A DNA stretch of 64,000 nucleotides, taken from the NCBI RefSeq assembly GCF_000426645.1, contig NZ_AUFT01000006.1, positions 310,001-374,000 on the forward strand, in the 5' to 3' direction. The position numbers and the translations under genes were made by a program. Positions 1-64,000 of this stretch are shown here, piece after piece (position 1 is the stretch's first letter; each line of letters opens with the position of its first letter). The notes under the pieces were generated by a model that saw only the letters and a list, made by a program, of their open reading frames with translations, was not told the DNA's origin and made no database searches. The DNA is from Nakamurella lactea DSM 19367. GTDB lineage: Bacteria > Actinomycetota > Actinomycetes > Mycobacteriales > Nakamurellaceae.

Positions 1-294
1 CGACCAGCTGCCGGTGGCGTCGCCCGGAACCGCCGGTCCGGTCGCCGTGGCCATCTCGAGGCCTTTCGCCACCCCGACCCCGTCCGTGGCGGCGGTCATC
101 ACGCTCACCCCCGGCGGCATGGAACTGATCGCGTCGGTACTCGAGGCGATCGCGTGGTCGAACAGTCGCGACACCATCAGATATTCGACCAACACCAGCG
201 CGACTCCGGCCACCACGAAGACGGTGGTGAGTCCCAGCGCCAGTTTGGTGCGGAAGCTCTGGCGGGCAAGTACTGCGGGCACCTTCATGATCAT
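1..294 (-). CDS. Sensor histidine kinase, N-terminal part (cut by window edge)
   Basis: Reading on the minus strand from the ATG at 294, the frame stays open to base 1 (98 codons). It shows a short basic N-terminus, one hydrophobic membrane segment at about residues 19-36 and the start of an extracytoplasmic loop. The start overlaps the stop of the upstream OmpR-type regulator (ATGA), so the two are translationally coupled. This is the classic position and topology of the partner sensor kinase. The HAMP, HisKA and ATPase domains lie outside the window, so the kinase assignment rests on context plus topology. A second in-frame ATG lies at 288. Confidence 0.7.
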   Translation of the reverse strand, partial: MIMKVPAVLARQSFRTKLALGLTTVFVVAGVALVLVEYLMVSRLFDHAIASSTDAISSMPPGVSVMTAATDGVGVAKGLEMATATGPAVPGDATGSWS

Positions 295-950
295 CCGATC
301 CGGTATCCGTGGCCGACCTCGGTCTGGATGACCGGAGGGTTGCCGAGTTTGCGACGCAGGGAGAACACCACCACTTTCACCACACCGCGCGAACGATCGA
401 ACGGGTCCTCCCACACCTCGTCGAGCAGCTCCGTCGGCGACAACGCACCGCCGTCGGCCTCCAGCAGTGCCTGTAGCACCGCCATTTCCTTGGGCGTCAG
501 CCGCACCGGCCGGCCGTCCCGTTCGGCGGTCCGCCGATCGGTGTCCAACCTGATACCGGCACGCTCCAAGACCCGGCCCCGGCTCGCTTCGCCGCCCCGG
601 CGGCCGAGCGCTCGAATCCGGGCGAGCAGCTCGACGTAGGCGAACGGCTTGGCGAGGTAGTCGTCAGCCCCGAGATCGAGGCCCGACACCCGGTCCGACA
701 GCGATCCGGCGGCGGTCAACATCAGCACCCTGGCTGGATGTTCGGCGGCGATCAGTGCCCGGCAGACCGCGTCGCCGTGCAGCACCGGCAGATCACGGTC
801 CAGCACAACGACGTCCACGTCGTTCGCACCCAGGTGGGCCAGCGCGGCGGCACCGTCACCGCACACCTCGGCGTGGATCCCCTCGTCCCGCAGCCCGGTG
901 GCGAGCGTCCGCGCAAGGTCTTGTTCGTCCTCGACGATCAGCACCCGCAT
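291..950 (-). CDS. OmpR/PhoB-family response regulator
   Basis: 219-residue two-domain regulator. The receiver domain begins MRVLIVEDEQ, with the acidic pocket at Glu8-Asp9, phospho-acceptor Asp51 in VVVLD, and the conserved KPF lysine near residue 100. The C-terminal half is a winged-helix DNA-binding domain ending in GHGYRIG. I place the start at 950, not at the longer frame opening, because a GGAGAA Shine-Dalgarno sequence lies just upstream and homology begins there. It is coupled to the sensor kinase downstream and divergent from the efflux operon at 1124-6130, which it most likely controls. The shared intergenic region is 173 bp. Confidence 0.93.
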   Translation of the reverse strand: MRVLIVEDEQDLARTLATGLRDEGIHAEVCGDGAAALAHLGANDVDVVVLDRDLPVLHGDAVCRALIAAEHPARVLMLTAAGSLSDRVSGLDLGADDYLAKPFAYVELLARIRALGRRGGEASRGRVLERAGIRLDTDRRTAERDGRPVRLTPKEMAVLQALLEADGGALSPTELLDEVWEDPFDRSRGVVKVVVFSLRRKLGNPPVIQTEVGHGYRIG

Positions 951-1123
951 GCTGTTCTCCCTTCGTCCGCGTCCGGCCCGACCGGAAATGCCATCCAGCA
1001 TCCCGCAGCCGGGTTAGCAGCGGGTGAGAAAGCGTCAGACCCCGGCCCAACCCCGACCTGGATAGAAACAGTTCCCGACCCATCCAGCGCCCGAGAGTGA
1101 CGGGCACCAGGGAGGACGACAGC

Positions 1124-2317
1124 ATGGGACGAACACGATCGGGACTGATCATCGGCGCCCTCGTGGCCACGGCGTTCGGGACCATCAGCGGCTGCAGCGG
1201 GACCGGCGCGGGCGAGGGGTCCACACCGAGCTCCGGATCGGCACCCGTCGCCGGGCCGCTGGACGAATACCTCGGCGGCGGAACGAAACCCGAGGATGAC
1301 GAGAAAGCCAAGGCCCAACAGCACCAGGTACAGGAGCTGGTGGCGTCGTGCATGAAGGAGCAGGGATTCACCTATATCCCGTTCGACGCCGCGATGGCAG
1401 GCACGGTCACGATGAGCCGCGAGAGCAACAGCGTCGCCGATCGCGACTGGACGGCCAAGTATGGATACGGCATCACCACGACCAACGAGGTCAAGCCGTC
1501 CGAGGACCAGAAGGACCCGAACCAGGCGGCCATGGAGAAGATGTCGGCGTCCGAGCGGAAGGCGTACCAGAAGGCACTCTTCGGCTCCGCCGGAGCCAGC
1601 CTTTCCGTCGGCGGTGGCGGCGCCGTGGTGGCCATCGGTCCCGGTGGCCCGGGGGTAGCCGGTTCGGGCACGGCCGGTTCGGGCACGGCCGGTTCGGGCA
1701 CGGCCAGTTCGGGCACGACCGGTTCGGGCACGACCGGTTCGGGCACGACCGGTTCGGGCACGTCCGGTTCGGGCACGTCCGGTTCGGGGACGGCCGGAGC
1801 GGCCGATGTCGGCTGCTACGGCACCGCCCAGACCAAGGTCTTCGGGAACCGTCAACAGATCGACACGTCGGACTTCGACGACCTGTTCAAGGCGCTGGAC
1901 GACCTGCACCAGCGGGTCGACGCCGATCCGCGGGTGGCGCCGTTGATCAAGGCCTGGGCGAGCTGCCTGGCCGACGCCGGACATCCCGGCTACACCAAGA
2001 TCACCGACCCGCAGGACTCGATCATGAAGAAGTGGGCCGACCTCAACGGTTGGGATTTCCAACGAGGCGAGCGCGGGGTCACGGTCGGCGGACCGGCCGC
2101 CGGCGGTACCGGCACGGACGCGCCACCGGCGCCCGATCAACAGAAGACGGCGGACCTGCGCAAGGAGGAGATCGCGCTGGCGCTGGCCGATTTCGACTGC
2201 CGAAAGGACTACCGGACCACCTACGACGCAGTCCGGGTAGAACTGGAAAAAGCCTTCGTGGTCGCGCACAAGGCCGAGCTGGAGCGATACCGCGACGCCA
2301 TGAACGGCGGCCGCTGA
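1124..2317 (+). CDS. Secreted lipoprotein of unknown function with AGSGT repeat linker
   Basis: 397-residue lipoprotein. A signal peptide (residues 1-24) ends in a lipobox ISGC. The start at 1124 is chosen for a GGGAGGA ribosome site 8 bases upstream. Two globular segments flank a low-complexity linker of nine AGSGT-like pentads. The first carries a CMKEQGF motif and the second a CLADAGHPGY motif and a CRKDY motif; the N-terminal half also carries acidic/lysine-rich stretches. It shares one base with the next gene (TGATG), so it is the first gene of the efflux operon. The function is not recognised. It may be an accessory subunit that senses or delivers substrate outside the membrane. Confidence 0.85.
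   Translation: MGRTRSGLIIGALVATAFGTISGCSGTGAGEGSTPSSGSAPVAGPLDEYLGGGTKPEDDEKAKAQQHQVQELVASCMKEQGFTYIPFDAAMAGTVTMSRESNSVADRDWTAKYGYGITTTNEVKPSEDQKDPNQAAMEKMSASERKAYQKALFGSAGASLSVGGGGAVVAIGPGGPGVAGSGTAGSGTAGSGTASSGTTGSGTTGSGTTGSGTSGSGTSGSGTAGAADVGCYGTAQTKVFGNRQQIDTSDFDDLFKALDDLHQRVDADPRVAPLIKAWASCLADAGHPGYTKITDPQDSIMKKWADLNGWDFQRGERGVTVGGPAAGGTGTDAPPAPDQQKTADLRKEEIALALADFDCRKDYRTTYDAVRVELEKAFVVAHKAELERYRDAMNGGR
1658..1792 (+). repeat. Nine tandem 15-bp units encoding (A/T/S)GSGT pentads
   Basis: The core unit GGTTCGGGCACG recurs every 15 bp, nine times, in frame inside the lipoprotein gene. First-position variation (GCC, ACC, TCC) changes the first residue from Ala to Thr to Ser in blocks, as expected from stepwise slippage expansion. 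It encodes a flexible extracytoplasmic linker. Confidence 0.95.
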
Positions 2318-4122
2318 TGGCCTCACCACGCCGGAGTATCGCGCTGGTCGCGGTGACGGCGGTGATCGCGGCCGGCGGTGGCTATGTGGCGGCGCAGTTC
2401 ATCGTCTCGCCGGCCGATGCCGCGGCCCGCGCGGCGCCGCCGGCGGCCGGCCCGATCACCGTTCCGGTCGCGTTGAAGGCGCTGCATTCGGAGGTCACCA
2501 CCCGCGGCGACGTCGCCTTCACCGACCCGGCCGACATCGGGGTACCGGCCGGCGGCGACACCCAGCCGGTGGTCACCGGCCGGGTGCCGAAGATCGGCGA
2601 TCCGGTGGCCGAGGGCACGGTGCTGCTCGAGGTGGCCGGGCGACCGGTGATCGCGCTGGGTGGCGCACTGTCCACCTATCGGACCATCGTCCCTGGCAGT
2701 CGCGGGCCGGACGTCGTTCAGCTGCAGGCTGCCTTGCACCGCCTGAGGTTGCTGACCGGCCGATCGAGCGGCGAGTACGACACGGCAACCATCGCCGCGG
2801 TCGGTCGGCTGTACGCCAAGCTCGGCTACTCGGCACCGACGCCGACCCCCGAGGCCCAGAACAAGGTCGACCAGGCCAAGGAGCGGAAGCGGGCAGCCGA
2901 ACAGCAGGTGACGCAGGCCGAAGCCGAGCTGGCCCAGGTCGACAAGCCGCCCACCGAGTCGGAGAAGCTCGCCGCCCAGGGGGCGATCGACACCGCGTCG
3001 GCCGAACTGGCGAAGGCCAGAACCGCGCCGACCCCGGCAGATGAGGCGGCGGTCGCCGCGGCGCAGCGCGCGCTGGACGCGGCGAACCAGGCCCGGCAGC
3101 AGGCCGAGGAACAGGTATCGGCCGCCGAGCAACAGTTGCAGCAGGCCAAAGCCGCTGCCGAAGACGTAGCAGCACAACGCAAGGCAGCACAAGACACAGC
3201 AGCACAAGACAAGGCAGCACACCACCAAGCGGCACTGGAAAAGGCAGCACAAGGGCGGCTGGACGCGGCCCGGTCTGCGCTGGCGGCGGCGAAGGACAAG
3301 GCGACTGTCGCCCAGCAGGCGTTCGACGCGGCGAATCGGCAAGGGCCACCGGATCAAACGGCCATCGCCGCAGCGAAAAACAAGCTCGCGGTCGCCATCG
3401 CCCAGCGGGACGAGCTGCTGGCCGGCCCGGACGACGCGGCGGCCGAGAGGACGGTGACGACCGCGAAGCAGGCACTGACCCAGGCGAAGCACGACCTGGC
3501 CACGGCCGTTGCCGAGGCTCGGACGCCGCTACCGGCGGCCGAGGTCGTCTACCTGCCTGGCCTGCCCCGCCGGGTCAACGAGGTGAAGGTCAAGAAGGGC
3601 TCGGCGATCGACGGCACGGTGATGACGGTTTCCGGCTCGCAGCTGCAGGTTTCGGCCACCGTCAGCGAGGCCGAGGCGAGCCTGCTGAAGAAGGGGATGA
3701 CGGCAGAACTCACCCTCCCAGGGACGGACCCGGTGACGGCCACCATCTCCAAGGTCAAGGCTGCCGACCCGGACACCGATGCCGGCAAGAACGGCGACTG
3801 GACCGTCACCCTCGACCCTGGACGGATTACCAAGGCGCAGACGGACTCGCTCGGCGGGTCGAACGTCAAGGTGGTGATCGCGGTCGGCGCGACGGCCGGG
3901 AAGGTCCTGGCCGTGCCGACGGCCGCGTTGTACTCCGATTCCGACGGGAACCCCCGGGTCGAGGTGCTCGAGCCCGATGGCAGCACCCGGTTCCAGACGG
4001 TCAAGGTCGGCCTGTCCGCGGCCGGCGAGGTCGAAGTGGTGCCGACCGACCACAACGGCGCGGTGGTCGGCGTCGGCAAGGACACCTTGACCGAGAACAG
4101 CCTCGTGGTGGTCGGACGATGA
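2317..4122 (+). CDS. Efflux adaptor (membrane-fusion) protein with peptidoglycan-binding domain
   Basis: 601 residues. An N-terminal membrane anchor/signal (about residues 7-27) is followed by a barrel-sandwich-like segment, then a PG_binding_1-like helical stretch (GSRGPDVVQLQAALHRL, about residues 128-160). Next comes a roughly 200-residue alanine/glutamine-rich coiled coil and a C-terminal beta-barrel domain with SGSQLQVSATVSE. This is the adaptor paired with MacB-type ABC exporters in Actinobacteria. It overlaps the lipoprotein gene by one base and the ATPase gene by four, so all four genes form one operon. Part of the coiled coil (3168-3255) uses GCA for alanine, unlike the rest of the gene. 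Confidence 0.88.
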   Translation: MASPRRSIALVAVTAVIAAGGGYVAAQFIVSPADAAARAAPPAAGPITVPVALKALHSEVTTRGDVAFTDPADIGVPAGGDTQPVVTGRVPKIGDPVAEGTVLLEVAGRPVIALGGALSTYRTIVPGSRGPDVVQLQAALHRLRLLTGRSSGEYDTATIAAVGRLYAKLGYSAPTPTPEAQNKVDQAKERKRAAEQQVTQAEAELAQVDKPPTESEKLAAQGAIDTASAELAKARTAPTPADEAAVAAAQRALDAANQARQQAEEQVSAAEQQLQQAKAAAEDVAAQRKAAQDTAAQDKAAHHQAALEKAAQGRLDAARSALAAAKDKATVAQQAFDAANRQGPPDQTAIAAAKNKLAVAIAQRDELLAGPDDAAAERTVTTAKQALTQAKHDLATAVAEARTPLPAAEVVYLPGLPRRVNEVKVKKGSAIDGTVMTVSGSQLQVSATVSEAEASLLKKGMTAELTLPGTDPVTATISKVKAADPDTDAGKNGDWTVTLDPGRITKAQTDSLGGSNVKVVIAVGATAGKVLAVPTAALYSDSDGNPRVEVLEPDGSTRFQTVKVGLSAAGEVEVVPTDHNGAVVGVGKDTLTENSLVVVGR

Positions 4123-4844
4123 CCACGGACCTACCGCTGGTGCCACCGGCATCCGATGCCAACGACCCCGCGCCGCTGCCGGTCGTCGAGTTGATCGACG
4201 TCCATCGCAGCTATCCAGGCACTCCGGAGGTACTCGCGGTTCGGGGGGTAGATCTGCGAATCGAACCGGGCGAGTACCTGTCGATCGTCGGGCCCTCCGG
4301 ATCCGGCAAGTCAACGCTGCTGCATCTGCTGGGGCTGCTCGACCGTCCGACATCCGGGGTGTACCGGCTGGACGGACAGGACGTCGCCGAGCTCGGGGAA
4401 GCAGCCCGCAGCGGCCTACGGGGCCGCCGAATAGGCTTCGTATTCCAGACCTTTCACCTGATCGGTGGCCGCACCGTGCTGGACAACGTGATGCTCTCGA
4501 TGCTCTACCAGGCGGTTCCGCGGGCAGTGCGAAAGGCGCGCGCGGTCGAGGTTCTGGAGCAGGTCGGGCTGTCCGGACGCCAGCACTTCCTACCCACCAA
4601 GCTGTCCGGCGGCGAACGGCAGCGGGTGGCCATCGCCCGCGCACTTGCCGGCCGTCCGTCGCTGCTGCTGGCCGACGAGCCGACCGGAAACCTGGACCAC
4701 CAGAACGCCTCCGGCGTCCTTGATCTGTTCGACACCCTGCATGCTGACGGTCTGACGCTCGCTGTCATCACCCACGACGACCAGGTCAGCCGGCGGGCAG
4801 AGCGACGCGTCCGGATCTCCGACGGGGAGTTGAGCCCGGCATGA
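4119..4844 (+). CDS. MacB/LolD-type ABC transporter ATP-binding protein
   Basis: 241-residue ATPase of the MacB/LolD class that powers export of peptides, macrolide-like compounds or lipids. Visible motifs: Walker A GPSGSGKST, Q-loop in FVFQTFHLI, signature LSGGERQRVAIARAL, Walker B LLLADEPTGNLD and the switch histidine in VITHD. The start overlaps the adaptor stop (ATGA at 4119) and the end overlaps the permease start (4841), so translation is coupled. It should act with the permease and adaptor on either side. Confidence 0.96.
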   Translation: MTTDLPLVPPASDANDPAPLPVVELIDVHRSYPGTPEVLAVRGVDLRIEPGEYLSIVGPSGSGKSTLLHLLGLLDRPTSGVYRLDGQDVAELGEAARSGLRGRRIGFVFQTFHLIGGRTVLDNVMLSMLYQAVPRAVRKARAVEVLEQVGLSGRQHFLPTKLSGGERQRVAIARALAGRPSLLLADEPTGNLDHQNASGVLDLFDTLHADGLTLAVITHDDQVSRRAERRVRISDGELSPA

Positions 4845-6130
4845 GCCTGTCCATCTTCGACCAGGTCGATCCGCCTGCACCGCCGACGATATCGGCCTCC
4901 CGCCGACGGAAGTCGCGGATCAGGGCGACCGATCTGCTGGACGAGGCGGTGCTGGGGATCGGTTCCAGACCGGCTCGTCTGGTGCTCACCATGATCGGCA
5001 CCGTGGTCGGCATCGGCGCTCTGGTGGCCACGCTCGGGTTGGGACAGACGGCCGGCGGGCAGATCGCCCAGCGGTTCGACGCGGTGGCTGCCACCAGGGT
5101 GGTACTCACCCCGGCCGAGGCTCCGCCGGGCGCCCCGGACGACGACAACGGCACCGCCGAACTTCCGTGGGATGCGGCCGAGCGAGTCGGCCGGCTGGCC
5201 GGCGTCGCCGCGGCCGGCACCTACACCGAGATCGACATCGGTACCGACTCGGTCAGTGGCGTGCAGCTGATCGATCCGACGAACAGCGCCACGTTCGACA
5301 TCCCGGTGGTGGCCGGATCTCCCGGGCTGCTGGACGCCGATGTCGGAACGCTGGCCACCGGCAGGTTCTTCGATGCCGGTCACGACCGGCGGGCCGATCC
5401 GGTGGCCGTGCTGGGGGCTCGGGCGGCGCAGAAACTCGGGATCTCCAGGGTCGATTCCCGGCCGAGCATCTTCATCGGCGACCGCAGCTACGCGGTGATC
5501 GGCGTCATCGGGGCGGTCGAGCGCCGGGACGCCCTGCTCGATGCGGTGATCATTCCGAACGGCACCGCAGCGGTTCGGTTCAATCTGGCCGCCCCGTCGG
5601 ACGTCGACGTCCGCACCGTCCTCGGTGCTGCCCAACAGGTCGGGCGACAGGCCGCGATCGCGGTGGCACCGAATCAGCCGGACTCGGTCAAGGTCTCAGC
5701 GCCGCCCCCGCCCGGCCGACTCGGTGACGCGGTCCAGCAGGACGTCAACGGACTGTTCCTGGCCTTCGGGGCTTTGGCGCTGGTGGTCGGCGGCTTCGGC
5801 ATTGCCAACGTGACCCTGCTGTCGGTGATGGAACGGACGCCGGAGATCGGCCTGCGTCGCGCGCTGGGCGCCAAGCGCCGGCACATCGCCGGACAGTTCC
5901 TGGTGGAGAGCGGGGTGATCGGCATGATCGGCGGGTTGATCGGCGCCGCCATCGGCGTGCTCACGGTGCTGGCGGCGTCCATCGGGCGGGACTGGACCCC
6001 GGTCCTCGACCTGCGGATGGCGATCGCGGCGCCGGTCGCCGGCGCGCTGATCGGCCTGCTGTCCGGGGCCTATCCAGCGGCCAAGGCGGCGACGATCGAG
6101 CCGATCACCGCGCTGCGGCAGGGATCCTGA
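4841..6130 (+). CDS. MacB-type ABC transporter permease
   Basis: 429 residues. A cytoplasmic N-terminus leads to transmembrane segment 1 at about residues 47-66. A large extracellular MacB-PCD domain follows, then three C-terminal membrane segments of the FtsX fold with the motif VMERTPEIGLRRALGAKRRHI between the first two. This is the standard single-subunit MacB permease. It is the last gene of the operon whose divergent neighbour is the two-component system. The substrate cannot be told from sequence. Confidence 0.94.
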   Translation: MSLSIFDQVDPPAPPTISASRRRKSRIRATDLLDEAVLGIGSRPARLVLTMIGTVVGIGALVATLGLGQTAGGQIAQRFDAVAATRVVLTPAEAPPGAPDDDNGTAELPWDAAERVGRLAGVAAAGTYTEIDIGTDSVSGVQLIDPTNSATFDIPVVAGSPGLLDADVGTLATGRFFDAGHDRRADPVAVLGARAAQKLGISRVDSRPSIFIGDRSYAVIGVIGAVERRDALLDAVIIPNGTAAVRFNLAAPSDVDVRTVLGAAQQVGRQAAIAVAPNQPDSVKVSAPPPPGRLGDAVQQDVNGLFLAFGALALVVGGFGIANVTLLSVMERTPEIGLRRALGAKRRHIAGQFLVESGVIGMIGGLIGAAIGVLTVLAASIGRDWTPVLDLRMAIAAPVAGALIGLLSGAYPAAKAATIEPITALRQGS

Positions 6131-6178
6131 TGCAGCGCGGTGATCCTGCCGGTGATCGACGCGTATACGGTCGCAGTC

Positions 6179-8290
6179 ATGCCGACGCGCGCCCGTTCAG
6201 CCGAGACAGCCAACACTCACCCCACTGGTGTGATCGCCGAGGAGACGCCCTTCGCGGACTTCACCGACATCGCCGGGTTCGTGGCGCTGCCCCGGATCAC
6301 GGCGCTGGCGCTGAGCCCGGACGGCAAGCGGTTGGTCGCCGCGGTCCAGCGGCCCGACGCCAACGGCAGCAAGTACGTCAGCGCGCTGTGGGAGGTGGAT
6401 CCCGAAGGTCTCGCCGAGCCACGGCGGCTCACCTTCTCGGTGAAGGGCGAGTCCGCACCGCGATTCGCGCCGGACGGCGCGCTGCTGTTCACCTCGGCCC
6501 GCCCCGACACCGAGGGCGAGCAGAACGGATCTGCGAACAACGGCCAATCGCATACCGCGATCTGGCGGCTTCGCGAACACGGCGAGGCGCGTGTGGTGGC
6601 CGACGCTCCGGGCGGTCTCGGCATCGCCGGCGTGGCCGCGGACGGGCGCCTGCTGGCCACCGGGTCGGTGGTCGCCGGCGGATCGTCGGACACCGACGCC
6701 GAGGCCCGGAAACGCCGCAAGGATCGGGGCGTCACCGCGATCCTGCACACCGGGATGCCCATCCGGTACTGGGATCACGAGATCAACGACACCTCGCCCC
6801 GACTGAACCTTGTCGATCCGGTGGCTGACGGAAAGGCCGGCCCGCTCACCGATCTGGCCACCGATGCCGACACCGTCTCGCTACTCAATGCCACCGCCGA
6901 TCTCTCCCCCGACGGCCGCACCGTCGCCACCACCTGGACCCGGCGTGACCGGCGGGGCGAGACAGGTACCTCGTTGGTGCTGATCGACACCGCCCGCCGG
7001 CGACGGAAGGTGTTGCTGCGCGGCACATCGGCCCACGGATATGCCGGCCCGAGCTTCTCGCCGGACGGCAGCACGCTCGCCGTCACCAGGGTCACCGGCT
7101 CCACCCCGACCGACACCAGCTACGACTTCCTCGAACTGCACCCGGTGGCCGGCGGCGAGCCGGTCGCCGTCGAGGTCGGCGATCTGACGATCGGCGAGTA
7201 CGTCTGGGCGCCCGACGGCCAAACCCTGTACGTCACCGGCGATCTGCATTCGCGGGGCGCAATCCTGGCGGTCGACCCGGCCACCGGCCGGGTCCGCAAG
7301 ACGATCGCCGACGATGCCGTCTACTCCAGCCTGCACGCCGCGGCCGACGGCCGTTACCTCTACGCCCTGCGGTCCACCATCGACACCCCACCGACCCCGG
7401 TCCGACTGACGGTCCGCCGGGTGGGCGAGCCGCGCCGGTTGCCGGCACCCGGCTGGGTGGCCGGAGTTCCGGGCACCCTGGAATGGGTCGACACCGATGT
7501 CGCCGGCATCCGGGTCGGCGGCTGGCTCTGTACTCCCAAGGGCGCGTCGGCCCGCCGGCCGGCGCCGCTGATGCTCTGGATCCACGGTGGTCCGCACGGC
7601 TCGTACAACTCCTGGAGCTGGCGCTGGTCCCCGTGGCTGGCGGTCGCCCGCGGTTACGCCGTGCTGATGCCCGATCCGGCGATGTCCACCGGTTACGGTC
7701 ACGCCGGACTGAACCGCGGCTGGCCGCGACTTCCCGACGTCGTCTGGCACGAGGTGGAGACCCTCACCGATCACGTCCTGCAACGAAAATCCTTGGATCA
7801 CACCAGAACCGCCCTGCTCGGTGCCTCCTTCGGCGGCTTCATGACGAACTGGATCGCCGGCCACAGCACCAGGTTCAAGGCGATCGTCACCCATGCCGGC
7901 CTGTACGCCCTCGATCAGCAACACCCGACCACGGATGCCGCGGCGCACAAGGTGCGGGTGCACCGCACACCCGACGACCTGCCGGAGTGGTACGCGAAGT
8001 ACTCGCCGCATCACCACGCGGCGAAGATTCGCACGCCGATGCTGTTGACGCACGGCAGTCGGGACTACCGGGTCCCGATCAGCGAGGCGCTGCGGCTGTG
8101 GTGGGACCTGGTCTCCGGGTTCGACGGCAAGCCACAGGATCTGCCGCATCGCTTCCTGCAGTTCACCAGCGAGAACCATTGGGTGCTCTCGCCGTCGAAC
8201 TCGCGGGTCTGGAACGAGACGGTCCTCGGCTTCGTCGATCAGCACGCGCTCGGCAAGAACGCGTTGCCCGACACGGTCTTCGACTGGTGA
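6179..8290 (+). CDS. S9-family (prolyl oligopeptidase-like) serine peptidase
   Basis: 703-residue cytoplasmic peptidase (no signal peptide). The N-terminal two thirds is a WD40/TolB-like propeller with repeated LSPDGK, LSPDGR and FSPDGS blades. The C-terminal alpha/beta hydrolase has the nucleophile in GASFGGF (Ser550), the acid in GSRDYRVP and the catalytic His in SENHW; the oxyanion region reads WIHGGPHGSY. I prefer ATG 6179 over an upstream GTG at 6140: there is no ribosome site, but TACGGT at 6166-6171 fits a -10 box for a leaderless transcript starting at this ATG. It likely acts on short peptides as an acylaminoacyl or dipeptidyl peptidase. Confidence 0.92.
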   Translation: MPTRARSAETANTHPTGVIAEETPFADFTDIAGFVALPRITALALSPDGKRLVAAVQRPDANGSKYVSALWEVDPEGLAEPRRLTFSVKGESAPRFAPDGALLFTSARPDTEGEQNGSANNGQSHTAIWRLREHGEARVVADAPGGLGIAGVAADGRLLATGSVVAGGSSDTDAEARKRRKDRGVTAILHTGMPIRYWDHEINDTSPRLNLVDPVADGKAGPLTDLATDADTVSLLNATADLSPDGRTVATTWTRRDRRGETGTSLVLIDTARRRRKVLLRGTSAHGYAGPSFSPDGSTLAVTRVTGSTPTDTSYDFLELHPVAGGEPVAVEVGDLTIGEYVWAPDGQTLYVTGDLHSRGAILAVDPATGRVRKTIADDAVYSSLHAAADGRYLYALRSTIDTPPTPVRLTVRRVGEPRRLPAPGWVAGVPGTLEWVDTDVAGIRVGGWLCTPKGASARRPAPLMLWIHGGPHGSYNSWSWRWSPWLAVARGYAVLMPDPAMSTGYGHAGLNRGWPRLPDVVWHEVETLTDHVLQRKSLDHTRTALLGASFGGFMTNWIAGHSTRFKAIVTHAGLYALDQQHPTTDAAAHKVRVHRTPDDLPEWYAKYSPHHHAAKIRTPMLLTHGSRDYRVPISEALRLWWDLVSGFDGKPQDLPHRFLQFTSENHWVLSPSNSRVWNETVLGFVDQHALGKNALPDTVFDW

Positions 8291-8296
8291 CCGGCG

Positions 8297-9208
8297 ATGG
8301 CCCCCAATCTGGACGTCGAGTGGATCCACGGAACCAAGTCCGGTCGGCCCGGTGACGAGCCGCTGCTGCAGGTGCACCAGGTCGACGAGCGCACCTTCAT
8401 CCTGCGGCAGAGCAAGAACGTCAGCTACGAGGCGCCGTTCCTGCACCTGCTGATCGGCGACCGCAGTGCCCTGCTGCTGGACACCGGTGCTGTCGGCCCG
8501 GTGGAACTGAACCCGATCCGGGCGACCGTCGACCAACTCCTGGCAGCCCACCCCGGCCGCCGGCTGATCGTTGCGCACACCCACTCGCACGGCGACCACG
8601 TGGCCGGCGACCATCAGTTCTCGAACCGCCCCGACACCACGGTCGTCGGCCGCGAACTGGAAGCGGTGCAACAGTTCTTCGGCTTCACCGACTGGCCGAA
8701 CGACGTCGTCACGCTGGATCTCGGCGGCCGCGAACTCGAGGTGCTGGCCATCCCCGGGCACCACCGGACCCACATCGCCGTGTACGACCCGCAGACCGGA
8801 TTCCTGCTCACCGGCGACACCGTCTACCCCGGCCGGCTGTACGCCTTCGATTATCCCGAGTTCATGCGCAGCGTCGACCGACTGGCCGCCTTCGCCGAGG
8901 ACCGCGACGTCAGCCAGCTGGTGGGCAGCCACATCGAGATGACCACCGTGCCCGGTAAGGACTATCCGCTCGGTGCCCGCTACCAGCCCGACGAACCGCC
9001 TCTGCAGCTGGAACCTGCTGCACTGCAGCGACTCCGGCAGCGATCGTTGGCCCTGGCCGGCAAGATCGGCAAGCACACCTTCGACGAGCTGATCATCTAC
9101 AACTCGCCCGGCAAGGTGATGATGATCCGAGAGATGCTGCGGGGCAGGCTGTACCGCATCGGTTCCCGGTCCTCGCCCCCGCGGAACGGCTCAGCGTCCG
9201 GCAGCTGA
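8297..9208 (+). CDS. Metallo-beta-lactamase-fold hydrolase
   Basis: 303 residues with the dinuclear-metal signature [12 protein letters not shown] (about residues 94-105), a later metal His in IPGHHRTH, an Asp in LLTGDTVYP and a further His in VGSHIEM. It begins six bases after the peptidase stop, so the two are probably cotranscribed. Its 3' end overlaps the convergent cds1 gene by 18 bases. The substrate is unknown; the family includes glyoxalase II, lactonases and thioesterases. Confidence 0.9.
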
Positions 9209-10333
9209 GTCCGGCCATCGGCCACTGCGGAGGAATTCCGAAACGATCTCGGTGGCCGGTCCGAGGTCCCAGCCCTGTGCTGCCACCCAGTCGTCGTCGT
9301 AGTAGCTGTCCGCATAACGGTCGCCGCTGTCACACAACAATGCGACGATCGAGCCGGCCGCGCCGGCGTCACGCATCTCGGCAGCCAACGAGAACGCGGT
9401 CCACAGATTGGTCCCGGTGGACGGACCCACCTTGCGGCCCAACACCTTCTCCACCGCGCGCATCGCCGCAACGCTGCACGAGTCGGGGACCGTCATCATC
9501 CGATCGATCACCTGGCCGACGAAGCTCGGCTCCACCCGCGGGCGGCCGATCCCCTCGATCTTCGAGCCGCCTCCGGTCACCGATGGGTCCGAGGCGCACC
9601 AGGCCGGAAAGAACGCCGAGTTCTCCGGGTCCGGCACGCACAGCCGGGTCGCGTGCCCCCGGTAGCGAACGTACCGGCCGATAGTGGCACTGGTGCCGCC
9701 GGTACCCGCTGCGGTCACGATCCACTCCGGGACCGGATACCGCTCCAGCGTCAGTTGCTCGAAGATCGACTCGGCGATGTTGTTGTTGCCCCGCCAGTCG
9801 GTGGCCCGCTCGGCGTGGGTGAACTGGTCCATGTAGTGGCCGCCGCAGGCGGCGGCCAGCCGCCGGGACTCGTCATAGATCGCGGCTGCGTCGTCGACCA
9901 GGTGACACCGGCCGCCCTGCGCCTGGATCAGCGAGATCTTTTCCGGCGACGTCCACCTCGGCATCACCGCGACGAACGGGACGCCGATGAGCCGGGCGAA
10001 GTAGGCCTCCGACACCGCTGTCGAGCCGGACGACGACTCGATGACCGTCGTTCCTTCGCCCAGCCAACCGTTGCACAGCGCGTACAGGAACAGCGAACGG
10101 GCCAGCCGGTGTTTGAGCGAACCGGTGACGTGCGTGGACTCGTCCTTGAGGTACAGGTCGACACCGACCTCGCTCGGCAGCGGGAACCGCAGCAGGTGCG
10201 TGTCGGCGCTACGCTGCGCGTCCGCCTCGATCCTGCGCACTGCCTGCGCTACCCAGGCGCGCCGGGCCGGGTCCGACCGGTCGACCGTCACCCCACCGGC
10301 GCACGGGCCGGCGGCCGACGAGGTCGCCGTCAC
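9191..10333 (-). CDS. cds1: PLP-dependent L-cysteine desulfhydrase of the Cds1 type
   Basis: 380 residues of the cysteine synthase-like fold-type II family. The PLP lysine lies in [11 protein letters not shown], followed by the substrate-contact loop [15 protein letters not shown] and the glycine-rich phosphate loop [12 protein letters not shown]. The arrangement and a long C-terminal part ([19 protein letters not shown]) resemble mycobacterial Cds1, which degrades cysteine to pyruvate, sulfide and ammonia, more than CysK. Its ATG overlaps the DUF4229 stop, so it is the third gene of an lrp-DUF4229-cds1 operon. Cysteine synthase activity cannot be excluded. Confidence 0.8.
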
Positions 10334-10665
10334 CCGTTCTCACCGTTTTCCTCGTCACCGGCGAGCGCGGCCCGCAGCGACTCCCGGGCCAGCCGGCGCT
10401 CGCCCGCCTGCGCGGCCATCGCGGCCGTCACCTTCTCGCGCAGCGGCGCCAGCAGCAGCCAGGCCAGCGGCAGTTGCAGGACGATGCCCAACATCAGCGC
10501 GATCAGGATCGGCATCTGTAGCCCGACCAACGCGCTGATGCCGAGCAGGGCGGCGGCCAAGGTCACCGTCAGTAACAGCCGCAGGGCGACGTACCCGACC
10601 GCCAGCGGCCATACCCCACTGCGCCCGGTACGCGGTCTGCTCGCGCCGGACAGGTTGTCGGTCAC
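10330..10665 (-). CDS. DUF4229 small membrane protein
   Basis: 111 residues with two adjacent hydrophobic segments (about residues 20-45 and 50-72). A short charged C-terminal tail ([21 protein letters not shown]) matches the actinobacterial DUF4229 pattern. The gene starts five bases after the Lrp-type regulator and overlaps cds1 by four bases. Its function is unknown. Confidence 0.8.
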
Positions 10666-10670
10666 GGTTC

Positions 10671-11150
10671 TCAGGGTACGTCCTCGGCCGGCACGCCCGG
10701 GCCGGGCTCGAGCGGGTGCGGTCGCATCTCGAACCGGGTGGCCAGCACCACCGTCGTCCTGGTCCTTGCCACCCCGTCGATGCCGCGGAGCCGTCCCAGC
10801 ACCAGATGCAGATCGTCGACGCTGGGCACCCGTACCTTCACGATGAACGCCTCGGCCCCGGCCACCGCGTAACAGCTCTCCACCTCCGGCACCGCGTCCA
10901 GCGAGGCGGCGATCAGCGTGTCATTGCCGTTCTCCCCCGGCTCGACACCGACCAACGCGGTCACCCCGAGGCCGATCAGTGTGGGATCGACCACTGCCCG
11001 ATAACCGCTGATCACCCCGGACGACTCGAGCTTGGCCACCCGTTCGTGGACCGCCGACGACGACAGACCGACGATCCGTGCCAACTCTGCGTAACTCGCC
11101 CTGCCGTTCGCCCGCAGCGCATCGATGAGCCGCCGATCGACCGCGTCCAT
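10671..11150 (-). CDS. Lrp/AsnC-family transcriptional regulator
   Basis: 159 residues. The N-terminal helix-turn-helix (MDAVDRRLIDALRANGRAS, then LSSSAVHERVAKLE) is followed by the ligand-binding RAM/AsnC domain with the GAEAFIVKVRV strand. A GGAGG ribosome site stands six bases before ATG 11150. It heads the operon with DUF4229 and cds1. By analogy with Lrp-type regulators of cysteine desulfidation, it may sense cysteine; that is inference. Confidence 0.93.
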   Translation of the reverse strand: MDAVDRRLIDALRANGRASYAELARIVGLSSSAVHERVAKLESSGVISGYRAVVDPTLIGLGVTALVGVEPGENGNDTLIAASLDAVPEVESCYAVAGAEAFIVKVRVPSVDDLHLVLGRLRGIDGVARTRTTVVLATRFEMRPHPLEPGPGVPAEDVP

Positions 11151-11379
11151 TCACACCTCCGTAAGAGTCCTGACCAACCTAGCCGCCGGACGCTGGGTGA
11201 TTTCCCGGGTGGGCGCAAAGGTCATGAAACGCACGTACACTCGCCGGGCGGTCGGATGAATTGACCGGTTTTACCGCCACCTCGGCGGGGAACCGATCAG
11301 GCACGAAAGCGCACAATGGAACCAGAACGCCCTCCCGGGCGGTGCGTCTGAACAGAGTACGAATCGGAGGTTGTACACC

Positions 11380-11586
11380 GTGGCTGCAGAGAACACCGAG
11401 AAGCTACTCACCCCTGGCGAGGTCGCCCTGATGTTCAGGGTCGATCCGAAGACCGTCACGCGATGGGCATCGGCCGGACGGATCGGCTCGATCCGTACCC
11501 CGGGTGGCCATCGACGGTTCCGGGAGTCCGAAGTGACCGCATTGCTCGCCGACCTCACCGAGGAAGCGTCACGCGATACGGCGTGA
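11380..11586 (+). CDS. bldC: BldC, MerR-like developmental DNA-binding protein
   Basis: 68-residue single-domain winged HTH protein. The core LLTPGEVALMFRVDPKTV, then RWASAGRIGSIRTPGGHRRF, is the canonical BldC sequence of Actinobacteria. I take GTG 11380 as start because a CGGAGG ribosome site ends at 11370; a TTG at 11371 is too close to it. It is monocistronic, divergent from the lrp operon across a 229-bp region in which I see no clear further element. In Streptomyces, BldC binds head-to-tail on direct repeats to hold back differentiation; its role here is unknown. Confidence 0.96.
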   Translation: MAAENTEKLLTPGEVALMFRVDPKTVTRWASAGRIGSIRTPGGHRRFRESEVTALLADLTEEASRDTA

Positions 11587-11659
11587 TCAGGTGGTTACCC
11601 ACACGTGGCCCTCGTCGGCCGCCGTTGTGGGTACCCTGGAGTGAGCCGAAGGAGGCCCC

Positions 11660-11899
11660 ATGTACCTACTGGTCGCACTGGCCATCACGATCCTGGTGAT
11701 TGCGCTGGCCTGGCGTGGCTTGGGGGCCCGGATCGACGCCGAAACCCCCCCGAGCGGCGGGCCCGGAGTGCGCCAGCGGCCCGCTCCACGGCCACGGCCG
11801 CAGCTCCGGCAGGTGGCACCGGACGACGATCCGGAGTTCCTCCGGGAGATCGACCGGCGGTTGCGTGGCGAGGACAAGAACGGGTCCGGCGGCGCCTGA
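11660..11899 (+). CDS. Small single-pass membrane protein of unknown function
   Basis: 79 residues: an N-terminal membrane segment (residues 2-19, MYLLVALAITILVIALAW), a Pro/Arg-rich linker, and a short acidic/basic helix ending DPEFLREIDRRLRGED. A strong GAAGGAGG ribosome site lies at the right distance before ATG 11660. It is probably real despite its size, because start signal, codon usage and topology agree. Function unknown. Confidence 0.75.
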   Translation: MYLLVALAITILVIALAWRGLGARIDAETPPSGGPGVRQRPAPRPRPQLRQVAPDDDPEFLREIDRRLRGEDKNGSGGA

Positions 11900-11961
11900 G
11901 CTGCCCGGTCCCGGTTGAGGAGTCCGAGTCCAACGGTCCGAGCAGAACAGCAGGGATGACG

Positions 11962-11995
11962 CGTCAGCCCCCGACCTCACGGTCGGGGGCTGACG
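11962..11995. terminator. Strong stem-loop between the small membrane protein gene and ccsB
   Basis: A perfect 15-bp stem (11962-11976 with 11981-11995, core CAGCCCCCGACC) encloses a TCAC loop. No T-run follows on the plus strand. It lies 62 bases after the plus-strand stop and downstream of ccsB on the minus strand, so it can serve as a bidirectional terminator of the two converging units. Confidence 0.75.
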
Positions 11996-12030
11996 GCGTT
12001 CTGTGCGGTACCAGCCGGCTACGGTGCTGC

Positions 12031-12118
12031 GGGACAACCCCGCTACGCCTCCGGGACAACCCCGCTACGCCTCCGGGACAACCCCGCTACGCCTGCGGGA
12101 CAACCCCGCTACGCCTGG
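12031..12118. repeat. Four tandem 22-bp repeats beyond the 3' end of ccsB
   Basis: The unit, core GGGACAACCCCGCTACGCCT followed by two variable bases (CC, CC, GC, GG), is repeated four times head to tail. A partial, diverged unit sits at 12015-12030. The array is noncoding, placed between the stem-loop at 11962 and the ccsB stop at 12126. Confidence 0.95.
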
Positions 12119-12125
12119 GCGGGGC

Positions 12126-13178
12126 TCAGCCGACGCCGGCGTAGCTGTGCAGGCCGGAGACCACCATGTTCACGAAGAACAGGTTGAACACGATCGCGGC
12201 GAACCCGATGATGTTGATCCACGCCGACCGCAGTCCGCGCCAGCCCGACGTCGCCCTGGCGTGCAGGTACCCGGCGTAGAACACCCAGCTGACGAACGCC
12301 ACCGTCTCCTTCGGGTCCCATCCCCAGTAGCGACCCCAGGCGACCTCGGCCCACAACGCGCCGGCGATGATCGCGAAGGTGTACACCGGAAACGCCACGA
12401 TGGCGGTCCGGTAGGCGATCTTGTCCAGCGTCGGCAGCGACGGCATCCGGGACCAGACGGAGGTGGCCAGCGCCTCGTCGTCCGGCATCTCCGACAGCTT
12501 CCGGTCGAAGCGGTGACGCAGCACGTAGAGCACCGACGCGGCCCCGCTGACCAGCAGGACGGACCCGGACAGCGACACCGTGGTGACGTGGATCCACTTC
12601 CAGTACGAGTTCAGTGACGGCGGTACCGGGCCGGCCGGGATCCACAGCTTGGTGCCGGCCACGAAGGCCAGGATCACCACCGGGATCAGCACGAACAGGC
12701 CGAGCTGACGGAGCCCGGGCGCCCGGTTCTTGGCCAGCACGACCAGCCAGCAGGTGACCGAGGCCAGACAGATCATCGAGACGAACTCGTACATGTTGCC
12801 CAACGGCAACCGTCCGGCGGCGATCCCGCGGGTCACCACCGACAGCAGGTTCGCCAACACGCCGATGACGGTGACGACCACCGCCGCCCGGCCGAACCGG
12901 ACTCCCCAGGGCGCCAGCGCCGCCCGGTCGTCGTCGTCATCGTCGTCGTCGTCGAGTTCGTCGTCGACGTCGGCATCGGTGTAACCGGTGACCGTCGACC
13001 CGGTCGCCCTCGACCCGGCCGCCCCGACCTTCGCGAGGTGCACCCGCTGTGCGCTGGCCGCCTCCATCGCGGTGGGCACCAGACCACGCCGGGAGGCGAC
13101 CTCGATGCCGTAACAGATCAGCGCGATCAGGTACCCGGCCATCGCCGCTTGGAAGGCCAGATCGGAAAACCCTGCCAT
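12126..13178 (-). CDS. ccsB: Cytochrome c biogenesis protein CcsB (System II heme export/ligation)
   Basis: 350 residues with eight or so membrane segments. The CcsA/CcsB-family WWD-like signature reads GALWAEVAWGRYWGWDPKE. Conserved histidines lie in the external loops (IHVTTVSL and FVNMVVSGLHSY). It handles and attaches heme to apocytochrome c together with ResB. A cytoplasmic insertion of about 40 residues after TM1 contains an Asp run (DDELDDDDDDDDD). It follows the ResB stop almost directly. I choose ATG 13178, six bases after a GAGGGAG ribosome site, over the adjacent GTG 13181. Confidence 0.95.
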   Translation of the reverse strand: MAGFSDLAFQAAMAGYLIALICYGIEVASRRGLVPTAMEAASAQRVHLAKVGAAGSRATGSTVTGYTDADVDDELDDDDDDDDDRAALAPWGVRFGRAAVVVTVIGVLANLLSVVTRGIAAGRLPLGNMYEFVSMICLASVTCWLVVLAKNRAPGLRQLGLFVLIPVVILAFVAGTKLWIPAGPVPPSLNSYWKWIHVTTVSLSGSVLLVSGAASVLYVLRHRFDRKLSEMPDDEALATSVWSRMPSLPTLDKIAYRTAIVAFPVYTFAIIAGALWAEVAWGRYWGWDPKETVAFVSWVFYAGYLHARATSGWRGLRSAWINIIGFAAIVFNLFFVNMVVSGLHSYAGVG

Positions 13179-13181
13179 CAC

Positions 13182-14906
13182 TTACTCCCTCTCGGCGGCA
13201 GTGCCGTCGGTTCCTGTGTTGCTGCCGGTGGTACCTGTGGTGCCATCGGCGGTAGCTGTGCCTTCGTCGGTACCCGTGTCGCTGCCGGTGCCGTCATCGG
13301 CCCAGCGGGACACCTCGTCGAACTCCGCGCCGTACCCGGCCTGATCGGTCCTGGCCAGCCCACCGACGCGTACTACAGTACGTCGAAGTTCGTCACCGGC
13401 ACCAGACCCGGCCTCCGGTGGCAGCAATCTGAACCACAGCCGGCGCCGCTTGATGGTCAGCGAGGCCATCAGACCGGCCAGCAGCAGGATCGCCGCGATC
13501 AGCGCCAGCGTCTGTCCCGGGTCGTAGCTGGTCTGCAGCGACACCCACTCGTGGTAGCCGGTGAAGGTGATGACGGTGCCGTCGTCCAGCGTGGTCGAGT
13601 CGCCGACGTACAGGTTGACCCGGTCGAGCTTGACCAGCGCGCCCTTGTCCACCTGGTCCTGCGAGATGGCGTAAACGGACTGCGGACGGCCACCCTCCAT
13701 CCCGAGGTCGCCCCGATAGATGTCCACCGCGAGACCGGGCTTGTCCGCTGCCGGGTAGACGCTGGTCATGATGCCGCCGTGCTCGGCCGCGGTCGGGGCG
13801 AACAGTCCCGCGATGGCCAACTGGTGCTGGGTCAGCTGGTCCGCCGGCACGCCCGGCGGGTCAGGAACCTTGATCGCGCCGGTGGACAACAGCATCGGGT
13901 CGTTGGAGATGAACGGTGTCGAGTAGTTGCGCACGTCGCCGTTCGGGAACGTCACCTTGACGTCCGGGGCATAGCCGTGGCCGAGCAGGTACAGCCGCTC
14001 CCCCGCCATCCGCAGCGGGTCGTTGACCTGCACCCTGGCCGAGTGCCAGGAGTCGCCGCCGGCCTCGGCGGCCGCCTGGTAGTTCACGTCGGTGTGGAAG
14101 CTCAGGGCCTGCCCTGACGGCGACCAGGTGGCCTGGAAGTCCTTGATCTGCAGGCAGAACGGCGTCATATCGGTGCCGTCGACGGTGAGCCCGGGACGGA
14201 AGTTGTCGTAGCTGCTGGTGGACGACGAGCACCACGGGTCTCCGACCTGGACGATCACGCTGCCCTCGTAGCCGAACAGCTTGCCGATCGCCACCGCGAT
14301 CAGCAGCGCGAGCAGCGAGAAATGGAAGACCAGGTTGCCGACCTCGCGCAGGTAGCCCTTCTCGGCCGACAGGGTGTGCACGCCACCGGATTCGGTCCGC
14401 CTGGACACCCGCCAGTGCTTGCGACGCAAGGTGGCCTCCGCCCGGTCGGCGGCCTGCTCGGCGGTGCCGTCGACGGTGTACTCGGCATGCAGCGGCATCC
14501 GGGCAAGGTTGCGCGGGGTGGACACCGGCCGGGCACCGATCTGCCGGGCGAACTCGAACGTCCTGGGCAGCAGGCAACCGACCAACGAGATGAACAGCAG
14601 CAGATAGATCGCCGAGTACCACGGTGAGGCGAACACCTCGAAGAACCCGAGCCGGTTCATCAACGGTCCCCAGAAGGGATGGGCGGCGATGTAGTCGGAG
14701 GTCTTGGACTCGTTCAGCGACCACTGCGGCAGCAGCGCACCCGGCAGGCTGGCCAACGCCAGCAGGAACAGCAGGATCAGCGCGGTGCGCATGCTGGTGA
14801 GACCGCGCCAGGTGTTGCGCAGGAAGGCGATGGCCGGGCGGACGCGTCGCCGGGCGGGCGGTACCTGGCCGCCGGACGGGACGGTGGTGGTGTCGGTGGC
14901 GGACAT
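13182..14906 (-). CDS. resB: Cytochrome c biogenesis protein ResB
   Basis: 574 residues. Three N-terminal membrane segments include the conserved stretch SMRTALILLFLLALASLPG. A large extracytoplasmic domain follows (from about residue 220, with CSSSTSSYDN and FCLQIKDF) and one C-terminal segment (about 455-478). The tail is Thr/Gly/Asp-rich (residues 530-574). It forms the System II cytochrome c synthetase with CcsB. It abuts ccdA on one side and ccsB on the other, with no spacer. Confidence 0.95.
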   Translation of the reverse strand: MSATDTTTVPSGGQVPPARRRVRPAIAFLRNTWRGLTSMRTALILLFLLALASLPGALLPQWSLNESKTSDYIAAHPFWGPLMNRLGFFEVFASPWYSAIYLLLFISLVGCLLPRTFEFARQIGARPVSTPRNLARMPLHAEYTVDGTAEQAADRAEATLRRKHWRVSRRTESGGVHTLSAEKGYLREVGNLVFHFSLLALLIAVAIGKLFGYEGSVIVQVGDPWCSSSTSSYDNFRPGLTVDGTDMTPFCLQIKDFQATWSPSGQALSFHTDVNYQAAAEAGGDSWHSARVQVNDPLRMAGERLYLLGHGYAPDVKVTFPNGDVRNYSTPFISNDPMLLSTGAIKVPDPPGVPADQLTQHQLAIAGLFAPTAAEHGGIMTSVYPAADKPGLAVDIYRGDLGMEGGRPQSVYAISQDQVDKGALVKLDRVNLYVGDSTTLDDGTVITFTGYHEWVSLQTSYDPGQTLALIAAILLLAGLMASLTIKRRRLWFRLLPPEAGSGAGDELRRTVVRVGGLARTDQAGYGAEFDEVSRWADDGTGSDTGTDEGTATADGTTGTTGSNTGTDGTAAERE

Positions 14907-15740
14907 CTACAGCACCGGCTCGACGCCGAGGATGTACCGGTTCTGCAGCCAGGCGACGAAGTCGGTCCACACCCCGGTCACCATCAACAGGCCGATCGCG
15001 ATCAGTGCCAGGGCGCCGACGATCTGGATGGTCCTTGAGTGCCGCCGGAGGAAGCCGAAGGCGCTGGTCGCCCAGCCGAAGCCGAAGGCCAGCACCAGGA
15101 ACGGCACCCCCAACCCGATGCAGTAGAGCAGGATCAGGAACAGTCCGCGCCAGGCGTATGAGTTCCAGTCGCTGGCGATCACCAGCGAATTGATGCCCAG
15201 GAACGTCGGACCGATGCACACCGTCCAGCCCAACGCGAAGAACGCGCCGAGCAGCGGTGCCCCGGAGATCCGGCCGGTCGGCCGGGCGTGGATCCTGGCT
15301 TCCCGCTGCATCGGACGCACCCAGCCGAGCATCGCCAACCCGACGATCACCGTGACGACACCGCCGATCCTGGTCAGCAGCAACTGGTTCCCGGCCAGGA
15401 AACGCGAGAAGCCCAGCACGATCTGCGATTCGGCGACGAACACCACGGTGAAGCCGATCACGAACAGGCCGGTGGCCCGCACCGCCCGGCTGCGGACCGC
15501 GGTGCCGACGCCGCGCCCGGCGCCCCGGCCCCCGCCGGCCGCGGACTCCTCGGCGCCGACCAGCCCGACCAGGTACGAGAGGTAACCGGGAACCAGCGGC
15601 AGCACGCAGGGGGACGCGAACGACACCACGCCCGCGGCCAGCGCGAGTGCCGCCGCCAGCAGGAACGGCCCGGACAGCACGGTGTCCGTCACCGAACTTG
15701 CGGTGCCGGAGGCGGCGAACGTCTGCAGCGTCGCGTTCAT
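14907..15740 (-). CDS. ccdA: CcdA/DsbD-type thiol electron transporter
   Basis: 277 residues, six predicted membrane segments. The two redox-active cysteines appear as FASPCVLPLVPGYLSY in the first segment and TVCIGPTFLGI in the fourth. CcdA carries reducing power across the membrane to the TlpA/ResA thioredoxin, which keeps apocytochrome CXXCH cysteines reduced. The start is placed at ATG 15740, overlapping the tlpA stop by four bases; the much longer open frame upstream is the shadow of tlpA. It abuts resB. Confidence 0.94.
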   Translation of the reverse strand: MNATLQTFAASGTASSVTDTVLSGPFLLAAALALAAGVVSFASPCVLPLVPGYLSYLVGLVGAEESAAGGGRGAGRGVGTAVRSRAVRATGLFVIGFTVVFVAESQIVLGFSRFLAGNQLLLTRIGGVVTVIVGLAMLGWVRPMQREARIHARPTGRISGAPLLGAFFALGWTVCIGPTFLGINSLVIASDWNSYAWRGLFLILLYCIGLGVPFLVLAFGFGWATSAFGFLRRHSRTIQIVGALALIAIGLLMVTGVWTDFVAWLQNRYILGVEPVL

Positions 15741-16345
15741 TCGGCCGCCACCCTGCTGGCGACGCTCACCAAGGGTGCCGGGCTGCTGAAGTCCTTCAGC
15801 CAGATGTGCGCCACCCGGTGCTGTCGGTCCAGCACGATGGTGGACGGCACCGAGTTGACCGGGTAACCACGGATGGACAGCAAGGTGCGCATCTGCTGAT
15901 CGTGGATCGACGGGTACGGCGTCTTGCGGGCGCTCTCGAAGTCGGCCGCCGGACCCTTCGGCTCCTTCACGTCGATGCCGATGAACTGCACGCCGTCGGC
16001 CGTCAGATCGGTCGCCGCGGTGGCCAGGTCGTCCGCCTCGGCCCGGCACGGCGGACACCATGAGCCCCAGAAGTTCAACACGATCACCGTATCCGGGTAG
16101 TCGCTCAGCGAGATTCGCTGGTCACCCGAGATCGACGGCCCGGAGATCTCGCCGAGCGGCTTGCGCTCGTCCGGCGGGTAGTCGAACTCGAAGAGCCCGC
16201 CAGGCGTCACCAGTTCGAAGGTGCCACCCTGCGGGGCGGAGGCGTCATTGCCGGAGGTGCAGCCGGTGAGCAGCAGTGCGGTGCCGAGCAGGCACCCGAG
16301 CAACGCCCGCAGTGTCGTTGACGCTCTCCTGGGCCGGCGCCTCAT
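15737..16345 (-). CDS. TlpA/ResA-like thioredoxin lipoprotein
   Basis: 202 residues. The signal peptide ends with a lipobox (LLLTGC), and the thioredoxin-fold domain has the active site WGSWCPPCRAEAD. It presumably reduces apocytochrome c thiols using electrons from CcdA. ATG 16345 is chosen because it overlaps the stop of the histidine phosphatase gene (ATGA) and gives a proper signal peptide. It is part of the run histidine phosphatase-tlpA-ccdA-resB-ccsB, an order known from mycobacteria. Confidence 0.93.
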   Translation of the reverse strand: MRRRPRRASTTLRALLGCLLGTALLLTGCTSGNDASAPQGGTFELVTPGGLFEFDYPPDERKPLGEISGPSISGDQRISLSDYPDTVIVLNFWGSWCPPCRAEADDLATAATDLTADGVQFIGIDVKEPKGPAADFESARKTPYPSIHDQQMRTLLSIRGYPVNSVPSTIVLDRQHRVAHIWLKDFSSPAPLVSVASRVAAE

Positions 16346-17031
16346 GCCGGTGTCCCGGCCGGGTCGTTGACGCCCGCGATGTGCGCCACCGGCTCGCTGT
16401 AGTGGATCGAGTCGAGCACCCCACCGGCGAAGATCAGGGTGGTCAGCGAGGCCAGCGCGCACTGCCGGCCGGCCGGGTTGTGCCACAGCCGCTTACCTTC
16501 CAGGAACCGGCGCAGCGTCCAGATCGGCAGCTGGTGGCTCACCAGCACCGCGACCCGTCCGCGGGCTACCTGCTCGGCGGCGTAGACCGCCCCCAGCATC
16601 CGCCGGGCGATCTGCAGGTAGGGCTCCCCCCAGGACGGCAACGCCGGGTTGCGCAGCCGCGCCAGGTTGGCCGGCGACTTCAGGGTGCTCGCGGTGAACC
16701 TGGTGCCCTCGAAGGAGTTCGCCGCCTCGATCAGCCGATCGTCGGTGACGATCGGTAACCCGGTGGCGGCGGCCAGCGGGGCCGCGGTCTCCTGCGCGCG
16801 GTCCAGCCGGGAGGCAGCCAGGTAGGCGATGTCGACAGGCCCGCCGGATGCCGGCGGACCGCACAGGTAGTCGGCGACGCCCTGGGCCATCGCCCGCCCG
16901 GATTGCGCGAGGTGATAGCCCGGCAGCAGCCCGTAGAGGATGTCGCTCGGATTCTGCACCTTGCCGTGCCGCAAAAGGTGCACTGTCGTTACTGATTCTT
17001 TGGGCACCGATGCAGTGTCCCAGGTGTTCAT
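16342..17031 (-). CDS. Histidine phosphatase (phosphoglycerate mutase-like)
   Basis: 229 residues. The catalytic RHG motif is in HLLRHGKVQNP near residue 20 and the second His in VLVSHQLPIW. A branch-2 type arginine lies in ASRLDRAQETAAPLA. Mycobacteria carry a homologous gene at the same place before the TlpA-like gene. The start ATG 17031 overlaps the preceding stop. The substrate is unknown. Confidence 0.9.
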   Translation of the reverse strand: MNTWDTASVPKESVTTVHLLRHGKVQNPSDILYGLLPGYHLAQSGRAMAQGVADYLCGPPASGGPVDIAYLAASRLDRAQETAAPLAAATGLPIVTDDRLIEAANSFEGTRFTASTLKSPANLARLRNPALPSWGEPYLQIARRMLGAVYAAEQVARGRVAVLVSHQLPIWTLRRFLEGKRLWHNPAGRQCALASLTTLIFAGGVLDSIHYSEPVAHIAGVNDPAGTPA

Positions 17032-17393
17032 GAGCGCCGGTCGCGGGCCGCCCTGCGCAGCCGGCGCCAGCGCACGGTGTCGGCCACCGCCGCCACCAAA
17101 AGCAGCCCGGCCAGTAGTGCCAGACCGGCAGCGGCCAGCAGCCACGGCGTCGAATAGCGGACGATCGCGACCTTCGACTCGCCCGCCACGAACGGTCCCC
17201 AGAGCGTTGTGCGCATGGAGTGCCGGTACAACATCACCGTGCCGTAGAGCGCGGCGAACATGCCCAGCAGCGCGATCACCATCCGCACCGCGACCACCGA
17301 CGCGACGGCGTCGGCGGCCCGATCGGTGCCGTGGCCGGTCGACCGGCGCGCGCGGAGCGGCCGCGACCGTTGCCGCGGGGCGGCCTGTGTCAC
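17028..17393 (-). CDS. Small membrane protein of unknown function
   Basis: 121 residues with two hydrophobic segments, about residues 37-57 (VVAVRMVIALLGMFAALYG) and 84-105. Basic ends and a loop with GPFVAGESKVAIVRY complete it. GTG 17393 is preferred over the longer frame because it overlaps the preceding stop by four bases and removes an Arg-rich shadow extension. Coupled on both sides to neighbours. Not recognised. Confidence 0.68.
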   Translation of the reverse strand: MTQAAPRQRSRPLRARRSTGHGTDRAADAVASVVAVRMVIALLGMFAALYGTVMLYRHSMRTTLWGPFVAGESKVAIVRYSTPWLLAAAGLALLAGLLLVAAVADTVRWRRLRRAARDRRS

Positions 17394-18046
17394 GCCGCCT
17401 TGCGCCGCATCGCCGTCTTCACGAAGTAGACGCCGCCCTTGCCGAGGTAGCACATCAGCACCGCGGCGACCAGCAGCAGCGTAGCGAGCATCGTGAACAG
17501 GTTCGACACCTGCAGGAACATCGTCAGGATCATCGTGGCGATGACGAGCCCGACGGCCGACCGGCGGGCCCAGGCGGCCCCGCTGCGCAGGAACCAGGAG
17601 ATCGCCACCGAGGCCAGGCCGATCACGATCACGATCCAGGACACCAGTTGCAGGTGGCTGATCGCGTTGTCCTTCATCTCCTGCGTCGGGACCGGCGTGG
17701 TGATGTTCTTGCAGGAATCGGCGAGCTTGGTGGTGGCGTCGTCGGCGCCCTCGGGCGCCTTCGCATCGGCACCGATGCCGCCGACCTTCGCCGTGCAGTT
17801 GGCGACATCGGCGACATAGCTCGTCACCGCGCGATCGAGCTGACTGTTCTGGGTGGCCAGCGAGTTGATGCCCATGTACAGGAACAGCAGCCCGGCAATG
17901 GCGATCAATACGGACGAGACCTTGATCCCGGTCGGCGCCACCAAGGGCTTGTCCGGATCGTCGTCGGTGATGATCGGCGGCGTCAGGGCCGAGGAGATGT
18001 TGGACAGGAAGCCGCCACGGCGCGGCTTGTCCCCGGGTGTCGTCAT
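17390..18046 (-). CDS. Four-pass membrane protein of unknown function
   Basis: 218 residues. A cytoplasmic N-terminus (DDDPDKPLVAPTGIK) precedes TM1 (about 43-61). An extracytoplasmic domain of about 70 residues follows, with two cysteines (ADVANCTAKVGG, ADSCKNITTP) that could pair. Three more membrane segments then lead to a basic tail. No ribosome site precedes ATG 18046; TAGATT at 18054-18059 (minus strand) lies seven bases upstream and would give a leaderless mRNA. It starts the run of coupled genes leading to the cytochrome c assembly set. Confidence 0.78.
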   Translation of the reverse strand: MTTPGDKPRRGGFLSNISSALTPPIITDDDPDKPLVAPTGIKVSSVLIAIAGLLFLYMGINSLATQNSQLDRAVTSYVADVANCTAKVGGIGADAKAPEGADDATTKLADSCKNITTPVPTQEMKDNAISHLQLVSWIVIVIGLASVAISWFLRSGAAWARRSAVGLVIATMILTMFLQVSNLFTMLATLLLVAAVLMCYLGKGGVYFVKTAMRRKAA

Positions 18047-18053
18047 AGCAGCG

Positions 18054-18059
18054 AATCTA
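18054..18059 (-). promoter_or_regulatory. Putative -10 element for a leaderless transcript
   Basis: TAGATT on the minus strand, seven bases before ATG 18046, matches TANNNT. No Shine-Dalgarno sequence is present. The -35 region is not clear. Confidence 0.4.
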
Positions 18060-18138
18060 CCTGTCTGTACGCCGTTTCCCGGCATCCTGGCTGGTGGCCG
18101 GCGCTCGGTGCGCCGGCCGGGTGGTCGGTGGGGGGCCG

Positions 18139-19662
18139 TCAGCGGCGCCGGGGCGTCTTCCGCGGCGGGGGCAATGCGCCCTCCTCGCGGAGCCGCTGGG
18201 CGTGCGCCGCGAGGGCCTCGATCATCGCCGGGATCTCCGGCAGCTCCGGCTGCACGTCCACCCGCAGGCCGAACTCGCGGGCCGTCTCGGCGGTCTTCGG
18301 ACCCAGACAGGCCACCACGGTGCGGGCGTGCGGCTTGCCGGCGATGCCGACCAGATTGCGCACCGTCGACGACGAGGTGAAGCAGACCGCCTCGAATCCG
18401 CCGGTCTTGATGGCTTCCCTGATCGGCGCGGGCGGCGGCGCCGCCCGCACGGTGCGGTAGGCGGTGACGTCATCCACTTCCCAGCCGCGCTCGCGCAATC
18501 CGGCCGCGAGGGTCTCGGTGGCGATGTCGGCCCGCGGCAGCAGCACCCGGTCGACCGGATCGAGCAGGTCGTCGAACTCCGGGAACTGATCGAGCAGCCC
18601 GGCCGAGTTCTCCTGGTGATCGCTCACCAGGTCGGCGGTGATGCCGAGCGCGAGGACCGCGGCCGTGGTCCGCGCATCGACGCAGGCGATCCGCACCCCG
18701 GAGAACGCCCGCGCGTCCAGGCCGAACTCGGAGAACTTCTCCCAGACCGCGCGCACCGAGTTCTCCGAGGTGAAGACGATCCACTGGTAGCGGCCGTCGA
18801 CCAGGCCCTTGACAGCGCGTTCCATCTGCGCCGGCGTCCGGGGCGGCTCGACGGCGATGGTCGGCACCCGCTCGCTGGTCGCGCCGTGCCCGGTCAGCAT
18901 GGTGACCATCTCGTCGGCCGGGTCCTTGGTCTGCGGGATCAGCACCCGCCAGCCGTAGAGCGCCCGCGATTCCCACCACGACAGCTTGTCCCGCTGGGCG
19001 GCCTTGGAGCCGATGGCGACGATCAGCGAACCGAGCAGGTCGCGGCCGATGCCGTCCAGCGTGGCCAGGGTGCCGTCGACGGTGCGCTGGGTTGGCAACG
19101 TGGCGCAGGTCGTCACCGAGGCCGGGGTGGCCGGTTCCAGACCGGACTCGGCCAGCGCGGCCGCCGCATCGGCCAGGTGGCCGGCCGAGGCCTGCAGCAG
19201 CAGGGTGCCGGGCGCGCCGGCAATCGGCCGCCAGTCGTGGGTGGACCGGACGTCGGCGACGGTGTGCACCGAGCCGACCGGGATGCCGGCGTAGCTGGCC
19301 GCGGCGGTGACGGCGGAGACACCCGGCACGATCTCGAACGCGATGACGGTCCTGGCGACCGCCTGGATCTCCTTGATCACCGGATCGGCGGTCAGCACGT
19401 CGCCGGAGACCAAGCGGACCACAACGGAACCGGATCGGGCCGCGGCTCCGAGCGTCTTCGCCACGTCGGCCGGCTCGCCGACCGCCGGCTGCACCTCGGC
19501 GTCGCCGCCCAGCGCGGTGATCTCGGCCGGCACGTCCGGATCGGTGACGATCAGGTCCGCGGACGCCAACGCATCCCGGGCCCTGACGGTCAGCAGTCCC
19601 GGATCTCCGGGACCGGCTCCGACGAACGCAATACGCCCGGCCGCTCTGCGAGCCCTGGTCAT
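18139..19662 (-). CDS. hemD: CobA-HemD fusion: uroporphyrinogen-III synthase with SUMT-like N-domain
   Basis: 507 residues. The N-terminal half (about 1-235) is a tetrapyrrole-methylase fold opening FVGAGPGDPGLLTVRA. The usual GGDPFVFGRG substrate loop is replaced by SGDVLTADPV, as in mycobacterial HemD. The C-terminal half (about 245-490) is uroporphyrinogen-III synthase with FTSENSVRAVWE, CVDARTTAAV and FTSSSTVRNLVG. It closes the tetrapyrrole ring in heme and cobalamin synthesis; methylase activity is doubtful. ATG 19662 has an AAGGAG site seven bases upstream and overlaps the rex stop. hemA and hemC, which normally intervene, are absent. Confidence 0.93.
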   Translation of the reverse strand: MTRARRAAGRIAFVGAGPGDPGLLTVRARDALASADLIVTDPDVPAEITALGGDAEVQPAVGEPADVAKTLGAAARSGSVVVRLVSGDVLTADPVIKEIQAVARTVIAFEIVPGVSAVTAAASYAGIPVGSVHTVADVRSTHDWRPIAGAPGTLLLQASAGHLADAAAALAESGLEPATPASVTTCATLPTQRTVDGTLATLDGIGRDLLGSLIVAIGSKAAQRDKLSWWESRALYGWRVLIPQTKDPADEMVTMLTGHGATSERVPTIAVEPPRTPAQMERAVKGLVDGRYQWIVFTSENSVRAVWEKFSEFGLDARAFSGVRIACVDARTTAAVLALGITADLVSDHQENSAGLLDQFPEFDDLLDPVDRVLLPRADIATETLAAGLRERGWEVDDVTAYRTVRAAPPPAPIREAIKTGGFEAVCFTSSSTVRNLVGIAGKPHARTVVACLGPKTAETAREFGLRVDVQPELPEIPAMIEALAAHAQRLREEGALPPPRKTPRRR

Positions 19663-20339
19663 GAACTGCTCCTTATCTCTGCGATCACGTGGGCAAGATC
19701 CGTCGGCCGGCTGTTCGCGTGGAACGCCAGCAGCTGGAGCTCCAGGCCGAGGTCGACCTGGCGGAGATGGACGTCGCCGGGCACCTCGAGCAGGCACGGG
19801 GCGAAGTTCAGGATCGACCGGACACCGGCCGCGACCAGCAGTTCGGCCACCGACTGGGCCGCCCCTGCCGGGGTTGCAATGATCCCGATGGTGGCCTGCC
19901 GTTCGGCCAGAACCGTTGCGGCGTCGGCGATGTCGTTCACCTGCAGGCCCGCAGTGGTGCGACCGACCTGTTCCGGGTCGGCGTCGAACAGGGCCACCAA
20001 CTGGAACCCGTGGCCGGCGAACCCGGAGTATCCGGCCAGGGCCTGGCCGAGGTTACCGACGCCGACCAGCGCTACCCGGTGCGCGGTGTGCGCCCCCAGT
20101 GCGATGGAGATCTCGGCGGTCAGGGTGGCAACGTCGTAGCCGACCCCGCGGACGCCGTAGTTGCCGAGGAAGGACAGGTCCCTACGCAGCTTGGCGGCGT
20201 CGACGCCGGCGGCCAGCGCCAGGTCGCGGGAACAGACGATGCGACCGAAGGAGTACTCGTTGAGCACCCGCAGGTAGCCGAGCAGGCGGGACGCGGTGGC
20301 CTCCGGAATCACCCGGGCATGCTCGGCGTCGGCGTTCAT
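19659..20339 (-). CDS. rex: Redox-sensing transcriptional repressor Rex
   Basis: About 226 residues. The N-terminal winged helix (IPEATASRLLGYLRVL, then DLSFLGNYGVRGVGYDV) is followed by a Rossmann domain with the NADH-binding loop VALVGVGNLGQALAGY. Rex represses respiratory and fermentation genes when NADH/NAD+ is low. ATG 20339 gives the usual distance to the IPEAT motif; ATGs at 20357 and 20429 are alternatives without a ribosome site. It is coupled to hemD by a four-base overlap. Confidence 0.94.
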   Translation of the reverse strand: MNADAEHARVIPEATASRLLGYLRVLNEYSFGRIVCSRDLALAAGVDAAKLRRDLSFLGNYGVRGVGYDVATLTAEISIALGAHTAHRVALVGVGNLGQALAGYSGFAGHGFQLVALFDADPEQVGRTTAGLQVNDIADAATVLAERQATIGIIATPAGAAQSVAELLVAAGVRSILNFAPCLLEVPGDVHLRQVDLGLELQLLAFHANSRPTDLAHVIAEIRSSS

Positions 20340-20498
20340 CCGCCGACCCGATTGCATGGAGCCCGAGGTCTTTGACACCTGTTCTGCCGCCTGTTGTTCG
20401 AGTGGGCAGGCGGATTCCCAGGAGGACATCGCGATGACATCACTGAGGCACCCACTGCCGGGGTGGCGGCCGGTGTGTGGTAGGCCGCCGATGGAATT

Positions 20499-20527
20499 AC
20501 CCTATCCATTCCCGCGCCGGGGAACAA
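20499..20527 (-). promoter_or_regulatory. Putative sigma-70 type promoter for rex-hemD
   Basis: On the minus strand, TTGTTC (20522-20527) is separated by 17 bases from TAGGGT (20499-20504), about 160 bases before the rex start. No clear TTGTGA-type Rex box is seen in the 275-bp region between rex and the glutaredoxin gene (20340-20614), so autoregulation is unproven. Confidence 0.45.
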
Positions 20528-20614
20528 AACCGATCGTGGGACGGCGGTCCCGGATTCTGGGAAGCGCCCGGGCATTCGGGTGAACGCCGGATCGCAGAGC
20601 GAGCAACGTTCTGA

Positions 20615-20860
20615 TCAGCGTAGTGCCGCGAGCAGCGCATCCAGGTCCACCCGGAAGTGGCCGTGCTCCACCCCGTCGACCAGCACCACCGGGACCCGAT
20701 CCCCGTATTCCGCACGTGTTTCCGGGTCGGTGTCCACATCAGTTTCCGACCAACCGGCGCCGGTTGCCGCCGCCGCCTCGCGCACCGTTCGTCGGGCTTG
20801 TTCGCACAAGTGGCAGCCCTCCCGCGTGAGCAGCGTCACGTGCCTGCCGCCGCCGTTCAC
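20615..20860 (-). CDS. Glutaredoxin-like protein
   Basis: 81 residues of the thioredoxin fold: VTLLTREGCHLCEQARRTV carries the CXXC active site (CHLC), and RVPVVLVDG is the cis-proline loop. Such a gene stands just upstream of rex in many Actinobacteria. Its ATG overlaps the acyl-CoA dehydrogenase stop by four bases. Confidence 0.9.
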   Translation of the reverse strand: MNGGGRHVTLLTREGCHLCEQARRTVREAAAATGAGWSETDVDTDPETRAEYGDRVPVVLVDGVEHGHFRVDLDALLAALR

Positions 20861-22038
20861 CGGGCCGTTCCGGTGGGCCGCAACATCGACTTGAGGATCA
20901 CCGTGCGCTGGATCTGGTTGGTGCCCTCCAGGATCTGCAGCACCTTCGCCTCCCTCATGAACCGCTCAACCGGATAATCCAGGACGTAGCCGGCGCCGCC
21001 GAGCACCTGCACCATGTCCGTGGTCACCTTCATACACATGTCGGTGGCCGTCAGCTTGGCCATCGCCGCCTGGGCGGAGAACGGCAGTCCGGCGTCCTTG
21101 CGCCTGGCGGCCGCCAGGTACAGCGCTCTGGCCGATTCGATGCCGGTCGCGGCATCGGCCAGCAGGAAGCCGACCCCCTGGAAGTCGACGATGCGCTCGC
21201 CGAACGCCTGCCGCTCGATCGCGTAGCGCAGCGCGACGTCCAACGCGGACCGGGCCAGGCCCGTCGCACAGGCGGCGATGCCGAGCCGGCCGGAGTCGAG
21301 GGCGGCCAGTGCGATCGCCATCCCGTCCCCCTCGGCGCCGATCAGGTTGCCGGCCGGAATCCGGGCGTGGTCGAAGGTGACGCCGGAGGTGAGCGAGCCC
21401 TTGAGGCCCATCTTCCGTTCCGGCATGTCGGCACTGACGCCGGCGGTGCCGGCCGGCACGTGGAACGCCGACAGTCCGCGACCGCCGGACCCCGCGCTGC
21501 CGGTGCGGGCGAACACCAGATAGAAGTCGGCGACCGGGCCATGGGTGATCCAGGCCTTGCTGCCGTTGAGCTCGTACTCGTCGCCGATCCGCCGGGCGGT
21601 GGTGCGCATGGTGGCGATGTCCGAGCCGGCGTGCGCCTCGGACAGGCAGAACGCGCCGAGGCTGTTGTTCAGCATGTCCGGCAGCAGCCGCGCACGCTGG
21701 TCGGCTGTGCCGGCGGTGGCGATGCCGTGGCACGACAGGATGTGCACGCTGGTGCCCATGCCGACCGTCAGCCAGCCGCGGGCGAGCTCCTCGATCACCT
21801 GTAGGTAGACCGTGGCAGGCTGGCCACCGCCGCCGAATTCCTCGGGGAAGGGCAGTCCGAGCACGCCGGTGTCCCCCAGCGTCGCGAACACATCGCGGGG
21901 GAAATCGGCCGAGTCCTCGGCCTTGTCGACCCTGGGCAGCAGCTCGGCGCGCACCAGGTCGGAGGTCAGTTCGAGCAGGGCGCGGGACTCGTCGGTCGGC
22001 AGTTCCCGCTCGATGGCGGAATAGAGAGGGGCAGACAT
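20857..22038 (-). CDS. Acyl-CoA dehydrogenase
   Basis: 393 residues with the three-domain acyl-CoA dehydrogenase layout. FAD/substrate motifs are FCLSEAHAGSDIATM (about residues 133-147) and KAWITHG; the C-terminal QVLGGAGYVLDYPVERFMR and EGTNQIQRTVI motifs follow, with the likely catalytic base in EGTNQ. It oxidises an acyl-CoA to the enoyl-CoA; chain length is unknown. The last codons overlap the glutaredoxin start. It is divergent from the MFS gene; ATACTA at 22081-22086 (TAGTAT on the minus strand) could be its -10. Confidence 0.95.
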   Translation of the reverse strand: MSAPLYSAIERELPTDESRALLELTSDLVRAELLPRVDKAEDSADFPRDVFATLGDTGVLGLPFPEEFGGGGQPATVYLQVIEELARGWLTVGMGTSVHILSCHGIATAGTADQRARLLPDMLNNSLGAFCLSEAHAGSDIATMRTTARRIGDEYELNGSKAWITHGPVADFYLVFARTGSAGSGGRGLSAFHVPAGTAGVSADMPERKMGLKGSLTSGVTFDHARIPAGNLIGAEGDGMAIALAALDSGRLGIAACATGLARSALDVALRYAIERQAFGERIVDFQGVGFLLADAATGIESARALYLAAARRKDAGLPFSAQAAMAKLTATDMCMKVTTDMVQVLGGAGYVLDYPVERFMREAKVLQILEGTNQIQRTVILKSMLRPTGTAR

Positions 22039-22161
22039 CGGAGGACATCCTCGGTTTCGGAGCGAGCGGGAGCGGCACCAATACTATGACGTCCGACTAT
22101 CGGATGCACGGGCATTCTCCGCCGGAGTGCTGCTCAGGCACGGCGCGATGAGGGGACGGCG

Positions 22162-23364
22162 ATGACGGCGGCGGATCCGACCGGAGCTCCGGCGCCCCAG
22201 CAGCGGCTGCCCCGGGTGGTCTGGATCCTGTCCGCCATCGCCATCTGCGTCGCCATCGGCTTCGGCATCCTGGCCCCGGCGGTGCCGGTGTTCGCCCGCG
22301 AGTTCGGGGTCGGCCGAACGGCCGCCGCGCTGGTGGTGAGCATGTTCGCGGCCGCCCGGATGGCGTCGGCATTCGGCGTCGGCAAACTGGTCGACATCTT
22401 CGGCGCCAGACCGGTTCTCGGGATCGGCCTGGTGATCGTCGCGGTCTCCAGCGGGGTCGCAGGGCTCAGCCAGAACTACCCGCAGCTGCTGTTGCTGCGT
22501 GGCGCCGGCGGCGTCGGATCCGCCATGTTCACCGTCGCCTCGTCATCGGTGATGGCCTCTGCGGTGCCCTCGGAGGTCCGCGGCCGGGCGATGGGTGCGT
22601 GGTCGGGCTCGTTCCTGCTCGGCGGCGTGCTCGGCCCGGTGGTCGGCGGTCCGCTGACCGCGATCAGTCTGCGGACGCCGTTCTTCTTCTACGCCGGGAC
22701 GCTGATGTTGGCGGCCGTCGTCGCCTTCGCGGCGCTTCCCCGGGTGCCGCGGCTGCCCCGGTCGGAACGTGAAGCGGCGCAACCGGTTGAGGGCATCAGA
22801 GAGGCACTGGCGCTGCCGAAGTTCCGGGTCGCTCTGGTCGCGGATCTGGCCGGCAGCTGGGCCAACGCGGTCCGGGTGGCGATCGTTCCGTTGTTCGTCA
22901 CCGAGGCGCTGTTGCTCAGTGAGGCCTGGGGCGGCTACGGGCTGGCCGTCTCGGCGGCGGTCAACGCCGCGTTGCTGCTGCCGTTCGGCCGCTGGTCCGA
23001 TCGTCGGGGCCGGATCGGGGTGGTCCTCGTCGGCGGGATCGCCAGCACGGTCGGGATGACGGCACTGTCCGCACCGCCGGTGCTCTGGTTGTTCGTTGTC
23101 GCGATGGTGATCTGCGGCGTCGGATCGGCGGCCCAGGCGGTCGGCCCGGGGGCGGTACTCGGCGATGTCGCGAACGGCCGGCGGGGTTCGGTGATCGCGA
23201 CCTACCAGATCATCGGTGACGTCGGGGCGATGGTCGGCCCGCTGGCCGCCGGCGCGCTCGCCGACCTGTCGGGCTACCCTGCCGCGTTCGCGCTGACGGC
23301 GGTGATCTCCGCGGTGTCGGCCGTGTTCGCCACCCGCCACCGGCGGGCCGAGGCGATCAGCTGA
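22162..23364 (+). CDS. MFS drug/metabolite exporter
   Basis: 400 residues, 12 membrane segments. The MFS motif A-like loop GKLVDIFGARPVLGIG follows TM2, and a second loop GRWSDRRGRIGVVLVG precedes TM8. It is divergent from the acyl-CoA dehydrogenase gene. The last 91 bases overlap the convergent pdxT reading frame. The substrate is unknown. Confidence 0.92.
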   Translation: MTAADPTGAPAPQQRLPRVVWILSAIAICVAIGFGILAPAVPVFAREFGVGRTAAALVVSMFAAARMASAFGVGKLVDIFGARPVLGIGLVIVAVSSGVAGLSQNYPQLLLLRGAGGVGSAMFTVASSSVMASAVPSEVRGRAMGAWSGSFLLGGVLGPVVGGPLTAISLRTPFFFYAGTLMLAAVVAFAALPRVPRLPRSEREAAQPVEGIREALALPKFRVALVADLAGSWANAVRVAIVPLFVTEALLLSEAWGGYGLAVSAAVNAALLLPFGRWSDRRGRIGVVLVGGIASTVGMTALSAPPVLWLFVVAMVICGVGSAAQAVGPGAVLGDVANGRRGSVIATYQIIGDVGAMVGPLAAGALADLSGYPAAFALTAVISAVSAVFATRHRRAEAIS

Positions 23365-23918
23365 CGGTGCAGGGTGGTATCGCCCGTTAGCTCCGGGTGA
23401 AACGAGATGCCCGTCACCGCACCGGATCTCACCGCCACCACCCGACCGAGGTGCCGTCCGATGACCTGTACCCCGGCACCCACAGCGACCACCTCTGGCG
23501 CTCTGATGAAGGCGGCGGTGACCGGGCCGTCATCGGTGGCCACCGTTGTCTCGAGCGAGTCGACCTGCGGGCCGAAGGCATTGCGGCGCACGGTGATGTC
23601 CAGGACCTTCAGGGTCTGCTGACCGGGCGCGGGGTCCAGCACCTCATCGGCCAACAGGATCAGGCCGGCGCAGGTACCCAGGGTCGGCAGCCCCGATCGG
23701 ATCCTGGCCGCCAGTGGCTCGGCGATGCCGAACATCCGCAGCAGCCGGTCGATGGTGGACGACTCGCCACCGGGCAGCACGATCCCGTCGAGCACGGCCA
23801 GCTGCTCGGGCCGACGCACCAGCAGCACGTCGGCACCGATCCCGCGCAACATCCGCTCGTGCTCGACCACTCCCCCCTGCAGGGCGAGCACTCCGATCGT
23901 CGGAGCGGGGGCGTTCAC
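23274..23918 (-). CDS. pdxT: PdxT, glutaminase subunit of PLP synthase
   Basis: 214 residues. It releases ammonia from glutamine for PdxS. The triad is visible: nucleophile Cys in [11 protein letters not shown], and His-Glu in [16 protein letters not shown] is the glutamine-binding loop. The start is GTG 23918, overlapping the pdxS stop. The last 20 or so residues (after ARRWRVAN) run into the end of the convergent MFS gene and look like a recent read-through extension. Confidence 0.93.
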
Positions 23919-24859
23919 CAGCCGCGCTCGGCGAGCCGGTGCGGGGCCGGCAGATCCGAGACGTTGATGCCGACCATTGCCTCGCCCAGCCCGCGGGAGG
24001 CCTCGGCGATCACCGCGGGGTCGTCGAAGGCCGCGGTGGCCTTGACGATCGCCGCGGCGCGGGCCACCGGGTCGCCGGACTTGAAGATGCCGGAGCCGAC
24101 GAAGACACCGTCGGCGCCGAGTTGCATCATCATCGCGGCATCGGCCGGGGTGGCCACCCCACCGGCGGTGAACAGCACCACCGGCAGCGCGCCGCGGCGG
24201 GCCACCTCGACCACCAGCTCGTATGGCGCCTGCAGTTCCTTGGCCGCGAGGTACAGCTCGTCGCTGCTCTTGGCGCTCAGCGCCCGGATCTCGCCGAGGA
24301 TCTGCCGGATGTGCTTGGTCGCCTCGGACACGTCGCCGGTGCCGGCCTCGCCCTTGGACCGGATCATCGCGGCCCCCTCGGTGATCCGGCGCAGCGCCTC
24401 GCCCAGGTTGGTCGCACCACAGACGAACGGAACGGTGAAGCGATGCTTGTCGATGTGGTTGGCGTAGTCGGCCGGGCTCAACACCTCTGATTCGTCGATG
24501 TAGTCGACCTGAAGGTGTTGCAGGACCTGGGCTTCCACGAAATGGCCGATCCGCGCCTTGGCCATCACCGGGATCGAGACGGCGTCGATGATGCTCGCGA
24601 TCAGGTCGGGGTCGCTCATCCGGGCGACGCCGCCCTGGGCCCTGATGTCGGCCGGCACCCGCTCCAGGGCCATCACCGCCACCGCGCCGGCGTCCTCGGC
24701 CAGCTTCGCCTGGTCGGCGGTCACCACGTCCATGATGACGCCGCCCTTGAGCATCTCGGCCAGGCCGCGCTTGACCAGCGCGCCGCCGGTGGCCGGCGGC
24801 CGGGAATCGGTCGGGTCGGAATCGGGGGTGACGGACACAGGGGTCTGAAGATCGGTCAT
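23915..24859 (-). CDS. pdxS: PdxS, PLP synthase catalytic subunit
   Basis: 314 residues. The (beta/alpha)8 synthase makes pyridoxal 5'-phosphate from ribose 5-phosphate, glyceraldehyde 3-phosphate and ammonia. Signature stretches include [38 protein letters not shown] and the lysine in [17 protein letters not shown] 24859 starts the conserved protein; a TTG ten codons upstream is less likely. It is coupled to pdxT and divergent from pdxR, which probably activates it. Confidence 0.97.
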
Positions 24860-24909
24860 GGCTCCAGGATGGGTCGCGGAGTGGTTCAATACAAGAGCCA
24901 GTTTCGACT

Positions 24910-24927
24910 AAGTGCAGTAGACCACTT
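24910..24927. promoter_or_regulatory. Candidate PdxR box between pdxS and pdxR
   Basis: AAGTGGTCTA on the minus strand (24918-24927) agrees with the AAAGTGGWCTA motif I recall for Corynebacterium PdxR, lacking only the first A. The opposite strand carries a weaker copy, AAGTGCAGTA (24910-24919), so AAGTG and CACTT form an inverted repeat spaced by eight bases. It lies in the middle of the 99-bp divergent region. Confidence 0.6.
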
Positions 24928-24958
24928 GGCCGACGATCAGGATGGCGGTGAAGCTGCG

Positions 24959-26440
24959 ATGGACATCGACCTGCCGATCGGCCTGGTCCGGGACGGACCG
25001 CCGCTGCCGGTGCAGATCGCCGACGCCGTCCGGGATCTGATCGCCCGCGGGGTGCTGCAGCCCGGCGAGCGGCTGCCGGGCAGTCGGCCGCTGGCCGACC
25101 GGCTGGGGGTGTCACGGGGCACCGTGGTGGCCGGCTGGGACCAGCTGATCGCCGAGGGCTACCTGACCACCGCCCACGGCTCGGGCACCGTGGTGAACCC
25201 GGACCTGGCCGGGGTACACCCCGGCAGCGGATCGGCGCCCGCGTCGTCGGCCGGCGGCGCCGTCCGGCGCCCGACCACCGGGCCGCCGGAGTTGCGTGAC
25301 GTCGTCGACCTGCGGCCGGGCCGTCCGGACGTGGCAGCGGTGGCCGACAGCACCTGGCGCCATGCCTGGCGGGTCGCGGCCGCCGATCCTGGTTCCGGCG
25401 CCGCGGATCCGGCCGGGCTGCCCGCCCTGCGGTCCGAACTCGCCGCCCACCTGCGACAGATGCGCGGCCTGCTGGTCTCCCCCGACGAACTGCTGGTGAC
25501 CAACGGGGCGCGCGACGGACTGGCCACCGTGCTGCAGGTGCTGGCAGCCCGGCGCGGCCGGCTGATCGTCGCCGTCGAGAACCCCGGCTACCCCTCGCTG
25601 CGCCAGGTGCCGCGCCGGCTGGGTGCGACCGTGATCGAGGTCGACGTGGATGACGAGGGGCTGGTGGTGCCGCAGTTGGACGCGGTCGGCGGTCGGGTGC
25701 CCGACCTGGTGATGGTGACCCCGAGCCATCAGTACCCGATGGGCGCCTCGATGACGGTGACCCGCCGGCTGGAGCTGCTGGACTGGGCACGCAGACACCA
25801 CGCCGTTGTGGTGGAGGACGACTACGACTCCGAGCTGCGATACGTCGGTGCGCCGCTGCCGGCCTTGGCCGCGTTGGATCGGCGCCAGGAGCCGGACGGT
25901 GAACGGGTGGTGACGCTGGGGTCGTTCTCCAAGACGGTGACGCCGGCGCTGGGCGCCGGATTCCTGCTGCTGCCGGCCGGGCTGCGTGCGCAGGCCCTGG
26001 CGCTGCGCTCCGACGTCGGTCCCACCCTGTCGTCGGTGGTTCAGCGGGCACTGGCCGAATACCTGGCCAACGGCGGGCTGCGCCGACACACCCAACGGAT
26101 GCGCCGGGCCTACCGACGCCGCCGGAACATCGTCACGGACGGGCTCGACGGTATCGCCGGGGTGACGGTCCGCGGGATGGACGGCGGCCTGCACGCCGTC
26201 GTCGAGTGGCCGGCCGATACCGCCGATCGACACCGTGAACAGCTGATGCAGCAACATCTTTCCCGGGCCGGGATCGAAGTGGGAGCGTTGAGTGACTATT
26301 GGTCACATTCCACCGAAGGGACCGAACGGCAAATCGTCAGGTACGGCCTGGTGATCGGTTACACGGCGATCGAGGAGGCCCGGCTGGTCGCGGCGGTCAC
26401 CACGATCAGGAACCAGCTGGCCAGGCACCGGCGCGGATAG
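24959..26440 (+). CDS. pdxR: MocR-type regulator PdxR
   Basis: 493 residues. A GntR winged helix (about 15-80, with LPGSRPLADRLGVSRGTV) is joined by an Ala/Gly/Ser linker to an aminotransferase-like domain. That domain has TNGARDGLATVLQ, VEDDYDSEL and the PLP lysine in LGSFSKTVTP. Placement divergent from pdxST is typical of PdxR, which activates pdxST and responds to PLP. ATG 24959 matches the family start; no strong ribosome site is seen. The long opposite-strand frame here is a shadow. Confidence 0.93.
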   Translation: MDIDLPIGLVRDGPPLPVQIADAVRDLIARGVLQPGERLPGSRPLADRLGVSRGTVVAGWDQLIAEGYLTTAHGSGTVVNPDLAGVHPGSGSAPASSAGGAVRRPTTGPPELRDVVDLRPGRPDVAAVADSTWRHAWRVAAADPGSGAADPAGLPALRSELAAHLRQMRGLLVSPDELLVTNGARDGLATVLQVLAARRGRLIVAVENPGYPSLRQVPRRLGATVIEVDVDDEGLVVPQLDAVGGRVPDLVMVTPSHQYPMGASMTVTRRLELLDWARRHHAVVVEDDYDSELRYVGAPLPALAALDRRQEPDGERVVTLGSFSKTVTPALGAGFLLLPAGLRAQALALRSDVGPTLSSVVQRALAEYLANGGLRRHTQRMRRAYRRRRNIVTDGLDGIAGVTVRGMDGGLHAVVEWPADTADRHREQLMQQHLSRAGIEVGALSDYWSHSTEGTERQIVRYGLVIGYTAIEEARLVAAVTTIRNQLARHRRG

Positions 26441-26446
26441 CGTGGA

Positions 26447-28438
26447 TCAGGTGTAATCCTCGCCGAACAGATCCTCGTCGGAGTCCTGCTGGTCATGCCG
26501 GCCCCTGGTCGCGGTCCCGGGTAGTCGGCGGCCGAGATCGTCCAGCTCACCGGCCGCCTCGGGGACGACCTCGGTGTTCTTCCCGGCTTCGGCGTCGGGC
26601 TCCGGGTGCTGCACGGCCGTCAGTGCTGCGGGTTCCCGCGCCGGCGCCGCCCCGCCGGCGGCCACGTACTCGGCCAGCGCCGCCTGCCGGTCGATCCGAC
26701 CCAACTCTGTCCGCGGCAGCTCGGACACCAGGACGAACTCGTTGGGGCGCTTGAACTCCGGCAACCGCGGCTCGATGAACTCGGTCAGGTCGTCGTCGGT
26801 CGGTCTGGTACCCGGGTGCGCGACGAGCAACGCGACCACGTGGGTACCCGCGGCGGACGGCAAGCCGATCACCACAGCTTCCGCGACGTAGGGATGATCG
26901 GCCAGTGCCCGCTCGATCTCCCGCGGGTACACGGTGAAGCCGGCCACCACAAACGTGTCGTCGACCCGGTCCACCAGGTGCAGCTCACCGTGGTCGTCTG
27001 TGTAGCCGACGTCAGCCGTGCAGTACCAGCCGTCGGGTCCTGGGCCGTCGGCACCGTCCGGCCAGTAGCCGAGGAACAGCGTCGGCCCGCGGAGGGCGAT
27101 CCGGCCGACCTCGCCGACACTGCCCACGTCGGCCAGGTTGTCGTCCGGAGTGTCGCCGGCGGCATCGTCGGCACCGTCGGCGCGGTCGTGTCCGGCGTCG
27201 GGCTGGTCTCCGTCATCGGCCCGGTCACCCTCGTCGGCCCAGTCAACCTCGTCGGTCCGGTCACCGACGTCGGCCCGGTCACCGACGTCGCGGTCGTCAT
27301 CTTCGTTGCCGTCGTCGCCCTGGTCGGCGGCGGCGGCGTCACCCGCGTCGGCGCTGTCGCCCGCGTCGGCGCCGTCGCCCGCGTCAGCGTCACCCGCGTC
27401 AGCGTCGTCACCCGCGTCGGCGTCGTCACCCTCGTCGCCATCGGCGATGATCCGCAGCTGCACCCCGGCCACTGGCAGCCCCACCGAGCCGGGCCTGGCC
27501 CGACCCGTCATCAACGAGGTGGCCACCACCGACGACGACTCGGAGATGCCGTAGCCCTCCCAGACGCTCTGCCCGGTCAGCGAGCGGATCGCCGAGAAGT
27601 CCTCGGGCAGCAGTGGTGCGGCCCCTGAGGTCATCAACCGCACGCTGGCCAGCGCGCGTTCGGTACCTGGGCCACGGAGCAGCTGCCGGTAGACCATCGG
27701 CGAGCCGGGTAGCAGCGTCACCCGGTGCCGGTGGATCACCGCCCCCAACCCGCCGTCCGGTTCATCGGTCGCCGGGCCCGGCAGCACCGCGGCGGCGCCC
27801 ACCACGGCCAGCGGCAGGAAGGCGGTGACCAGCCCGGCCAGGTGGAACAGCGGCAGTGCCAGCACCGCGCGGTCGCCGGCAGTCACGTCGGCGCCGCGGG
27901 CCGAGATGATCGCCTCGACCGCCGCCAGGACGGCGCGGTGCGGGATCATCACCGCCCGGTCGCTGCGCGAGGCCCTGGCCAGCAGTGCGAGGTCCTCACC
28001 GCCGCCGACCGCGTCGACCGGCGCCCGGCGGGCGGTCCACCAGCGCGCCAGCTCCGCGGGGGTCAGCACGATGCGGACGTCGGCGCCGTCGAGCACCGCG
28101 GCGTCGGCGACCACCGCGAGCGCAGCCTGGACCCGGCCGGCCACCCTGGCGGCCTCCGGTCGCGCCGGATCCAGCGGCACTGCGACCAGTCCGGCGCGCA
28201 GCACCGCGATCAGCACCAGCGCGAGGTCGGCGGAGGTGGGCAGGACGATCAGCACCCGGTCCCCGCGCCGGGCACCGGACTCCAGCAGCTCGGCCGCGCC
28301 GGTATCGGCCGCGGCGTCCAGGTCGGCCCAGCTCCGGTCCGGCCCGTCGCCCAGCAACGCCGGCCGGTCACCGAACTGCTGCCCGGCGCTGCGGACCAGA
28401 TCGGCGACATTGCCCCCGCCGGCCGGTGATGTCGTCAT
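26447..28438 (-). CDS. AMP-dependent acyl-CoA synthetase/ligase with acidic insertion
   Basis: 663 residues of the ANL superfamily. Adenylation motifs present: [34 protein letters not shown] (A5-like), [14 protein letters not shown] with the hinge Asp, and a C-terminal domain with the catalytic lysine region [12 protein letters not shown]. The P-loop motif is weakened ([17 protein letters not shown]). Between IIADG and [11 protein letters not shown] sits an extra roughly 108-residue Asp/Ala/Gly tract (27120-27445) where homologues have a short turn. Start ATG 28438 follows a GGAGG site. It may activate a fatty or aromatic acid; the insertion may hinder or modulate activity. Confidence 0.85.
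27120..27445 (-). repeat. Low-complexity Asp-rich coding tract inside the synthetase gene
   Basis: In-frame tract built of GAC/GAT, GCC/GCG and GGC/GGT codons, giving DADAGD-like and [10 protein letters not shown]-like repeats. The units are short (9, 12 and 18 bases) and diverged. The frame is kept throughout, so it is an expansion and not a frameshift scar. Confidence 0.85.
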
Positions 28439-28581
28439 CGCTGTCTTACCTCCCTGCCGCCGCTCCCGGTGCACGTTCTCCTGACCCTAGCGCCGTGCGC
28501 CGTGCCGGACGCAGACGCCGCCCGCTGCGGTCGCTACCCTGGACCGGATCGTCCGAACTCGTCGACGGCAGGAGGTGGGGC

Positions 28582-29475
28582 GTGCGACTCGGCAGGCCTT
28601 CCCCGCGGGAACTGGCCGAGCGCGCCCAGATCGCCGGCGAGGCCTCGGCCGAGGCGGCCGTGCAGGCCGCTCATGCCACCGCCGAGCCACTGGCACCCGG
28701 AACGGATCTGACGGCTGCCGCCTTCTTCGACGTCGACAACACCATCATGCAAGGCGCGTCGGTCTACCACTTCGTCCGCGGACTGGCGGCCCGCAACTTC
28801 TTCACCACCGGGGACCTGGTCCGATTCGCCGCCCGGCAGCTGAAGTTCCGGGTGGGCGGCGCCGAGGACATGGACGACGTGCACAACTCCCGTGAGGAAG
28901 CGCTGTCGTTCGTGGCCGGCCGGACGGTCGCGGAGATCGTCGCCCTCGGCGAGGACATCTACGACGAGTCGATGGCCGACAAGATCTACGCCGGAACACT
29001 CGCGTTGGCCCGGCGGCACCTGGAGGCGGGTCAGCGGGTCTGGCTGGTGACGGCGACCCCGGTCGAGCTGGCGTCGTTGATCGCCCGCAGGCTCGAACTG
29101 ACCGGAGCGCTGGGCACGGTCGCCGAGACCGAGGACGGCGTCTACACAGGTCGACTGGTCGGCGAGTTGCTGCACGGCCCGGCGAAGGCGGCCGCGGTGC
29201 GTGCGCTGGCCGCCAGTGAGGGCCTGGACCTGCGACGCTGTACCGCCTACTCGGACTCGGCCAACGACGTGCCGATGCTCAGTGTGGTCGGCACCGCAGT
29301 GGCGGTGAACCCGGACGGCGCGCTGCGCGACATCGCCCGGCGCCGGGGCTGGCAGATCCGCGACTTCCGCACGGCTCGCAAGGCCGCCAGGATCGGGGTC
29401 CCGTCGGTGCTCGGCGCTGGGGCGTTGGCCGGCGCGGTGGTGGGCGGCCTGGCAGTCCGGCGCAAGCTGCGCTGA
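28582..29475 (+). CDS. HAD-IB family hydrolase (SerB-like phosphatase)
   Basis: 297 residues. The HAD nucleophile motif is [15 protein letters not shown], motif II VTATP, and motif [13 protein letters not shown]; a C-terminal hydrophobic segment ([16 protein letters not shown]) probably anchors it. The start GTG 28582 follows an AGGAGG site by six bases; the long upstream frame is a shadow of the synthetase gene. This gene, the PlsC protein, the epimerase, bS22, the HTH protein and proC form a neighbourhood conserved in Actinobacteria. It resembles the phosphatase part of CicA/SerB proteins; its substrate is not known. Confidence 0.92.
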
Positions 29476-29513
29476 GCCGTCACCCCTGGGCTCGATCGGC
29501 GAAAAGCCGTCGC

Positions 29514-30488
29514 TCAACCGAAGAACGGGTGGCCGCGCTGCAGCAGCAGCCGGTACAACGACTGCTGGATGGTCTCGCGCACCTGATCGGACAGGTTGAA
29601 GACCACCATCGGGTCCTCGGCGGCGCCGGGACCGAACTCGTCGGTGCGAATCGGCTCGCCGAACTCGATCAACCACTTGGACGGCAACGGGATCGCCCCC
29701 AGCGGCCCGAGCAGCGGGAAGGTCGGGGTCACCGGGAAGTACGGCAGACCGAGCGCCCTGGCCAACTGCGGGATGTTGCCCAGCAGCGGATAGATCTCCT
29801 CGGCACCGACGATCGAACACGGAATGATCGGCACCCCCCTCAGCAGCGCCGCTGAGACGAACCCACCTCGGCCGAATCGCTGCAGCCGGTACCGCTGCCG
29901 GTAGGGCTTACCGACCCCCTTGAAGCCCTCCGGGAACACCGAGACCAACTCACCGGCGGCCAGCAGTCGCTCGGCGTCCGGGTTGCAGGCCAGGGTGCCG
30001 CCGGCCTTGCGGGCCAGCGGGCCCAACACCGGAGTGTCGAAAACCAGGTCGGCGGCCAGCAATCGTGGCGGCCGATGCTGCGGGTGGTGGTCGTGAATGG
30101 CCACCGTCAGCATCGCCGCGTCCATCGGCACGGTGCCGGAGTGGTTGGCCACGATCAAGGCCCCGCCGGAGTCCGGAATATTGTGCAGCCCAAGGGTTTG
30201 CACCCGGAACCACTTCTCGTACAACAACCGCAACGGCGGTAGCACCACGGACCGGGTGAAGTCCTGGTCGTACCCGAAATCGTCGATCGAGTAATCGCCG
30301 GTGATCCGCCGCCGGACGAAGGCCAGCGCGTCGGCGAGCCGGTCCGGCCAGCCGTCCGGGCTCGCCGGAACCGCCGATGACGACGTTGCCGCAGCTGCGG
30401 CCGCCGGTTCCGATGACGCCGGCGGCTCGCCCGGGTCGGTCGGTTCGTGCCCTTGGCTCGGCGGCGGCCCCGGGCGGTGGCTGGTCAT
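29514..30488 (-). CDS. 1-acyl-sn-glycerol-3-phosphate acyltransferase-like protein (PlsC family)
   Basis: 324 residues. The acyltransferase HX4D motif is NHSGTVPMDAAML (about residue 115) and the second motif is VFPEGFKGVGK; a proline-rich N-terminus (30 residues) and a hydrophobic patch suggest peripheral membrane binding. It likely acylates a lysophospholipid. Its ATG overlaps the epimerase stop (30485-30488), and it converges on the HAD gene with 38 bases between. Confidence 0.93.
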   Translation of the reverse strand: MTSHRPGPPPSQGHEPTDPGEPPASSEPAAAAAATSSSAVPASPDGWPDRLADALAFVRRRITGDYSIDDFGYDQDFTRSVVLPPLRLLYEKWFRVQTLGLHNIPDSGGALIVANHSGTVPMDAAMLTVAIHDHHPQHRPPRLLAADLVFDTPVLGPLARKAGGTLACNPDAERLLAAGELVSVFPEGFKGVGKPYRQRYRLQRFGRGGFVSAALLRGVPIIPCSIVGAEEIYPLLGNIPQLARALGLPYFPVTPTFPLLGPLGAIPLPSKWLIEFGEPIRTDEFGPGAAEDPMVVFNLSDQVRETIQQSLYRLLLQRGHPFFG

Positions 30489-31615
30489 CGGATTTTCTCC
30501 CCGTGGATGCTGACCAGCCGCGGCCGCGACGGCCCGGTTGGGGACTGAGCGGCCGCGGCGTCAGCCCCGTCGGTGCCGACCGGCCGCCGGGCACCGACGG
30601 CACTGAGCAGCCCGCTCTCGACCGCCCGGACCGCCGCCGGCAGGACGGCCGGCGCCAGGCTGCCGACGAAGTCGGCGAACGCCTGCTCGGTGGAGTACCG
30701 CAGCGCGATGCCGACGTCGTCGCGCAGCCTGGTGGTGTCCAGCACCCGGCCGTGCGCCAGCAGGGCCACCTGTTCCGGCGAGAAGCCACCGATCCTGGCC
30801 GTCCGCAGTGCCCGGCCGAGCAGCCCGATGGTGCCAGGCAGCATCGGCATCGGGATCCGGCCGGCCCGGCGGATCGCCTGCCGCAGGGTGAGGGTGCCGG
30901 CCCCGGCAACGTTCACCGTGCCCGCGGCGTCGCCGAGTGCCAACCGCAACATCACCTCGACCGCGTCCTGCTCGTGCACCAGCTGCATCCGCGCGTCCCG
31001 GCCGAGCAGCACCGGGACGAACGGCGACAGGGAGAAGTAGCGGGTCAGCGGGGTGCGCACGGTCGGACCGATGATCTCGCTGAACCTGGGCACCGCGACC
31101 CGCACGTCCGGGCGCCGGCGGGCGAAGCCCCGCAGGTACCCCTCGATGTCGACGGCGTCGCGCGCCGGGCCGGAGCTGGGCACCGACCGCGGCTCGTCGC
31201 CCTCCGCGAAAACGGCCGGGTCCCGGGACGAACCGCCGTAGACCGCGGCGGTCGATCTGACCACCAGGTGGCGCACCTGGCGGGCGCGCTGGCACGCGGC
31301 CAACAGCTGCATGGTGCCGATGACGTTCATTTCCTTGGTCAGCGTCCTGGCCGCCGAACTCGGCGGCGTCGCGGTCGCCGACGCGTGCACGACGGTGTCG
31401 ACCTCGGCGCGGTCGATCACCCGGGAGATCAGCGGGCTGCGAATGTCGGCGCGGACGAATTCCGCGGTCCCCATCCGTTCCCTGGCCTGCGCGTCCGGCA
31501 GCGCGGCATCGACCCCGATCACCCGCTCGATCTGCGGCAGCGCGCTCAACCGACCGGCCAGCGAGGATCCCAGGAACCGGGTGACCCCGGTGACGAGCAC
31601 GATCGAACCTGCCAC
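30485..31615 (-). CDS. NAD-dependent epimerase/dehydratase (extended SDR)
   Basis: 376 residues. The N-terminal Rossmann motif IVLVTGVTRFLGSSLAG is of the TGxxxxxG class, and DTVVHASATA follows. The usual YxxxK is not evident, so catalysis is uncertain. I take GTG 31615 as start: it follows GGGGAGG and begins at the conserved strand. It sits in the conserved actinobacterial group with PlsC and bS22; the role is unknown. Confidence 0.86.
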   Translation of the reverse strand: MAGSIVLVTGVTRFLGSSLAGRLSALPQIERVIGVDAALPDAQARERMGTAEFVRADIRSPLISRVIDRAEVDTVVHASATATPPSSAARTLTKEMNVIGTMQLLAACQRARQVRHLVVRSTAAVYGGSSRDPAVFAEGDEPRSVPSSGPARDAVDIEGYLRGFARRRPDVRVAVPRFSEIIGPTVRTPLTRYFSLSPFVPVLLGRDARMQLVHEQDAVEVMLRLALGDAAGTVNVAGAGTLTLRQAIRRAGRIPMPMLPGTIGLLGRALRTARIGGFSPEQVALLAHGRVLDTTRLRDDVGIALRYSTEQAFADFVGSLAPAVLPAAVRAVESGLLSAVGARRPVGTDGADAAAAQSPTGPSRPRLVSIHGEKIR

Positions 31616-31714
31616 GCCACCTCCCCTTTCCGAGAACACCAGTGTGCCTGGTGCGGTCCGTCGGCGGAACCTCGCGGCCCACATCCGTGCTGCCGATCGA
31701 CCGGGGCGTACGCA

Positions 31715-31732
31715 GATGAGAGGCTTCTCATC
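31715..31732. promoter_or_regulatory. 18-bp palindrome upstream of the second two-component operon
   Basis: GATGAGAGGCTTCTCATC: 7-bp arms around GGCT. An almost identical element (one base different) stands at 34273-34290 before the DUF4956 gene. Both are 43-76 bases before the next start codon, suggesting a shared operator for the regulator encoded at 33610. Confidence 0.6.
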
Positions 31733-31775
31733 ACTGCATCACCGGCAGCTCACCACTGCCAGGAACGGTGGAGGC

Positions 31776-32204
31776 ATGAGTCGATCAGGAATCGGGCTGC
31801 TGGTACTCGGCCCGCTGCTCGTGCTCGCTGCCTGGTTGTTCGCCGGCGCGCTGGCCAACGCCGACCCACCGACGCTCGGGCCCGCCGTCGTGGTCGGCAG
31901 CTCGTCCGCGACCTCGTCCCAGCAGACAAGCACCACCCGGCCGACGAGCACCGCGCGGCAGACGACCACGGGCCGGCCGGACACCACGCCGAACACCGGG
32001 AGCCGGACCCTGGCCACTCCGACGGACCACGGCACCGCATCGACCAACGACTCGACCACGACCCGGACCACCGCATCGACCGCCGACTCCGACGACCGTG
32101 GCGCGACCAGGGCCAGCCCGGGTCCGGTCTGCCCAGCCGGCGAGGACGATTCGGACCAGGACGATGACGATGACGACGCAAGCGACGACGCGTGCGACGA
32201 CTGA
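31776..32204 (+). CDS. Secreted Thr/Ser-rich protein with acidic C-terminus
   Basis: 142 residues. A signal peptide/anchor (about 7-28) leads into a Thr/Ser-rich mid section (about 40-110) of low complexity. The C-terminus is nearly all Asp with two cysteines (PVCPAGEDD, DDACDD). GGTGGAGG stands just before ATG 31776. The stop overlaps the histidine kinase start region (32192), so it is first in the operon. It may be a metal-binding or surface sensor partner; not recognised. Confidence 0.72.
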   Translation: MSRSGIGLLVLGPLLVLAAWLFAGALANADPPTLGPAVVVGSSSATSSQQTSTTRPTSTARQTTTGRPDTTPNTGSRTLATPTDHGTASTNDSTTTRTTASTADSDDRGATRASPGPVCPAGEDDSDQDDDDDDASDDACDD

Positions 32205-33613
32205 CCGGCCCGCCGCGCCGCGGCGGGCTGAGCGCCAGGGGCAGGATCGTCGGCTGGATGCTGTTGCTGGTGGCGTTGGCGCTGACGGCCTCCGTCCTGG
32301 TGGCCGGCCAGGTGCTGTTGGCCAGGGCTGACGGCCATCTCGCCGAGGAACTGGCCCACGAGGGCCAGAAGTTCCGGGCCTTCACCGCCCGGACGGCCGC
32401 AGCCCGGGCCGGCGCGGCGCCGCCGGCGGTCGATGTCCTGCTGACCGGTTTCCTGCAGGAGAATCTGCCCGACGAACCCGAGACGTTCTTCAGCGTGATC
32501 GACGGCCGGGCCGACCATCGCAGCCCACAGCCGCCGCCCGCCCGACTGGACCTCGACCCGGCCGTGATCGCGCTGGCCGCCGAGGCCACGACACCGCTCT
32601 CGCACACCGTGATGACCGCCGCCGGACCCGCGATACTGGCGGTGTATCCGCTGCAGGTGGCCGGCGATGCCCGGCACGCATCGCTGGTGGTGGTCGAATT
32701 CGCGGCCGAGGCCCGCGCCCAGGCGTGGTCGGTGGTCAGGGTGCTGGCCGTGGTCAGCTTCTGCGCGCTGGCAGCGGCCGGACTGGTCAGCTGGTTGATC
32801 GCCGGTCAGGTACTGGCGCCGATCCGGCTGGTCCGGCAGACCGCTGAGCGGATCGGCGAGTCCGATCTCGGCCGCCGGATCGAGGTGACCGGCAACGACG
32901 ACGTCGCCCGGTTGGCCGGCACCTTCAACGGGATGCTGGACCGGATCGAATCTGCCTTCGCGGATCAGCGCAATTTCCTCGACGACGCCGGACATGAGCT
33001 GCGTACCCCGCTGACGGTGATCCGCGGCCACCTCGAGCTGATGGGCGACGACCCGCAGGAGCGGGCCCAGACCCGCGCCCTGGTGCTCGACGAGCTGGAT
33101 CGGATGAACCGGATCGTCGACGATCTCATCGTGCTGGCGAAGGCCGGACGGCCGGACTTCCTGCGGATCGGCGATGTCGATCTGGCCGACCTCACCATCG
33201 AAGTGACGGCAAAGGCCCGCGCGCTCGGAAACCGCCGATGGTCCATCGACCAGGTCGCGGACCGGACGATGCTGGCAGACGGCCAGCGGCTGACCCAGGC
33301 CCTCATGCAACTGGCGGCCAACGCTGTCGACGCGACGACCGATGGCGCCGAGATCGCGATCGGATCGGCGGTGCACGACGGCCGGGTGCTGCTCTGGGTC
33401 CGCGACACCGGCACCGGCATACAACCGGAGGACCGGCAGCGGATCTTTCAACGCTTCGAACGCGGACGTGCCCGGACCGATCGGCAGGGGGCCGGCATCG
33501 GCCTGTCCATCGTCACCTCGATCGCCGCCGCGCACGGCGGCCGGGTCCAGCTGGACAGCACCCTCGACGTCGGTACCACCGTCACCCTCGACTTGCCGGA
33601 GGTCGGCAGATGA
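32192..33613 (+). CDS. Two-component sensor histidine kinase
   Basis: 473 residues. Two membrane segments (about 21-43 and 186-208) flank an extracytoplasmic domain, followed by HAMP, HisKA with the phospho-His in GHELRTPLTVIRGHL (His268), and an HATPase domain (N box QLAANAVDAT, G1 VRDTGTGI, G2 GAGIGLSIV). GTG 32192 overlaps the preceding gene by 13 bases. Its stop overlaps the regulator ATG at 33610. The signal is unknown. Confidence 0.94.
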   Translation: MRRLTGPPRRGGLSARGRIVGWMLLLVALALTASVLVAGQVLLARADGHLAEELAHEGQKFRAFTARTAAARAGAAPPAVDVLLTGFLQENLPDEPETFFSVIDGRADHRSPQPPPARLDLDPAVIALAAEATTPLSHTVMTAAGPAILAVYPLQVAGDARHASLVVVEFAAEARAQAWSVVRVLAVVSFCALAAAGLVSWLIAGQVLAPIRLVRQTAERIGESDLGRRIEVTGNDDVARLAGTFNGMLDRIESAFADQRNFLDDAGHELRTPLTVIRGHLELMGDDPQERAQTRALVLDELDRMNRIVDDLIVLAKAGRPDFLRIGDVDLADLTIEVTAKARALGNRRWSIDQVADRTMLADGQRLTQALMQLAANAVDATTDGAEIAIGSAVHDGRVLLWVRDTGTGIQPEDRQRIFQRFERGRARTDRQGAGIGLSIVTSIAAAHGGRVQLDSTLDVGTTVTLDLPEVGR

Positions 33614-34269
33614 ACCGGATCCTGATCGCGGAGGACGAACACCGGATCGCCTCGTTCCTGAACAAGGGCTTGTCCCGCAACGGCTTCGTCACCGAAATCG
33701 CCACGGACGGCGACTCCGCATATCAGTTGGCCCGCAGCGGCCGATTCGATCTGCTGATCCTGGACATCGGCCTGCCGGTGCAGGATGGCTTCGAGGTACT
33801 GCGCCGGTTGCGGGTCGAGAAGTCGAACATCCCTATCATCATTCTCACGGCCCGCGGCGAGGTGGCCGACACGGTTGCCGGGCTGGAGGGCGGCGCGGAC
33901 GACTACATGGCCAAACCTTTCGCCTTCGATGAGCTGCTCGCCAGAGTGCGGCTGCGGCTGCGCAGCGATCGCACGCCGGAGGCGACCGTGCTGACCGTCG
34001 GCAATCTCGCGCTTGACCTGCGGACCCGGCGGGCACTGGTCGACGGCCGCGCGGTGGAGCTGACCGCCCGCGAGTTCGCGCTCACCGAGGTGTTCCTGCG
34101 CCACCCGGACCAGGTGCTGACCCGCGAACAGCTGTTGAGCCAGGTATGGGGCTTCGACTTCGATCCGGGCTCGAACGTGGTGGACGTGTACGTGCGCTAC
34201 CTGCGGCGCAAGCTCGGCGACCAACGCATCGAGACGGTCCGTGGCAGCGGGTACCGGCTACTGCCCTGA
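33610..34269 (+). CDS. OmpR/PhoB-family response regulator
   Basis: 219 residues. Receiver domain with Glu8-Asp9-Glu10, phospho-acceptor Asp52 (LLILDIGLP) and KPF lysine near 102; C-terminal winged helix ends GSGYRLLP. The ATG overlaps the kinase stop. Palindromes before this operon and just after this gene, before the DUF4956 gene, are its most likely binding sites. Confidence 0.95.
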   Translation: MNRILIAEDEHRIASFLNKGLSRNGFVTEIATDGDSAYQLARSGRFDLLILDIGLPVQDGFEVLRRLRVEKSNIPIIILTARGEVADTVAGLEGGADDYMAKPFAFDELLARVRLRLRSDRTPEATVLTVGNLALDLRTRRALVDGRAVELTAREFALTEVFLRHPDQVLTREQLLSQVWGFDFDPGSNVVDVYVRYLRRKLGDQRIETVRGSGYRLLP

Positions 34270-34272
34270 CCG

Positions 34273-34290
34273 GATGAGGGGCTTCTCATC
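34273..34290. promoter_or_regulatory. 18-bp palindrome upstream of the DUF4956-VTC operon
   Basis: GATGAGGGGCTTCTCATC, 6-bp arms around a 6-base centre, matching the element at 31715-31732 at 17 of 18 positions. A further CTCATC follows 11 bases after the right arm (34296-34301), a spacing used by OmpR-type regulators. It is unlikely to be only a terminator because it recurs before another operon. Confidence 0.6.
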
Positions 34291-34365
34291 GGCGACTCAT
34301 CGCAGCGTCACCGGCGGGCAGCAGCCTGAAGTGCGAAGAGGTATGCCGCCCACGGAAGGATCACC

Positions 34366-34995
34366 ATGACCACCGCAGCAGTCATTCTCAGCGACCTGAT
34401 CGCCATCGGCATTCTCGCCTTCGGCCTGTACTTCCCCCGGCATCAGCGCCGTGATCTCTTGCTCGCGCTGATCGCGCTGAACGTCGGGGTGCTCGCCGTT
34501 GCCTCGGTGCTGATCGGCGCCGAGGCGGGTGTCGGGCTGGGCCTTGGCCTGTTCGGCGTGCTGTCGATCATCCGGTTGCGCTCGGACCAGATCAGCCAGC
34601 AGGAGACCGCCTACTACTTCTCCGCACTGGCGCTGGGCCTGATGGCCGGCATCCGACCCGATCCCTGGTGGCTGTCGCCAGCCCTGTCGGCGCTGCTGCT
34701 CGCCGTGGTGTTCGCCGCCGATCACCCGTGGGTGCTGTCGCGGGCGAGGCGGCAGACGATCGTCCTGGACTCCGCGCACCTGGACGAACGGGCGCTGGTA
34801 GCGGAACTCGGCCGGCTGCTGGGAGCAAGGATCCGGCGGGCCGAGGTGATCGAGTGCGATCTGGTTCGCGATGTCACCGTCGTCGATGTGCGCTATCGAC
34901 TGCCCAAGTCGCCGGCATCGGCGCCACCGGCGGTACCCACGTTCCCAGCAGCAGGTACGTTCCCGGCCGCACCCACGTTCTCGACCGCGCGATGA
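34366..34995 (+). CDS. DUF4956 membrane protein
   Basis: 209 residues. Four membrane segments (about 5-22, 30-48, 52-68, 80-120) with the family motif GLFGVLSIIRLRSDQISQQE between them. A cytoplasmic alpha/beta domain (VLDSAHLDERALVAEL, VTVVDVRYRL) follows. The C-terminal tail has a repeated P-T-F-P-A-A unit. DUF4956 proteins occur next to VTC-domain genes, as here, and may form a membrane partner of the polymerase-like domain. Confidence 0.88.
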   Translation: MTTAAVILSDLIAIGILAFGLYFPRHQRRDLLLALIALNVGVLAVASVLIGAEAGVGLGLGLFGVLSIIRLRSDQISQQETAYYFSALALGLMAGIRPDPWWLSPALSALLLAVVFAADHPWVLSRARRQTIVLDSAHLDERALVAELGRLLGARIRRAEVIECDLVRDVTVVDVRYRLPKSPASAPPAVPTFPAAGTFPAAPTFSTAR

Positions 34996-35843
34996 CGGGC
35001 ATCGGCTTCGGACCGACCAGCCCGGCTGCGGCGGGGCTGGTCGACGGGCTCCGCCGCAGGTCTCCGGTCGGGCTGGACCAGGTGATGGCGCACGCCGCAC
35101 TGCTGACCAGGGTGGACCGCAAGTACCTGGTGCCACTGTCTGCCTTCAACCGGGTGCTGGCCGGCCTCGGTGATCAGTTCCGGGCGCTGGAGATCGACGG
35201 CCGTCGGGTGTTCCACTACCGGTCCGTCTACTTCGACACCGCCGAACTGGCCGGGTATCACCACCACCTGCAGGGCCGCCGCCATCGGTTCAAGGTCCGA
35301 ACCAGGACTTACCTCGATTCCGGCGACTGCGTGCTCGAGGTCAAGGCGAAGGGGCATCGTGACCGGACGGTGAAATACCGGTCGCCGTATCCGGCCGCCG
35401 ACTCCGAACGGCTGACGGCGGCGGGCCTGGACTTCGTCGCCGATCGGCTCGCCGGGGCCGCACCGGCGCGATCAGGCGCGACCGGATCGACCGCGCCCAG
35501 GTCGTCCGGCATCGACATTGCGCGGCTGGCCCCCGCGTTGACGACCGGCTACCGGCGGGCAACGCTGGTGGACCTGACGTCCGGCTCCCGACTCACCTGC
35601 GACGTCGACCTGACCTTCCGGGCCGGCGATCGAACCGCCTCCGGCCCGGCCGCTGCGGTGCTGGTCGAGTCGAAGTCGGCGACGGGCACCGGCCCGGCCG
35701 ACGTGTTGCTCCGCGGTCTGGGGGTCCGCCCGCTGCCGATGAGCAAATACTGTCTCGGGATCGCACTGGTCCATCCCTGGGTCCGGTCGAACCCGTGGCA
35801 TCGGACCCTGCGGCGGCATTTCGTCAGCCCCCAGCAGGGCTGA
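34992..35843 (+). CDS. VTC-domain protein (polyphosphate polymerase-like)
   Basis: 283 residues with the tunnel-fold VTC domain: RVDRKYLVPL at about residue 39, SVYFDTAELAGYHHHLQGRRHRFKVR, and a basic-acidic strand pattern (CVLEVKAKGHRDRTVKYR; LVESKSATG). Homology to yeast Vtc4 suggests polyphosphate or another inorganic polyphosphate reaction, untested in this subfamily. It overlaps the DUF4956 stop by four bases. The pair is likely controlled by the adjacent two-component system. Confidence 0.88.
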   Translation: MTGIGFGPTSPAAAGLVDGLRRRSPVGLDQVMAHAALLTRVDRKYLVPLSAFNRVLAGLGDQFRALEIDGRRVFHYRSVYFDTAELAGYHHHLQGRRHRFKVRTRTYLDSGDCVLEVKAKGHRDRTVKYRSPYPAADSERLTAAGLDFVADRLAGAAPARSGATGSTAPRSSGIDIARLAPALTTGYRRATLVDLTSGSRLTCDVDLTFRAGDRTASGPAAAVLVESKSATGTGPADVLLRGLGVRPLPMSKYCLGIALVHPWVRSNPWHRTLRRHFVSPQQG

Positions 35844-35865
35844 CCGGACCGGCACCGGATACGAC

Positions 35866-35892
35866 AAAACCCCGGCGCCCATGGCGCCGGGG
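35866..35892 (-). terminator. Intrinsic terminator of the bS22 gene
   Basis: A perfect 10-bp stem (CCCCGGCGCC at 35870-35879 with 35883-35892) and a 3-base loop is followed on the minus strand by TTTT (35866-35869). It lies 34 bases after the bS22 stop and can also stop the VTC transcript from the other side. Confidence 0.85.
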
Positions 35893-35925
35893 GGTGCTGT
35901 CGTCAGGCTCTGCCCGTCGGAGCGG

Positions 35926-36027
35926 TTACTTGCCGGCCTTGCGACGCGCGACGCGGGTCTTGCGCAGCAACTTGCGGTGCTTCTTCTTGGCCATCCGCTT
36001 ACGACGCTTCTTGATGACAGAGCCCAT
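35926..36027 (-). CDS. 30S ribosomal protein bS22 (AURKAIP1/COX24 domain)
   Basis: 33-residue highly basic protein: [19 protein letters not shown], then [14 protein letters not shown]. This is the tiny actinobacterial ribosomal protein bS22, which sits near the 30S decoding centre. It is too short for standard gene calling. GAGG precedes ATG 36027 at about nine bases and a strong terminator follows. It is a good lineage marker. In the 180 bases upstream (36028-36207) I see no other gene. Confidence 0.95.
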
Positions 36028-36207
36028 GTGTTCCAACCTCGAGATCGCTATGCCGCTGTTGCTGCGGACTTGACATGTCTGGACGTACGAATCAGGCCCC
36101 GTGGGTCAGGCACGGGCGCCTGGAGCCTGCCGAGCAGTCTACCGGCTGCGAGCAGCGATGATCACCAGCCCGTGAGGGCCGTGACCGGCCACCTGCGCCG
36201 GCCACCA

Positions 36208-36438
36208 TCATCCGACGTCGTTGAACGCCGTCCGGAGATAATCGTGCACCGCACGCTCCGGCACCCGGAACGACCGGCCGACCCGAACGGCCGGCAACTC
36301 GTTCCCGTGCACCAGGCGGTACACCGTCATTCGCGAGACGCGCATCAACGAAGCCACCTCGGCAACCGTCAGAAAACGCATCTCCGCCAGCGACGCGTCC
36401 GCGGGGACGCTCGCTTCCTTCTTCGGCTCAGCGGCCAT
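36208..36438 (-). CDS. Small helix-turn-helix protein (excisionase/BldC-like)
   Basis: 76 residues. FLTVAEVASLMRVSRMTVYRLVHGNELPAVRV is the excisionase-family HTH, followed by GRSFRVPERAVHDYL. ATG 36438 gives a compact protein; a longer start at 36498 is possible. This gene lies next to proC and bS22 in many Actinobacteria, so it is a conserved chromosomal regulator and not a phage excisionase. The 277 bases between it and proC (36439-36715) hold no further gene that I can support. Confidence 0.86.
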   Translation of the reverse strand: MAAEPKKEASVPADASLAEMRFLTVAEVASLMRVSRMTVYRLVHGNELPAVRVGRSFRVPERAVHDYLRTAFNDVG

Positions 36439-36715
36439 AGTCCTGTGCACCGTCTCTCGGCACGCATCACGCCACCGGGCTTCCCCTCCGGTGGACACAG
36501 TCGCGCTCGTGCTGGAAGCACTCTAGCGTTACTGGTGGTACAGATGCGACAGGAACCTCTATCCCAATGAGAGCAAATCCTGTCGGAGGCGCGCTCGAGC
36601 TGTCGGATAAATTTCTGAATCGTCATCCGTTCGAGTGGTATTCGTGCGGCATCGGGGGGTCACCCCTGGGATCTCGTCCCGCGTACTGGTAAGCGCGCCC
36701 GGCCGGCAACCAAGG

Positions 36716-37546
36716 TCAGTGGTGCGCCTTGCCGAGCTCGCCGGAGCGGATCGCCGCGGCCTCGATGGCGGCCAGCAGCGCCGCCCGGACGCCGTGGTTC
36801 TCCAGTTCCCGGATCGCCGCGATCGTGGTCCCCCCCGGGGAGGTGACCGCCTCTCGCAGCGCGACCGGGTGCTCGCCGGAATCGCGCAGCATGGTCGCCG
36901 CGCCGACCGCCGACTGGATGATCAGGTCGGTGGACACCGCCCGCGGCAGGCCGAGCAGGATTCCGGCGTCGATCATCGCCTCGACCAGGAAGAAGAAATA
37001 GGCGGGTCCGGAACCGGACAAGGCCGTCACCGCGTCCTGCTGGTTCTCCGGCACCCGCACCACCTTGCCGACCGAGCTGAGCAGCTCCTCCACCGTTGAC
37101 AGGTGGGCATCGGTGGCGTGACTGCCCGGCGAGATGGCCGACATCGCCTCGCCCACCAGCAGCGCCGTGTTCGGCATCACCCGCACCACCGGGGTGCCGG
37201 CCGGCAGATGCCGCTCGTACAGCGCCGTTGGCAGTCCGGCGGCCAACGAGACGACCAGTGTGCCGGGAGTGATCGCGGCCGCCAGCTCGACCAGCAGCGG
37301 CTCGATGTCCTGCGGCTTGACCGCCACCACAAGGACGTCGGCAGTCGCGGCCGCTTCGGCGGTGCCGACGGCCGGTACCCCGTAGTGGGCGGTGAGCTCT
37401 GCGCACCGGGCCTCGTAACGTTCGGTGAACATCAGCGAGCTCGGCGCCCGCCCCGCCGACACCAGTCCGGAGAGCAATGCCTCGCCGATCTTGCCGGCGC
37501 CGAGAATGGCGATCCGGTAGTCGCCGGTGTCTTTTGCCACAGTCAT
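36716..37546 (-). CDS. proC: Pyrroline-5-carboxylate reductase
   Basis: 276 residues. It reduces 1-pyrroline-5-carboxylate to L-proline with NAD(P)H. N-terminal Rossmann motif IAILGAGKIGEALLSGL, the NADP-loop, VVAVKPQDI, MPNTALLVGEA, ALSGSGPAYFFFLVEAM and the C-terminal signature REAVTSPGGTTIAAI are all present. ATG 37546 is likelier than 37558, four codons up, although both lack a clear ribosome site. Confidence 0.97.
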   Translation of the reverse strand: MTVAKDTGDYRIAILGAGKIGEALLSGLVSAGRAPSSLMFTERYEARCAELTAHYGVPAVGTAEAAATADVLVVAVKPQDIEPLLVELAAAITPGTLVVSLAAGLPTALYERHLPAGTPVVRVMPNTALLVGEAMSAISPGSHATDAHLSTVEELLSSVGKVVRVPENQQDAVTALSGSGPAYFFFLVEAMIDAGILLGLPRAVSTDLIIQSAVGAATMLRDSGEHPVALREAVTSPGGTTIAAIRELENHGVRAALLAAIEAAAIRSGELGKAHH

Positions 37547-37623
37547 GTCGGCCAGCATCCCATCCCGGCGCAGCGGCCGGACGGGTGGTCCGGGCGCGCC
37601 GGGAGGACCCCTACGCTGAGCCG

Positions 37624-38868
37624 GTGAGTCGTCCAGCAGCCACCGCCCGGTCGCCCCGGGTGGGCCGAGTACCCGGCTGGCTGGTACTGGTCTCGATCCT
37701 GATCCTGGCCTTCAACCTGCGTCCGGCGGTCAACGCACTGGGTGCGGTGATGCCCGAACTCCGCGCCGACACCGGGCTCTCCGGCGGCGCCGCCGGCCTG
37801 TTGCTGGCCCTGCCCACCCTCTCGTTCGCCATCCTCGGGATCGGCGCACCGGCCCTGGCCGCCCGGATCGGCTCCCATCGCACGGTGTTGTTGGCCGTGC
37901 TGGCGATGATCGGCGGTCAGCTGGTCCGTTCGCTGCTGCCCGGCATCCCGATGCTGTTCATCGGTTCGGTGCTGACGCTGGCCGGGATCGCGGTGGGCAA
38001 TGTGCTGTTGCCCGGGCTGGTGAGGCTGCACTTCCCGAATTCGGTGACTGCGGTGACAGCCGGGTACACGGTGCTGCTGACCAGCGGCGGGGCGATCGGC
38101 GCGGCCGTCACCCTGCCGTTGGAACGGAGCTTCGGCGGCGACTGGCGCCTCGGCATCGGGCTGTGGGCCCTGCTGGCCGGGCTCGCGCTGCTCCCGTGGA
38201 TCGCCACCGTGATCGCGGTCGGCCGGCCGGGCAACCTTCAGCAGGGTCCGCGGCGGATCCCGGTGTCGCAGCTGCGGCGATCACGGGTGGCCTGGGCGAT
38301 GGCCGGCTATTTCGGGCTGCAGTCGCTGCAGGCCTACGTGATGTTCGGCTGGCTGCCGGAGATCCTGGTGGACGCCGGGATGACGGATCAGCAGGGTGCG
38401 TTCCAGGTGTTCATCCTGGCGGCGGTCGGCATCCCGATCGCCGCGATCGTGCCGTGGCTGCTCGGCCGAATGCCGAACGCCAGGGTGCCGATGACCGCGA
38501 TGGCGCTCTGCTACCTGGGCGGCTATCTGGGGTTGATCCTGGCGCCGAACACCACCACCTGGCTCTGGTCGATCTTGATCGGGCTGGGCGGTGGCGCCTT
38601 CCCGACCGCGCTGACCCTGATCGCGCTGCGGGCCAGGACACCGGGCGGGACGATCTCGCTGTCCGCCTTCGCCCAGTCCGCCGGCTACCTGATGGCCTCG
38701 GCCGGGCCCATCCTGTTCGGCCTGCTGCACGACTGGACCGGCGGCTGGACCTGGCCGCTGATCATGCTCTGCGCGCTGGTGGTCGTGCATCTGTTCGTCG
38801 GGCTGACGATCGCCCGGCCGCGATACTTCGAGGACGACCTGCCGGCGCTCGCACCGGCGACCGCCTGA
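37624..38868 (+). CDS. CynX/NimT-type MFS transporter
   Basis: 414 residues, 12 membrane segments. NLRPAVNALGAVMPEL is the CynX/NimT signature in the first segment, and IGLGGGAFPTALTLIALRA is typical for the tenth. Likely exports or imports a small anion such as cyanate or a nitroimidazole-like compound; the true substrate is unknown. GTG 37624 has TACGCT (37612-37617) six bases upstream, fitting a leaderless transcript. Confidence 0.9.
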   Translation: MSRPAATARSPRVGRVPGWLVLVSILILAFNLRPAVNALGAVMPELRADTGLSGGAAGLLLALPTLSFAILGIGAPALAARIGSHRTVLLAVLAMIGGQLVRSLLPGIPMLFIGSVLTLAGIAVGNVLLPGLVRLHFPNSVTAVTAGYTVLLTSGGAIGAAVTLPLERSFGGDWRLGIGLWALLAGLALLPWIATVIAVGRPGNLQQGPRRIPVSQLRRSRVAWAMAGYFGLQSLQAYVMFGWLPEILVDAGMTDQQGAFQVFILAAVGIPIAAIVPWLLGRMPNARVPMTAMALCYLGGYLGLILAPNTTTWLWSILIGLGGGAFPTALTLIALRARTPGGTISLSAFAQSAGYLMASAGPILFGLLHDWTGGWTWPLIMLCALVVVHLFVGLTIARPRYFEDDLPALAPATA

Positions 38869-38889
38869 GCCGTCCGGCGCCCGGACGGC
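38869..38889 (+). terminator. Stem-loop after the CynX-type gene
   Basis: A perfect 9-bp stem (GCCGTCCGG with CCGGACGGC) and a CGC loop begins right after the stop codon. No adjacent T-run; a TTTTT occurs only at 38951-38955. Probably a terminator or transcript-stabilising hairpin. Confidence 0.55.
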
Positions 38890-39050
38890 CCCGCTGAGTG
38901 CCCGGCCCCGCTGCGTGCGCGGCCGCGCCGCCGGGCTGGTCCGATCGGGCTTTTTCACCCGCAAATGTGGCCCGGACTAGTGACAACTCCCCCCGAATGC
39001 CGTAGGAACAGACCCACCAACTGTCCAATGTTGCGCGCCGGAGGCTCTCT

Positions 39051-42000
39051 ATGATCATGAAACGTCATCGCTGGATCGCGCAGGTAGCGATCCCGCTGCT
39101 CGCTGCCGGGCTGCTCGTGCCTGCCGGCGCCGTCGGCGCCTCGGCCGATCCGACGGCCGATTCAGTCGCAGCGGTGGCCGCAGCGCCGTCCGCGGCCGGC
39201 CAGGTCGCCGACATCACCGCTGCCGAGCAGGTCGACCGGCACACGGTGACGTTCACCGCCGGCGCCGGGGCGCTCCGGGTCACCGCCACCACGAACGCGA
39301 CCCTGCACGTCGAGTTCGCCCAGGACGGCACCTTCACCGACCCGAACAGCGCACCCTCGGACCCGACCGCGCCGGACGAGCCGATGATCAAGGACCCGGC
39401 GGCGCCCAGTGGCACGCTGAAGCTGGCGACCACCGCAACCGGCTACCGGCTGAGCACCCCGGATGCATCGCTGACCGTGACCAGGTCGGCGCCGAAGCTG
39501 ACCCTGCGGAATGCGGCCGGTTCGGTGCTGTTCGCCGAAGCGAGCCCGTTGTCCTGGACCGAGGCGGGCACCACCCAGACGTTGACGCCGAAACCCGGCG
39601 AGCAGTTCTTCGGTGGCGGCGAGCAGAACGGCGCCTACAACCACACCGGCAAGACGATCAACGTGGCCAACAGCTTCAACTGGAACGAGGGCGGCTACAA
39701 CAACTCTCAGCCGTACTACGTCTCCACCGCCGGCTACGGCGTGTTCCGCAACACCTTCGCGCCTGGCAGCTACACGTTCGCCGACGGCGCTGCGGGCATA
39801 GGCGGCGCGCCGACCACCACCACCGAGAACGAACAGCGGTTCGACGCCTACTACTTCGTCGGCGACATGAAGACGGTGATCGGCGCCTACACCTCACTGG
39901 TCGGCAAGCCCTTCCTGCCGCCCATCTACGGCCTGGAACTCGGCGATTCCGATTGCTATCTGCACAACGCCAATCGCGGCGAGCGGCACACGCTGGACGC
40001 ACTGGACATCGCCCAGGGCTACGTCGACAACGGCATGCCGAACGGCTGGATGCTGGTGAACGACGGTTACGGCTGCGGCTACGAGAATCTCGCGGAAACC
40101 GGTGACGGTCTGCAGCAGCGCAACATGGCGCTGGGGCTGTGGACCCAGGACGGGCTGGCGAACATCGCCGACGAGACGGCCGCAGGGGTGAAGGTGCGCA
40201 AGCTGGACGTCGCCTGGGTCGGCCCCGGCTACCGGTTCGCCCTCGACGGTTGCCAGAGTGCCTACGACGGCATCCAGAACGGATCGGATGCCAGAGGCTT
40301 TGTCTACCAACCGAACTCGTGGGCCGGTGCCCAGCGCTGCGGCGTGCTGTGGTCCGGTGACCAGTCCGGTTCGTGGGACTACATCCGCTGGCAGATCCCG
40401 ACCTACGCGAGCTCGACGGTGTCCGGGATCGCCTACAACACCGGAGATGTCGACGGCATCTACGGCGGATCGCCGAAGACCTACGTCCGCGACCTGCAGT
40501 GGAAGGCGATGCTGCCGACCACGATGACCATGGACGGCTGGTCCGGCTACGACAAGCAGCCGTGGCGCTACGGCGAGGAGTACAACGCGATCAACCGCAA
40601 GTACCTGCTGCTCAAGGAACGACTACTGCCGTACTCCTACAGCTACAGCGCGCAGGCCCATGCGACCGGGGTCGGCCAGGTCCGCCCGCTCTACCTGGAG
40701 TACCCGAACGACCCGGTGGCGGCGAGCGACGCGGCCAAATACGAGTTCCTCTCCGGCGACGACTTCCTGGTCGCCCCGGTCTACTCCGACACCTCGGTGC
40801 GCAACGGCATCTACCTGCCGAAGGGCACCTGGGTGGACTACTGGACGCACCGCACGTACACCGGCCCGACCACGATCAACGGCTACCATGCGCCGCTGGA
40901 CACCCTGCCGCTGTTCGTGAAAGCCGGTGCGGTGGTACCGATGTGGCCGGAGGGCACCACGTCGTGGCAGACCAGGGACAAGACCCAGCTGGACGTCGAC
41001 ATCTACCCGCAGGGCCGCTCGTCGTTCTCCCTCTACGAGGACGACGGCGTGACCCGGCAGTACGCCGCCGGCAAGTCGTCGACGCAGCAGATCTCGGTGG
41101 CCGCCCCGACGGCAGGCAACGGCAAGATCACCGTCACGCTGGGCAAGATCGACGGTCGCTACACCGGCCAGGTCGACAATCGGGCCTACAACCTCGCGGT
41201 GCACTCGCCGGTCCAGCCGAAGAACGTCAAGGCCGGCAAGAAGAAGCTCGACCAGGTCGCCGATGCCGACGCACTGGCCGGGGTGGCCACCGGCTGGTAC
41301 TACGACGGCGGCATCGCCCACATCAAGACGCCGGCGGTGGCCCGCAACGCCGCGCTCGACGTGGTGATCTCCGGCGGCGCGTCCGTGGTCAGCAAGAAGA
41401 ACGACTCGGCCGGCGCGGTGTCGTTCACCGCGCCCGCGATGGCCACTCCGGGATCCACGTCCGAGGTCCAGGTGACCTTCCGCAACGACACCGACGCCGT
41501 GGTCACCGGTCTGCGGCTGAGCCTGACCTCCGACAACGCCGGCGTCACCGGCACCCCCGCCGAGGTTCCGGTCCGAACGACGATCGAGCCGGGGGCGTCG
41601 GCGACCGTCCCGATCACCGTCACGGTGGCCGCTGACGCGACGCCGGGAACCGCGGTGCTCACCGCTTCGGCGCGCTACACCGCCCGCGGGGCAAGCTATC
41701 TCGGCGACTTCTCGGCGGAGACGGTGGTGCCGTATCCGAACGTGGCCGCCGCCCTGGACAACAACGGCGTCACCGATCTGGCCGGCTCGGCCGACGGCCG
41801 GTGGGACGGATCCGGTGCCGGGGCCGGCAGTTTCGTCTCGGAGCAGCTGGTGGCCGCCGGCCTCACCCCCGGCGCCTCGGTGACCGCCGGGTCGCTCAGC
41901 TACACCTGGCCGGACGTGGCGCCGGCGGCCGACGACAACATCGCTGCCGCCGGTCAGACCATCGCGGTCTCCGGCCGCGGGAACGCCCTTGGCATCCTGG

Positions 42001-42764
42001 GATCCGGCAGCAGCACCGTCGCTTCCGGCCCGGTGACGGTGACCTACACCGACGGTTCGACCAGCACCGGGACGGTCGGACTGACGAACTGGTGTTGCGT
42101 GGCCACGGCGTTCGGCAACACCAAGGTCGCCTCGTCGAAGGGCAAGTACATCAGCGGGCAGGCCGGGGTGCAGTACCCGACCGTCGACTACTCGGTGTTC
42201 TCCACGACCCTGCGCATCTCACCGACCAAAGAGGTTGCGGCGGTGACGTTGCCGTCGAACTCGGCGATGCATGTGTTCGCCGTCAGCGTCGGCTCGACGG
42301 CGCTTCCGCCGCCGCCGCCGGCCGGCGACTCCTGGGTCAGCGACCTGACCGAGATCAGCTCGAGCAACGGCTACGGCCCGGTGGAGAAGGACCAGTCCAA
42401 CGGAGAGAACCGCGCGAACGACGGCAACCCGATCACCCTGGGCGGGGTGGTGCACGCCAAGGGCCTTGGCACCCACGCGCCATCGACCGTGTCGTACAAC
42501 CTGTCCGGCCGGTGCACGAAGTTCACCGCGACCGTCGGGATCGACGACGAGATCGCCGACTACGGCTCGGTGATCTTCACCGTCAGGGTGGACGGCGTCG
42601 ACAAGGTGATCTCGCCGGTGCTGACCGGCAGCTCGGCCCCGGTGGATCTGACGGCCGACGTGTCCGGAGCCGACTACCTGGATCTGGTGGTCACCCCCGG
42701 CGCCTCGTCGATCTCCGGCGACCACGCCGATTGGGGGTCGGCGAAGCTCAGCTGCAGTGCCTGA
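39051..42764 (+). CDS. Secreted GH31 glycosidase with NEW3 and NPCBM domains
   Basis: 1237 residues. Signal peptide (1-33), an N-terminal beta domain, and a GH31 barrel (about 240-600) with the likely nucleophile Asp386 in RKLDVAWVGPGYRF and the acid/base Asp466 in NTGDVDGIYGG. A proximal C-terminal sheet follows (about 600-780), then an NEW3-like Ig domain (about 785-890), a further beta domain, and a C-terminal NPCBM sugar-binding domain (about 1100-1237). The motifs differ from plain alpha-glucosidases, so substrate is open (alpha-glucan, alpha-galactoside or transglycosylase). GGAGG precedes ATG 39051. The stop abuts ispDF head-on. Confidence 0.9.
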   Translation: MIMKRHRWIAQVAIPLLAAGLLVPAGAVGASADPTADSVAAVAAAPSAAGQVADITAAEQVDRHTVTFTAGAGALRVTATTNATLHVEFAQDGTFTDPNSAPSDPTAPDEPMIKDPAAPSGTLKLATTATGYRLSTPDASLTVTRSAPKLTLRNAAGSVLFAEASPLSWTEAGTTQTLTPKPGEQFFGGGEQNGAYNHTGKTINVANSFNWNEGGYNNSQPYYVSTAGYGVFRNTFAPGSYTFADGAAGIGGAPTTTTENEQRFDAYYFVGDMKTVIGAYTSLVGKPFLPPIYGLELGDSDCYLHNANRGERHTLDALDIAQGYVDNGMPNGWMLVNDGYGCGYENLAETGDGLQQRNMALGLWTQDGLANIADETAAGVKVRKLDVAWVGPGYRFALDGCQSAYDGIQNGSDARGFVYQPNSWAGAQRCGVLWSGDQSGSWDYIRWQIPTYASSTVSGIAYNTGDVDGIYGGSPKTYVRDLQWKAMLPTTMTMDGWSGYDKQPWRYGEEYNAINRKYLLLKERLLPYSYSYSAQAHATGVGQVRPLYLEYPNDPVAASDAAKYEFLSGDDFLVAPVYSDTSVRNGIYLPKGTWVDYWTHRTYTGPTTINGYHAPLDTLPLFVKAGAVVPMWPEGTTSWQTRDKTQLDVDIYPQGRSSFSLYEDDGVTRQYAAGKSSTQQISVAAPTAGNGKITVTLGKIDGRYTGQVDNRAYNLAVHSPVQPKNVKAGKKKLDQVADADALAGVATGWYYDGGIAHIKTPAVARNAALDVVISGGASVVSKKNDSAGAVSFTAPAMATPGSTSEVQVTFRNDTDAVVTGLRLSLTSDNAGVTGTPAEVPVRTTIEPGASATVPITVTVAADATPGTAVLTASARYTARGASYLGDFSAETVVPYPNVAAALDNNGVTDLAGSADGRWDGSGAGAGSFVSEQLVAAGLTPGASVTAGSLSYTWPDVAPAADDNIAAAGQTIAVSGRGNALGILGSGSSTVASGPVTVTYTDGSTSTGTVGLTNWCCVATAFGNTKVASSKGKYISGQAGVQYPTVDYSVFSTTLRISPTKEVAAVTLPSNSAMHVFAVSVGSTALPPPPPAGDSWVSDLTEISSSNGYGPVEKDQSNGENRANDGNPITLGGVVHAKGLGTHAPSTVSYNLSGRCTKFTATVGIDDEIADYGSVIFTVRVDGVDKVISPVLTGSSAPVDLTADVSGADYLDLVVTPGASSISGDHADWGSAKLSCSA

Positions 42765-43967
42765 TCAACTGCTGCGGCCGGCCACTGCGCTGTTCCGACT
42801 GACCAGCAGCGCCGTGGCCTGGGCCGCCCGGCCCTCGCCACGGCCGGTGAGCCCCAGTCCGTCGGTGGTGGTGGCGGCCACCGACACCGGGGCACCGACC
42901 GTGGTGCTCAGCGTTTGCTGAGCCTCAGTTCGTCGGTCCGCGAACCGCGGCGTATTGGCGATGATCTGCACCGCGACGTTGACCACGTCGAAGCCGGCCA
43001 GCGCCACCAGGCGAACGGTCTCGGCGAGCAGGGTGGAGCCGGCGGCGCCGGCCCACTGCGGGTCGTCGGTGCCGAAGACGCTGCCCAGATCGCCGAGGCC
43101 GGCCGCCGTCAGCAGCGCATCGCAGATCGCATGCGCCGCGACGTCGCCGTCCGAGTGACCGGCGCAGCCGTCGTCGTCCGGGAACAGCAGTCCGGCCAGC
43201 CAGCAGGCCCTGCCCTGCTCGATCGGGTGCACGTCGACCCCGATGCCGACCCGCAACCCAGAGCCCGAAGCCGGCAGCGGCAGCTCCCGGCGGGCCCGGA
43301 CGGCAGCCAGGTCGGCGGCCGTGGTCACCTTGGCCGCCTCGGCATCGCCGGGGACGAAATCAACGGTGACGCCCAGGTTCTCGACCAGCGAGGCGTCGTC
43401 GGTGGCCGATCGGCCGCCGGCCGAAGCGTGCCGGTAGGCATCCCGCAGCAACCCGGGTTCGAAACCCTGCGGGGTCTGCACGGCACGCAGGCCGGCCCGG
43501 TCGATGACGCCGCTGCTGTGCTCGTTCCGGCTGCCGTCGGCGGCCAGGTCGGTCAGCACACCGCGCACCGTGTCGGTGACGGGAAGGACCGGGACGACCG
43601 CGCGGGAACCCGCACGGACGGCAGCGATCACCCGCCGGACCAGCTCGGGGGGAACGAAGGCCCGGGCGGCGTCGTGCACCAGGATGACATCGCAGTCGCT
43701 GCCGGCGGCCAGCAAGGCGGCCGCGACGGACGCGGTGCGGTCGGCTCCCCCGGCTACCACGGTGATCTCAGGGCCGAGCAGCGTTCTCGCCGGGTCGAGC
43801 TCCGACTCGGGGACGGCGACCACGACCCGGTCGACACCGCCGGCCAGCAGCGCCTGTACGGCGTGCAGCAGCAGCGGACGCCCGTCCACCTCGACGAAGG
43901 CCTTCGGCACGCCCAGCCCGAGACGTTCGCCCCGGCCGGCAGCCGGAACCACGGCGATGACCGTCAT
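42765..43967 (-). CDS. ispDF: IspDF bifunctional MEP-pathway enzyme
   Basis: 400 residues. The N-terminal IspD domain (about 1-228) has [19 protein letters not shown] and VHDAARAFV, and makes CDP-methylerythritol. The C-terminal IspF domain (about 238-392) has the metal site GVDVHP and [17 protein letters not shown] and makes the 2,4-cyclodiphosphate. IspE is not in this window. The fused form is common in alphaproteobacteria; in Actinobacteria the two are usually separate neighbours after carD. It follows carD by 40 bases. Confidence 0.96.
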
Positions 43968-44007
43968 TCCCGCGCTCGTTCAGCAGGCTCGATCCGGTGT
44001 GACGCGG

Positions 44008-44490
44008 TCAGGAAGCGAGGACCTCGTCGAGGATGACCTCGGCCTTGTCCTCGTCGGTGTGCTCGGCCAGCGCCAGTTCGGACACCAGGATCTGCCGGGC
44101 CTTGGCCAGCATCCGCTTCTCGCCGGCGGACAGGCCACGCTCGCGATCGCGGCGCCACAGGTCGCGAACCACCTCGGCCACCTTGTTCACATCGCCGGAG
44201 GCGAGCTTCTCCAGGTTGGCCTTGTAGCGGCGCGACCAGTTGGTCGGCTCTTCGGTGTGCGGCGCCCGCAACACCTCGAAAACGTGGTCAAGACCCGTCT
44301 GGTCGACCACATCCCGAACACCGACGATCTCGGCGTTCTCGGCCGGAACCTTGACCGTCAGATCGCCCTGGGCGACCTTCAGAACCAGGTAGAGCTTTTC
44401 CTCGCCCTTGACCACGCGGGTCTCGGTGGCCTGGATCAAAGCGGCCCCATGATGGGGGTAAACAACAGTCTCGCCGACCTTGAAAACCAT
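44008..44490 (-). CDS. carD: CarD, RNA polymerase-binding transcription factor
   Basis: 160 residues. The N-terminal RNAP beta-interacting Tudor-like domain ([18 protein letters not shown], about 1-60) and C-terminal helical DNA-binding domain with the conserved Trp ([17 protein letters not shown]) are clear. CarD stabilises open complexes at many, including rRNA, promoters. It precedes ispDF, as in mycobacteria. The 291-bp gap to the lpqE-like gene holds the divergent promoters; TAAGCT (44518-44523, minus strand) could be the carD -10. Confidence 0.97.
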
Positions 44491-44781
44491 GAGTGCGGTT
44501 CCCCTTTCGCCTACCTCAGCTTACCACGATCTGAACCGCCGTTCTACTCGTTGTCGCAGGTCAGGCCCTATGACTGGGGTTGACAAACCGCCCCGTTCCG
44601 TGCTGTCGGGGCAATCGGAACCCCGATCGGGTGCCGCGCGGGTGCCCGCCGTCGGTCACTGAACGGGCGCCCGGACCGGTCCGCCGGGCGCGTTTGGGCG
44701 TGCCCGGCGCGCACCTGTGGACCGAAGACGACTAATCTGCAGAGGCCATCGCTCGCTCGCTCGAACCGAAGGGGTCCGCCA

Positions 44782-45459
44782 GTGTCTTGGGAACGGCCAG
44801 CCCGCAGCCGCAGTACGTCCGATCTCGGCGCCCGTCGGCGGAGTGCTCGCGTTGCGCTGATCGCGCTGGCAGCGACGTTCACCCTGTTGCTGTCCGGTTG
44901 TGCCGCCGGGATGATCTCGCAGACCGCCCAACAGGTCCCGGCGATCGACGGTGCGAACGGAAATGCCGGCGCCATGGGCGTCCGGAACGCGCTGCTGGCC
45001 ACCCCGGACGCGGCGAACTACCCGGAGGGCAGCGATGTCCCCCTGCTGCTGGTGCTGACCAACAACGGCAATGCCGAGGACTCGCTGACCGGTGTCAGCT
45101 CGCCGGTCGCCGGCTCGATCGAGCTGTCCGGTGCGATCAAGGTCCCCGGCTACGGCTCGGTCACCGTCAGTGCCGACAGCAAGTTGACCGCGACCCTGAC
45201 CGGCGCGAAGAAGACACTGTGCTTCGGCCAGGCGTTCCCGGTCACCTTCTCCTTCGCCCAGGCCGGCCAGCTCACGCTGAACGTGCCCATCCAGATCCCG
45301 AAGGAGCGCACCGGGCCGCGCGAAACCATCGACATCCAGCCGCCGCATCCGACCCCGCTGTGGCTGACCGGTGCACACGAGGCGGCCGCGACCGCCGCCG
45401 CTTCGCCCGCGCCTTCGTCAGGCCCGTCGGCAGCGCCGGGCACTTCCTGCAACGGCTGA
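44782..45459 (+). CDS. lpqE: LpqE-like lipoprotein
   Basis: 225 residues. Signal peptide with lipobox LLLSGC (Cys41), then a beta-rich domain of about 130 residues resembling PCuAC/copper-chaperone folds (EGSDVPLLLVLTNNGNAEDSL), and an Ala/Ser/Pro-rich tail. Placement opposite carD matches mycobacterial LpqE. It lacks the Met/His motif of PCuAC proteins, so copper binding is unlikely. GTG 44782 follows GAAGGGG. Confidence 0.82.
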   Translation: MSWERPARSRSTSDLGARRRSARVALIALAATFTLLLSGCAAGMISQTAQQVPAIDGANGNAGAMGVRNALLATPDAANYPEGSDVPLLLVLTNNGNAEDSLTGVSSPVAGSIELSGAIKVPGYGSVTVSADSKLTATLTGAKKTLCFGQAFPVTFSFAQAGQLTLNVPIQIPKERTGPRETIDIQPPHPTPLWLTGAHEAAATAAASPAPSSGPSAAPGTSCNG

Positions 45460-45475
45460 CCGGCGGGCCGCCGGT

Positions 45476-46705
45476 GTGACCGCCGACCGCCGGGTGTTGT
45501 GGCTCGACGCCACCGCCGGGGTGGCCGGCGACATGTTGCTGGCCGCGCTGGTCGACCTCGGGGTCCGGCTGCCCGGCATCCAGGCCGCCGTCGACGCGGT
45601 GATCCCGGGCACCGTACTGCTCCGGCAGCGCGAGGTGAGCCGGGCCGGACTCCGGGCACTGAAGGTCGACGTCGAGTTGGTGGCCACCGATCAGCACCAC
45701 CGGAGCTGGCGGGAGATCCGGAATCGGATCGTCGCGGCCGAACTGACCGAGGGCGCGCGGGCGAACGCCCTGGCCGCGTTCGGTGCGCTGGCCGCCGCCG
45801 AGGGGCGGGTGCACGGAGTCGCGGCCGACGACGTGCACTTCCACGAGGTCGGGGCCTGGGACTCGATCGCGGACCTGGTGGGCAGTTGCGCGGCGCTCGA
45901 CTCGCTCGGGGCGGACCGGGTGACGGTCAGCGAGATCGCCCTCGGCTCGGGCACCGTTCGCGCCGCTCACGGCGTGCTCCCGGTGCCGGTGCCGGCGGTC
46001 ACCGAACTGATCGCCGGCTGGTCGGTGACCTCCGGCGGCGACGGCGAGCTCGCCACCCCGACCGGAGTGGCGCTGCTGACCACCCTCGCGGCCGGTACCG
46101 GGCCGCTGCCCGCAATGACGGTGCAGCGGGTCGGCGTCGGCGCCGGCAGCCGGGATCGACCCGATCGCCCCAACGTGGTCCGCGCGGTACTGGGAACCTC
46201 GGCGGCGACCGCACCGGCCGCCGGCACGACCCGGTTGACGATGCTGGAGACCACGGTCGACGATCTCGACCCGCGGCTGTGGCCGTCGGTGCTCGACGCG
46301 CTGCTGGCCGCCGGCGCCGCCGACGCCTGGCTGACGCCGGTGCTGATGAAGAAGGGCCGGCCGGGCCAGGTGCTCTCGGTGCTGGCCGAACCGGCGCTCG
46401 CACCGGCGCTGCAGCAGATCGTGCTGGCCCGCACCTCGACGCTGGGGGTACGCAGCTTCGGAGTACAGCGCACCGCTCTGGACCGTTGCTACCTCGATGT
46501 CGAACTGGCCGGCGGGACGGTCGCGGTGAAGATCGGCCACCGCGACGGGGTGGTGCTGCATGCCACCGCCGAGTATTCCGACGCCGCGGCCGCCGCCGAC
46601 GCGACCGGCCGCACCGTCGCCGATGTGCTGGCCGAGGCCGAGGCCGGGGCCAGGGCCGCCGGCGTGGTCCCGGGTGCCGGCCTGCCACCCGGGGTCAGGA
46701 ATTAG
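45476..46705 (+). CDS. larC: LarC, nickel insertion enzyme for the nickel-pincer cofactor
   Basis: 409 residues. The opening LWLDATAGVAGDMLLAALVD, the metal-ligand histidines in DVHFHEVGAWDSIADLVG, and ATPTGVALLTTLA identify LarC. The CTP-dependent cyclometallase inserts nickel into the dithiocarboxylated precursor. In Lactiplantibacillus LarC is made by a frameshift from two ORFs; here one frame suffices. GTG 45476 is the first start at the conserved sequence. It converges on larB with a four-base overlap. Confidence 0.93.
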   Translation: MTADRRVLWLDATAGVAGDMLLAALVDLGVRLPGIQAAVDAVIPGTVLLRQREVSRAGLRALKVDVELVATDQHHRSWREIRNRIVAAELTEGARANALAAFGALAAAEGRVHGVAADDVHFHEVGAWDSIADLVGSCAALDSLGADRVTVSEIALGSGTVRAAHGVLPVPVPAVTELIAGWSVTSGGDGELATPTGVALLTTLAAGTGPLPAMTVQRVGVGAGSRDRPDRPNVVRAVLGTSAATAPAAGTTRLTMLETTVDDLDPRLWPSVLDALLAAGAADAWLTPVLMKKGRPGQVLSVLAEPALAPALQQIVLARTSTLGVRSFGVQRTALDRCYLDVELAGGTVAVKIGHRDGVVLHATAEYSDAAAAADATGRTVADVLAEAEAGARAAGVVPGAGLPPGVRN

Positions 46706-47436
46706 CCCACCGGTTCCTCCGCCGGGCCTCCGGCAGCTTCGAACGGTGCCGCGATCTGAGCAGCCAGATGCCCTGCGCCGTAACCGTTGTCGATATTCAC
46801 CACACCGACCCCGGGCGCGCAGGCATTGAGCATGGTGAGCAGCGGCGCCAGCCCATCGAAGGCCGCGCCGTAGCCCACCGAGGTCGGCACCGCGACCAGC
46901 GGCGCACTCACCAAACCGGCCACCACCCCCGGCAGCGCGCCGTCCATCCCGGCGACCACCACGATCACCCTGGCCGCGCGCAGCCGCTCAAGGTGCTTGG
47001 TGAGCCGGTGCAGCCCGGCCACACCGACGTCGACCACCAGTTCGGTCGCCCGGCCGAGGTAGCGGGCGGTCAGCTCGGCCTCCCTGGCGACCGGCAGGTC
47101 GGACGTCCCGGCAGACAGCACCAGCACCGTTCCGCCGGTGGCCGGTGGGGGTTCCGGTGGCCAGGCGAGTAGTCGAGAGGTGGTGTCGTGCAGGGCATCC
47201 GGCAGCTCGGCGAGGACAGCGGCGGCATGTTGCGGGCCGGCCCGGGTGAACAAGGTGACGCCGGTCGCCCGACGGCCCTGCGGCCCGGCTGATCTGGCGG
47301 CGACAACTGCGGCGATCGCACCGACCTGCTCGGCGGTCTTGCCTTCGCAGTAGATCGCTTCCGGGTAGCCGCGCCGCCGCATCCGATCGACGTCCAGATC
47401 GGCGATCCCGGTCAATGGGTCCGGATCGTCAGCCAT
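46702..47436 (-). CDS. larB: LarB, pyridinium-3,5-biscarboxylate synthase
   Basis: 244 residues. The C-terminal PurE-like domain (about 100-235) carries VLSAGTSDLPVAREAELTA, VVVAGMDGALPGVVAGLV and PTSVGYGAAFDGLA; the N-terminal RRRGYPEAIYCEGKT motif is typical. LarB carboxylates and hydrolyses nicotinate adenine dinucleotide, the first step of nickel-pincer nucleotide synthesis. Its start overlaps the larE end by eight bases. Confidence 0.94.
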   Translation of the reverse strand: MADDPDPLTGIADLDVDRMRRRGYPEAIYCEGKTAEQVGAIAAVVAARSAGPQGRRATGVTLFTRAGPQHAAAVLAELPDALHDTTSRLLAWPPEPPPATGGTVLVLSAGTSDLPVAREAELTARYLGRATELVVDVGVAGLHRLTKHLERLRAARVIVVVAGMDGALPGVVAGLVSAPLVAVPTSVGYGAAFDGLAPLLTMLNACAPGVGVVNIDNGYGAGHLAAQIAAPFEAAGGPAEEPVG

Positions 47437-48289
47437 GGTTCACGGTGACCAAAGGCAGGGTGAACGCGCCCGACTGGATGCCGGCCAGGTCCAGTGCCAC
47501 GAAACGGAATCCGGCCGCCCGGACCGCGGCGAGCAGCTGGGTCCGCAGCGGATCGGCGGTGGCCGGGGCCAGGTCGGCCGACGGCAGTTCCAGCCGGGCG
47601 ATGTCGCCGTGGTGTCGCACCCGGCAGTCGGCGAACCCGAGGGCCCGGACGCCGGCCTCGGCCCGCTCGATCTGCCCGAGTTTGATCGGGTCGACGCTCT
47701 CGTGGTGCGGGATCCGGGAGGCCAGGCAGGGAGCGGCCGGTTTGTCGGCGCACGGCAGCCGCAGCGCGCGGGCCAGCGCCCGCACTCCTACCTTGTCGAT
47801 CCCCGCCTCGGCCAGCGGCCGGAGCACCCCGTGCTCGGTCGCGGCCAACGCGCCCGGACGATCCGGGCGGATCACGTCATCGGCGTTCTCGCCGTAGGCA
47901 ACGGCCGAAAGGCGCTGTTGGACAACGAGTTCGTCATCGATCCTGGTGAACAACTCGTTCTTGCAGTGGTAGCAGCGGTCCGGCCCGTTGGCCCGGTACG
48001 CGGGGTTCGAGCCCTCGTCGGTGAGCACCTCGACCACCGGCGCCCCGATGAACGCCGCCACCTGGTGCGCCGCCGCCCGCTCGTCCGCGGCCAGGCTCGG
48101 TGAGACGCCGAGGACGGCGATCACCCGCTCGGCGCCGAGGGTCCGGACGGCCAGAGCCAGCAGCAGCGCGGAATCGACGCCGCCGGAGAACGCCACGCCG
48201 AGCCGGTCGACACCGGCCAACTGATCGGCGACCCTCTCCGCAGCCGCCCGCTGTTCGCCGAGGTCCGCCGACGGGTCCATCCGTGTCAT
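47429..48289 (-). CDS. larE: LarE, sulfur-transfer enzyme for the nickel-pincer cofactor
   Basis: 286 residues. PP-loop ATPase motif LGVAFSGGVDSALLLALA (about residues 29-46), and NGPDRCYHCKNELF and KPAAPCLASRIPHHE with conserved cysteines. Two to three Cys at the LarE active site suggest either sacrificial or [4Fe-4S]-type sulfur transfer. It adenylates and thiolates the biscarboxylate. It starts 26 bases after the uidA stop with no terminator, so it reads as the second gene of a uidA-larE-larB operon. Start ATG 48289 is chosen; ATG 48280 is also possible. Confidence 0.94.
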   Translation of the reverse strand: MTRMDPSADLGEQRAAAERVADQLAGVDRLGVAFSGGVDSALLLALAVRTLGAERVIAVLGVSPSLAADERAAAHQVAAFIGAPVVEVLTDEGSNPAYRANGPDRCYHCKNELFTRIDDELVVQQRLSAVAYGENADDVIRPDRPGALAATEHGVLRPLAEAGIDKVGVRALARALRLPCADKPAAPCLASRIPHHESVDPIKLGQIERAEAGVRALGFADCRVRHHGDIARLELPSADLAPATADPLRTQLLAAVRAAGFRFVALDLAGIQSGAFTLPLVTVNHG

Positions 48290-48315
48290 GGTGTCATCTT
48301 GCCCCGGCCGGGCGA

Positions 48316-51283
<2,968 letters not shown>

Positions 51284-51299
<16 letters not shown>

Positions 51300-52690
51300 A
51301 GCACCTCGCCGGCGCGGTGCACCACCAGGGTCTCCGGATCCGCTTCGTAGGCGGCGATGTCGATGCCCGCCGGGTCCAGGTAGCCGAGGTTCACCGAGTG
51401 GCATTCCTGCTCGGGGATGCCGGTGGCCAGGGTGACGTCCACCCGCAGCGTCTCCTGACCGGTCGCGGGGTCGTAGCTGCCGGCGCCGCGAAGGTGGGTG
51501 GAATGGGCCAGCACTCCCCAGTGCACGCCGGAGAAGCGGTCCCACTGTTTCACGAAGTAGTCGCGACAGTGGTAGCCGACGTCGTGGATCTGCGGATGGC
51601 TGGAGGCGATCTCGGTGATGTGCGGGGCGTACAGGATCACCTCGCCGCCGTCGGCGACGATCGGCTCCACCTTGTAGAAACCCTTGGCGCCGGTCCAGAT
51701 CTCGTCGTACATCTCGGGAACGATGGACAACACCCGGCGCACCGGGCGGTCCAGATACTGCACGTGGGTCGCGGCGCAGACCTGCGCAGCGTCGGCCCAG
51801 CTGCTCAGCGTGCTGCCGAAGGACACCGAGTGCAGACCCGAACTGCGCGTTGCACTTCCGGCCGGTGCCCGCCCTGCCTCGGTACCGGCCGCGGCAATCC
51901 GGTGCCCGCCGATCCCGGCGTCGTCGTCCGCGCTGATCTCGGCGTCCGAGTCGGTGCTGTCGCTCTCCGCGGTGACGACGCAGAAGGCGATCTTCTCGGC
52001 CGGGATCAGGGCGGCGCCGTCGTTGATCAGGGCCCGCACCGGGGTGATGCCGGTGGTGCCGATGATCTCCGCCGAGGTGATCAGGGCGCCGAGCCAATGC
52101 GAGACGTCGATGATCTTCTGCCCGGCGACGCCGGGGAAGAAGTACTTGTTACCGCCGGAGATACCGACCACTTCGTGCGGCAGCACCGGCCCGAGCACCA
52201 GCGCGACGTCGTGCTCCACCACCGCCCGGTTCAGCAGCACCTGCACCTCCGCGCTCATCCGACCCTCGGACAACTCGGCGATGCGGGCGGCAGAAATCGT
52301 GCCGAGGTCGGCGAACGTCTCCGGCTTCCACCACTCGTGATTGATCACGGTGGTGCCCGGATAGGAGTCCTGGAGGTGTCCTGCCCGGTAGCCGAGATGG
52401 ACGGCCAGTGCCTGCTCGCTCATCGCGGCATGGGTGCCGAGGGCGACCAGCACGGTGATCCTGGACGCACGGCCGTAAAGCGCACCGTGCACGGCCCGCA
52501 GCAGCAGCGGCATCGGACAGTTCCGGGTCCCGTCCGGGACCAGCACGCAGACGCTGCGTCCGTCAAGGTCGTGACCCGCGAGCTGCCCGGCGACGAACTC
52601 CGTCACCTCGGCCTCGGTGAGCTGCCCGGTCGGTCCGCCGAGGCGGACGGCAAGGTCCGTCGGGTCCCCGGTGTCGGTGATGGTCGTCAT
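51284..52690 (-). CDS. larA: LarA-family nickel-pincer racemase/epimerase, likely sugar-acid epimerase
   Basis: 468 residues. It keeps the LarA catalytic set: VPDGTR (Asp53, Arg56), GTHAAM (His87), PHEVVGISGGNKYFFPG (His172; Lys182, which links the pincer) and DVSHWL (His198), plus GAKGF (counterpart of Lys298). The spacing of His172, Lys182 and His198 equals that of His174, Lys184 and His200 in L. plantarum LarA. A unique insertion of about 45 residues (280-325, acidic then Ala/Gly/Ser) precedes the C-terminal domain. Among hexuronate genes, its likely role is C2 epimerisation of an aldonate, D-mannonate to D-gluconate; lactate racemase is an alternative. Start ATG 52690 follows GGTGGAG. Confidence 0.85.
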
Positions 52691-52866
52691 CGCTCCACCC
52701 TGCGCCACCGCCGCCGCGGCGGCAAGCCATGGTCCCGTCGCCGACCCGGTCGGTCCGGGCGGCCGCGAGTTCCGCGCCGGGCGATGAGTTCGGCACTCCG
52801 GCGTGGTCCTCCTGTGCTGTGATGCCTTCGTTCCGATCACAGCCACCCGATAACCATGGAGTCGCC

Positions 52867-53505
52867 ATGCCCCGCACCCGGGTCCACAACCTGAACATCT
52901 CCCTCGACGGCTATGCGGCCGGCGAACAGGTGACGCTCGACGCCCCGATCGGCGGCGCCGAAGGCCTGTTCGGTTGGTTCGACGGCCGGGTGATCCATGG
53001 GGTGGACAAGGCGGACGCGCCGATCACCCTCGATCGTGCGCTGATCAGCCTGTGGGGTCAGGGGGTCGGCGCCGAAATCATGGGGCGGCGGAAGTTCGGC
53101 CCGCAGGTCGGGGAATGGCCGGACGACGGATGGCGGGGTTGGTGGGGCGACGAACCGCCTTTCCACACACCGGTTTTCGTCATGACGCATCATCCGCACC
53201 CGCAGATCGACTTCCCCAACGGGACCAGCTTCCGGTTCGTCGACGGCTCGCCGCAGGAGGTCCTGCGGCTGGCCAGGGAGGCGGCGGGCGGTCCCGACGT
53301 CCGGCTCGGCGGCGGGCCGTCGACCGTGCGGCAGTTCCTGCAGGCCGACCTGGTCGACTTCATGCACCTGACCGTCGTGCCGATCACCCTGGGCCGCGGC
53401 GTCTCCCTCTGGGACGGAACGCGCGATCTGCAGGACCGCTTCAGCATCGAGTCGGTCACCGCACCCAACGGCGTCACCCATCAGCTCTGGAACCGCAAGG
53501 TCTAG
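52867..53505 (+). CDS. RibD C-terminal/dihydrofolate reductase-like protein
   Basis: 212 residues. The fold shows NLNISLDGYAAG (substrate strand), MGRRKFGPQVGEW, FVMTHH and the NADPH loop RLGGGPSTVRQFLQADLVD. Such proteins reduce pteridine-like or other heterocycles; exact substrate unknown. GGAG precedes ATG 52867. It stands between larA and uxaC1 but shows no clear tie to hexuronate use. Confidence 0.88.
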   Translation: MPRTRVHNLNISLDGYAAGEQVTLDAPIGGAEGLFGWFDGRVIHGVDKADAPITLDRALISLWGQGVGAEIMGRRKFGPQVGEWPDDGWRGWWGDEPPFHTPVFVMTHHPHPQIDFPNGTSFRFVDGSPQEVLRLAREAAGGPDVRLGGGPSTVRQFLQADLVDFMHLTVVPITLGRGVSLWDGTRDLQDRFSIESVTAPNGVTHQLWNRKV

Positions 53506-53542
53506 GCCCGCGCGGTCCCGCGTCCCGCGATTCGGCCGCCGA

Positions 53543-53563
53543 CAACTCATGGCAACCATGCTG
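53543..53563 (+). promoter_or_regulatory. LacI-type operator upstream of uxaC1
   Basis: CAAC-TCAT-GGCAAC-CAT, then GCTG in place of TTGC. The 18-base stretch CGACAACTCATGGCAACC is identical to the one upstream of the ABC operon (61957). It lies 33 bases before the uxaC1 start. Confidence 0.65.
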
Positions 53564-53595
53564 GTGTCGGGGGTGCTCGCCGCGAGGATGGCGGT

Positions 53596-55014
53596 ATGAG
53601 CACCGACGCCTCGTTGAGCGTGCATCCGGATCGACTGTTTCCGGCCGATCCCGGCACCAGGGACATCGCCCGGCGGATCTACGCCGGCATCGCCGACCTC
53701 CCGATCATCTCGCCGCACGGGCATGTCCCGCCGCAGTGGCTGGCGGACGATACCCCGTTCACCGACCCCACGTCCTTGTTGATCTCACCGGATCATTACG
53801 TCACCCGGCTGCTGCACGCGGCCGGTGTCCCGCTGACCGCTCTCGGCGTCGATCGCAAGCCGCTCACCGAGGAACAGTCGCGGCGGGCCTGGCGGTTGTT
53901 CTGTTCACACTGGCCGCTCTATCGGGGCACCCCGGTCAGGTTCTGGATGGAAAGCGTGCTGCACGACATCTTCGGCGTCGCGACGCGGCCGTCCGCGGCG
54001 ACCTCGGACGCGATCTACGACACCATCGCCGCGGCGCTGGCCTCCGACGAGTTCCGGCCGCGGGCGTTGATGCGCAGGTTCGGCATCTCCGTGCTGGCCA
54101 CCACCGACGACCCCAGCGACGACCTCGCCGAGCACACCCGGCTTCGGGACGACCCCGACTTCACGCCACGGGTGCTACCCACCTTCCGGCCGGACAAGTA
54201 CCTGGAGCCGGCCGGCCGGCGCTGGCCGGACCTGCTGGACACATTGGCGGCGGCGTCCGGCATCGACACCTGCGACTACCCGGGATTCATTGCCGCGCTG
54301 GAGAACCGGCGCCGCTACTTCGTCGAGCACGGCGCTGTCTCCGCCGATCACAGCCATGCCGACGCGGTGACCCTGACCCTTGAGGAGGCCGAGGCGAGCC
54401 GGATCTTCACCGCCGCCCGCGCCGGTATCGCGACCGAGGCGGAGGCGACCGCGCTGCGTCGGCATCTGCTGGTGGAGATGGCCAGGATGTCGGTCGAGGA
54501 CGGCCTGGTGATGACGCTGCATCCCGGCGTGTTCCGCAACCATCACGCTCCGACCGCGCAGCAGTTCGGGCCCGACACCGGACACGACATCCCGGTCGCC
54601 GGCGAGTACACCAGCGGTCTGCGGCACCTGCTGGACCGGTTCGGCACCGCCGAGGGATTCCACCTGGTGCTGTTCACCCTGGACGAGGCGACGCTGTCCC
54701 GGGAGATCGCGCCGCTGGCCGGCTTCTACCCCAGCGTCTACATCGGCGCGCCGTGGTGGTTCCTGGACGCGCCGGAGGCCGCCAGGCGGTTCCGCGGCGC
54801 GGTGACCGAGACCGCCGGATTCTCCCGCACCTCGGGGTTCATCGACGACACCCGGGCATTCTGTTCGATCCCGGCCCGACACGACATGGCCCGCCGGGTC
54901 GACAGCGGCTACCTGGCCGAACTCGTTGTGTCCCACCGGCTCGACCTGGACGAGGCGATCGAGACAGCGGCCGACCTGGTGCTGGCCCAACCACGAAAGG
55001 CGTTCAAACTATGA
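53596..55014 (+). CDS. uxaC: Glucuronate isomerase (uronate isomerase)
   Basis: 472 residues of the amidohydrolase superfamily (UxaC usually about 470). It converts D-glucuronate to D-fructuronate and D-galacturonate to D-tagaturonate. Metal/active-site motifs are SPHGHVPP (metal His pair), ISVLATTDDPSDDL, DYPGFIAALENRRRYFVEHGA, TLHPGVFRNH and WFLDAPEA; FIDDTRAFCSIPARHDMARR is near the C-terminus. GAGGA precedes ATG 53596. It is first in the operon uxaC1-uxuB1-gntK, with ATGA overlaps. Confidence 0.96.
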   Translation: MSTDASLSVHPDRLFPADPGTRDIARRIYAGIADLPIISPHGHVPPQWLADDTPFTDPTSLLISPDHYVTRLLHAAGVPLTALGVDRKPLTEEQSRRAWRLFCSHWPLYRGTPVRFWMESVLHDIFGVATRPSAATSDAIYDTIAAALASDEFRPRALMRRFGISVLATTDDPSDDLAEHTRLRDDPDFTPRVLPTFRPDKYLEPAGRRWPDLLDTLAAASGIDTCDYPGFIAALENRRRYFVEHGAVSADHSHADAVTLTLEEAEASRIFTAARAGIATEAEATALRRHLLVEMARMSVEDGLVMTLHPGVFRNHHAPTAQQFGPDTGHDIPVAGEYTSGLRHLLDRFGTAEGFHLVLFTLDEATLSREIAPLAGFYPSVYIGAPWWFLDAPEAARRFRGAVTETAGFSRTSGFIDDTRAFCSIPARHDMARRVDSGYLAELVVSHRLDLDEAIETAADLVLAQPRKAFKL

Positions 55015-56396
55015 CGTTGACGTCGCTGTCCCGGGCCCGGGACGGGCGGCCGGCGGCCCCGGTGCGGATGGTGCACCTGGGTCTGGGCAACTTCTTCCGG
55101 GCGCACCAGGCTTACTACACCGAGATCGCTTCCGACGCCGCCGACTGGGGCTATCTCGCGTTCACCGGACGTAGCGCGGTTGGCCCGCTGCGGGCGCAGG
55201 ACGGTCTGTACACGCTGCTGGTGCGCGGCGCCGATGCCGACCGGCCGATGGTGGTCTCGGCCTTGTCGGAGGTCGGCGTGTCCACCGACATCTCGGCCTG
55301 GCGCAACGCTTTCCGACTGCCCGCCCTGGCGCTGGTGACCCTCACGGTGACCGAGGCCGGGTACTGCCGGAACGCCGACGGCGGTCTGGACACCGCTGAC
55401 GGCGACGTCGCCGCCGACATCGCGGCGCTGCGGGTCGCCGGGCTGACGGCGAACGTGAGCACGGTGCCCGGCAAGCTCGTGCTCGGCCTGTTGCACCGCC
55501 GCGACGCCGGGCTGACGCCGATCACCCTGGTGCCCTGCGACAACGTGCCGGGCAACGGCTCGATGGTCGCCCGGGTGGTCAACGAGCTGGCCGAGCTGGT
55601 CGACGACGGCCTGCCCGGATGGATCGAGCAGAACGTCGGTTTCGTCACCACGATGGTGGATCGGATCACCCCAAGGGCGGTGCCGGCCGACCGGGCAGAT
55701 CTATTGGCGGCCACCGGCATCGACGATCCGGAGTGCGTGGTCACCGAGCCGTTCACCGAATGGGTGCTCAGCGGCGAGTTCGCGGCCGGCCACCCGGACT
55801 GGGCCGGCGCCGGCGCCCGGTTCGTCGACGACATCGAACCCTGGGAGCACCGCAAGCTGTGGCTGCTCAACGGATCCCACTCGCTACTGGCCTACGCGGC
55901 GAGCATCCGCGGCGCCGAGACGGTGGCCGAGGCGATCGCCGATCCGGTGGTCCGCGGGTGGGTCGACCAGTGGTGGGACGATGCGGCGCGGCAGCTACCG
56001 TTGCCGGCCGCCGAGATCGCGGACTACCGCGCGGCTCTGCTGCAGCGTTACGCGAACCCACGGATCAGGCATCTGCTCGCGCAGATCGCCGCCGACGGCT
56101 CGCAGAAGGTTCCGATCCGGATCCTGCCGACCCTTCTCGGCGAGCTGGCGCAGGGCCGGATCGCCGGTGGTGCAACCAGAGTGATCGCCGCCTGGGTGCT
56201 ACACCTACGCGGCCTCGGGGCGCCGGTCAGTGACCGCGGCGCGACCCAGCTGCAGAACGAGGTGGTCGAACACGACCTGCCGGGCGCGGTCCGCACGGTG
56301 TTGTCGTTCCTCGGGGTAGAGGACCAGCGGGTCACCGATGCGGTGATCGATCAGGCCGGGGAGCTGAGCAGCGCCCGACCGGCTGCGCCGGCATGA
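55011..56396 (+). CDS. uxuB: Mannitol dehydrogenase-family hexonate oxidoreductase (UxuB/UxaB type)
   Basis: 461 residues. N-terminal NAD-binding motif HLGLGNFFRAHQAYYTE; VTMVDRITPRAV; catalytic Lys and Asn in HRKLWLLNGSHSLLAYAA. It reduces fructuronate to D-mannonate, or tagaturonate to altronate. The start overlaps the uxaC1 stop, so it acts on the isomerase product. Whether it is UxuB or UxaB in specificity cannot be told from sequence; a paralogue lies at 57989. Confidence 0.9.
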   Translation: MTLTSLSRARDGRPAAPVRMVHLGLGNFFRAHQAYYTEIASDAADWGYLAFTGRSAVGPLRAQDGLYTLLVRGADADRPMVVSALSEVGVSTDISAWRNAFRLPALALVTLTVTEAGYCRNADGGLDTADGDVAADIAALRVAGLTANVSTVPGKLVLGLLHRRDAGLTPITLVPCDNVPGNGSMVARVVNELAELVDDGLPGWIEQNVGFVTTMVDRITPRAVPADRADLLAATGIDDPECVVTEPFTEWVLSGEFAAGHPDWAGAGARFVDDIEPWEHRKLWLLNGSHSLLAYAASIRGAETVAEAIADPVVRGWVDQWWDDAARQLPLPAAEIADYRAALLQRYANPRIRHLLAQIAADGSQKVPIRILPTLLGELAQGRIAGGATRVIAAWVLHLRGLGAPVSDRGATQLQNEVVEHDLPGAVRTVLSFLGVEDQRVTDAVIDQAGELSSARPAAPA

Positions 56397-57976
56397 GCGA
56401 CCGGCCGCGCGCGGTAGCCGGCCGTGGTGACGCCGCACCCCCGGCCGAGATCGTCATCGGGGTTGACGTCGGCACCACCGCCACCAAGGTGACCGCCTTC
56501 GGCGTCGGCTCTCGGTGGCGGCACACCGTGGTCCGGGAGTATCCGCTGCTGCACCCGCAGGACGGATGGGAGATACAGCAGCCAGAGGTGATCCTGGCCG
56601 CCGCGCTCGGCGCGATCGCCGAAAGCGTCTCCCGCGGCGGGGCGTCCCGGGTGATCGCGGTGTCGTTGAGTGCCGCGATGCACGGCCTGATCGGCCTCGA
56701 CACCGATCTGCGGCCGCTGACGCCGCTGCTCACCTGGGCCGATTCCCGAGCGACGGACATCGCGCGCCGGCTGCGCGCAGAAGGGCTCGCAGCCGAGCTG
56801 CACCACCGTTCCGGGACGCCCGTGCATCCGATGTCCCCACTGACCAAGCTGATCTGGTTCGCCGAGCACGAACCTGAGCTCTCCGGCCGGGTGCGCGCCT
56901 GGGTCGGCCTGAAGGACTGGATCGTGCAGGCCCTCACCGGTACGCAGGCCACCGAACTGTCCAGCGCCAGTGGTACCGGCCTGCTCGACCTGAACACCCG
57001 CAGCTGGTCGCCGGAAACTCTTGCCATGGTCGGGGTTTCCGCAGAGCAGCTGCCGATCATCCTGCCGACGACCGCGGCCCTGGGGCTCACCAGGGCGGTT
57101 GCCCCACGGGTCGGGTTGCCAACAGCGACGCCAGTGGTGCTCGGCGCCGGTGACGGCCCGTCCGGCAACCTCGGCACCGGCGCCCTGCGCCCGGGTGTCG
57201 CCGGCCTGAGCATCGGCACCAGCGGTGCAGTGCGCACCGTCGTTCCGGAGCCGTACGTCGATCCCGGCGGCCGGCTGTTCTGCTATGCCCTCACCGACGA
57301 TGCCTGGACCATCGGTGGCGCGATCAGCAACGGCGGTGCGACCCAGCGATGGGCCGGCGAGGTGTTCGGCCGGCCGGACAGCGGCGCCGATTCCTCGACC
57401 GACGAACAGACCTTGGCATTGGCCGCGACCGTTCCGGCCGGCAGCGACGGACTGCTCGCGCTGCCGTTCCTGATGGCCGAGCGGGCACCGCTGTGGGACC
57501 CGACGGTAGCCGGCGCCTTCCTCGGAGTCCGAAGCCGGCACACCCGTGGCCATTTCGTCCGCGCGGCAGTGGAAGGCGTTGCGCTGCAACTGTCGGTCAT
57601 CGTCGATGAGCTCGACGCGGTGCACCCGATCGACTCCGTTCGGGCCACCGGCGGCGTCTTCCGCTCGGACCTGTGGCGCACCGTACTGGCCGGTGTGCTG
57701 GACCGACCGATCGTCGTGGCCGACGGCGCCGAGGGATCGGCGAGGGGCGCCGCGGCGCTCGGCCTGATCGGCATCGGGCGCGCCGCCTCGTTCGACAGCG
57801 CGTTGGCTCTGCTGCCGGGTCCGGACACCGGAACGGACCGGCTCACCAATCCGGACCCCGCCCTGGCGGACACCTATCGGCGGGTCCGCGCCGATTTCCC
57901 GCGGTTGCTGTCCGACCTCGGGCGGGTCGCCGAACTGTTCCGGCCGGCCGCGCCGGTGCCGGCGCGATCCGGGTGA
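56393..57976 (+). CDS. gntK: FGGY-family carbohydrate kinase, gluconokinase type
   Basis: 527 residues. Phosphate motif IGVDVGTTATKVTAF; SLSAAMHGLIGLD; LTWADSRATD; GTPVHPMSPLTKLIWF, a gluconate-kinase (Bacillus GntK type) signature; C-terminal ATP motif GTSGAVR and RATGGVFRSDLW. It probably phosphorylates D-gluconate to 6-phosphogluconate. It overlaps the uxuB1 stop and is the last gene of the operon. A gluconate kinase here makes sense only if gluconate arises from mannonate, which fits the LarA homologue. Xylulose kinase-like activity is a less likely alternative. Confidence 0.85.
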   Translation: MSDRPRAVAGRGDAAPPAEIVIGVDVGTTATKVTAFGVGSRWRHTVVREYPLLHPQDGWEIQQPEVILAAALGAIAESVSRGGASRVIAVSLSAAMHGLIGLDTDLRPLTPLLTWADSRATDIARRLRAEGLAAELHHRSGTPVHPMSPLTKLIWFAEHEPELSGRVRAWVGLKDWIVQALTGTQATELSSASGTGLLDLNTRSWSPETLAMVGVSAEQLPIILPTTAALGLTRAVAPRVGLPTATPVVLGAGDGPSGNLGTGALRPGVAGLSIGTSGAVRTVVPEPYVDPGGRLFCYALTDDAWTIGGAISNGGATQRWAGEVFGRPDSGADSSTDEQTLALAATVPAGSDGLLALPFLMAERAPLWDPTVAGAFLGVRSRHTRGHFVRAAVEGVALQLSVIVDELDAVHPIDSVRATGGVFRSDLWRTVLAGVLDRPIVVADGAEGSARGAAALGLIGIGRAASFDSALALLPGPDTGTDRLTNPDPALADTYRRVRADFPRLLSDLGRVAELFRPAAPVPARSG

Positions 57977-57988
57977 CGTCGCCGGTGC

Positions 57989-59365
57989 CTACTGCCGCGC
58001 GAGTTCCTCCGCATGGGCGACCACCGTTGCCACCACGGTGGCGTCGGCACCGACCGCCGGGTCCAGCCGGTCCAGGATCCTGGTGACTGCGTCGTGCAAG
58101 GGGCCGGCGGCCAGCTCCACCAGTCGGGCCGCGTGCGGGTCGGTCACCCCTCCGGTCCCGCCGCGGAGCTGAACCACCCAGGCCGCCAGAATTCTGGTGG
58201 CGGCGATCGGGATCCGGCCGGCGGCCCGTTCCAGCGCCAGCACCGGGAGCACCCTGATCGGCAGCTTCTGCGAACCGTCGGCGGCGATCTGCGCCAGCAG
58301 GTGCCGGATACTCCGGTTGGCGAATCTCTCCGTCAGGGCGTCGGTGTAGCGCGTCAGCTCGGCGGACGGAAAGGGCAGGTGTGTCAATGCCTCTGCCCAC
58401 CACTGCTGCACCCAGTCGCGGCAGGCATCGTCGGCCATCGCCTCGGAAACGGTGACGTGCCCTCTGATCGAGCCCTCGTAGGCGAGCAGTGAGTGCGCGC
58501 CGTTCAACAACCACAACTTGCGCCGCTCGAACGGCCCTACGTCGTCGACGAACTCGGTGCCGACCGCGTCCCACCGCGGCCGGCCGGCCGGGAAGTCGCC
58601 ACACAGGACCCACTCGCTGAACGGCTCGGTGATCACCGGGCAGGTGTCGGTCCGGCCTGTCGCCGCCGCGACCTCCGCGCTGTCGGCGGCGGTGCCACGC
58701 GGGGTGATCCGGTCGACCATGCTGGTGACGAAGCTGACCGATTCACCGATCCACCGGGCGAGCGCCGGTTCCAACAGCTCGGCCGCCGAGCCGACGACCT
58801 GCCGCACCACACTTCCGTTGTCGGCCAGATTGTCGCAGGGAATCACGGTGATCGGGCCGGCATCGGCCCGGCGTCGCGCGGCCAGCCCGGCGACGAGACG
58901 CCCCGGGACAGTGGTGACGGCTGCCGTCGGGTCCGCCCGCAGTCTCTCGAGGTCGGACAGCACCCCGGGGTCGCCGCGATCGAGGTCGCCGTCGGCACCG
59001 CGTCGGTAGCCTGCCTCGGTCACGGTGAGCGTCAGCGCCCTGGTGCTGGGCGCGGCCAGAACCGTTGACCAGGCGTCGTTATCCGCTGCCGGGCGGGCCA
59101 GACTGACGCTGGAGACGACGTCGAACCGGTTCCCGGTCGCTGCTTTGGTGACGAGCGTGTAGAGGCCGTCCTGCGCCGTCATCCGATCGGCCAGTGCGGC
59201 GCTGCGGCCGGTGAACGCCGCAATCCCCCACTCCGCGGCGTCCGGTGCCAGGCCGGTGTACCAGGCCTGATGGGCCCGGAAGAAGTTGCCGAGACCGAGG
59301 TGGGCGATGCCGACCGGCGCGGCCGGCGACCCGGCACACCTGGCCAAGGGTTGCGGGTTGCTCAC
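57989..59365 (-). CDS. uxuB: Mannitol dehydrogenase-family hexonate oxidoreductase, second copy
   Basis: 458 residues. Same motifs as the copy at 55011 (HLGLGNFFRAHQAWYT, TSMVDRITPRG, RRKLWLLNGAHSLLAYEG), but clearly diverged. Its start overlaps the second uxaC stop by four bases, and it ends 12 bases from the convergent gntK stop. It may serve the galacturonate branch (tagaturonate/altronate) while the other copy serves glucuronate, or the reverse. Confidence 0.9.
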   Translation of the reverse strand: MSNPQPLARCAGSPAAPVGIAHLGLGNFFRAHQAWYTGLAPDAAEWGIAAFTGRSAALADRMTAQDGLYTLVTKAATGNRFDVVSSVSLARPAADNDAWSTVLAAPSTRALTLTVTEAGYRRGADGDLDRGDPGVLSDLERLRADPTAAVTTVPGRLVAGLAARRRADAGPITVIPCDNLADNGSVVRQVVGSAAELLEPALARWIGESVSFVTSMVDRITPRGTAADSAEVAAATGRTDTCPVITEPFSEWVLCGDFPAGRPRWDAVGTEFVDDVGPFERRKLWLLNGAHSLLAYEGSIRGHVTVSEAMADDACRDWVQQWWAEALTHLPFPSAELTRYTDALTERFANRSIRHLLAQIAADGSQKLPIRVLPVLALERAAGRIPIAATRILAAWVVQLRGGTGGVTDPHAARLVELAAGPLHDAVTRILDRLDPAVGADATVVATVVAHAEELARQ

Positions 59366-60783
59366 AACTTGAATACCCGGCGTGGGTTCTCGGCGACCAG
59401 ATCGTGCGCTATGCGGCGCGCCTCGTCCTCACCCACGCGGTGTTCGGCGACCAGGCCGGCCAGGTAGCCGCAGTCCAGCCGGCGAGCCATGTCGTGCCGG
59501 GCCGGGATCGAGCAGAACGCCCTGGTGTCGTCGATGAACCCCGAGGTGCGGGTGAATCCGGCTGTCTCGGTGACCGCCGCCCGGAACCGACGGATGGCGT
59601 CCGGTGCATCCAGGAACCACCAGGGCACACCGAGATAGACGCTCGGGAAGAACCCGGCCAGCGGCGCGAGTTCCCGGGACCAGACGGTCTCGTCGAGGGT
59701 GAACAACACCAGATGCAGGTTGGGATGGTTGCCGTAGCGCTCCAGCAGCGGCCGGATTGCCCGGGTGTACTCGGTCGCGACCGGAATGTCGTGGCCGCGG
59801 TCCGGGCCGAACCGGGCGGCGAGCCCGGACTCGTAGTCGCGCAGTGCCCCCGGGTGGACGGTCATCACCAGTCCGTCGTCGCACGACATCCGGGCCATCT
59901 CCAGCAACATGTTGCGGCGGAACGCATCTGCCTCGGCAGCGGTGACCGATCCGGCCAGTGCGGATCGATAGATCCTGCTTGCCTCCGCGGTGCTCAGCGG
60001 ATCGGTACGGGGGTCGATGTGGCCGTGATCGGCCGAGACCGCACCGTGCTCCACGAAGTAGCGCCGCCGGTTCTCCAACGCCGCCAGGTAGCCCTGGTAG
60101 TCACCGGTGTCCAGGTCCGCGGCCCGGCCCAGTCCGTCCTGGGCCGCTGCCCAGCCCGGTCGTGCAGGGTCCAGGTATCGATCGGGCCGGAAGGTCGGCA
60201 GCACCCTGGCCTCGAACGTCGGATCGGCGGCCAGCGCAGCGTGCGCCGACAGATCGTCGACCGGGTCGTCCGTGGTGGCCAGCACCGAGATGCCGAACCG
60301 GGCGAACAGTGCCCGTGGCCGGAACTCCGGCTGCTGCAGTCGATCTGCTATCTGTTCGTAGATCGCATCGGCGTTGGCCGCGCACGGTTCATCGATGATC
60401 CCGAAGATCCCCGACAACTCCGATTCCAGCCAGTACCTGACCGGGGTGCCGGCAAACACCGACCAGTTGTCGCACAGCCGGTGCCAGACGGCCCGGGCGC
60501 GATCCGGCGCCAGCGGCTGGCCACCGATGCCGAGTTCCGGCAGGGTGACGCCGCTGGCGTGCAGCAGCCGGGTGACGTAGTGATCCGGGGTCACTAGCAG
60601 TTCCGCCGGATTGGGAAACAGCTCGTCGTCCAACAGCACCCTGGCATCGACGTGACCGTGCGGGGAAATGATCGGCAACTCCCGGACACCGTCGTACAGC
60701 TCGCGCGCCAGCCGCCGGATCCCGGGATCCGGCGGCAGCAGTCGGTCCGGATGGGGCATCAGCGGCGCGGTGTCGGCGGGCAT
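59362..60783 (-). CDS. uxaC: Glucuronate isomerase, second copy
   Basis: 473 residues. Motifs SPHGHVDARV, ISVLATTDDPVDDLSAHA, LENRRRYFVEHGAVSADHGH, VHPGALRDYE, PWWFLDAPDA and FIDDTRAFCSIPARHDMARR match the first copy, with divergence elsewhere. ATG 60783 is chosen; ATG 60819 would put the start inside the operator. It is the first gene of a two-gene operon with the second reductase, and probably has its own promoter just downstream of the second lacI gene. Confidence 0.94.
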   Translation of the reverse strand: MPADTAPLMPHPDRLLPPDPGIRRLARELYDGVRELPIISPHGHVDARVLLDDELFPNPAELLVTPDHYVTRLLHASGVTLPELGIGGQPLAPDRARAVWHRLCDNWSVFAGTPVRYWLESELSGIFGIIDEPCAANADAIYEQIADRLQQPEFRPRALFARFGISVLATTDDPVDDLSAHAALAADPTFEARVLPTFRPDRYLDPARPGWAAAQDGLGRAADLDTGDYQGYLAALENRRRYFVEHGAVSADHGHIDPRTDPLSTAEASRIYRSALAGSVTAAEADAFRRNMLLEMARMSCDDGLVMTVHPGALRDYESGLAARFGPDRGHDIPVATEYTRAIRPLLERYGNHPNLHLVLFTLDETVWSRELAPLAGFFPSVYLGVPWWFLDAPDAIRRFRAAVTETAGFTRTSGFIDDTRAFCSIPARHDMARRLDCGYLAGLVAEHRVGEDEARRIAHDLVAENPRRVFKL

Positions 60784-60815
60784 AGCCGCACTGTTCAGGG
60801 TGACGGCATTCGGTG

Positions 60816-60836
60816 GCAATCGGTTGCCGTCAGTTG
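60816..60836 (-). promoter_or_regulatory. LacI-type operator upstream of uxaC2
   Basis: On the minus strand: CAAC-TGAC-GGCAAC-CGA-TTGC, followed by CAC as in the site at 61960. It lies 32-53 bases before ATG 60783 and just beyond the lacI2 stop (60854). Confidence 0.7.
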
Positions 60837-60853
60837 CCGGTCCGGCCAGCGTG

Positions 60854-61912
60854 CTAACCGCCCGCGGTCGATCCCGAACGGAATGCCGCGGCGGTGCGCC
60901 GCCGCCGGAACGGCCCCGTCGAGCCGCGGATCACCAGCCGGGTCGGCAACATCACCGGATCACCGGTCTGCGGTGGCGCGCCACCGATGGTCGCCACCAG
61001 TTGCCGCACGGCCGTCGCCCCCAACGTCTGCAGCGGCGAGGCGACGGTCGTCAGCCCCGGGGTGACGAGTTCGGTGCCGAAGATGTTGTCGAACCCGATC
61101 ACGCTGACGTCGGCCGGAACCTTCGCGCCCAGCGCCGCCAGGCCCTGCAGGAATCCCAGCGCCACCATGTCGTTGTAGGCGATCACCGCACCGGCCGGCT
61201 GTGTCCGGAACTGTTCCACCGCAGTCACTCCGCCGGCAACCGTCGGCGGATGCGGCCCGATCCGGTGCACCTTCAGACCGCGCTCGGCGGCGATCTCCCG
61301 CAACGCCTGCCAACGCACGCTGTCGGCCCAGGCGGCCTCCGGCCCGGCGACGTAGGTCATCGAGGTGTGGCCGAGTTCGGTCAGATGGGCGACGGCTTCG
61401 CGCATCCCGTGGCGATGGTCGGTCACCACGCAGGGCAGCCCCACCACCACTCTGTTCAACACGATCAGCGGGCGTAGCCTGGCCATCTTTCGGATCGCCG
61501 AGTCCGACATCCGGGTGCTGGTCAGCACAATGCCGTCAACCATGCCGATGGACCGGTCCAGCGCCTCGCGTTCCAGCCGATCGGATTCCTGGGCGTTCGC
61601 CAACAGCATGGTGTACCCGGCGTCGATCGCCGCCGCCTGCGCGCCCCGAATGATGCCGAAGTAGTAGGGATTGGTGATGTCGGCGATGGCCAGCGCGATC
61701 ACCGAGGTCCGCCCGGTGAGCAGAGCACGGGCGAGCGGATTGGTCCGGTAGCCCATGTCCGAGGCGATTTTCCGGATCCGGGCGGCAGTTTCCGCGTTGA
61801 CCCGTCCGGGACGGGAGAATGCCCTCGACACTGTCGAAACGGCCACCCCGGCGGCGCGCGCCACGTCGTAGATCGTCGGCGGCCGTTGATCGCCGTTCCG
61901 CTGTTCGACCAC
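60854..61912 (-). CDS. LacI-family regulator, second copy (hexuronate regulon)
   Basis: 352 residues. Helix-turn-helix TIYDVARAAGVAVSTVSRAF with RPGRVNAETAARI, then the effector domain (YNDMVALGFLQGL, VSVIGFDNIFGTELVTPGLTT). GTG 61912 follows a GAGGTG site. It is divergent from the ABC operon and upstream of uxaC2. Its recognition helix is close to that of the regulator at 50280, so both may bind the shared operators, possibly answering different effectors. Confidence 0.93.
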   Translation of the reverse strand: MVEQRNGDQRPPTIYDVARAAGVAVSTVSRAFSRPGRVNAETAARIRKIASDMGYRTNPLARALLTGRTSVIALAIADITNPYYFGIIRGAQAAAIDAGYTMLLANAQESDRLEREALDRSIGMVDGIVLTSTRMSDSAIRKMARLRPLIVLNRVVVGLPCVVTDHRHGMREAVAHLTELGHTSMTYVAGPEAAWADSVRWQALREIAAERGLKVHRIGPHPPTVAGGVTAVEQFRTQPAGAVIAYNDMVALGFLQGLAALGAKVPADVSVIGFDNIFGTELVTPGLTTVASPLQTLGATAVRQLVATIGGAPPQTGDPVMLPTRLVIRGSTGPFRRRRTAAAFRSGSTAGG

Positions 61913-61959
61913 AGGTCACCTCGTCGTTGAAGCCGAGTTCCCGACGATAGGCCGCGCGA

Positions 61960-61980
61960 CAACTCATGGCAACCGCTTGC
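61960..61980 (+). promoter_or_regulatory. LacI-type operator upstream of the ABC importer operon
   Basis: CAAC-TCAT-GGCAAC-CGC-TTGC. The inner part TGGCAACCGCTTGCCA (61967-61982) is a perfect palindrome with 6-bp arms and the best of the four copies. It lies in the divergent region between lacI2 and the binding-protein gene. Confidence 0.75.
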
Positions 61981-62096
61981 CACTTGCTGGACCGGGCTGC
62001 CTGAATGACTGAATTCACGGCGGACGGGGCCGGATCCAGACCGGACCGCCAAGACACGACCACCAAGACACGACCACCAAGACAAAGGAGTCAGGA

Positions 62097-63320
62097 ATGT
62101 CGAGACCATCACGCCTGCCCGTGGCACTCGTCGCCGGCGCGAGCGCGTTCGCCCTGCTGGTCAGCGCCTGCGGAGCACCGTCATCCGGGGCAGACCAGGC
62201 CACCGGGAGCGTCAACGCGACCGAAGTGCCGGACAAGCCGAGCGCACCGGTCACGCTGAACATCCTGGACATCGCCGGCAACCTGCAGCTGACCAAGGGG
62301 ATGATCGAGAACTTCAAGGCAGCCAACCCGGACATCGTCAAGGAGGTCACCTACACCACCGGCCAGGCGCCGGCGATGACCGGCAAGCTCAAGGCCGAAC
62401 AGCAGGGCGGCGCGGTCACCACCAGCCTGGTACTCAGCGGCACCGACGGTTTGGCTGCCGGCGTCGAGAACGACCTGCTAACCGAGCTCACCCCCGCCTT
62501 CGACAGCCGTTTCCCGGGGCTGATGGACAACTACCTCGAGCCGGCGGCCAACATGCAGAAACTGGCTGCCGGGCACGGCATCGAAGTCGTCTACTACCCG
62601 TCCGGCCCACTGCTGGAATACAACCCGGACAAGGTGTCGGCGCCGCCGAAGACGCCCGCGGCGCTGCTCGAGTACGCCAAGGCGAACCCTGGGAAGGTCC
62701 AGTACGCCAACCCGGCCAACTCCGGTCCCGGCCGGACCTTCCTGATGGGCCTGCCGTATCTGCTCGGTGACACCGATCCGAAAGATCCGGACAAGGGCTG
62801 GGACAAGACCTGGGCATTCCTGCAGGAGCTCGGCAAGTACACCGCGAACTACCCGTCCGGAACCACCGAGACGATGAAGAACCTGGCATCCGGCGCGGTC
62901 GACATCGTGGCGTCGACCACCGGCTGGGACATCAATCCGCGGGTGCTCGGTACCGTTCCGAACACCGTGAAGGTCAGCGCTTTCGACAACATGCACTGGG
63001 TCAGTGATGCGCAGTACGCGCTGATCCCGAAGGGCGTGTCGAACGACGTCCTGGCCGCCGACCTCGCGCTGATCGCCTGGATGCTCAAGCCGGACCAGCA
63101 GGCGATCGCCTACGACAAGGGCTACTTCTACCCCGGCCCGGCCGTCAAGGACGTGACGATCGAGATGGCACCGCAGGAGAGCCAGGATGTGCTCAAGGAG
63201 TTCGGCCGCGCCGAATACGCGGACTGGATCAAGAACTTCCCGGTGGAAACGTCGCTGCCCGCCAAGCAACAGGTCGCGGCCTTCGACAAATGGAACCGAC
63301 TCGTCGGCAGCCAGAAGTAG
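62097..63320 (+). CDS. ABC transporter substrate-binding lipoprotein
   Basis: 407 residues. Signal peptide with lipobox LLVSAC (Cys25); then a two-lobed binding protein of the Fe3+/polyamine/thiamine-like class (YYPSGPLLEYNPDKVSAPPKTPAALLEYAKAN). GGAG precedes ATG 62097. Operator and neighbours suggest the cargo is a hexuronate or hexuronide, unusual for this class; polyamine or another small anion cannot be excluded. It is followed by an ATPase gene 28 bases on. Confidence 0.92.
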   Translation: MSRPSRLPVALVAGASAFALLVSACGAPSSGADQATGSVNATEVPDKPSAPVTLNILDIAGNLQLTKGMIENFKAANPDIVKEVTYTTGQAPAMTGKLKAEQQGGAVTTSLVLSGTDGLAAGVENDLLTELTPAFDSRFPGLMDNYLEPAANMQKLAAGHGIEVVYYPSGPLLEYNPDKVSAPPKTPAALLEYAKANPGKVQYANPANSGPGRTFLMGLPYLLGDTDPKDPDKGWDKTWAFLQELGKYTANYPSGTTETMKNLASGAVDIVASTTGWDINPRVLGTVPNTVKVSAFDNMHWVSDAQYALIPKGVSNDVLAADLALIAWMLKPDQQAIAYDKGYFYPGPAVKDVTIEMAPQESQDVLKEFGRAEYADWIKNFPVETSLPAKQQVAAFDKWNRLVGSQK

Positions 63321-63348
63321 CACAGAATCGCTGGAAGGACACGAAGCC

Positions 63349-64000
63349 ATGACGGACAACCACTTCCGCGAACTCAGACTCGACGGCGTCAGCCGCGCCT
63401 ACGGTTCGCAGAATGCCCTGAACGACCTGAACCTGACCATCTCGGGACAGGAGTTCATCGCACTGCTCGGTCCGAGTGGCTGCGGCAAGTCCACCGCGCT
63501 GAACTGCATCGCCGGGCTGCTGCCACTCACCGGAGGATCGATCTACCTGGACGACAGGCGGATCGACACCCTCCCACCCGAACAGCGTGGGTTCGGCATG
63601 GTCTTCCAGAACTACGCGCTCTTCCCGCACATGTCGGTCCGCAAGAACATCGGCTTCGGGCTGAAGATGCACAAGGTACCGAAGGCCGAGGCCGCCAAGC
63701 GGGTGGATGAGGCCGTGGCACTGGTGCAGTTGCAGGAGCATCAGCACAAGGCGCCGGGTCAGCTGTCCGGAGGGCAGCAGCAGCGAGTGGCGATCGCTCG
63801 CGCTGTTGCCCTCCACCCGCCGCTGGTGCTGATGGACGAACCGTTGTCGAACCTGGACGCGCAGCTCCGGCTCGAGATGCGGATGGAAATCCGTCGGCTG
63901 CACCAGAACCTGGGTCTGACGACGGTCTATGTCACCCACGACCAGGAAGAGGCGCTGTCGATGGCCGATCGGCTGGTCGTGCTGCGGCTGGGCGTGATGC
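63349..64000 (+). CDS. ABC transporter ATP-binding protein (PotA-like), partial
   Basis: Open to the window end (217 codons). Motifs of the PotA/UgpC class: Walker A LLGPSGCGKSTALNC, FQNYALFPHMSV, signature LSGGQQQRVAIARAV, Walker B LVLMDEPLSNLDAQLR and VTHDQEEALSMADR. It pairs with the binding protein upstream; the permease genes should lie beyond the window. GGAAGG precedes ATG 63349 at about 10 bases. The C-terminal regulatory domain is cut off. Confidence 0.95.
   Translation, partial: MTDNHFRELRLDGVSRAYGSQNALNDLNLTISGQEFIALLGPSGCGKSTALNCIAGLLPLTGGSIYLDDRRIDTLPPEQRGFGMVFQNYALFPHMSVRKNIGFGLKMHKVPKAEAAKRVDEAVALVQLQEHQHKAPGQLSGGQQQRVAIARAVALHPPLVLMDEPLSNLDAQLRLEMRMEIRRLHQNLGLTTVYVTHDQEEALSMADRLVVLRLGVM

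Follow-up and report, generated by a model that had tools for sequence, protein, structure and literature searches.

A glucuronide-utilisation gene cluster in Nakamurella lactea with a probable nickel-dependent bypass from mannonate to gluconate

The stretch of the Nakamurella lactea DSM 19367 genome analysed here (64,000 nucleotides, hereafter the window) carries genes for biosynthesis of the nickel-pincer (NPN) cofactor together with a LarA homologue and genes of hexuronate degradation. Its features are listed below with the boundaries of our own gene call; larC and larE were scored on slightly longer open reading frames (ORFs).

45476-46705, + strand: larC, nickel insertion in NPN cofactor biosynthesis (Pfam Ni_insertion, 418.9 bits; NCBIfam LarC1, 200.2 against a cut-off of 90, and LarC2, 124.6 against 50)
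46702-47436, - strand: larB, NPN cofactor biosynthesis (NCBIfam LarB, 264.1 against 175)
47429-48280, - strand: larE, sulfur transferase of NPN synthesis (TIGR00268, 265.3 against 150 on the longer ORF 47429-48733; PDB LarE match, 5.2e-35)
48316-50202, - strand: uidA, beta-glucuronidase, GH2 (NCBIfam beta-glucuronidase, 882.9 against 544, on ORF 48316-50259)
50225-50250, no strand: two overlapping operator-like sites between uidA and lacI1 (scan for TGGCAAnnnnTTGCCA, 2 mismatches each)
50280-51299, + strand: lacI1, LacI-family regulator (Pfam LacI and Peripla_BP_3)
51284-52690, - strand: LarA homologue, GntE-type, predicted D-mannonate/D-gluconate 2-epimerase (Pfam Lar_N, 69.4 bits, ORF to 52846; PDB 4NAR, 3.1e-64)
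52867-53505, + strand: RibD_C (dihydrofolate-reductase-like) gene between larA and uxaC1 (Pfam RibD_C, 44.7 bits)
53541-53557, no strand: 17-base sequence 5' of uxaC1, identical in its letters to 61958-61974 within the lacI2 operator region
53596-55014, + strand: uxaC1, uronate isomerase (NCBIfam glucuronate isomerase, 549.2 against 387; PDB 2Q01, 5.9e-137)
55011-56396, + strand: uxuB1, mannitol-dehydrogenase-family reductase, probably fructuronate reductase (Pfam, on ORF 54753-56396)
56393-57976, + strand: FGGY kinase, gluconokinase-like (Pfam; best PDB match gluconate kinase 3GBT, 9.1e-86)
57989-59365, - strand: uxuB2, paralogue of uxuB1, 54% identical (Pfam; blastp)
59362-60783, - strand: uxaC2, paralogue of uxaC1, 63% identical (Pfam UxaC, 255 bits; blastp)
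60814-60829, no strand: operator-like palindrome TGGCAATCGGTTGCCG between lacI2 and uxaC2 (motif scan)
60854-61912, - strand: lacI2, LacI-family regulator, 51% identical to lacI1 (Pfam; blastp)
61967-61982, no strand: operator-like palindrome TGGCAACCGCTTGCCA between lacI2 and the transporter genes (motif scan)
62121-63320, + strand: extracellular solute-binding protein of an ABC transporter (Pfam SBP_bac_8)
63349-64000, + strand: ABC transporter ATPase, running past the window end (Pfam ABC_tran)

Two permease genes follow the ATPase gene beyond the window (Pfam BPD_transp_1). The cluster is wider than the segment 45476-57976 of the original prediction, the additions being the ABC transporter, both lacI genes and another uxaC/uxuB pair. 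The larC, larB, larE, uidA, larA-like and uxaC genes predicted there were all recovered, LarA by Pfam and the others above NCBIfam cut-offs, which for the cofactor set LarB, LarC and LarE are equivalog cut-offs. For the predicted uxuB and gluconate-type kinase genes, family (Pfam) and position are upheld but the NCBIfam specificity cut-offs are failed. Against the fructuronate reductase model NF011611 (cut-off 603), uxuB1 scores 231.9 and uxuB2 236.1, the latter reaching 252.8, likewise below cut-off, with a D-arabinitol dehydrogenase model, and we call both UxuB-like only. Similarly, the FGGY kinase matches the gluconokinase model TIGR01314 best among the models matched, at 363.1 bits; because this lies below the cut-off of 648.55 we term it gluconokinase-like only, though a gluconate kinase is its closest counterpart in the PDB. 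Elsewhere, the genome holds two weaker FGGY matches and a gene for 6-phosphogluconate dehydrogenase (Gnd).

In both sequence and fold the LarA homologue is closest to GntE2 of Thermotoga maritima and not to lactate or malate racemases. GntE2 (4NAR) is its top PDB sequence match at 3.1e-64, the next PDB sequence following at 3.7e-06, and the predicted model (pLDDT 89.4) superimposes on 4NAR with a TMt of 0.90 at 31% identity (Foldseek), against 0.75 and 17-19% for the runner-up. Lactate or malate racemase identities were set aside on their weaker matches and differing signature. Across the query and 50 of its 57 relatives, the NPN-binding residues R56, K182 and H198 and the catalytic D53, H87, H172 and K336 are identical in all 51 aligned sequences, conservation of D53, R56 and H198 being favoured by their inclusion in the patterns used to search for relatives. 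These positions were mapped through a phmmer alignment to 4NAR and the numbering of PMC7583248, with D53 and H87 placed by motif reading. The specificity positions E173, V174, A395 and H396 read E-V-A-H in 50/51 sequences, where A395-H396 are equated with W358/T359 of LarA by our reading of the 4NAR alignment. E-V-A-H is the pattern given for GntEs (PMC11770544); this pattern is not all that matters, however, since LarAH10, no typical GntE, likewise interconverts gluconate and mannonate (PMC11770544). The NCBIfam model NF052594 'putative hexonate epimerase', which its name NPN_18_hexonate leads us to equate with LarAH group 18, gives 146.9 bits, below its cut-off of 500. The proposed mannonate/gluconate C2-epimerase activity thus draws support from the 4NAR match, fold and conserved residues but not from this model; the protein looks like a GntE-type mannonate/gluconate 2-epimerase, its substrate and direction being those suggested by this likeness.

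We consider it probable that the locus serves glucuronide utilisation and includes a nickel-dependent bypass from mannonate to gluconate. The ABC transporter would probably import a glucuronide or uronate, UidA would release glucuronate, UxaC would convert it to fructuronate and a UxuB-like reductase would yield D-mannonate. LarB, LarC and LarE would build the nickel-pincer cofactor loaded into the LarA homologue, which would turn D-mannonate into D-gluconate by epimerisation at C2; 6-phosphogluconate would then be formed by the FGGY kinase and decarboxylated by Gnd. The flux in N. lactea and the substrate preferences of transporter, reductase and kinase are inferred.

The route itself is not new: a proposal of 2012 put it forward for T. 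maritima (PMC6978723, PMC3750489), and two LarA homologues were shown in 2020 to be active as mannonate/gluconate epimerases (PMC7583248); the present cluster is a well-supported further case of the Thermotoga-type proposal. Like the T. maritima gnd-uxaRED-gntEK operon (GntE2/LarAH20, 4NAR), it brings together a LarA-type epimerase with a fructuronate reductase and a gluconate kinase, which here are UxuB-like and gluconokinase-like (PMC3750489, PMC6978723). The T. maritima operon serves pectin and galacturonate use with UxaE and the GntR-type regulator UxaR and, as listed, names no lar cofactor genes, whereas the Nakamurella cluster has an apparent glucuronide source (UidA, UxaC), LacI-type regulators and larB, larC and larE within it. 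GntE2 has epimerase activity shown in vitro (PMC7583248), while that of the Nakamurella homologue, about 31% identical, is predicted by likeness to such relatives. None of glucuronate, galacturonate and gluconate supported growth of T. maritima (PMC3750489), so growth gives no proof of the version there either.

Also actinobacterial is GntE1 of Corynebacterium glutamicum (LarAH group 19), a LarA homologue that epimerises mannonate at C2 and is found among uronic-acid genes (PMC7583248); the likeness here is one of description. Its KM for mannonate was 120 mM, and its discoverers doubted mannonate as the native substrate, which they leave open (PMC7583248). This poor KM and uronic-acid context, together with two uxaC/uxuB pairs that could serve two uronates, would fit a LarA homologue acting on another acid of the uronate network, for instance D-altronate/D-allonate through the second pair or an aldarate (glucarate/mannarate), the latter having been suggested for GntE1. 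We regard this as unlikely, given that E-V-A-H is the pattern described in enzymes of demonstrated mannonate activity (PMC11770544), that the adjacent kinase is closest to gluconate kinase among solved structures, and that a distant LarA homologue is fused to a gluconokinase. The fusion occurs in Saccharobesus, and in Catenovulum a distant larA overlaps a gluconokinase gene. For the clade as a whole, mannonate is the leading candidate substrate because of the cluster itself, the recurring palindrome and the exchange of uxuA for larA between otherwise similar loci.

The order of the last two steps could also be reversed, with the kinase phosphorylating mannonate and the LarA homologue epimerising 6-phosphomannonate to 6-phosphogluconate. 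Phosphorylation does precede epimerisation in extracts of Lactobacillus suebicus, which likewise diverts mannonate of the isomerase pathway to 6-phosphogluconate and not to KDG, the measured reactions not having been assigned to genes (PMC6978723). Yet free mannonate is the substrate of GntE1, GntE2 and LarAH15 (PMC7583248, PMC11770544), and we hold the reversed order in N. lactea to be very improbable.

The arrangement of operator-like sites points to shared control. Palindromes resembling TGGCAAnnnnTTGCCA recur before larA/uxaC and uidA, and before larE in one relative (L110); in the window, the motif scan found none directly before larA. Among 43 larA loci, 17/18 sites fall within the 350 bp upstream of some cluster gene, larE of L110 being one such gene; this limit was chosen after the sites in 25 of the 43 had been viewed, and 33/43 loci have no palindrome near a cluster gene. 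The control loci from the query genome and its relatives outside the window (L010-L013, L115-L118) contain no site; L009 overlaps the window and owes both of its sites to this overlap, so it is not a control. Twenty-eight loci of other phyla yield a single site, near no cluster gene. The number of sites is by itself modest evidence, because the 4 found in the first 12 loci, against a mean of 0.33 for shuffled motifs, equal the maximum of 4 reached in 60 shuffles; site position is the stronger point. The LarA homologue gene is probably co-regulated with the uronate genes and, here, with the gluconokinase-like gene, and LacI-type repressors, probably reading TGGCAAnnnnTTGCCA, would control much of the set.

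That UxuA, KDG kinase and KDPG aldolase are missing, as originally claimed, holds for the window: no UxuA, Eda or KDG-kinase-like gene was found there, and whole-genome searches place all matches outside contig C4, which holds both UxaC genes. Genome-wide absence is ruled out by two UxuA-like genes on contig C5, Eda matches on C13 and C5, and a kdgK-like gene adjoining eda on C13, and the claim of carbon entering the pentose phosphate route instead of KDG is not sustained in that form. The kdgK label comes from locus L118, where the gene call places a kinase between uxuA and eda, and the product in the query genome is a PfkB kinase (Pfam). Because of these genes and the two weaker FGGY matches, a KDG route in trans may exist, and glucuronate could mainly follow it, the epimerase merely linking the mannonate and gluconate pools. 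One UxuA-like protein exceeds the broader NCBIfam mannonate dehydratase model NF003027 (208.2 against 191), and T. maritima keeps both gntEK and kdgAK-uxuBA in its UxaR regulon (PMC3750489). However, neither UxuA-like protein reaches the cut-off of the uxuA model TIGR00695 (150.8 and 109.7 against 199.55); the two are 29-32% identical to two high-scoring UxuAs from other genomes and are encoded on a different contig from UxaC, and uxuA was seen in 0/71 related larA loci, as far as each extends. We judge a mainly KDG-bound flux improbable; it overlaps with the bypass on the enzyme's activity, so that the likelihoods we assign do not sum to one.

The 71 related larA loci, several of which stop at contig ends, contain uxaC in 29, uxuB in 23, larE in 14, uidA in 13 and an FGGY kinase in 9 (7 at at least 42% identity); uxuA was sought with five UxuA queries at E 1e-6, and L116, the sole positive control independent of the loci that supplied these queries, was found at 78%. 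Carriers of the LarA clade include strains of Paractinoplanes, Kribbella, Knoellia and Cellulomonas, among others. Named actinobacterial carrier genomes have UxaC in 26/29 and UxuA in 0/29. Within a sample of the class, 54 UxaC genomes include 12 with UxuA and 15 with the larA clade, and the query genome alone has both (UxuA in 1/15 with larA against 11/39 without; one-sided p 0.085, or 0.022 with the query genome dropped, the genomes being related). Genomes with the GntE-type larA clade thus rarely have UxuA, with the provisos that many of those surveyed are MAGs for which completeness is not given, so that absences are of limited weight, and that some species may be present both among the loci and in the genome sets. 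UxuA absence is weakened as proof of a bypass: UxuA is missing too from 28/39 UxaC genomes without the larA clade, and 21/44 searched genomes with the clade hold RspA/ManD-like enzymes at 57-67% identity. Since this second family can include mannonate dehydratases, a missing UxuA does not equal a missing dehydratase.

Of the canonical uxaC-uxuB-uxuA-kdgK-eda route, the window has the first two enzymes. The UxuA-bearing relative L115 shares the transporter (59-75% identical to that of the window), LacI and UxaC, while its 16 kb of sequence yielded no match to larA or the FGGY kinase; its uxuA and kdgK-like kinase genes are without counterpart in the window, where larA and the FGGY kinase stand in their stead.

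More tentatively, and at somewhat less than even likelihood, the main route of glucuronide carbon in many Actinomycetes may be dehydratase-free, with the epimerase replacing UxuA, gluconokinase replacing KDG kinase, and the NPN cofactor made on demand because its biosynthesis genes lie in the same LacI-controlled glucuronide regulon; marine gammaproteobacteria would follow the same logic with gluconokinase and epimerase in one protein. The case bears on what actinobacterial GntE1 does in vivo and on its native substrate, for which mannonate has been doubted (PMC7583248). If the bypass operates as proposed, glucuronate use would be nickel-dependent and would yield pentose phosphate and NADPH, not pyruvate and glyceraldehyde phosphate.

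The genes attributed to this cluster in the original prediction are all present, as identified by Pfam and NCBIfam scans together with a codon-score gene call; the window covers C4:310001-374000 of the query genome (5.82 Mb, 27 contigs). They follow one another in this order:

larC, + strand
larB, − strand
larE, 47429-48280, − strand
uidA, − strand
lacI1, + strand
LarA homologue (larA), 51284-52690, − strand
RibD_C/DHFR-like gene, 52867-53505, + strand
uxaC1, + strand
uxuB1, + strand
FGGY kinase gene, + strand
uxuB2, − strand
uxaC2, − strand
lacI2, − strand
solute-binding protein gene, + strand
ABC ATPase gene, + strand
two permease genes next, beyond the window

Curated NCBIfam cut-offs are passed by larB, larC, larE, uidA and uxaC1; the uxuB-like reductases and the FGGY kinase are assigned to their families with scores under the specific-model cut-offs, and their substrates are therefore assigned from context. 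Two uxaC/uxuB pairs and two lacI genes lie within one cluster (53596-60783), the paralogues being 63% (uxaC1/uxaC2), 54% (uxuB1/uxuB2) and 51% (lacI1/lacI2) identical. Two UxaC genes also occur in several Paractinoplanes genomes holding the LarA clade of the window, and the two pairs may serve two uronates. The RibD_C/DHFR-like gene separates larA from uxaC1; in several relatives (e.g. L028, L101, L104) larA and uxaC are adjacent and divergent. Besides a CxxC motif, LarE has other cysteines, one of which adjoins the site where the sacrificial cysteine sits in the L. plantarum enzyme, a pattern reminiscent of iron-sulfur LarE proteins.

A PDB search with the LarA homologue returned 4NAR as top match (3.1e-64), with lactate racemases next at 3.7e-06 or worse. 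One scan of a species-level genome collection yielded 57 LarA relatives. The closest are actinobacterial, which points to an actinobacterial query genome; others come from Chloroflexi, Spirochaetes, Hydrogenedentota and further groups. An alignment of the query with 50 of these was used to build an AlphaFold2 model (pLDDT 89.4). In a Foldseek search with that model 4NAR again came top, at 31% identity with TMt 0.90 and E 3.3e-43, and a broad-range racemase followed at TMt 0.75. 4NAR is T. maritima GntE2, reported to epimerise D-mannonate to D-gluconate (PMC7583248). All 51 aligned sequences share the same cofactor and catalytic residues, and 50 of them, all except L070, carry E-V-A-H, described as the GntE signature (PMC11770544). 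Against the NCBIfam ‘putative hexonate epimerase’ model the protein scores 146.9, below the cut-off of 500, and is therefore not filed under it.

The route from mannonate to gluconate is not new here, having been proposed for T. maritima by Rodionova et al. 2012, then without experimental proof (PMC6978723). That organism has an operon gnd-uxaRED-gntEK, with kdgAK-uxuBA in the same regulon, and is described as not growing on glucuronate, galacturonate or gluconate (PMC3750489). Mannonate/gluconate epimerisation has been demonstrated for GntE1, GntE2 and LarAH15, and in weak form for LarAH10, not a typical GntE (PMC7583248, PMC11770544). GntE1 is actinobacterial and comes from a uronic-acid gene context; because its KM is 120 mM, its authors suggest another substrate (PMC7583248). 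Among the papers listed in our searches of mainly open-access literature, none dealt with this pathway in Actinomycetes glucuronide clusters.

Gene neighbourhoods were compared by tblastn, with the window genes, UxuA, KdgK-like and Eda as queries, across 71 larA loci (those of the 57 relatives plus 14 from a sample of the query’s class). Matches were found for uxaC in 29, uxuB and lacI in 23 each, larC and larE in 14 each, larB and uidA in 13 each, and the FGGY kinase in nine, two of these only 28-31% identical; kdgK-like genes appeared in three, eda in one and uxuA in none. One locus from a UxuA-bearing genome (L115) shares with the window its transporter (solute-binding protein 62%, ATPase 59%, permeases 68% and 75%), lacI (39%) and uxaC (55%) and carries uxuA and a kdgK-like kinase alongside them, with no larA or FGGY kinase match within the 16 kb read. 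In two Mycobacterium sp. loci (L014, L015), larC, larB, larE, uxuB and larA are grouped together; in their genomes UxaC was not found and nothing matched the FGGY kinase at E 1e-30, so the epimerase of these loci may be fed by another input. In larA loci of other phyla (e.g. L042, L055, L058, L064), a generic query detected a short-chain dehydrogenase gene close upstream of larA, perhaps replacing the UxuB-like reductase.

The palindrome TGGCAAnnnnTTGCCA, at up to two mismatches, occurs at four window sites (50225, 50235, 60814 and 61967), all intergenic in the cluster, whereas 10 Markov simulations give an expectation of 0.6 per 64 kb; none precedes larA itself in the window. A 17-base stretch upstream of uxaC1 is common to the lacI2 operator region. 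Among 43 larA loci not used in deriving the motif (29 actinobacterial, 14 of the query’s class), 17 of 18 sites with at most one mismatch lie upstream of a cluster gene and no more than 350 bp from it: in the uxaC-larA gap, before uxaC, uidA or lacI, and before larE in L110. These upstream sites are confined to 10 of the loci, with none in the other 33, and the 28 loci of other phyla hold a single site, near no cluster gene. This placement suggests that the epimerase would be induced together with the glucuronidase and, in L110 at least, also with cofactor synthesis.

Genome-wide, UxuA (PF03786) was found in four of the 50 carrier genomes covered (from the 57 loci) and in none of the 29 actinobacterial ones, and UxaC in 39 of 51 with the query counted (26 of the 29 actinobacterial). 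In the class sample, 54 of 394 genomes have UxaC; 12 of these have UxuA and 15 the LarA clade of the window, a sixteenth with only a distant homologue (34% identity) being counted as lacking it. The query genome alone combines both. With it excluded, UxuA occurs in 0/14 larA genomes versus 11/39 others (Fisher one-sided p 0.022; 0.085 with it included), both values being optimistic because the genomes are related. UxaC lies within about 6 kb of larA on the same contig in 10 of the 14.

The premise that dehydratases are missing stands for the window but not for the genome, where the search for KDG enzymes gave UxuA-like genes at 107.9 kb and 340 kb of contig C5 and a PfkB kinase beside eda at 171-173 kb of C13. 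In alignments, both UxuA-like proteins retain the UxuA stretches HPDDPP, Cys, His and Asp-His; both miss the TIGR00695 cut-off, and one passes a broader model. The PfkB kinase is 37-39% identical to the kinase located between uxuA and eda in the UxuA-bearing locus L118. A KDG route operating in trans is therefore possible. Each divergent UxuA-like gene adjoins a short-chain dehydrogenase gene (L010:7936-9867, L011:8730-10785), and C5 lacks uxaC. RspA/ManD-like enzymes (57-67% identity) occur in 21 of 44 larA genomes, the query having a 35% match only. Of these 44 genomes, 22, including the query, have an FGGY kinase at least 46% identical to that of the window; the others have weaker FGGY matches or, in six, none at E 1e-30.

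A plasmid of Saccharobesus litoralis (NZ_CP026605.1, L124:7425-9194) encodes one 589-residue protein joining a P-loop gluconokinase (3T61, 2.4e-36; 1KNQ, 9.8e-35) to a LarA domain (4NAR, 6.7e-31); larB, gnd, uxaC and a gene for tagaturonate epimerase are its neighbours. Catenovulum adriaticum has the two parts as separate genes with a one-base overlap (L126:7486-9260), near uxaC, larB and larC. The fusion may be an assembly error, since it is known from one record and the junction differs by two bases; the close gluconokinase/LarA pairing is present in both records. Their LarA domains are distant from that of the window (23-24% identity). The S. litoralis strain is described as showing no growth on galacturonate, and the main text of that paper does not contain the word ‘racemase’ (PMC7953866).

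Both the cluster genes and the core idea, in which the LarA homologue would convert mannonate to gluconate, stand up. We consider it likely that the main task of the enzyme in this organism is to turn mannonate into gluconate for the pentose phosphate route; the odds of the rival explanations overlap with those of this reading.
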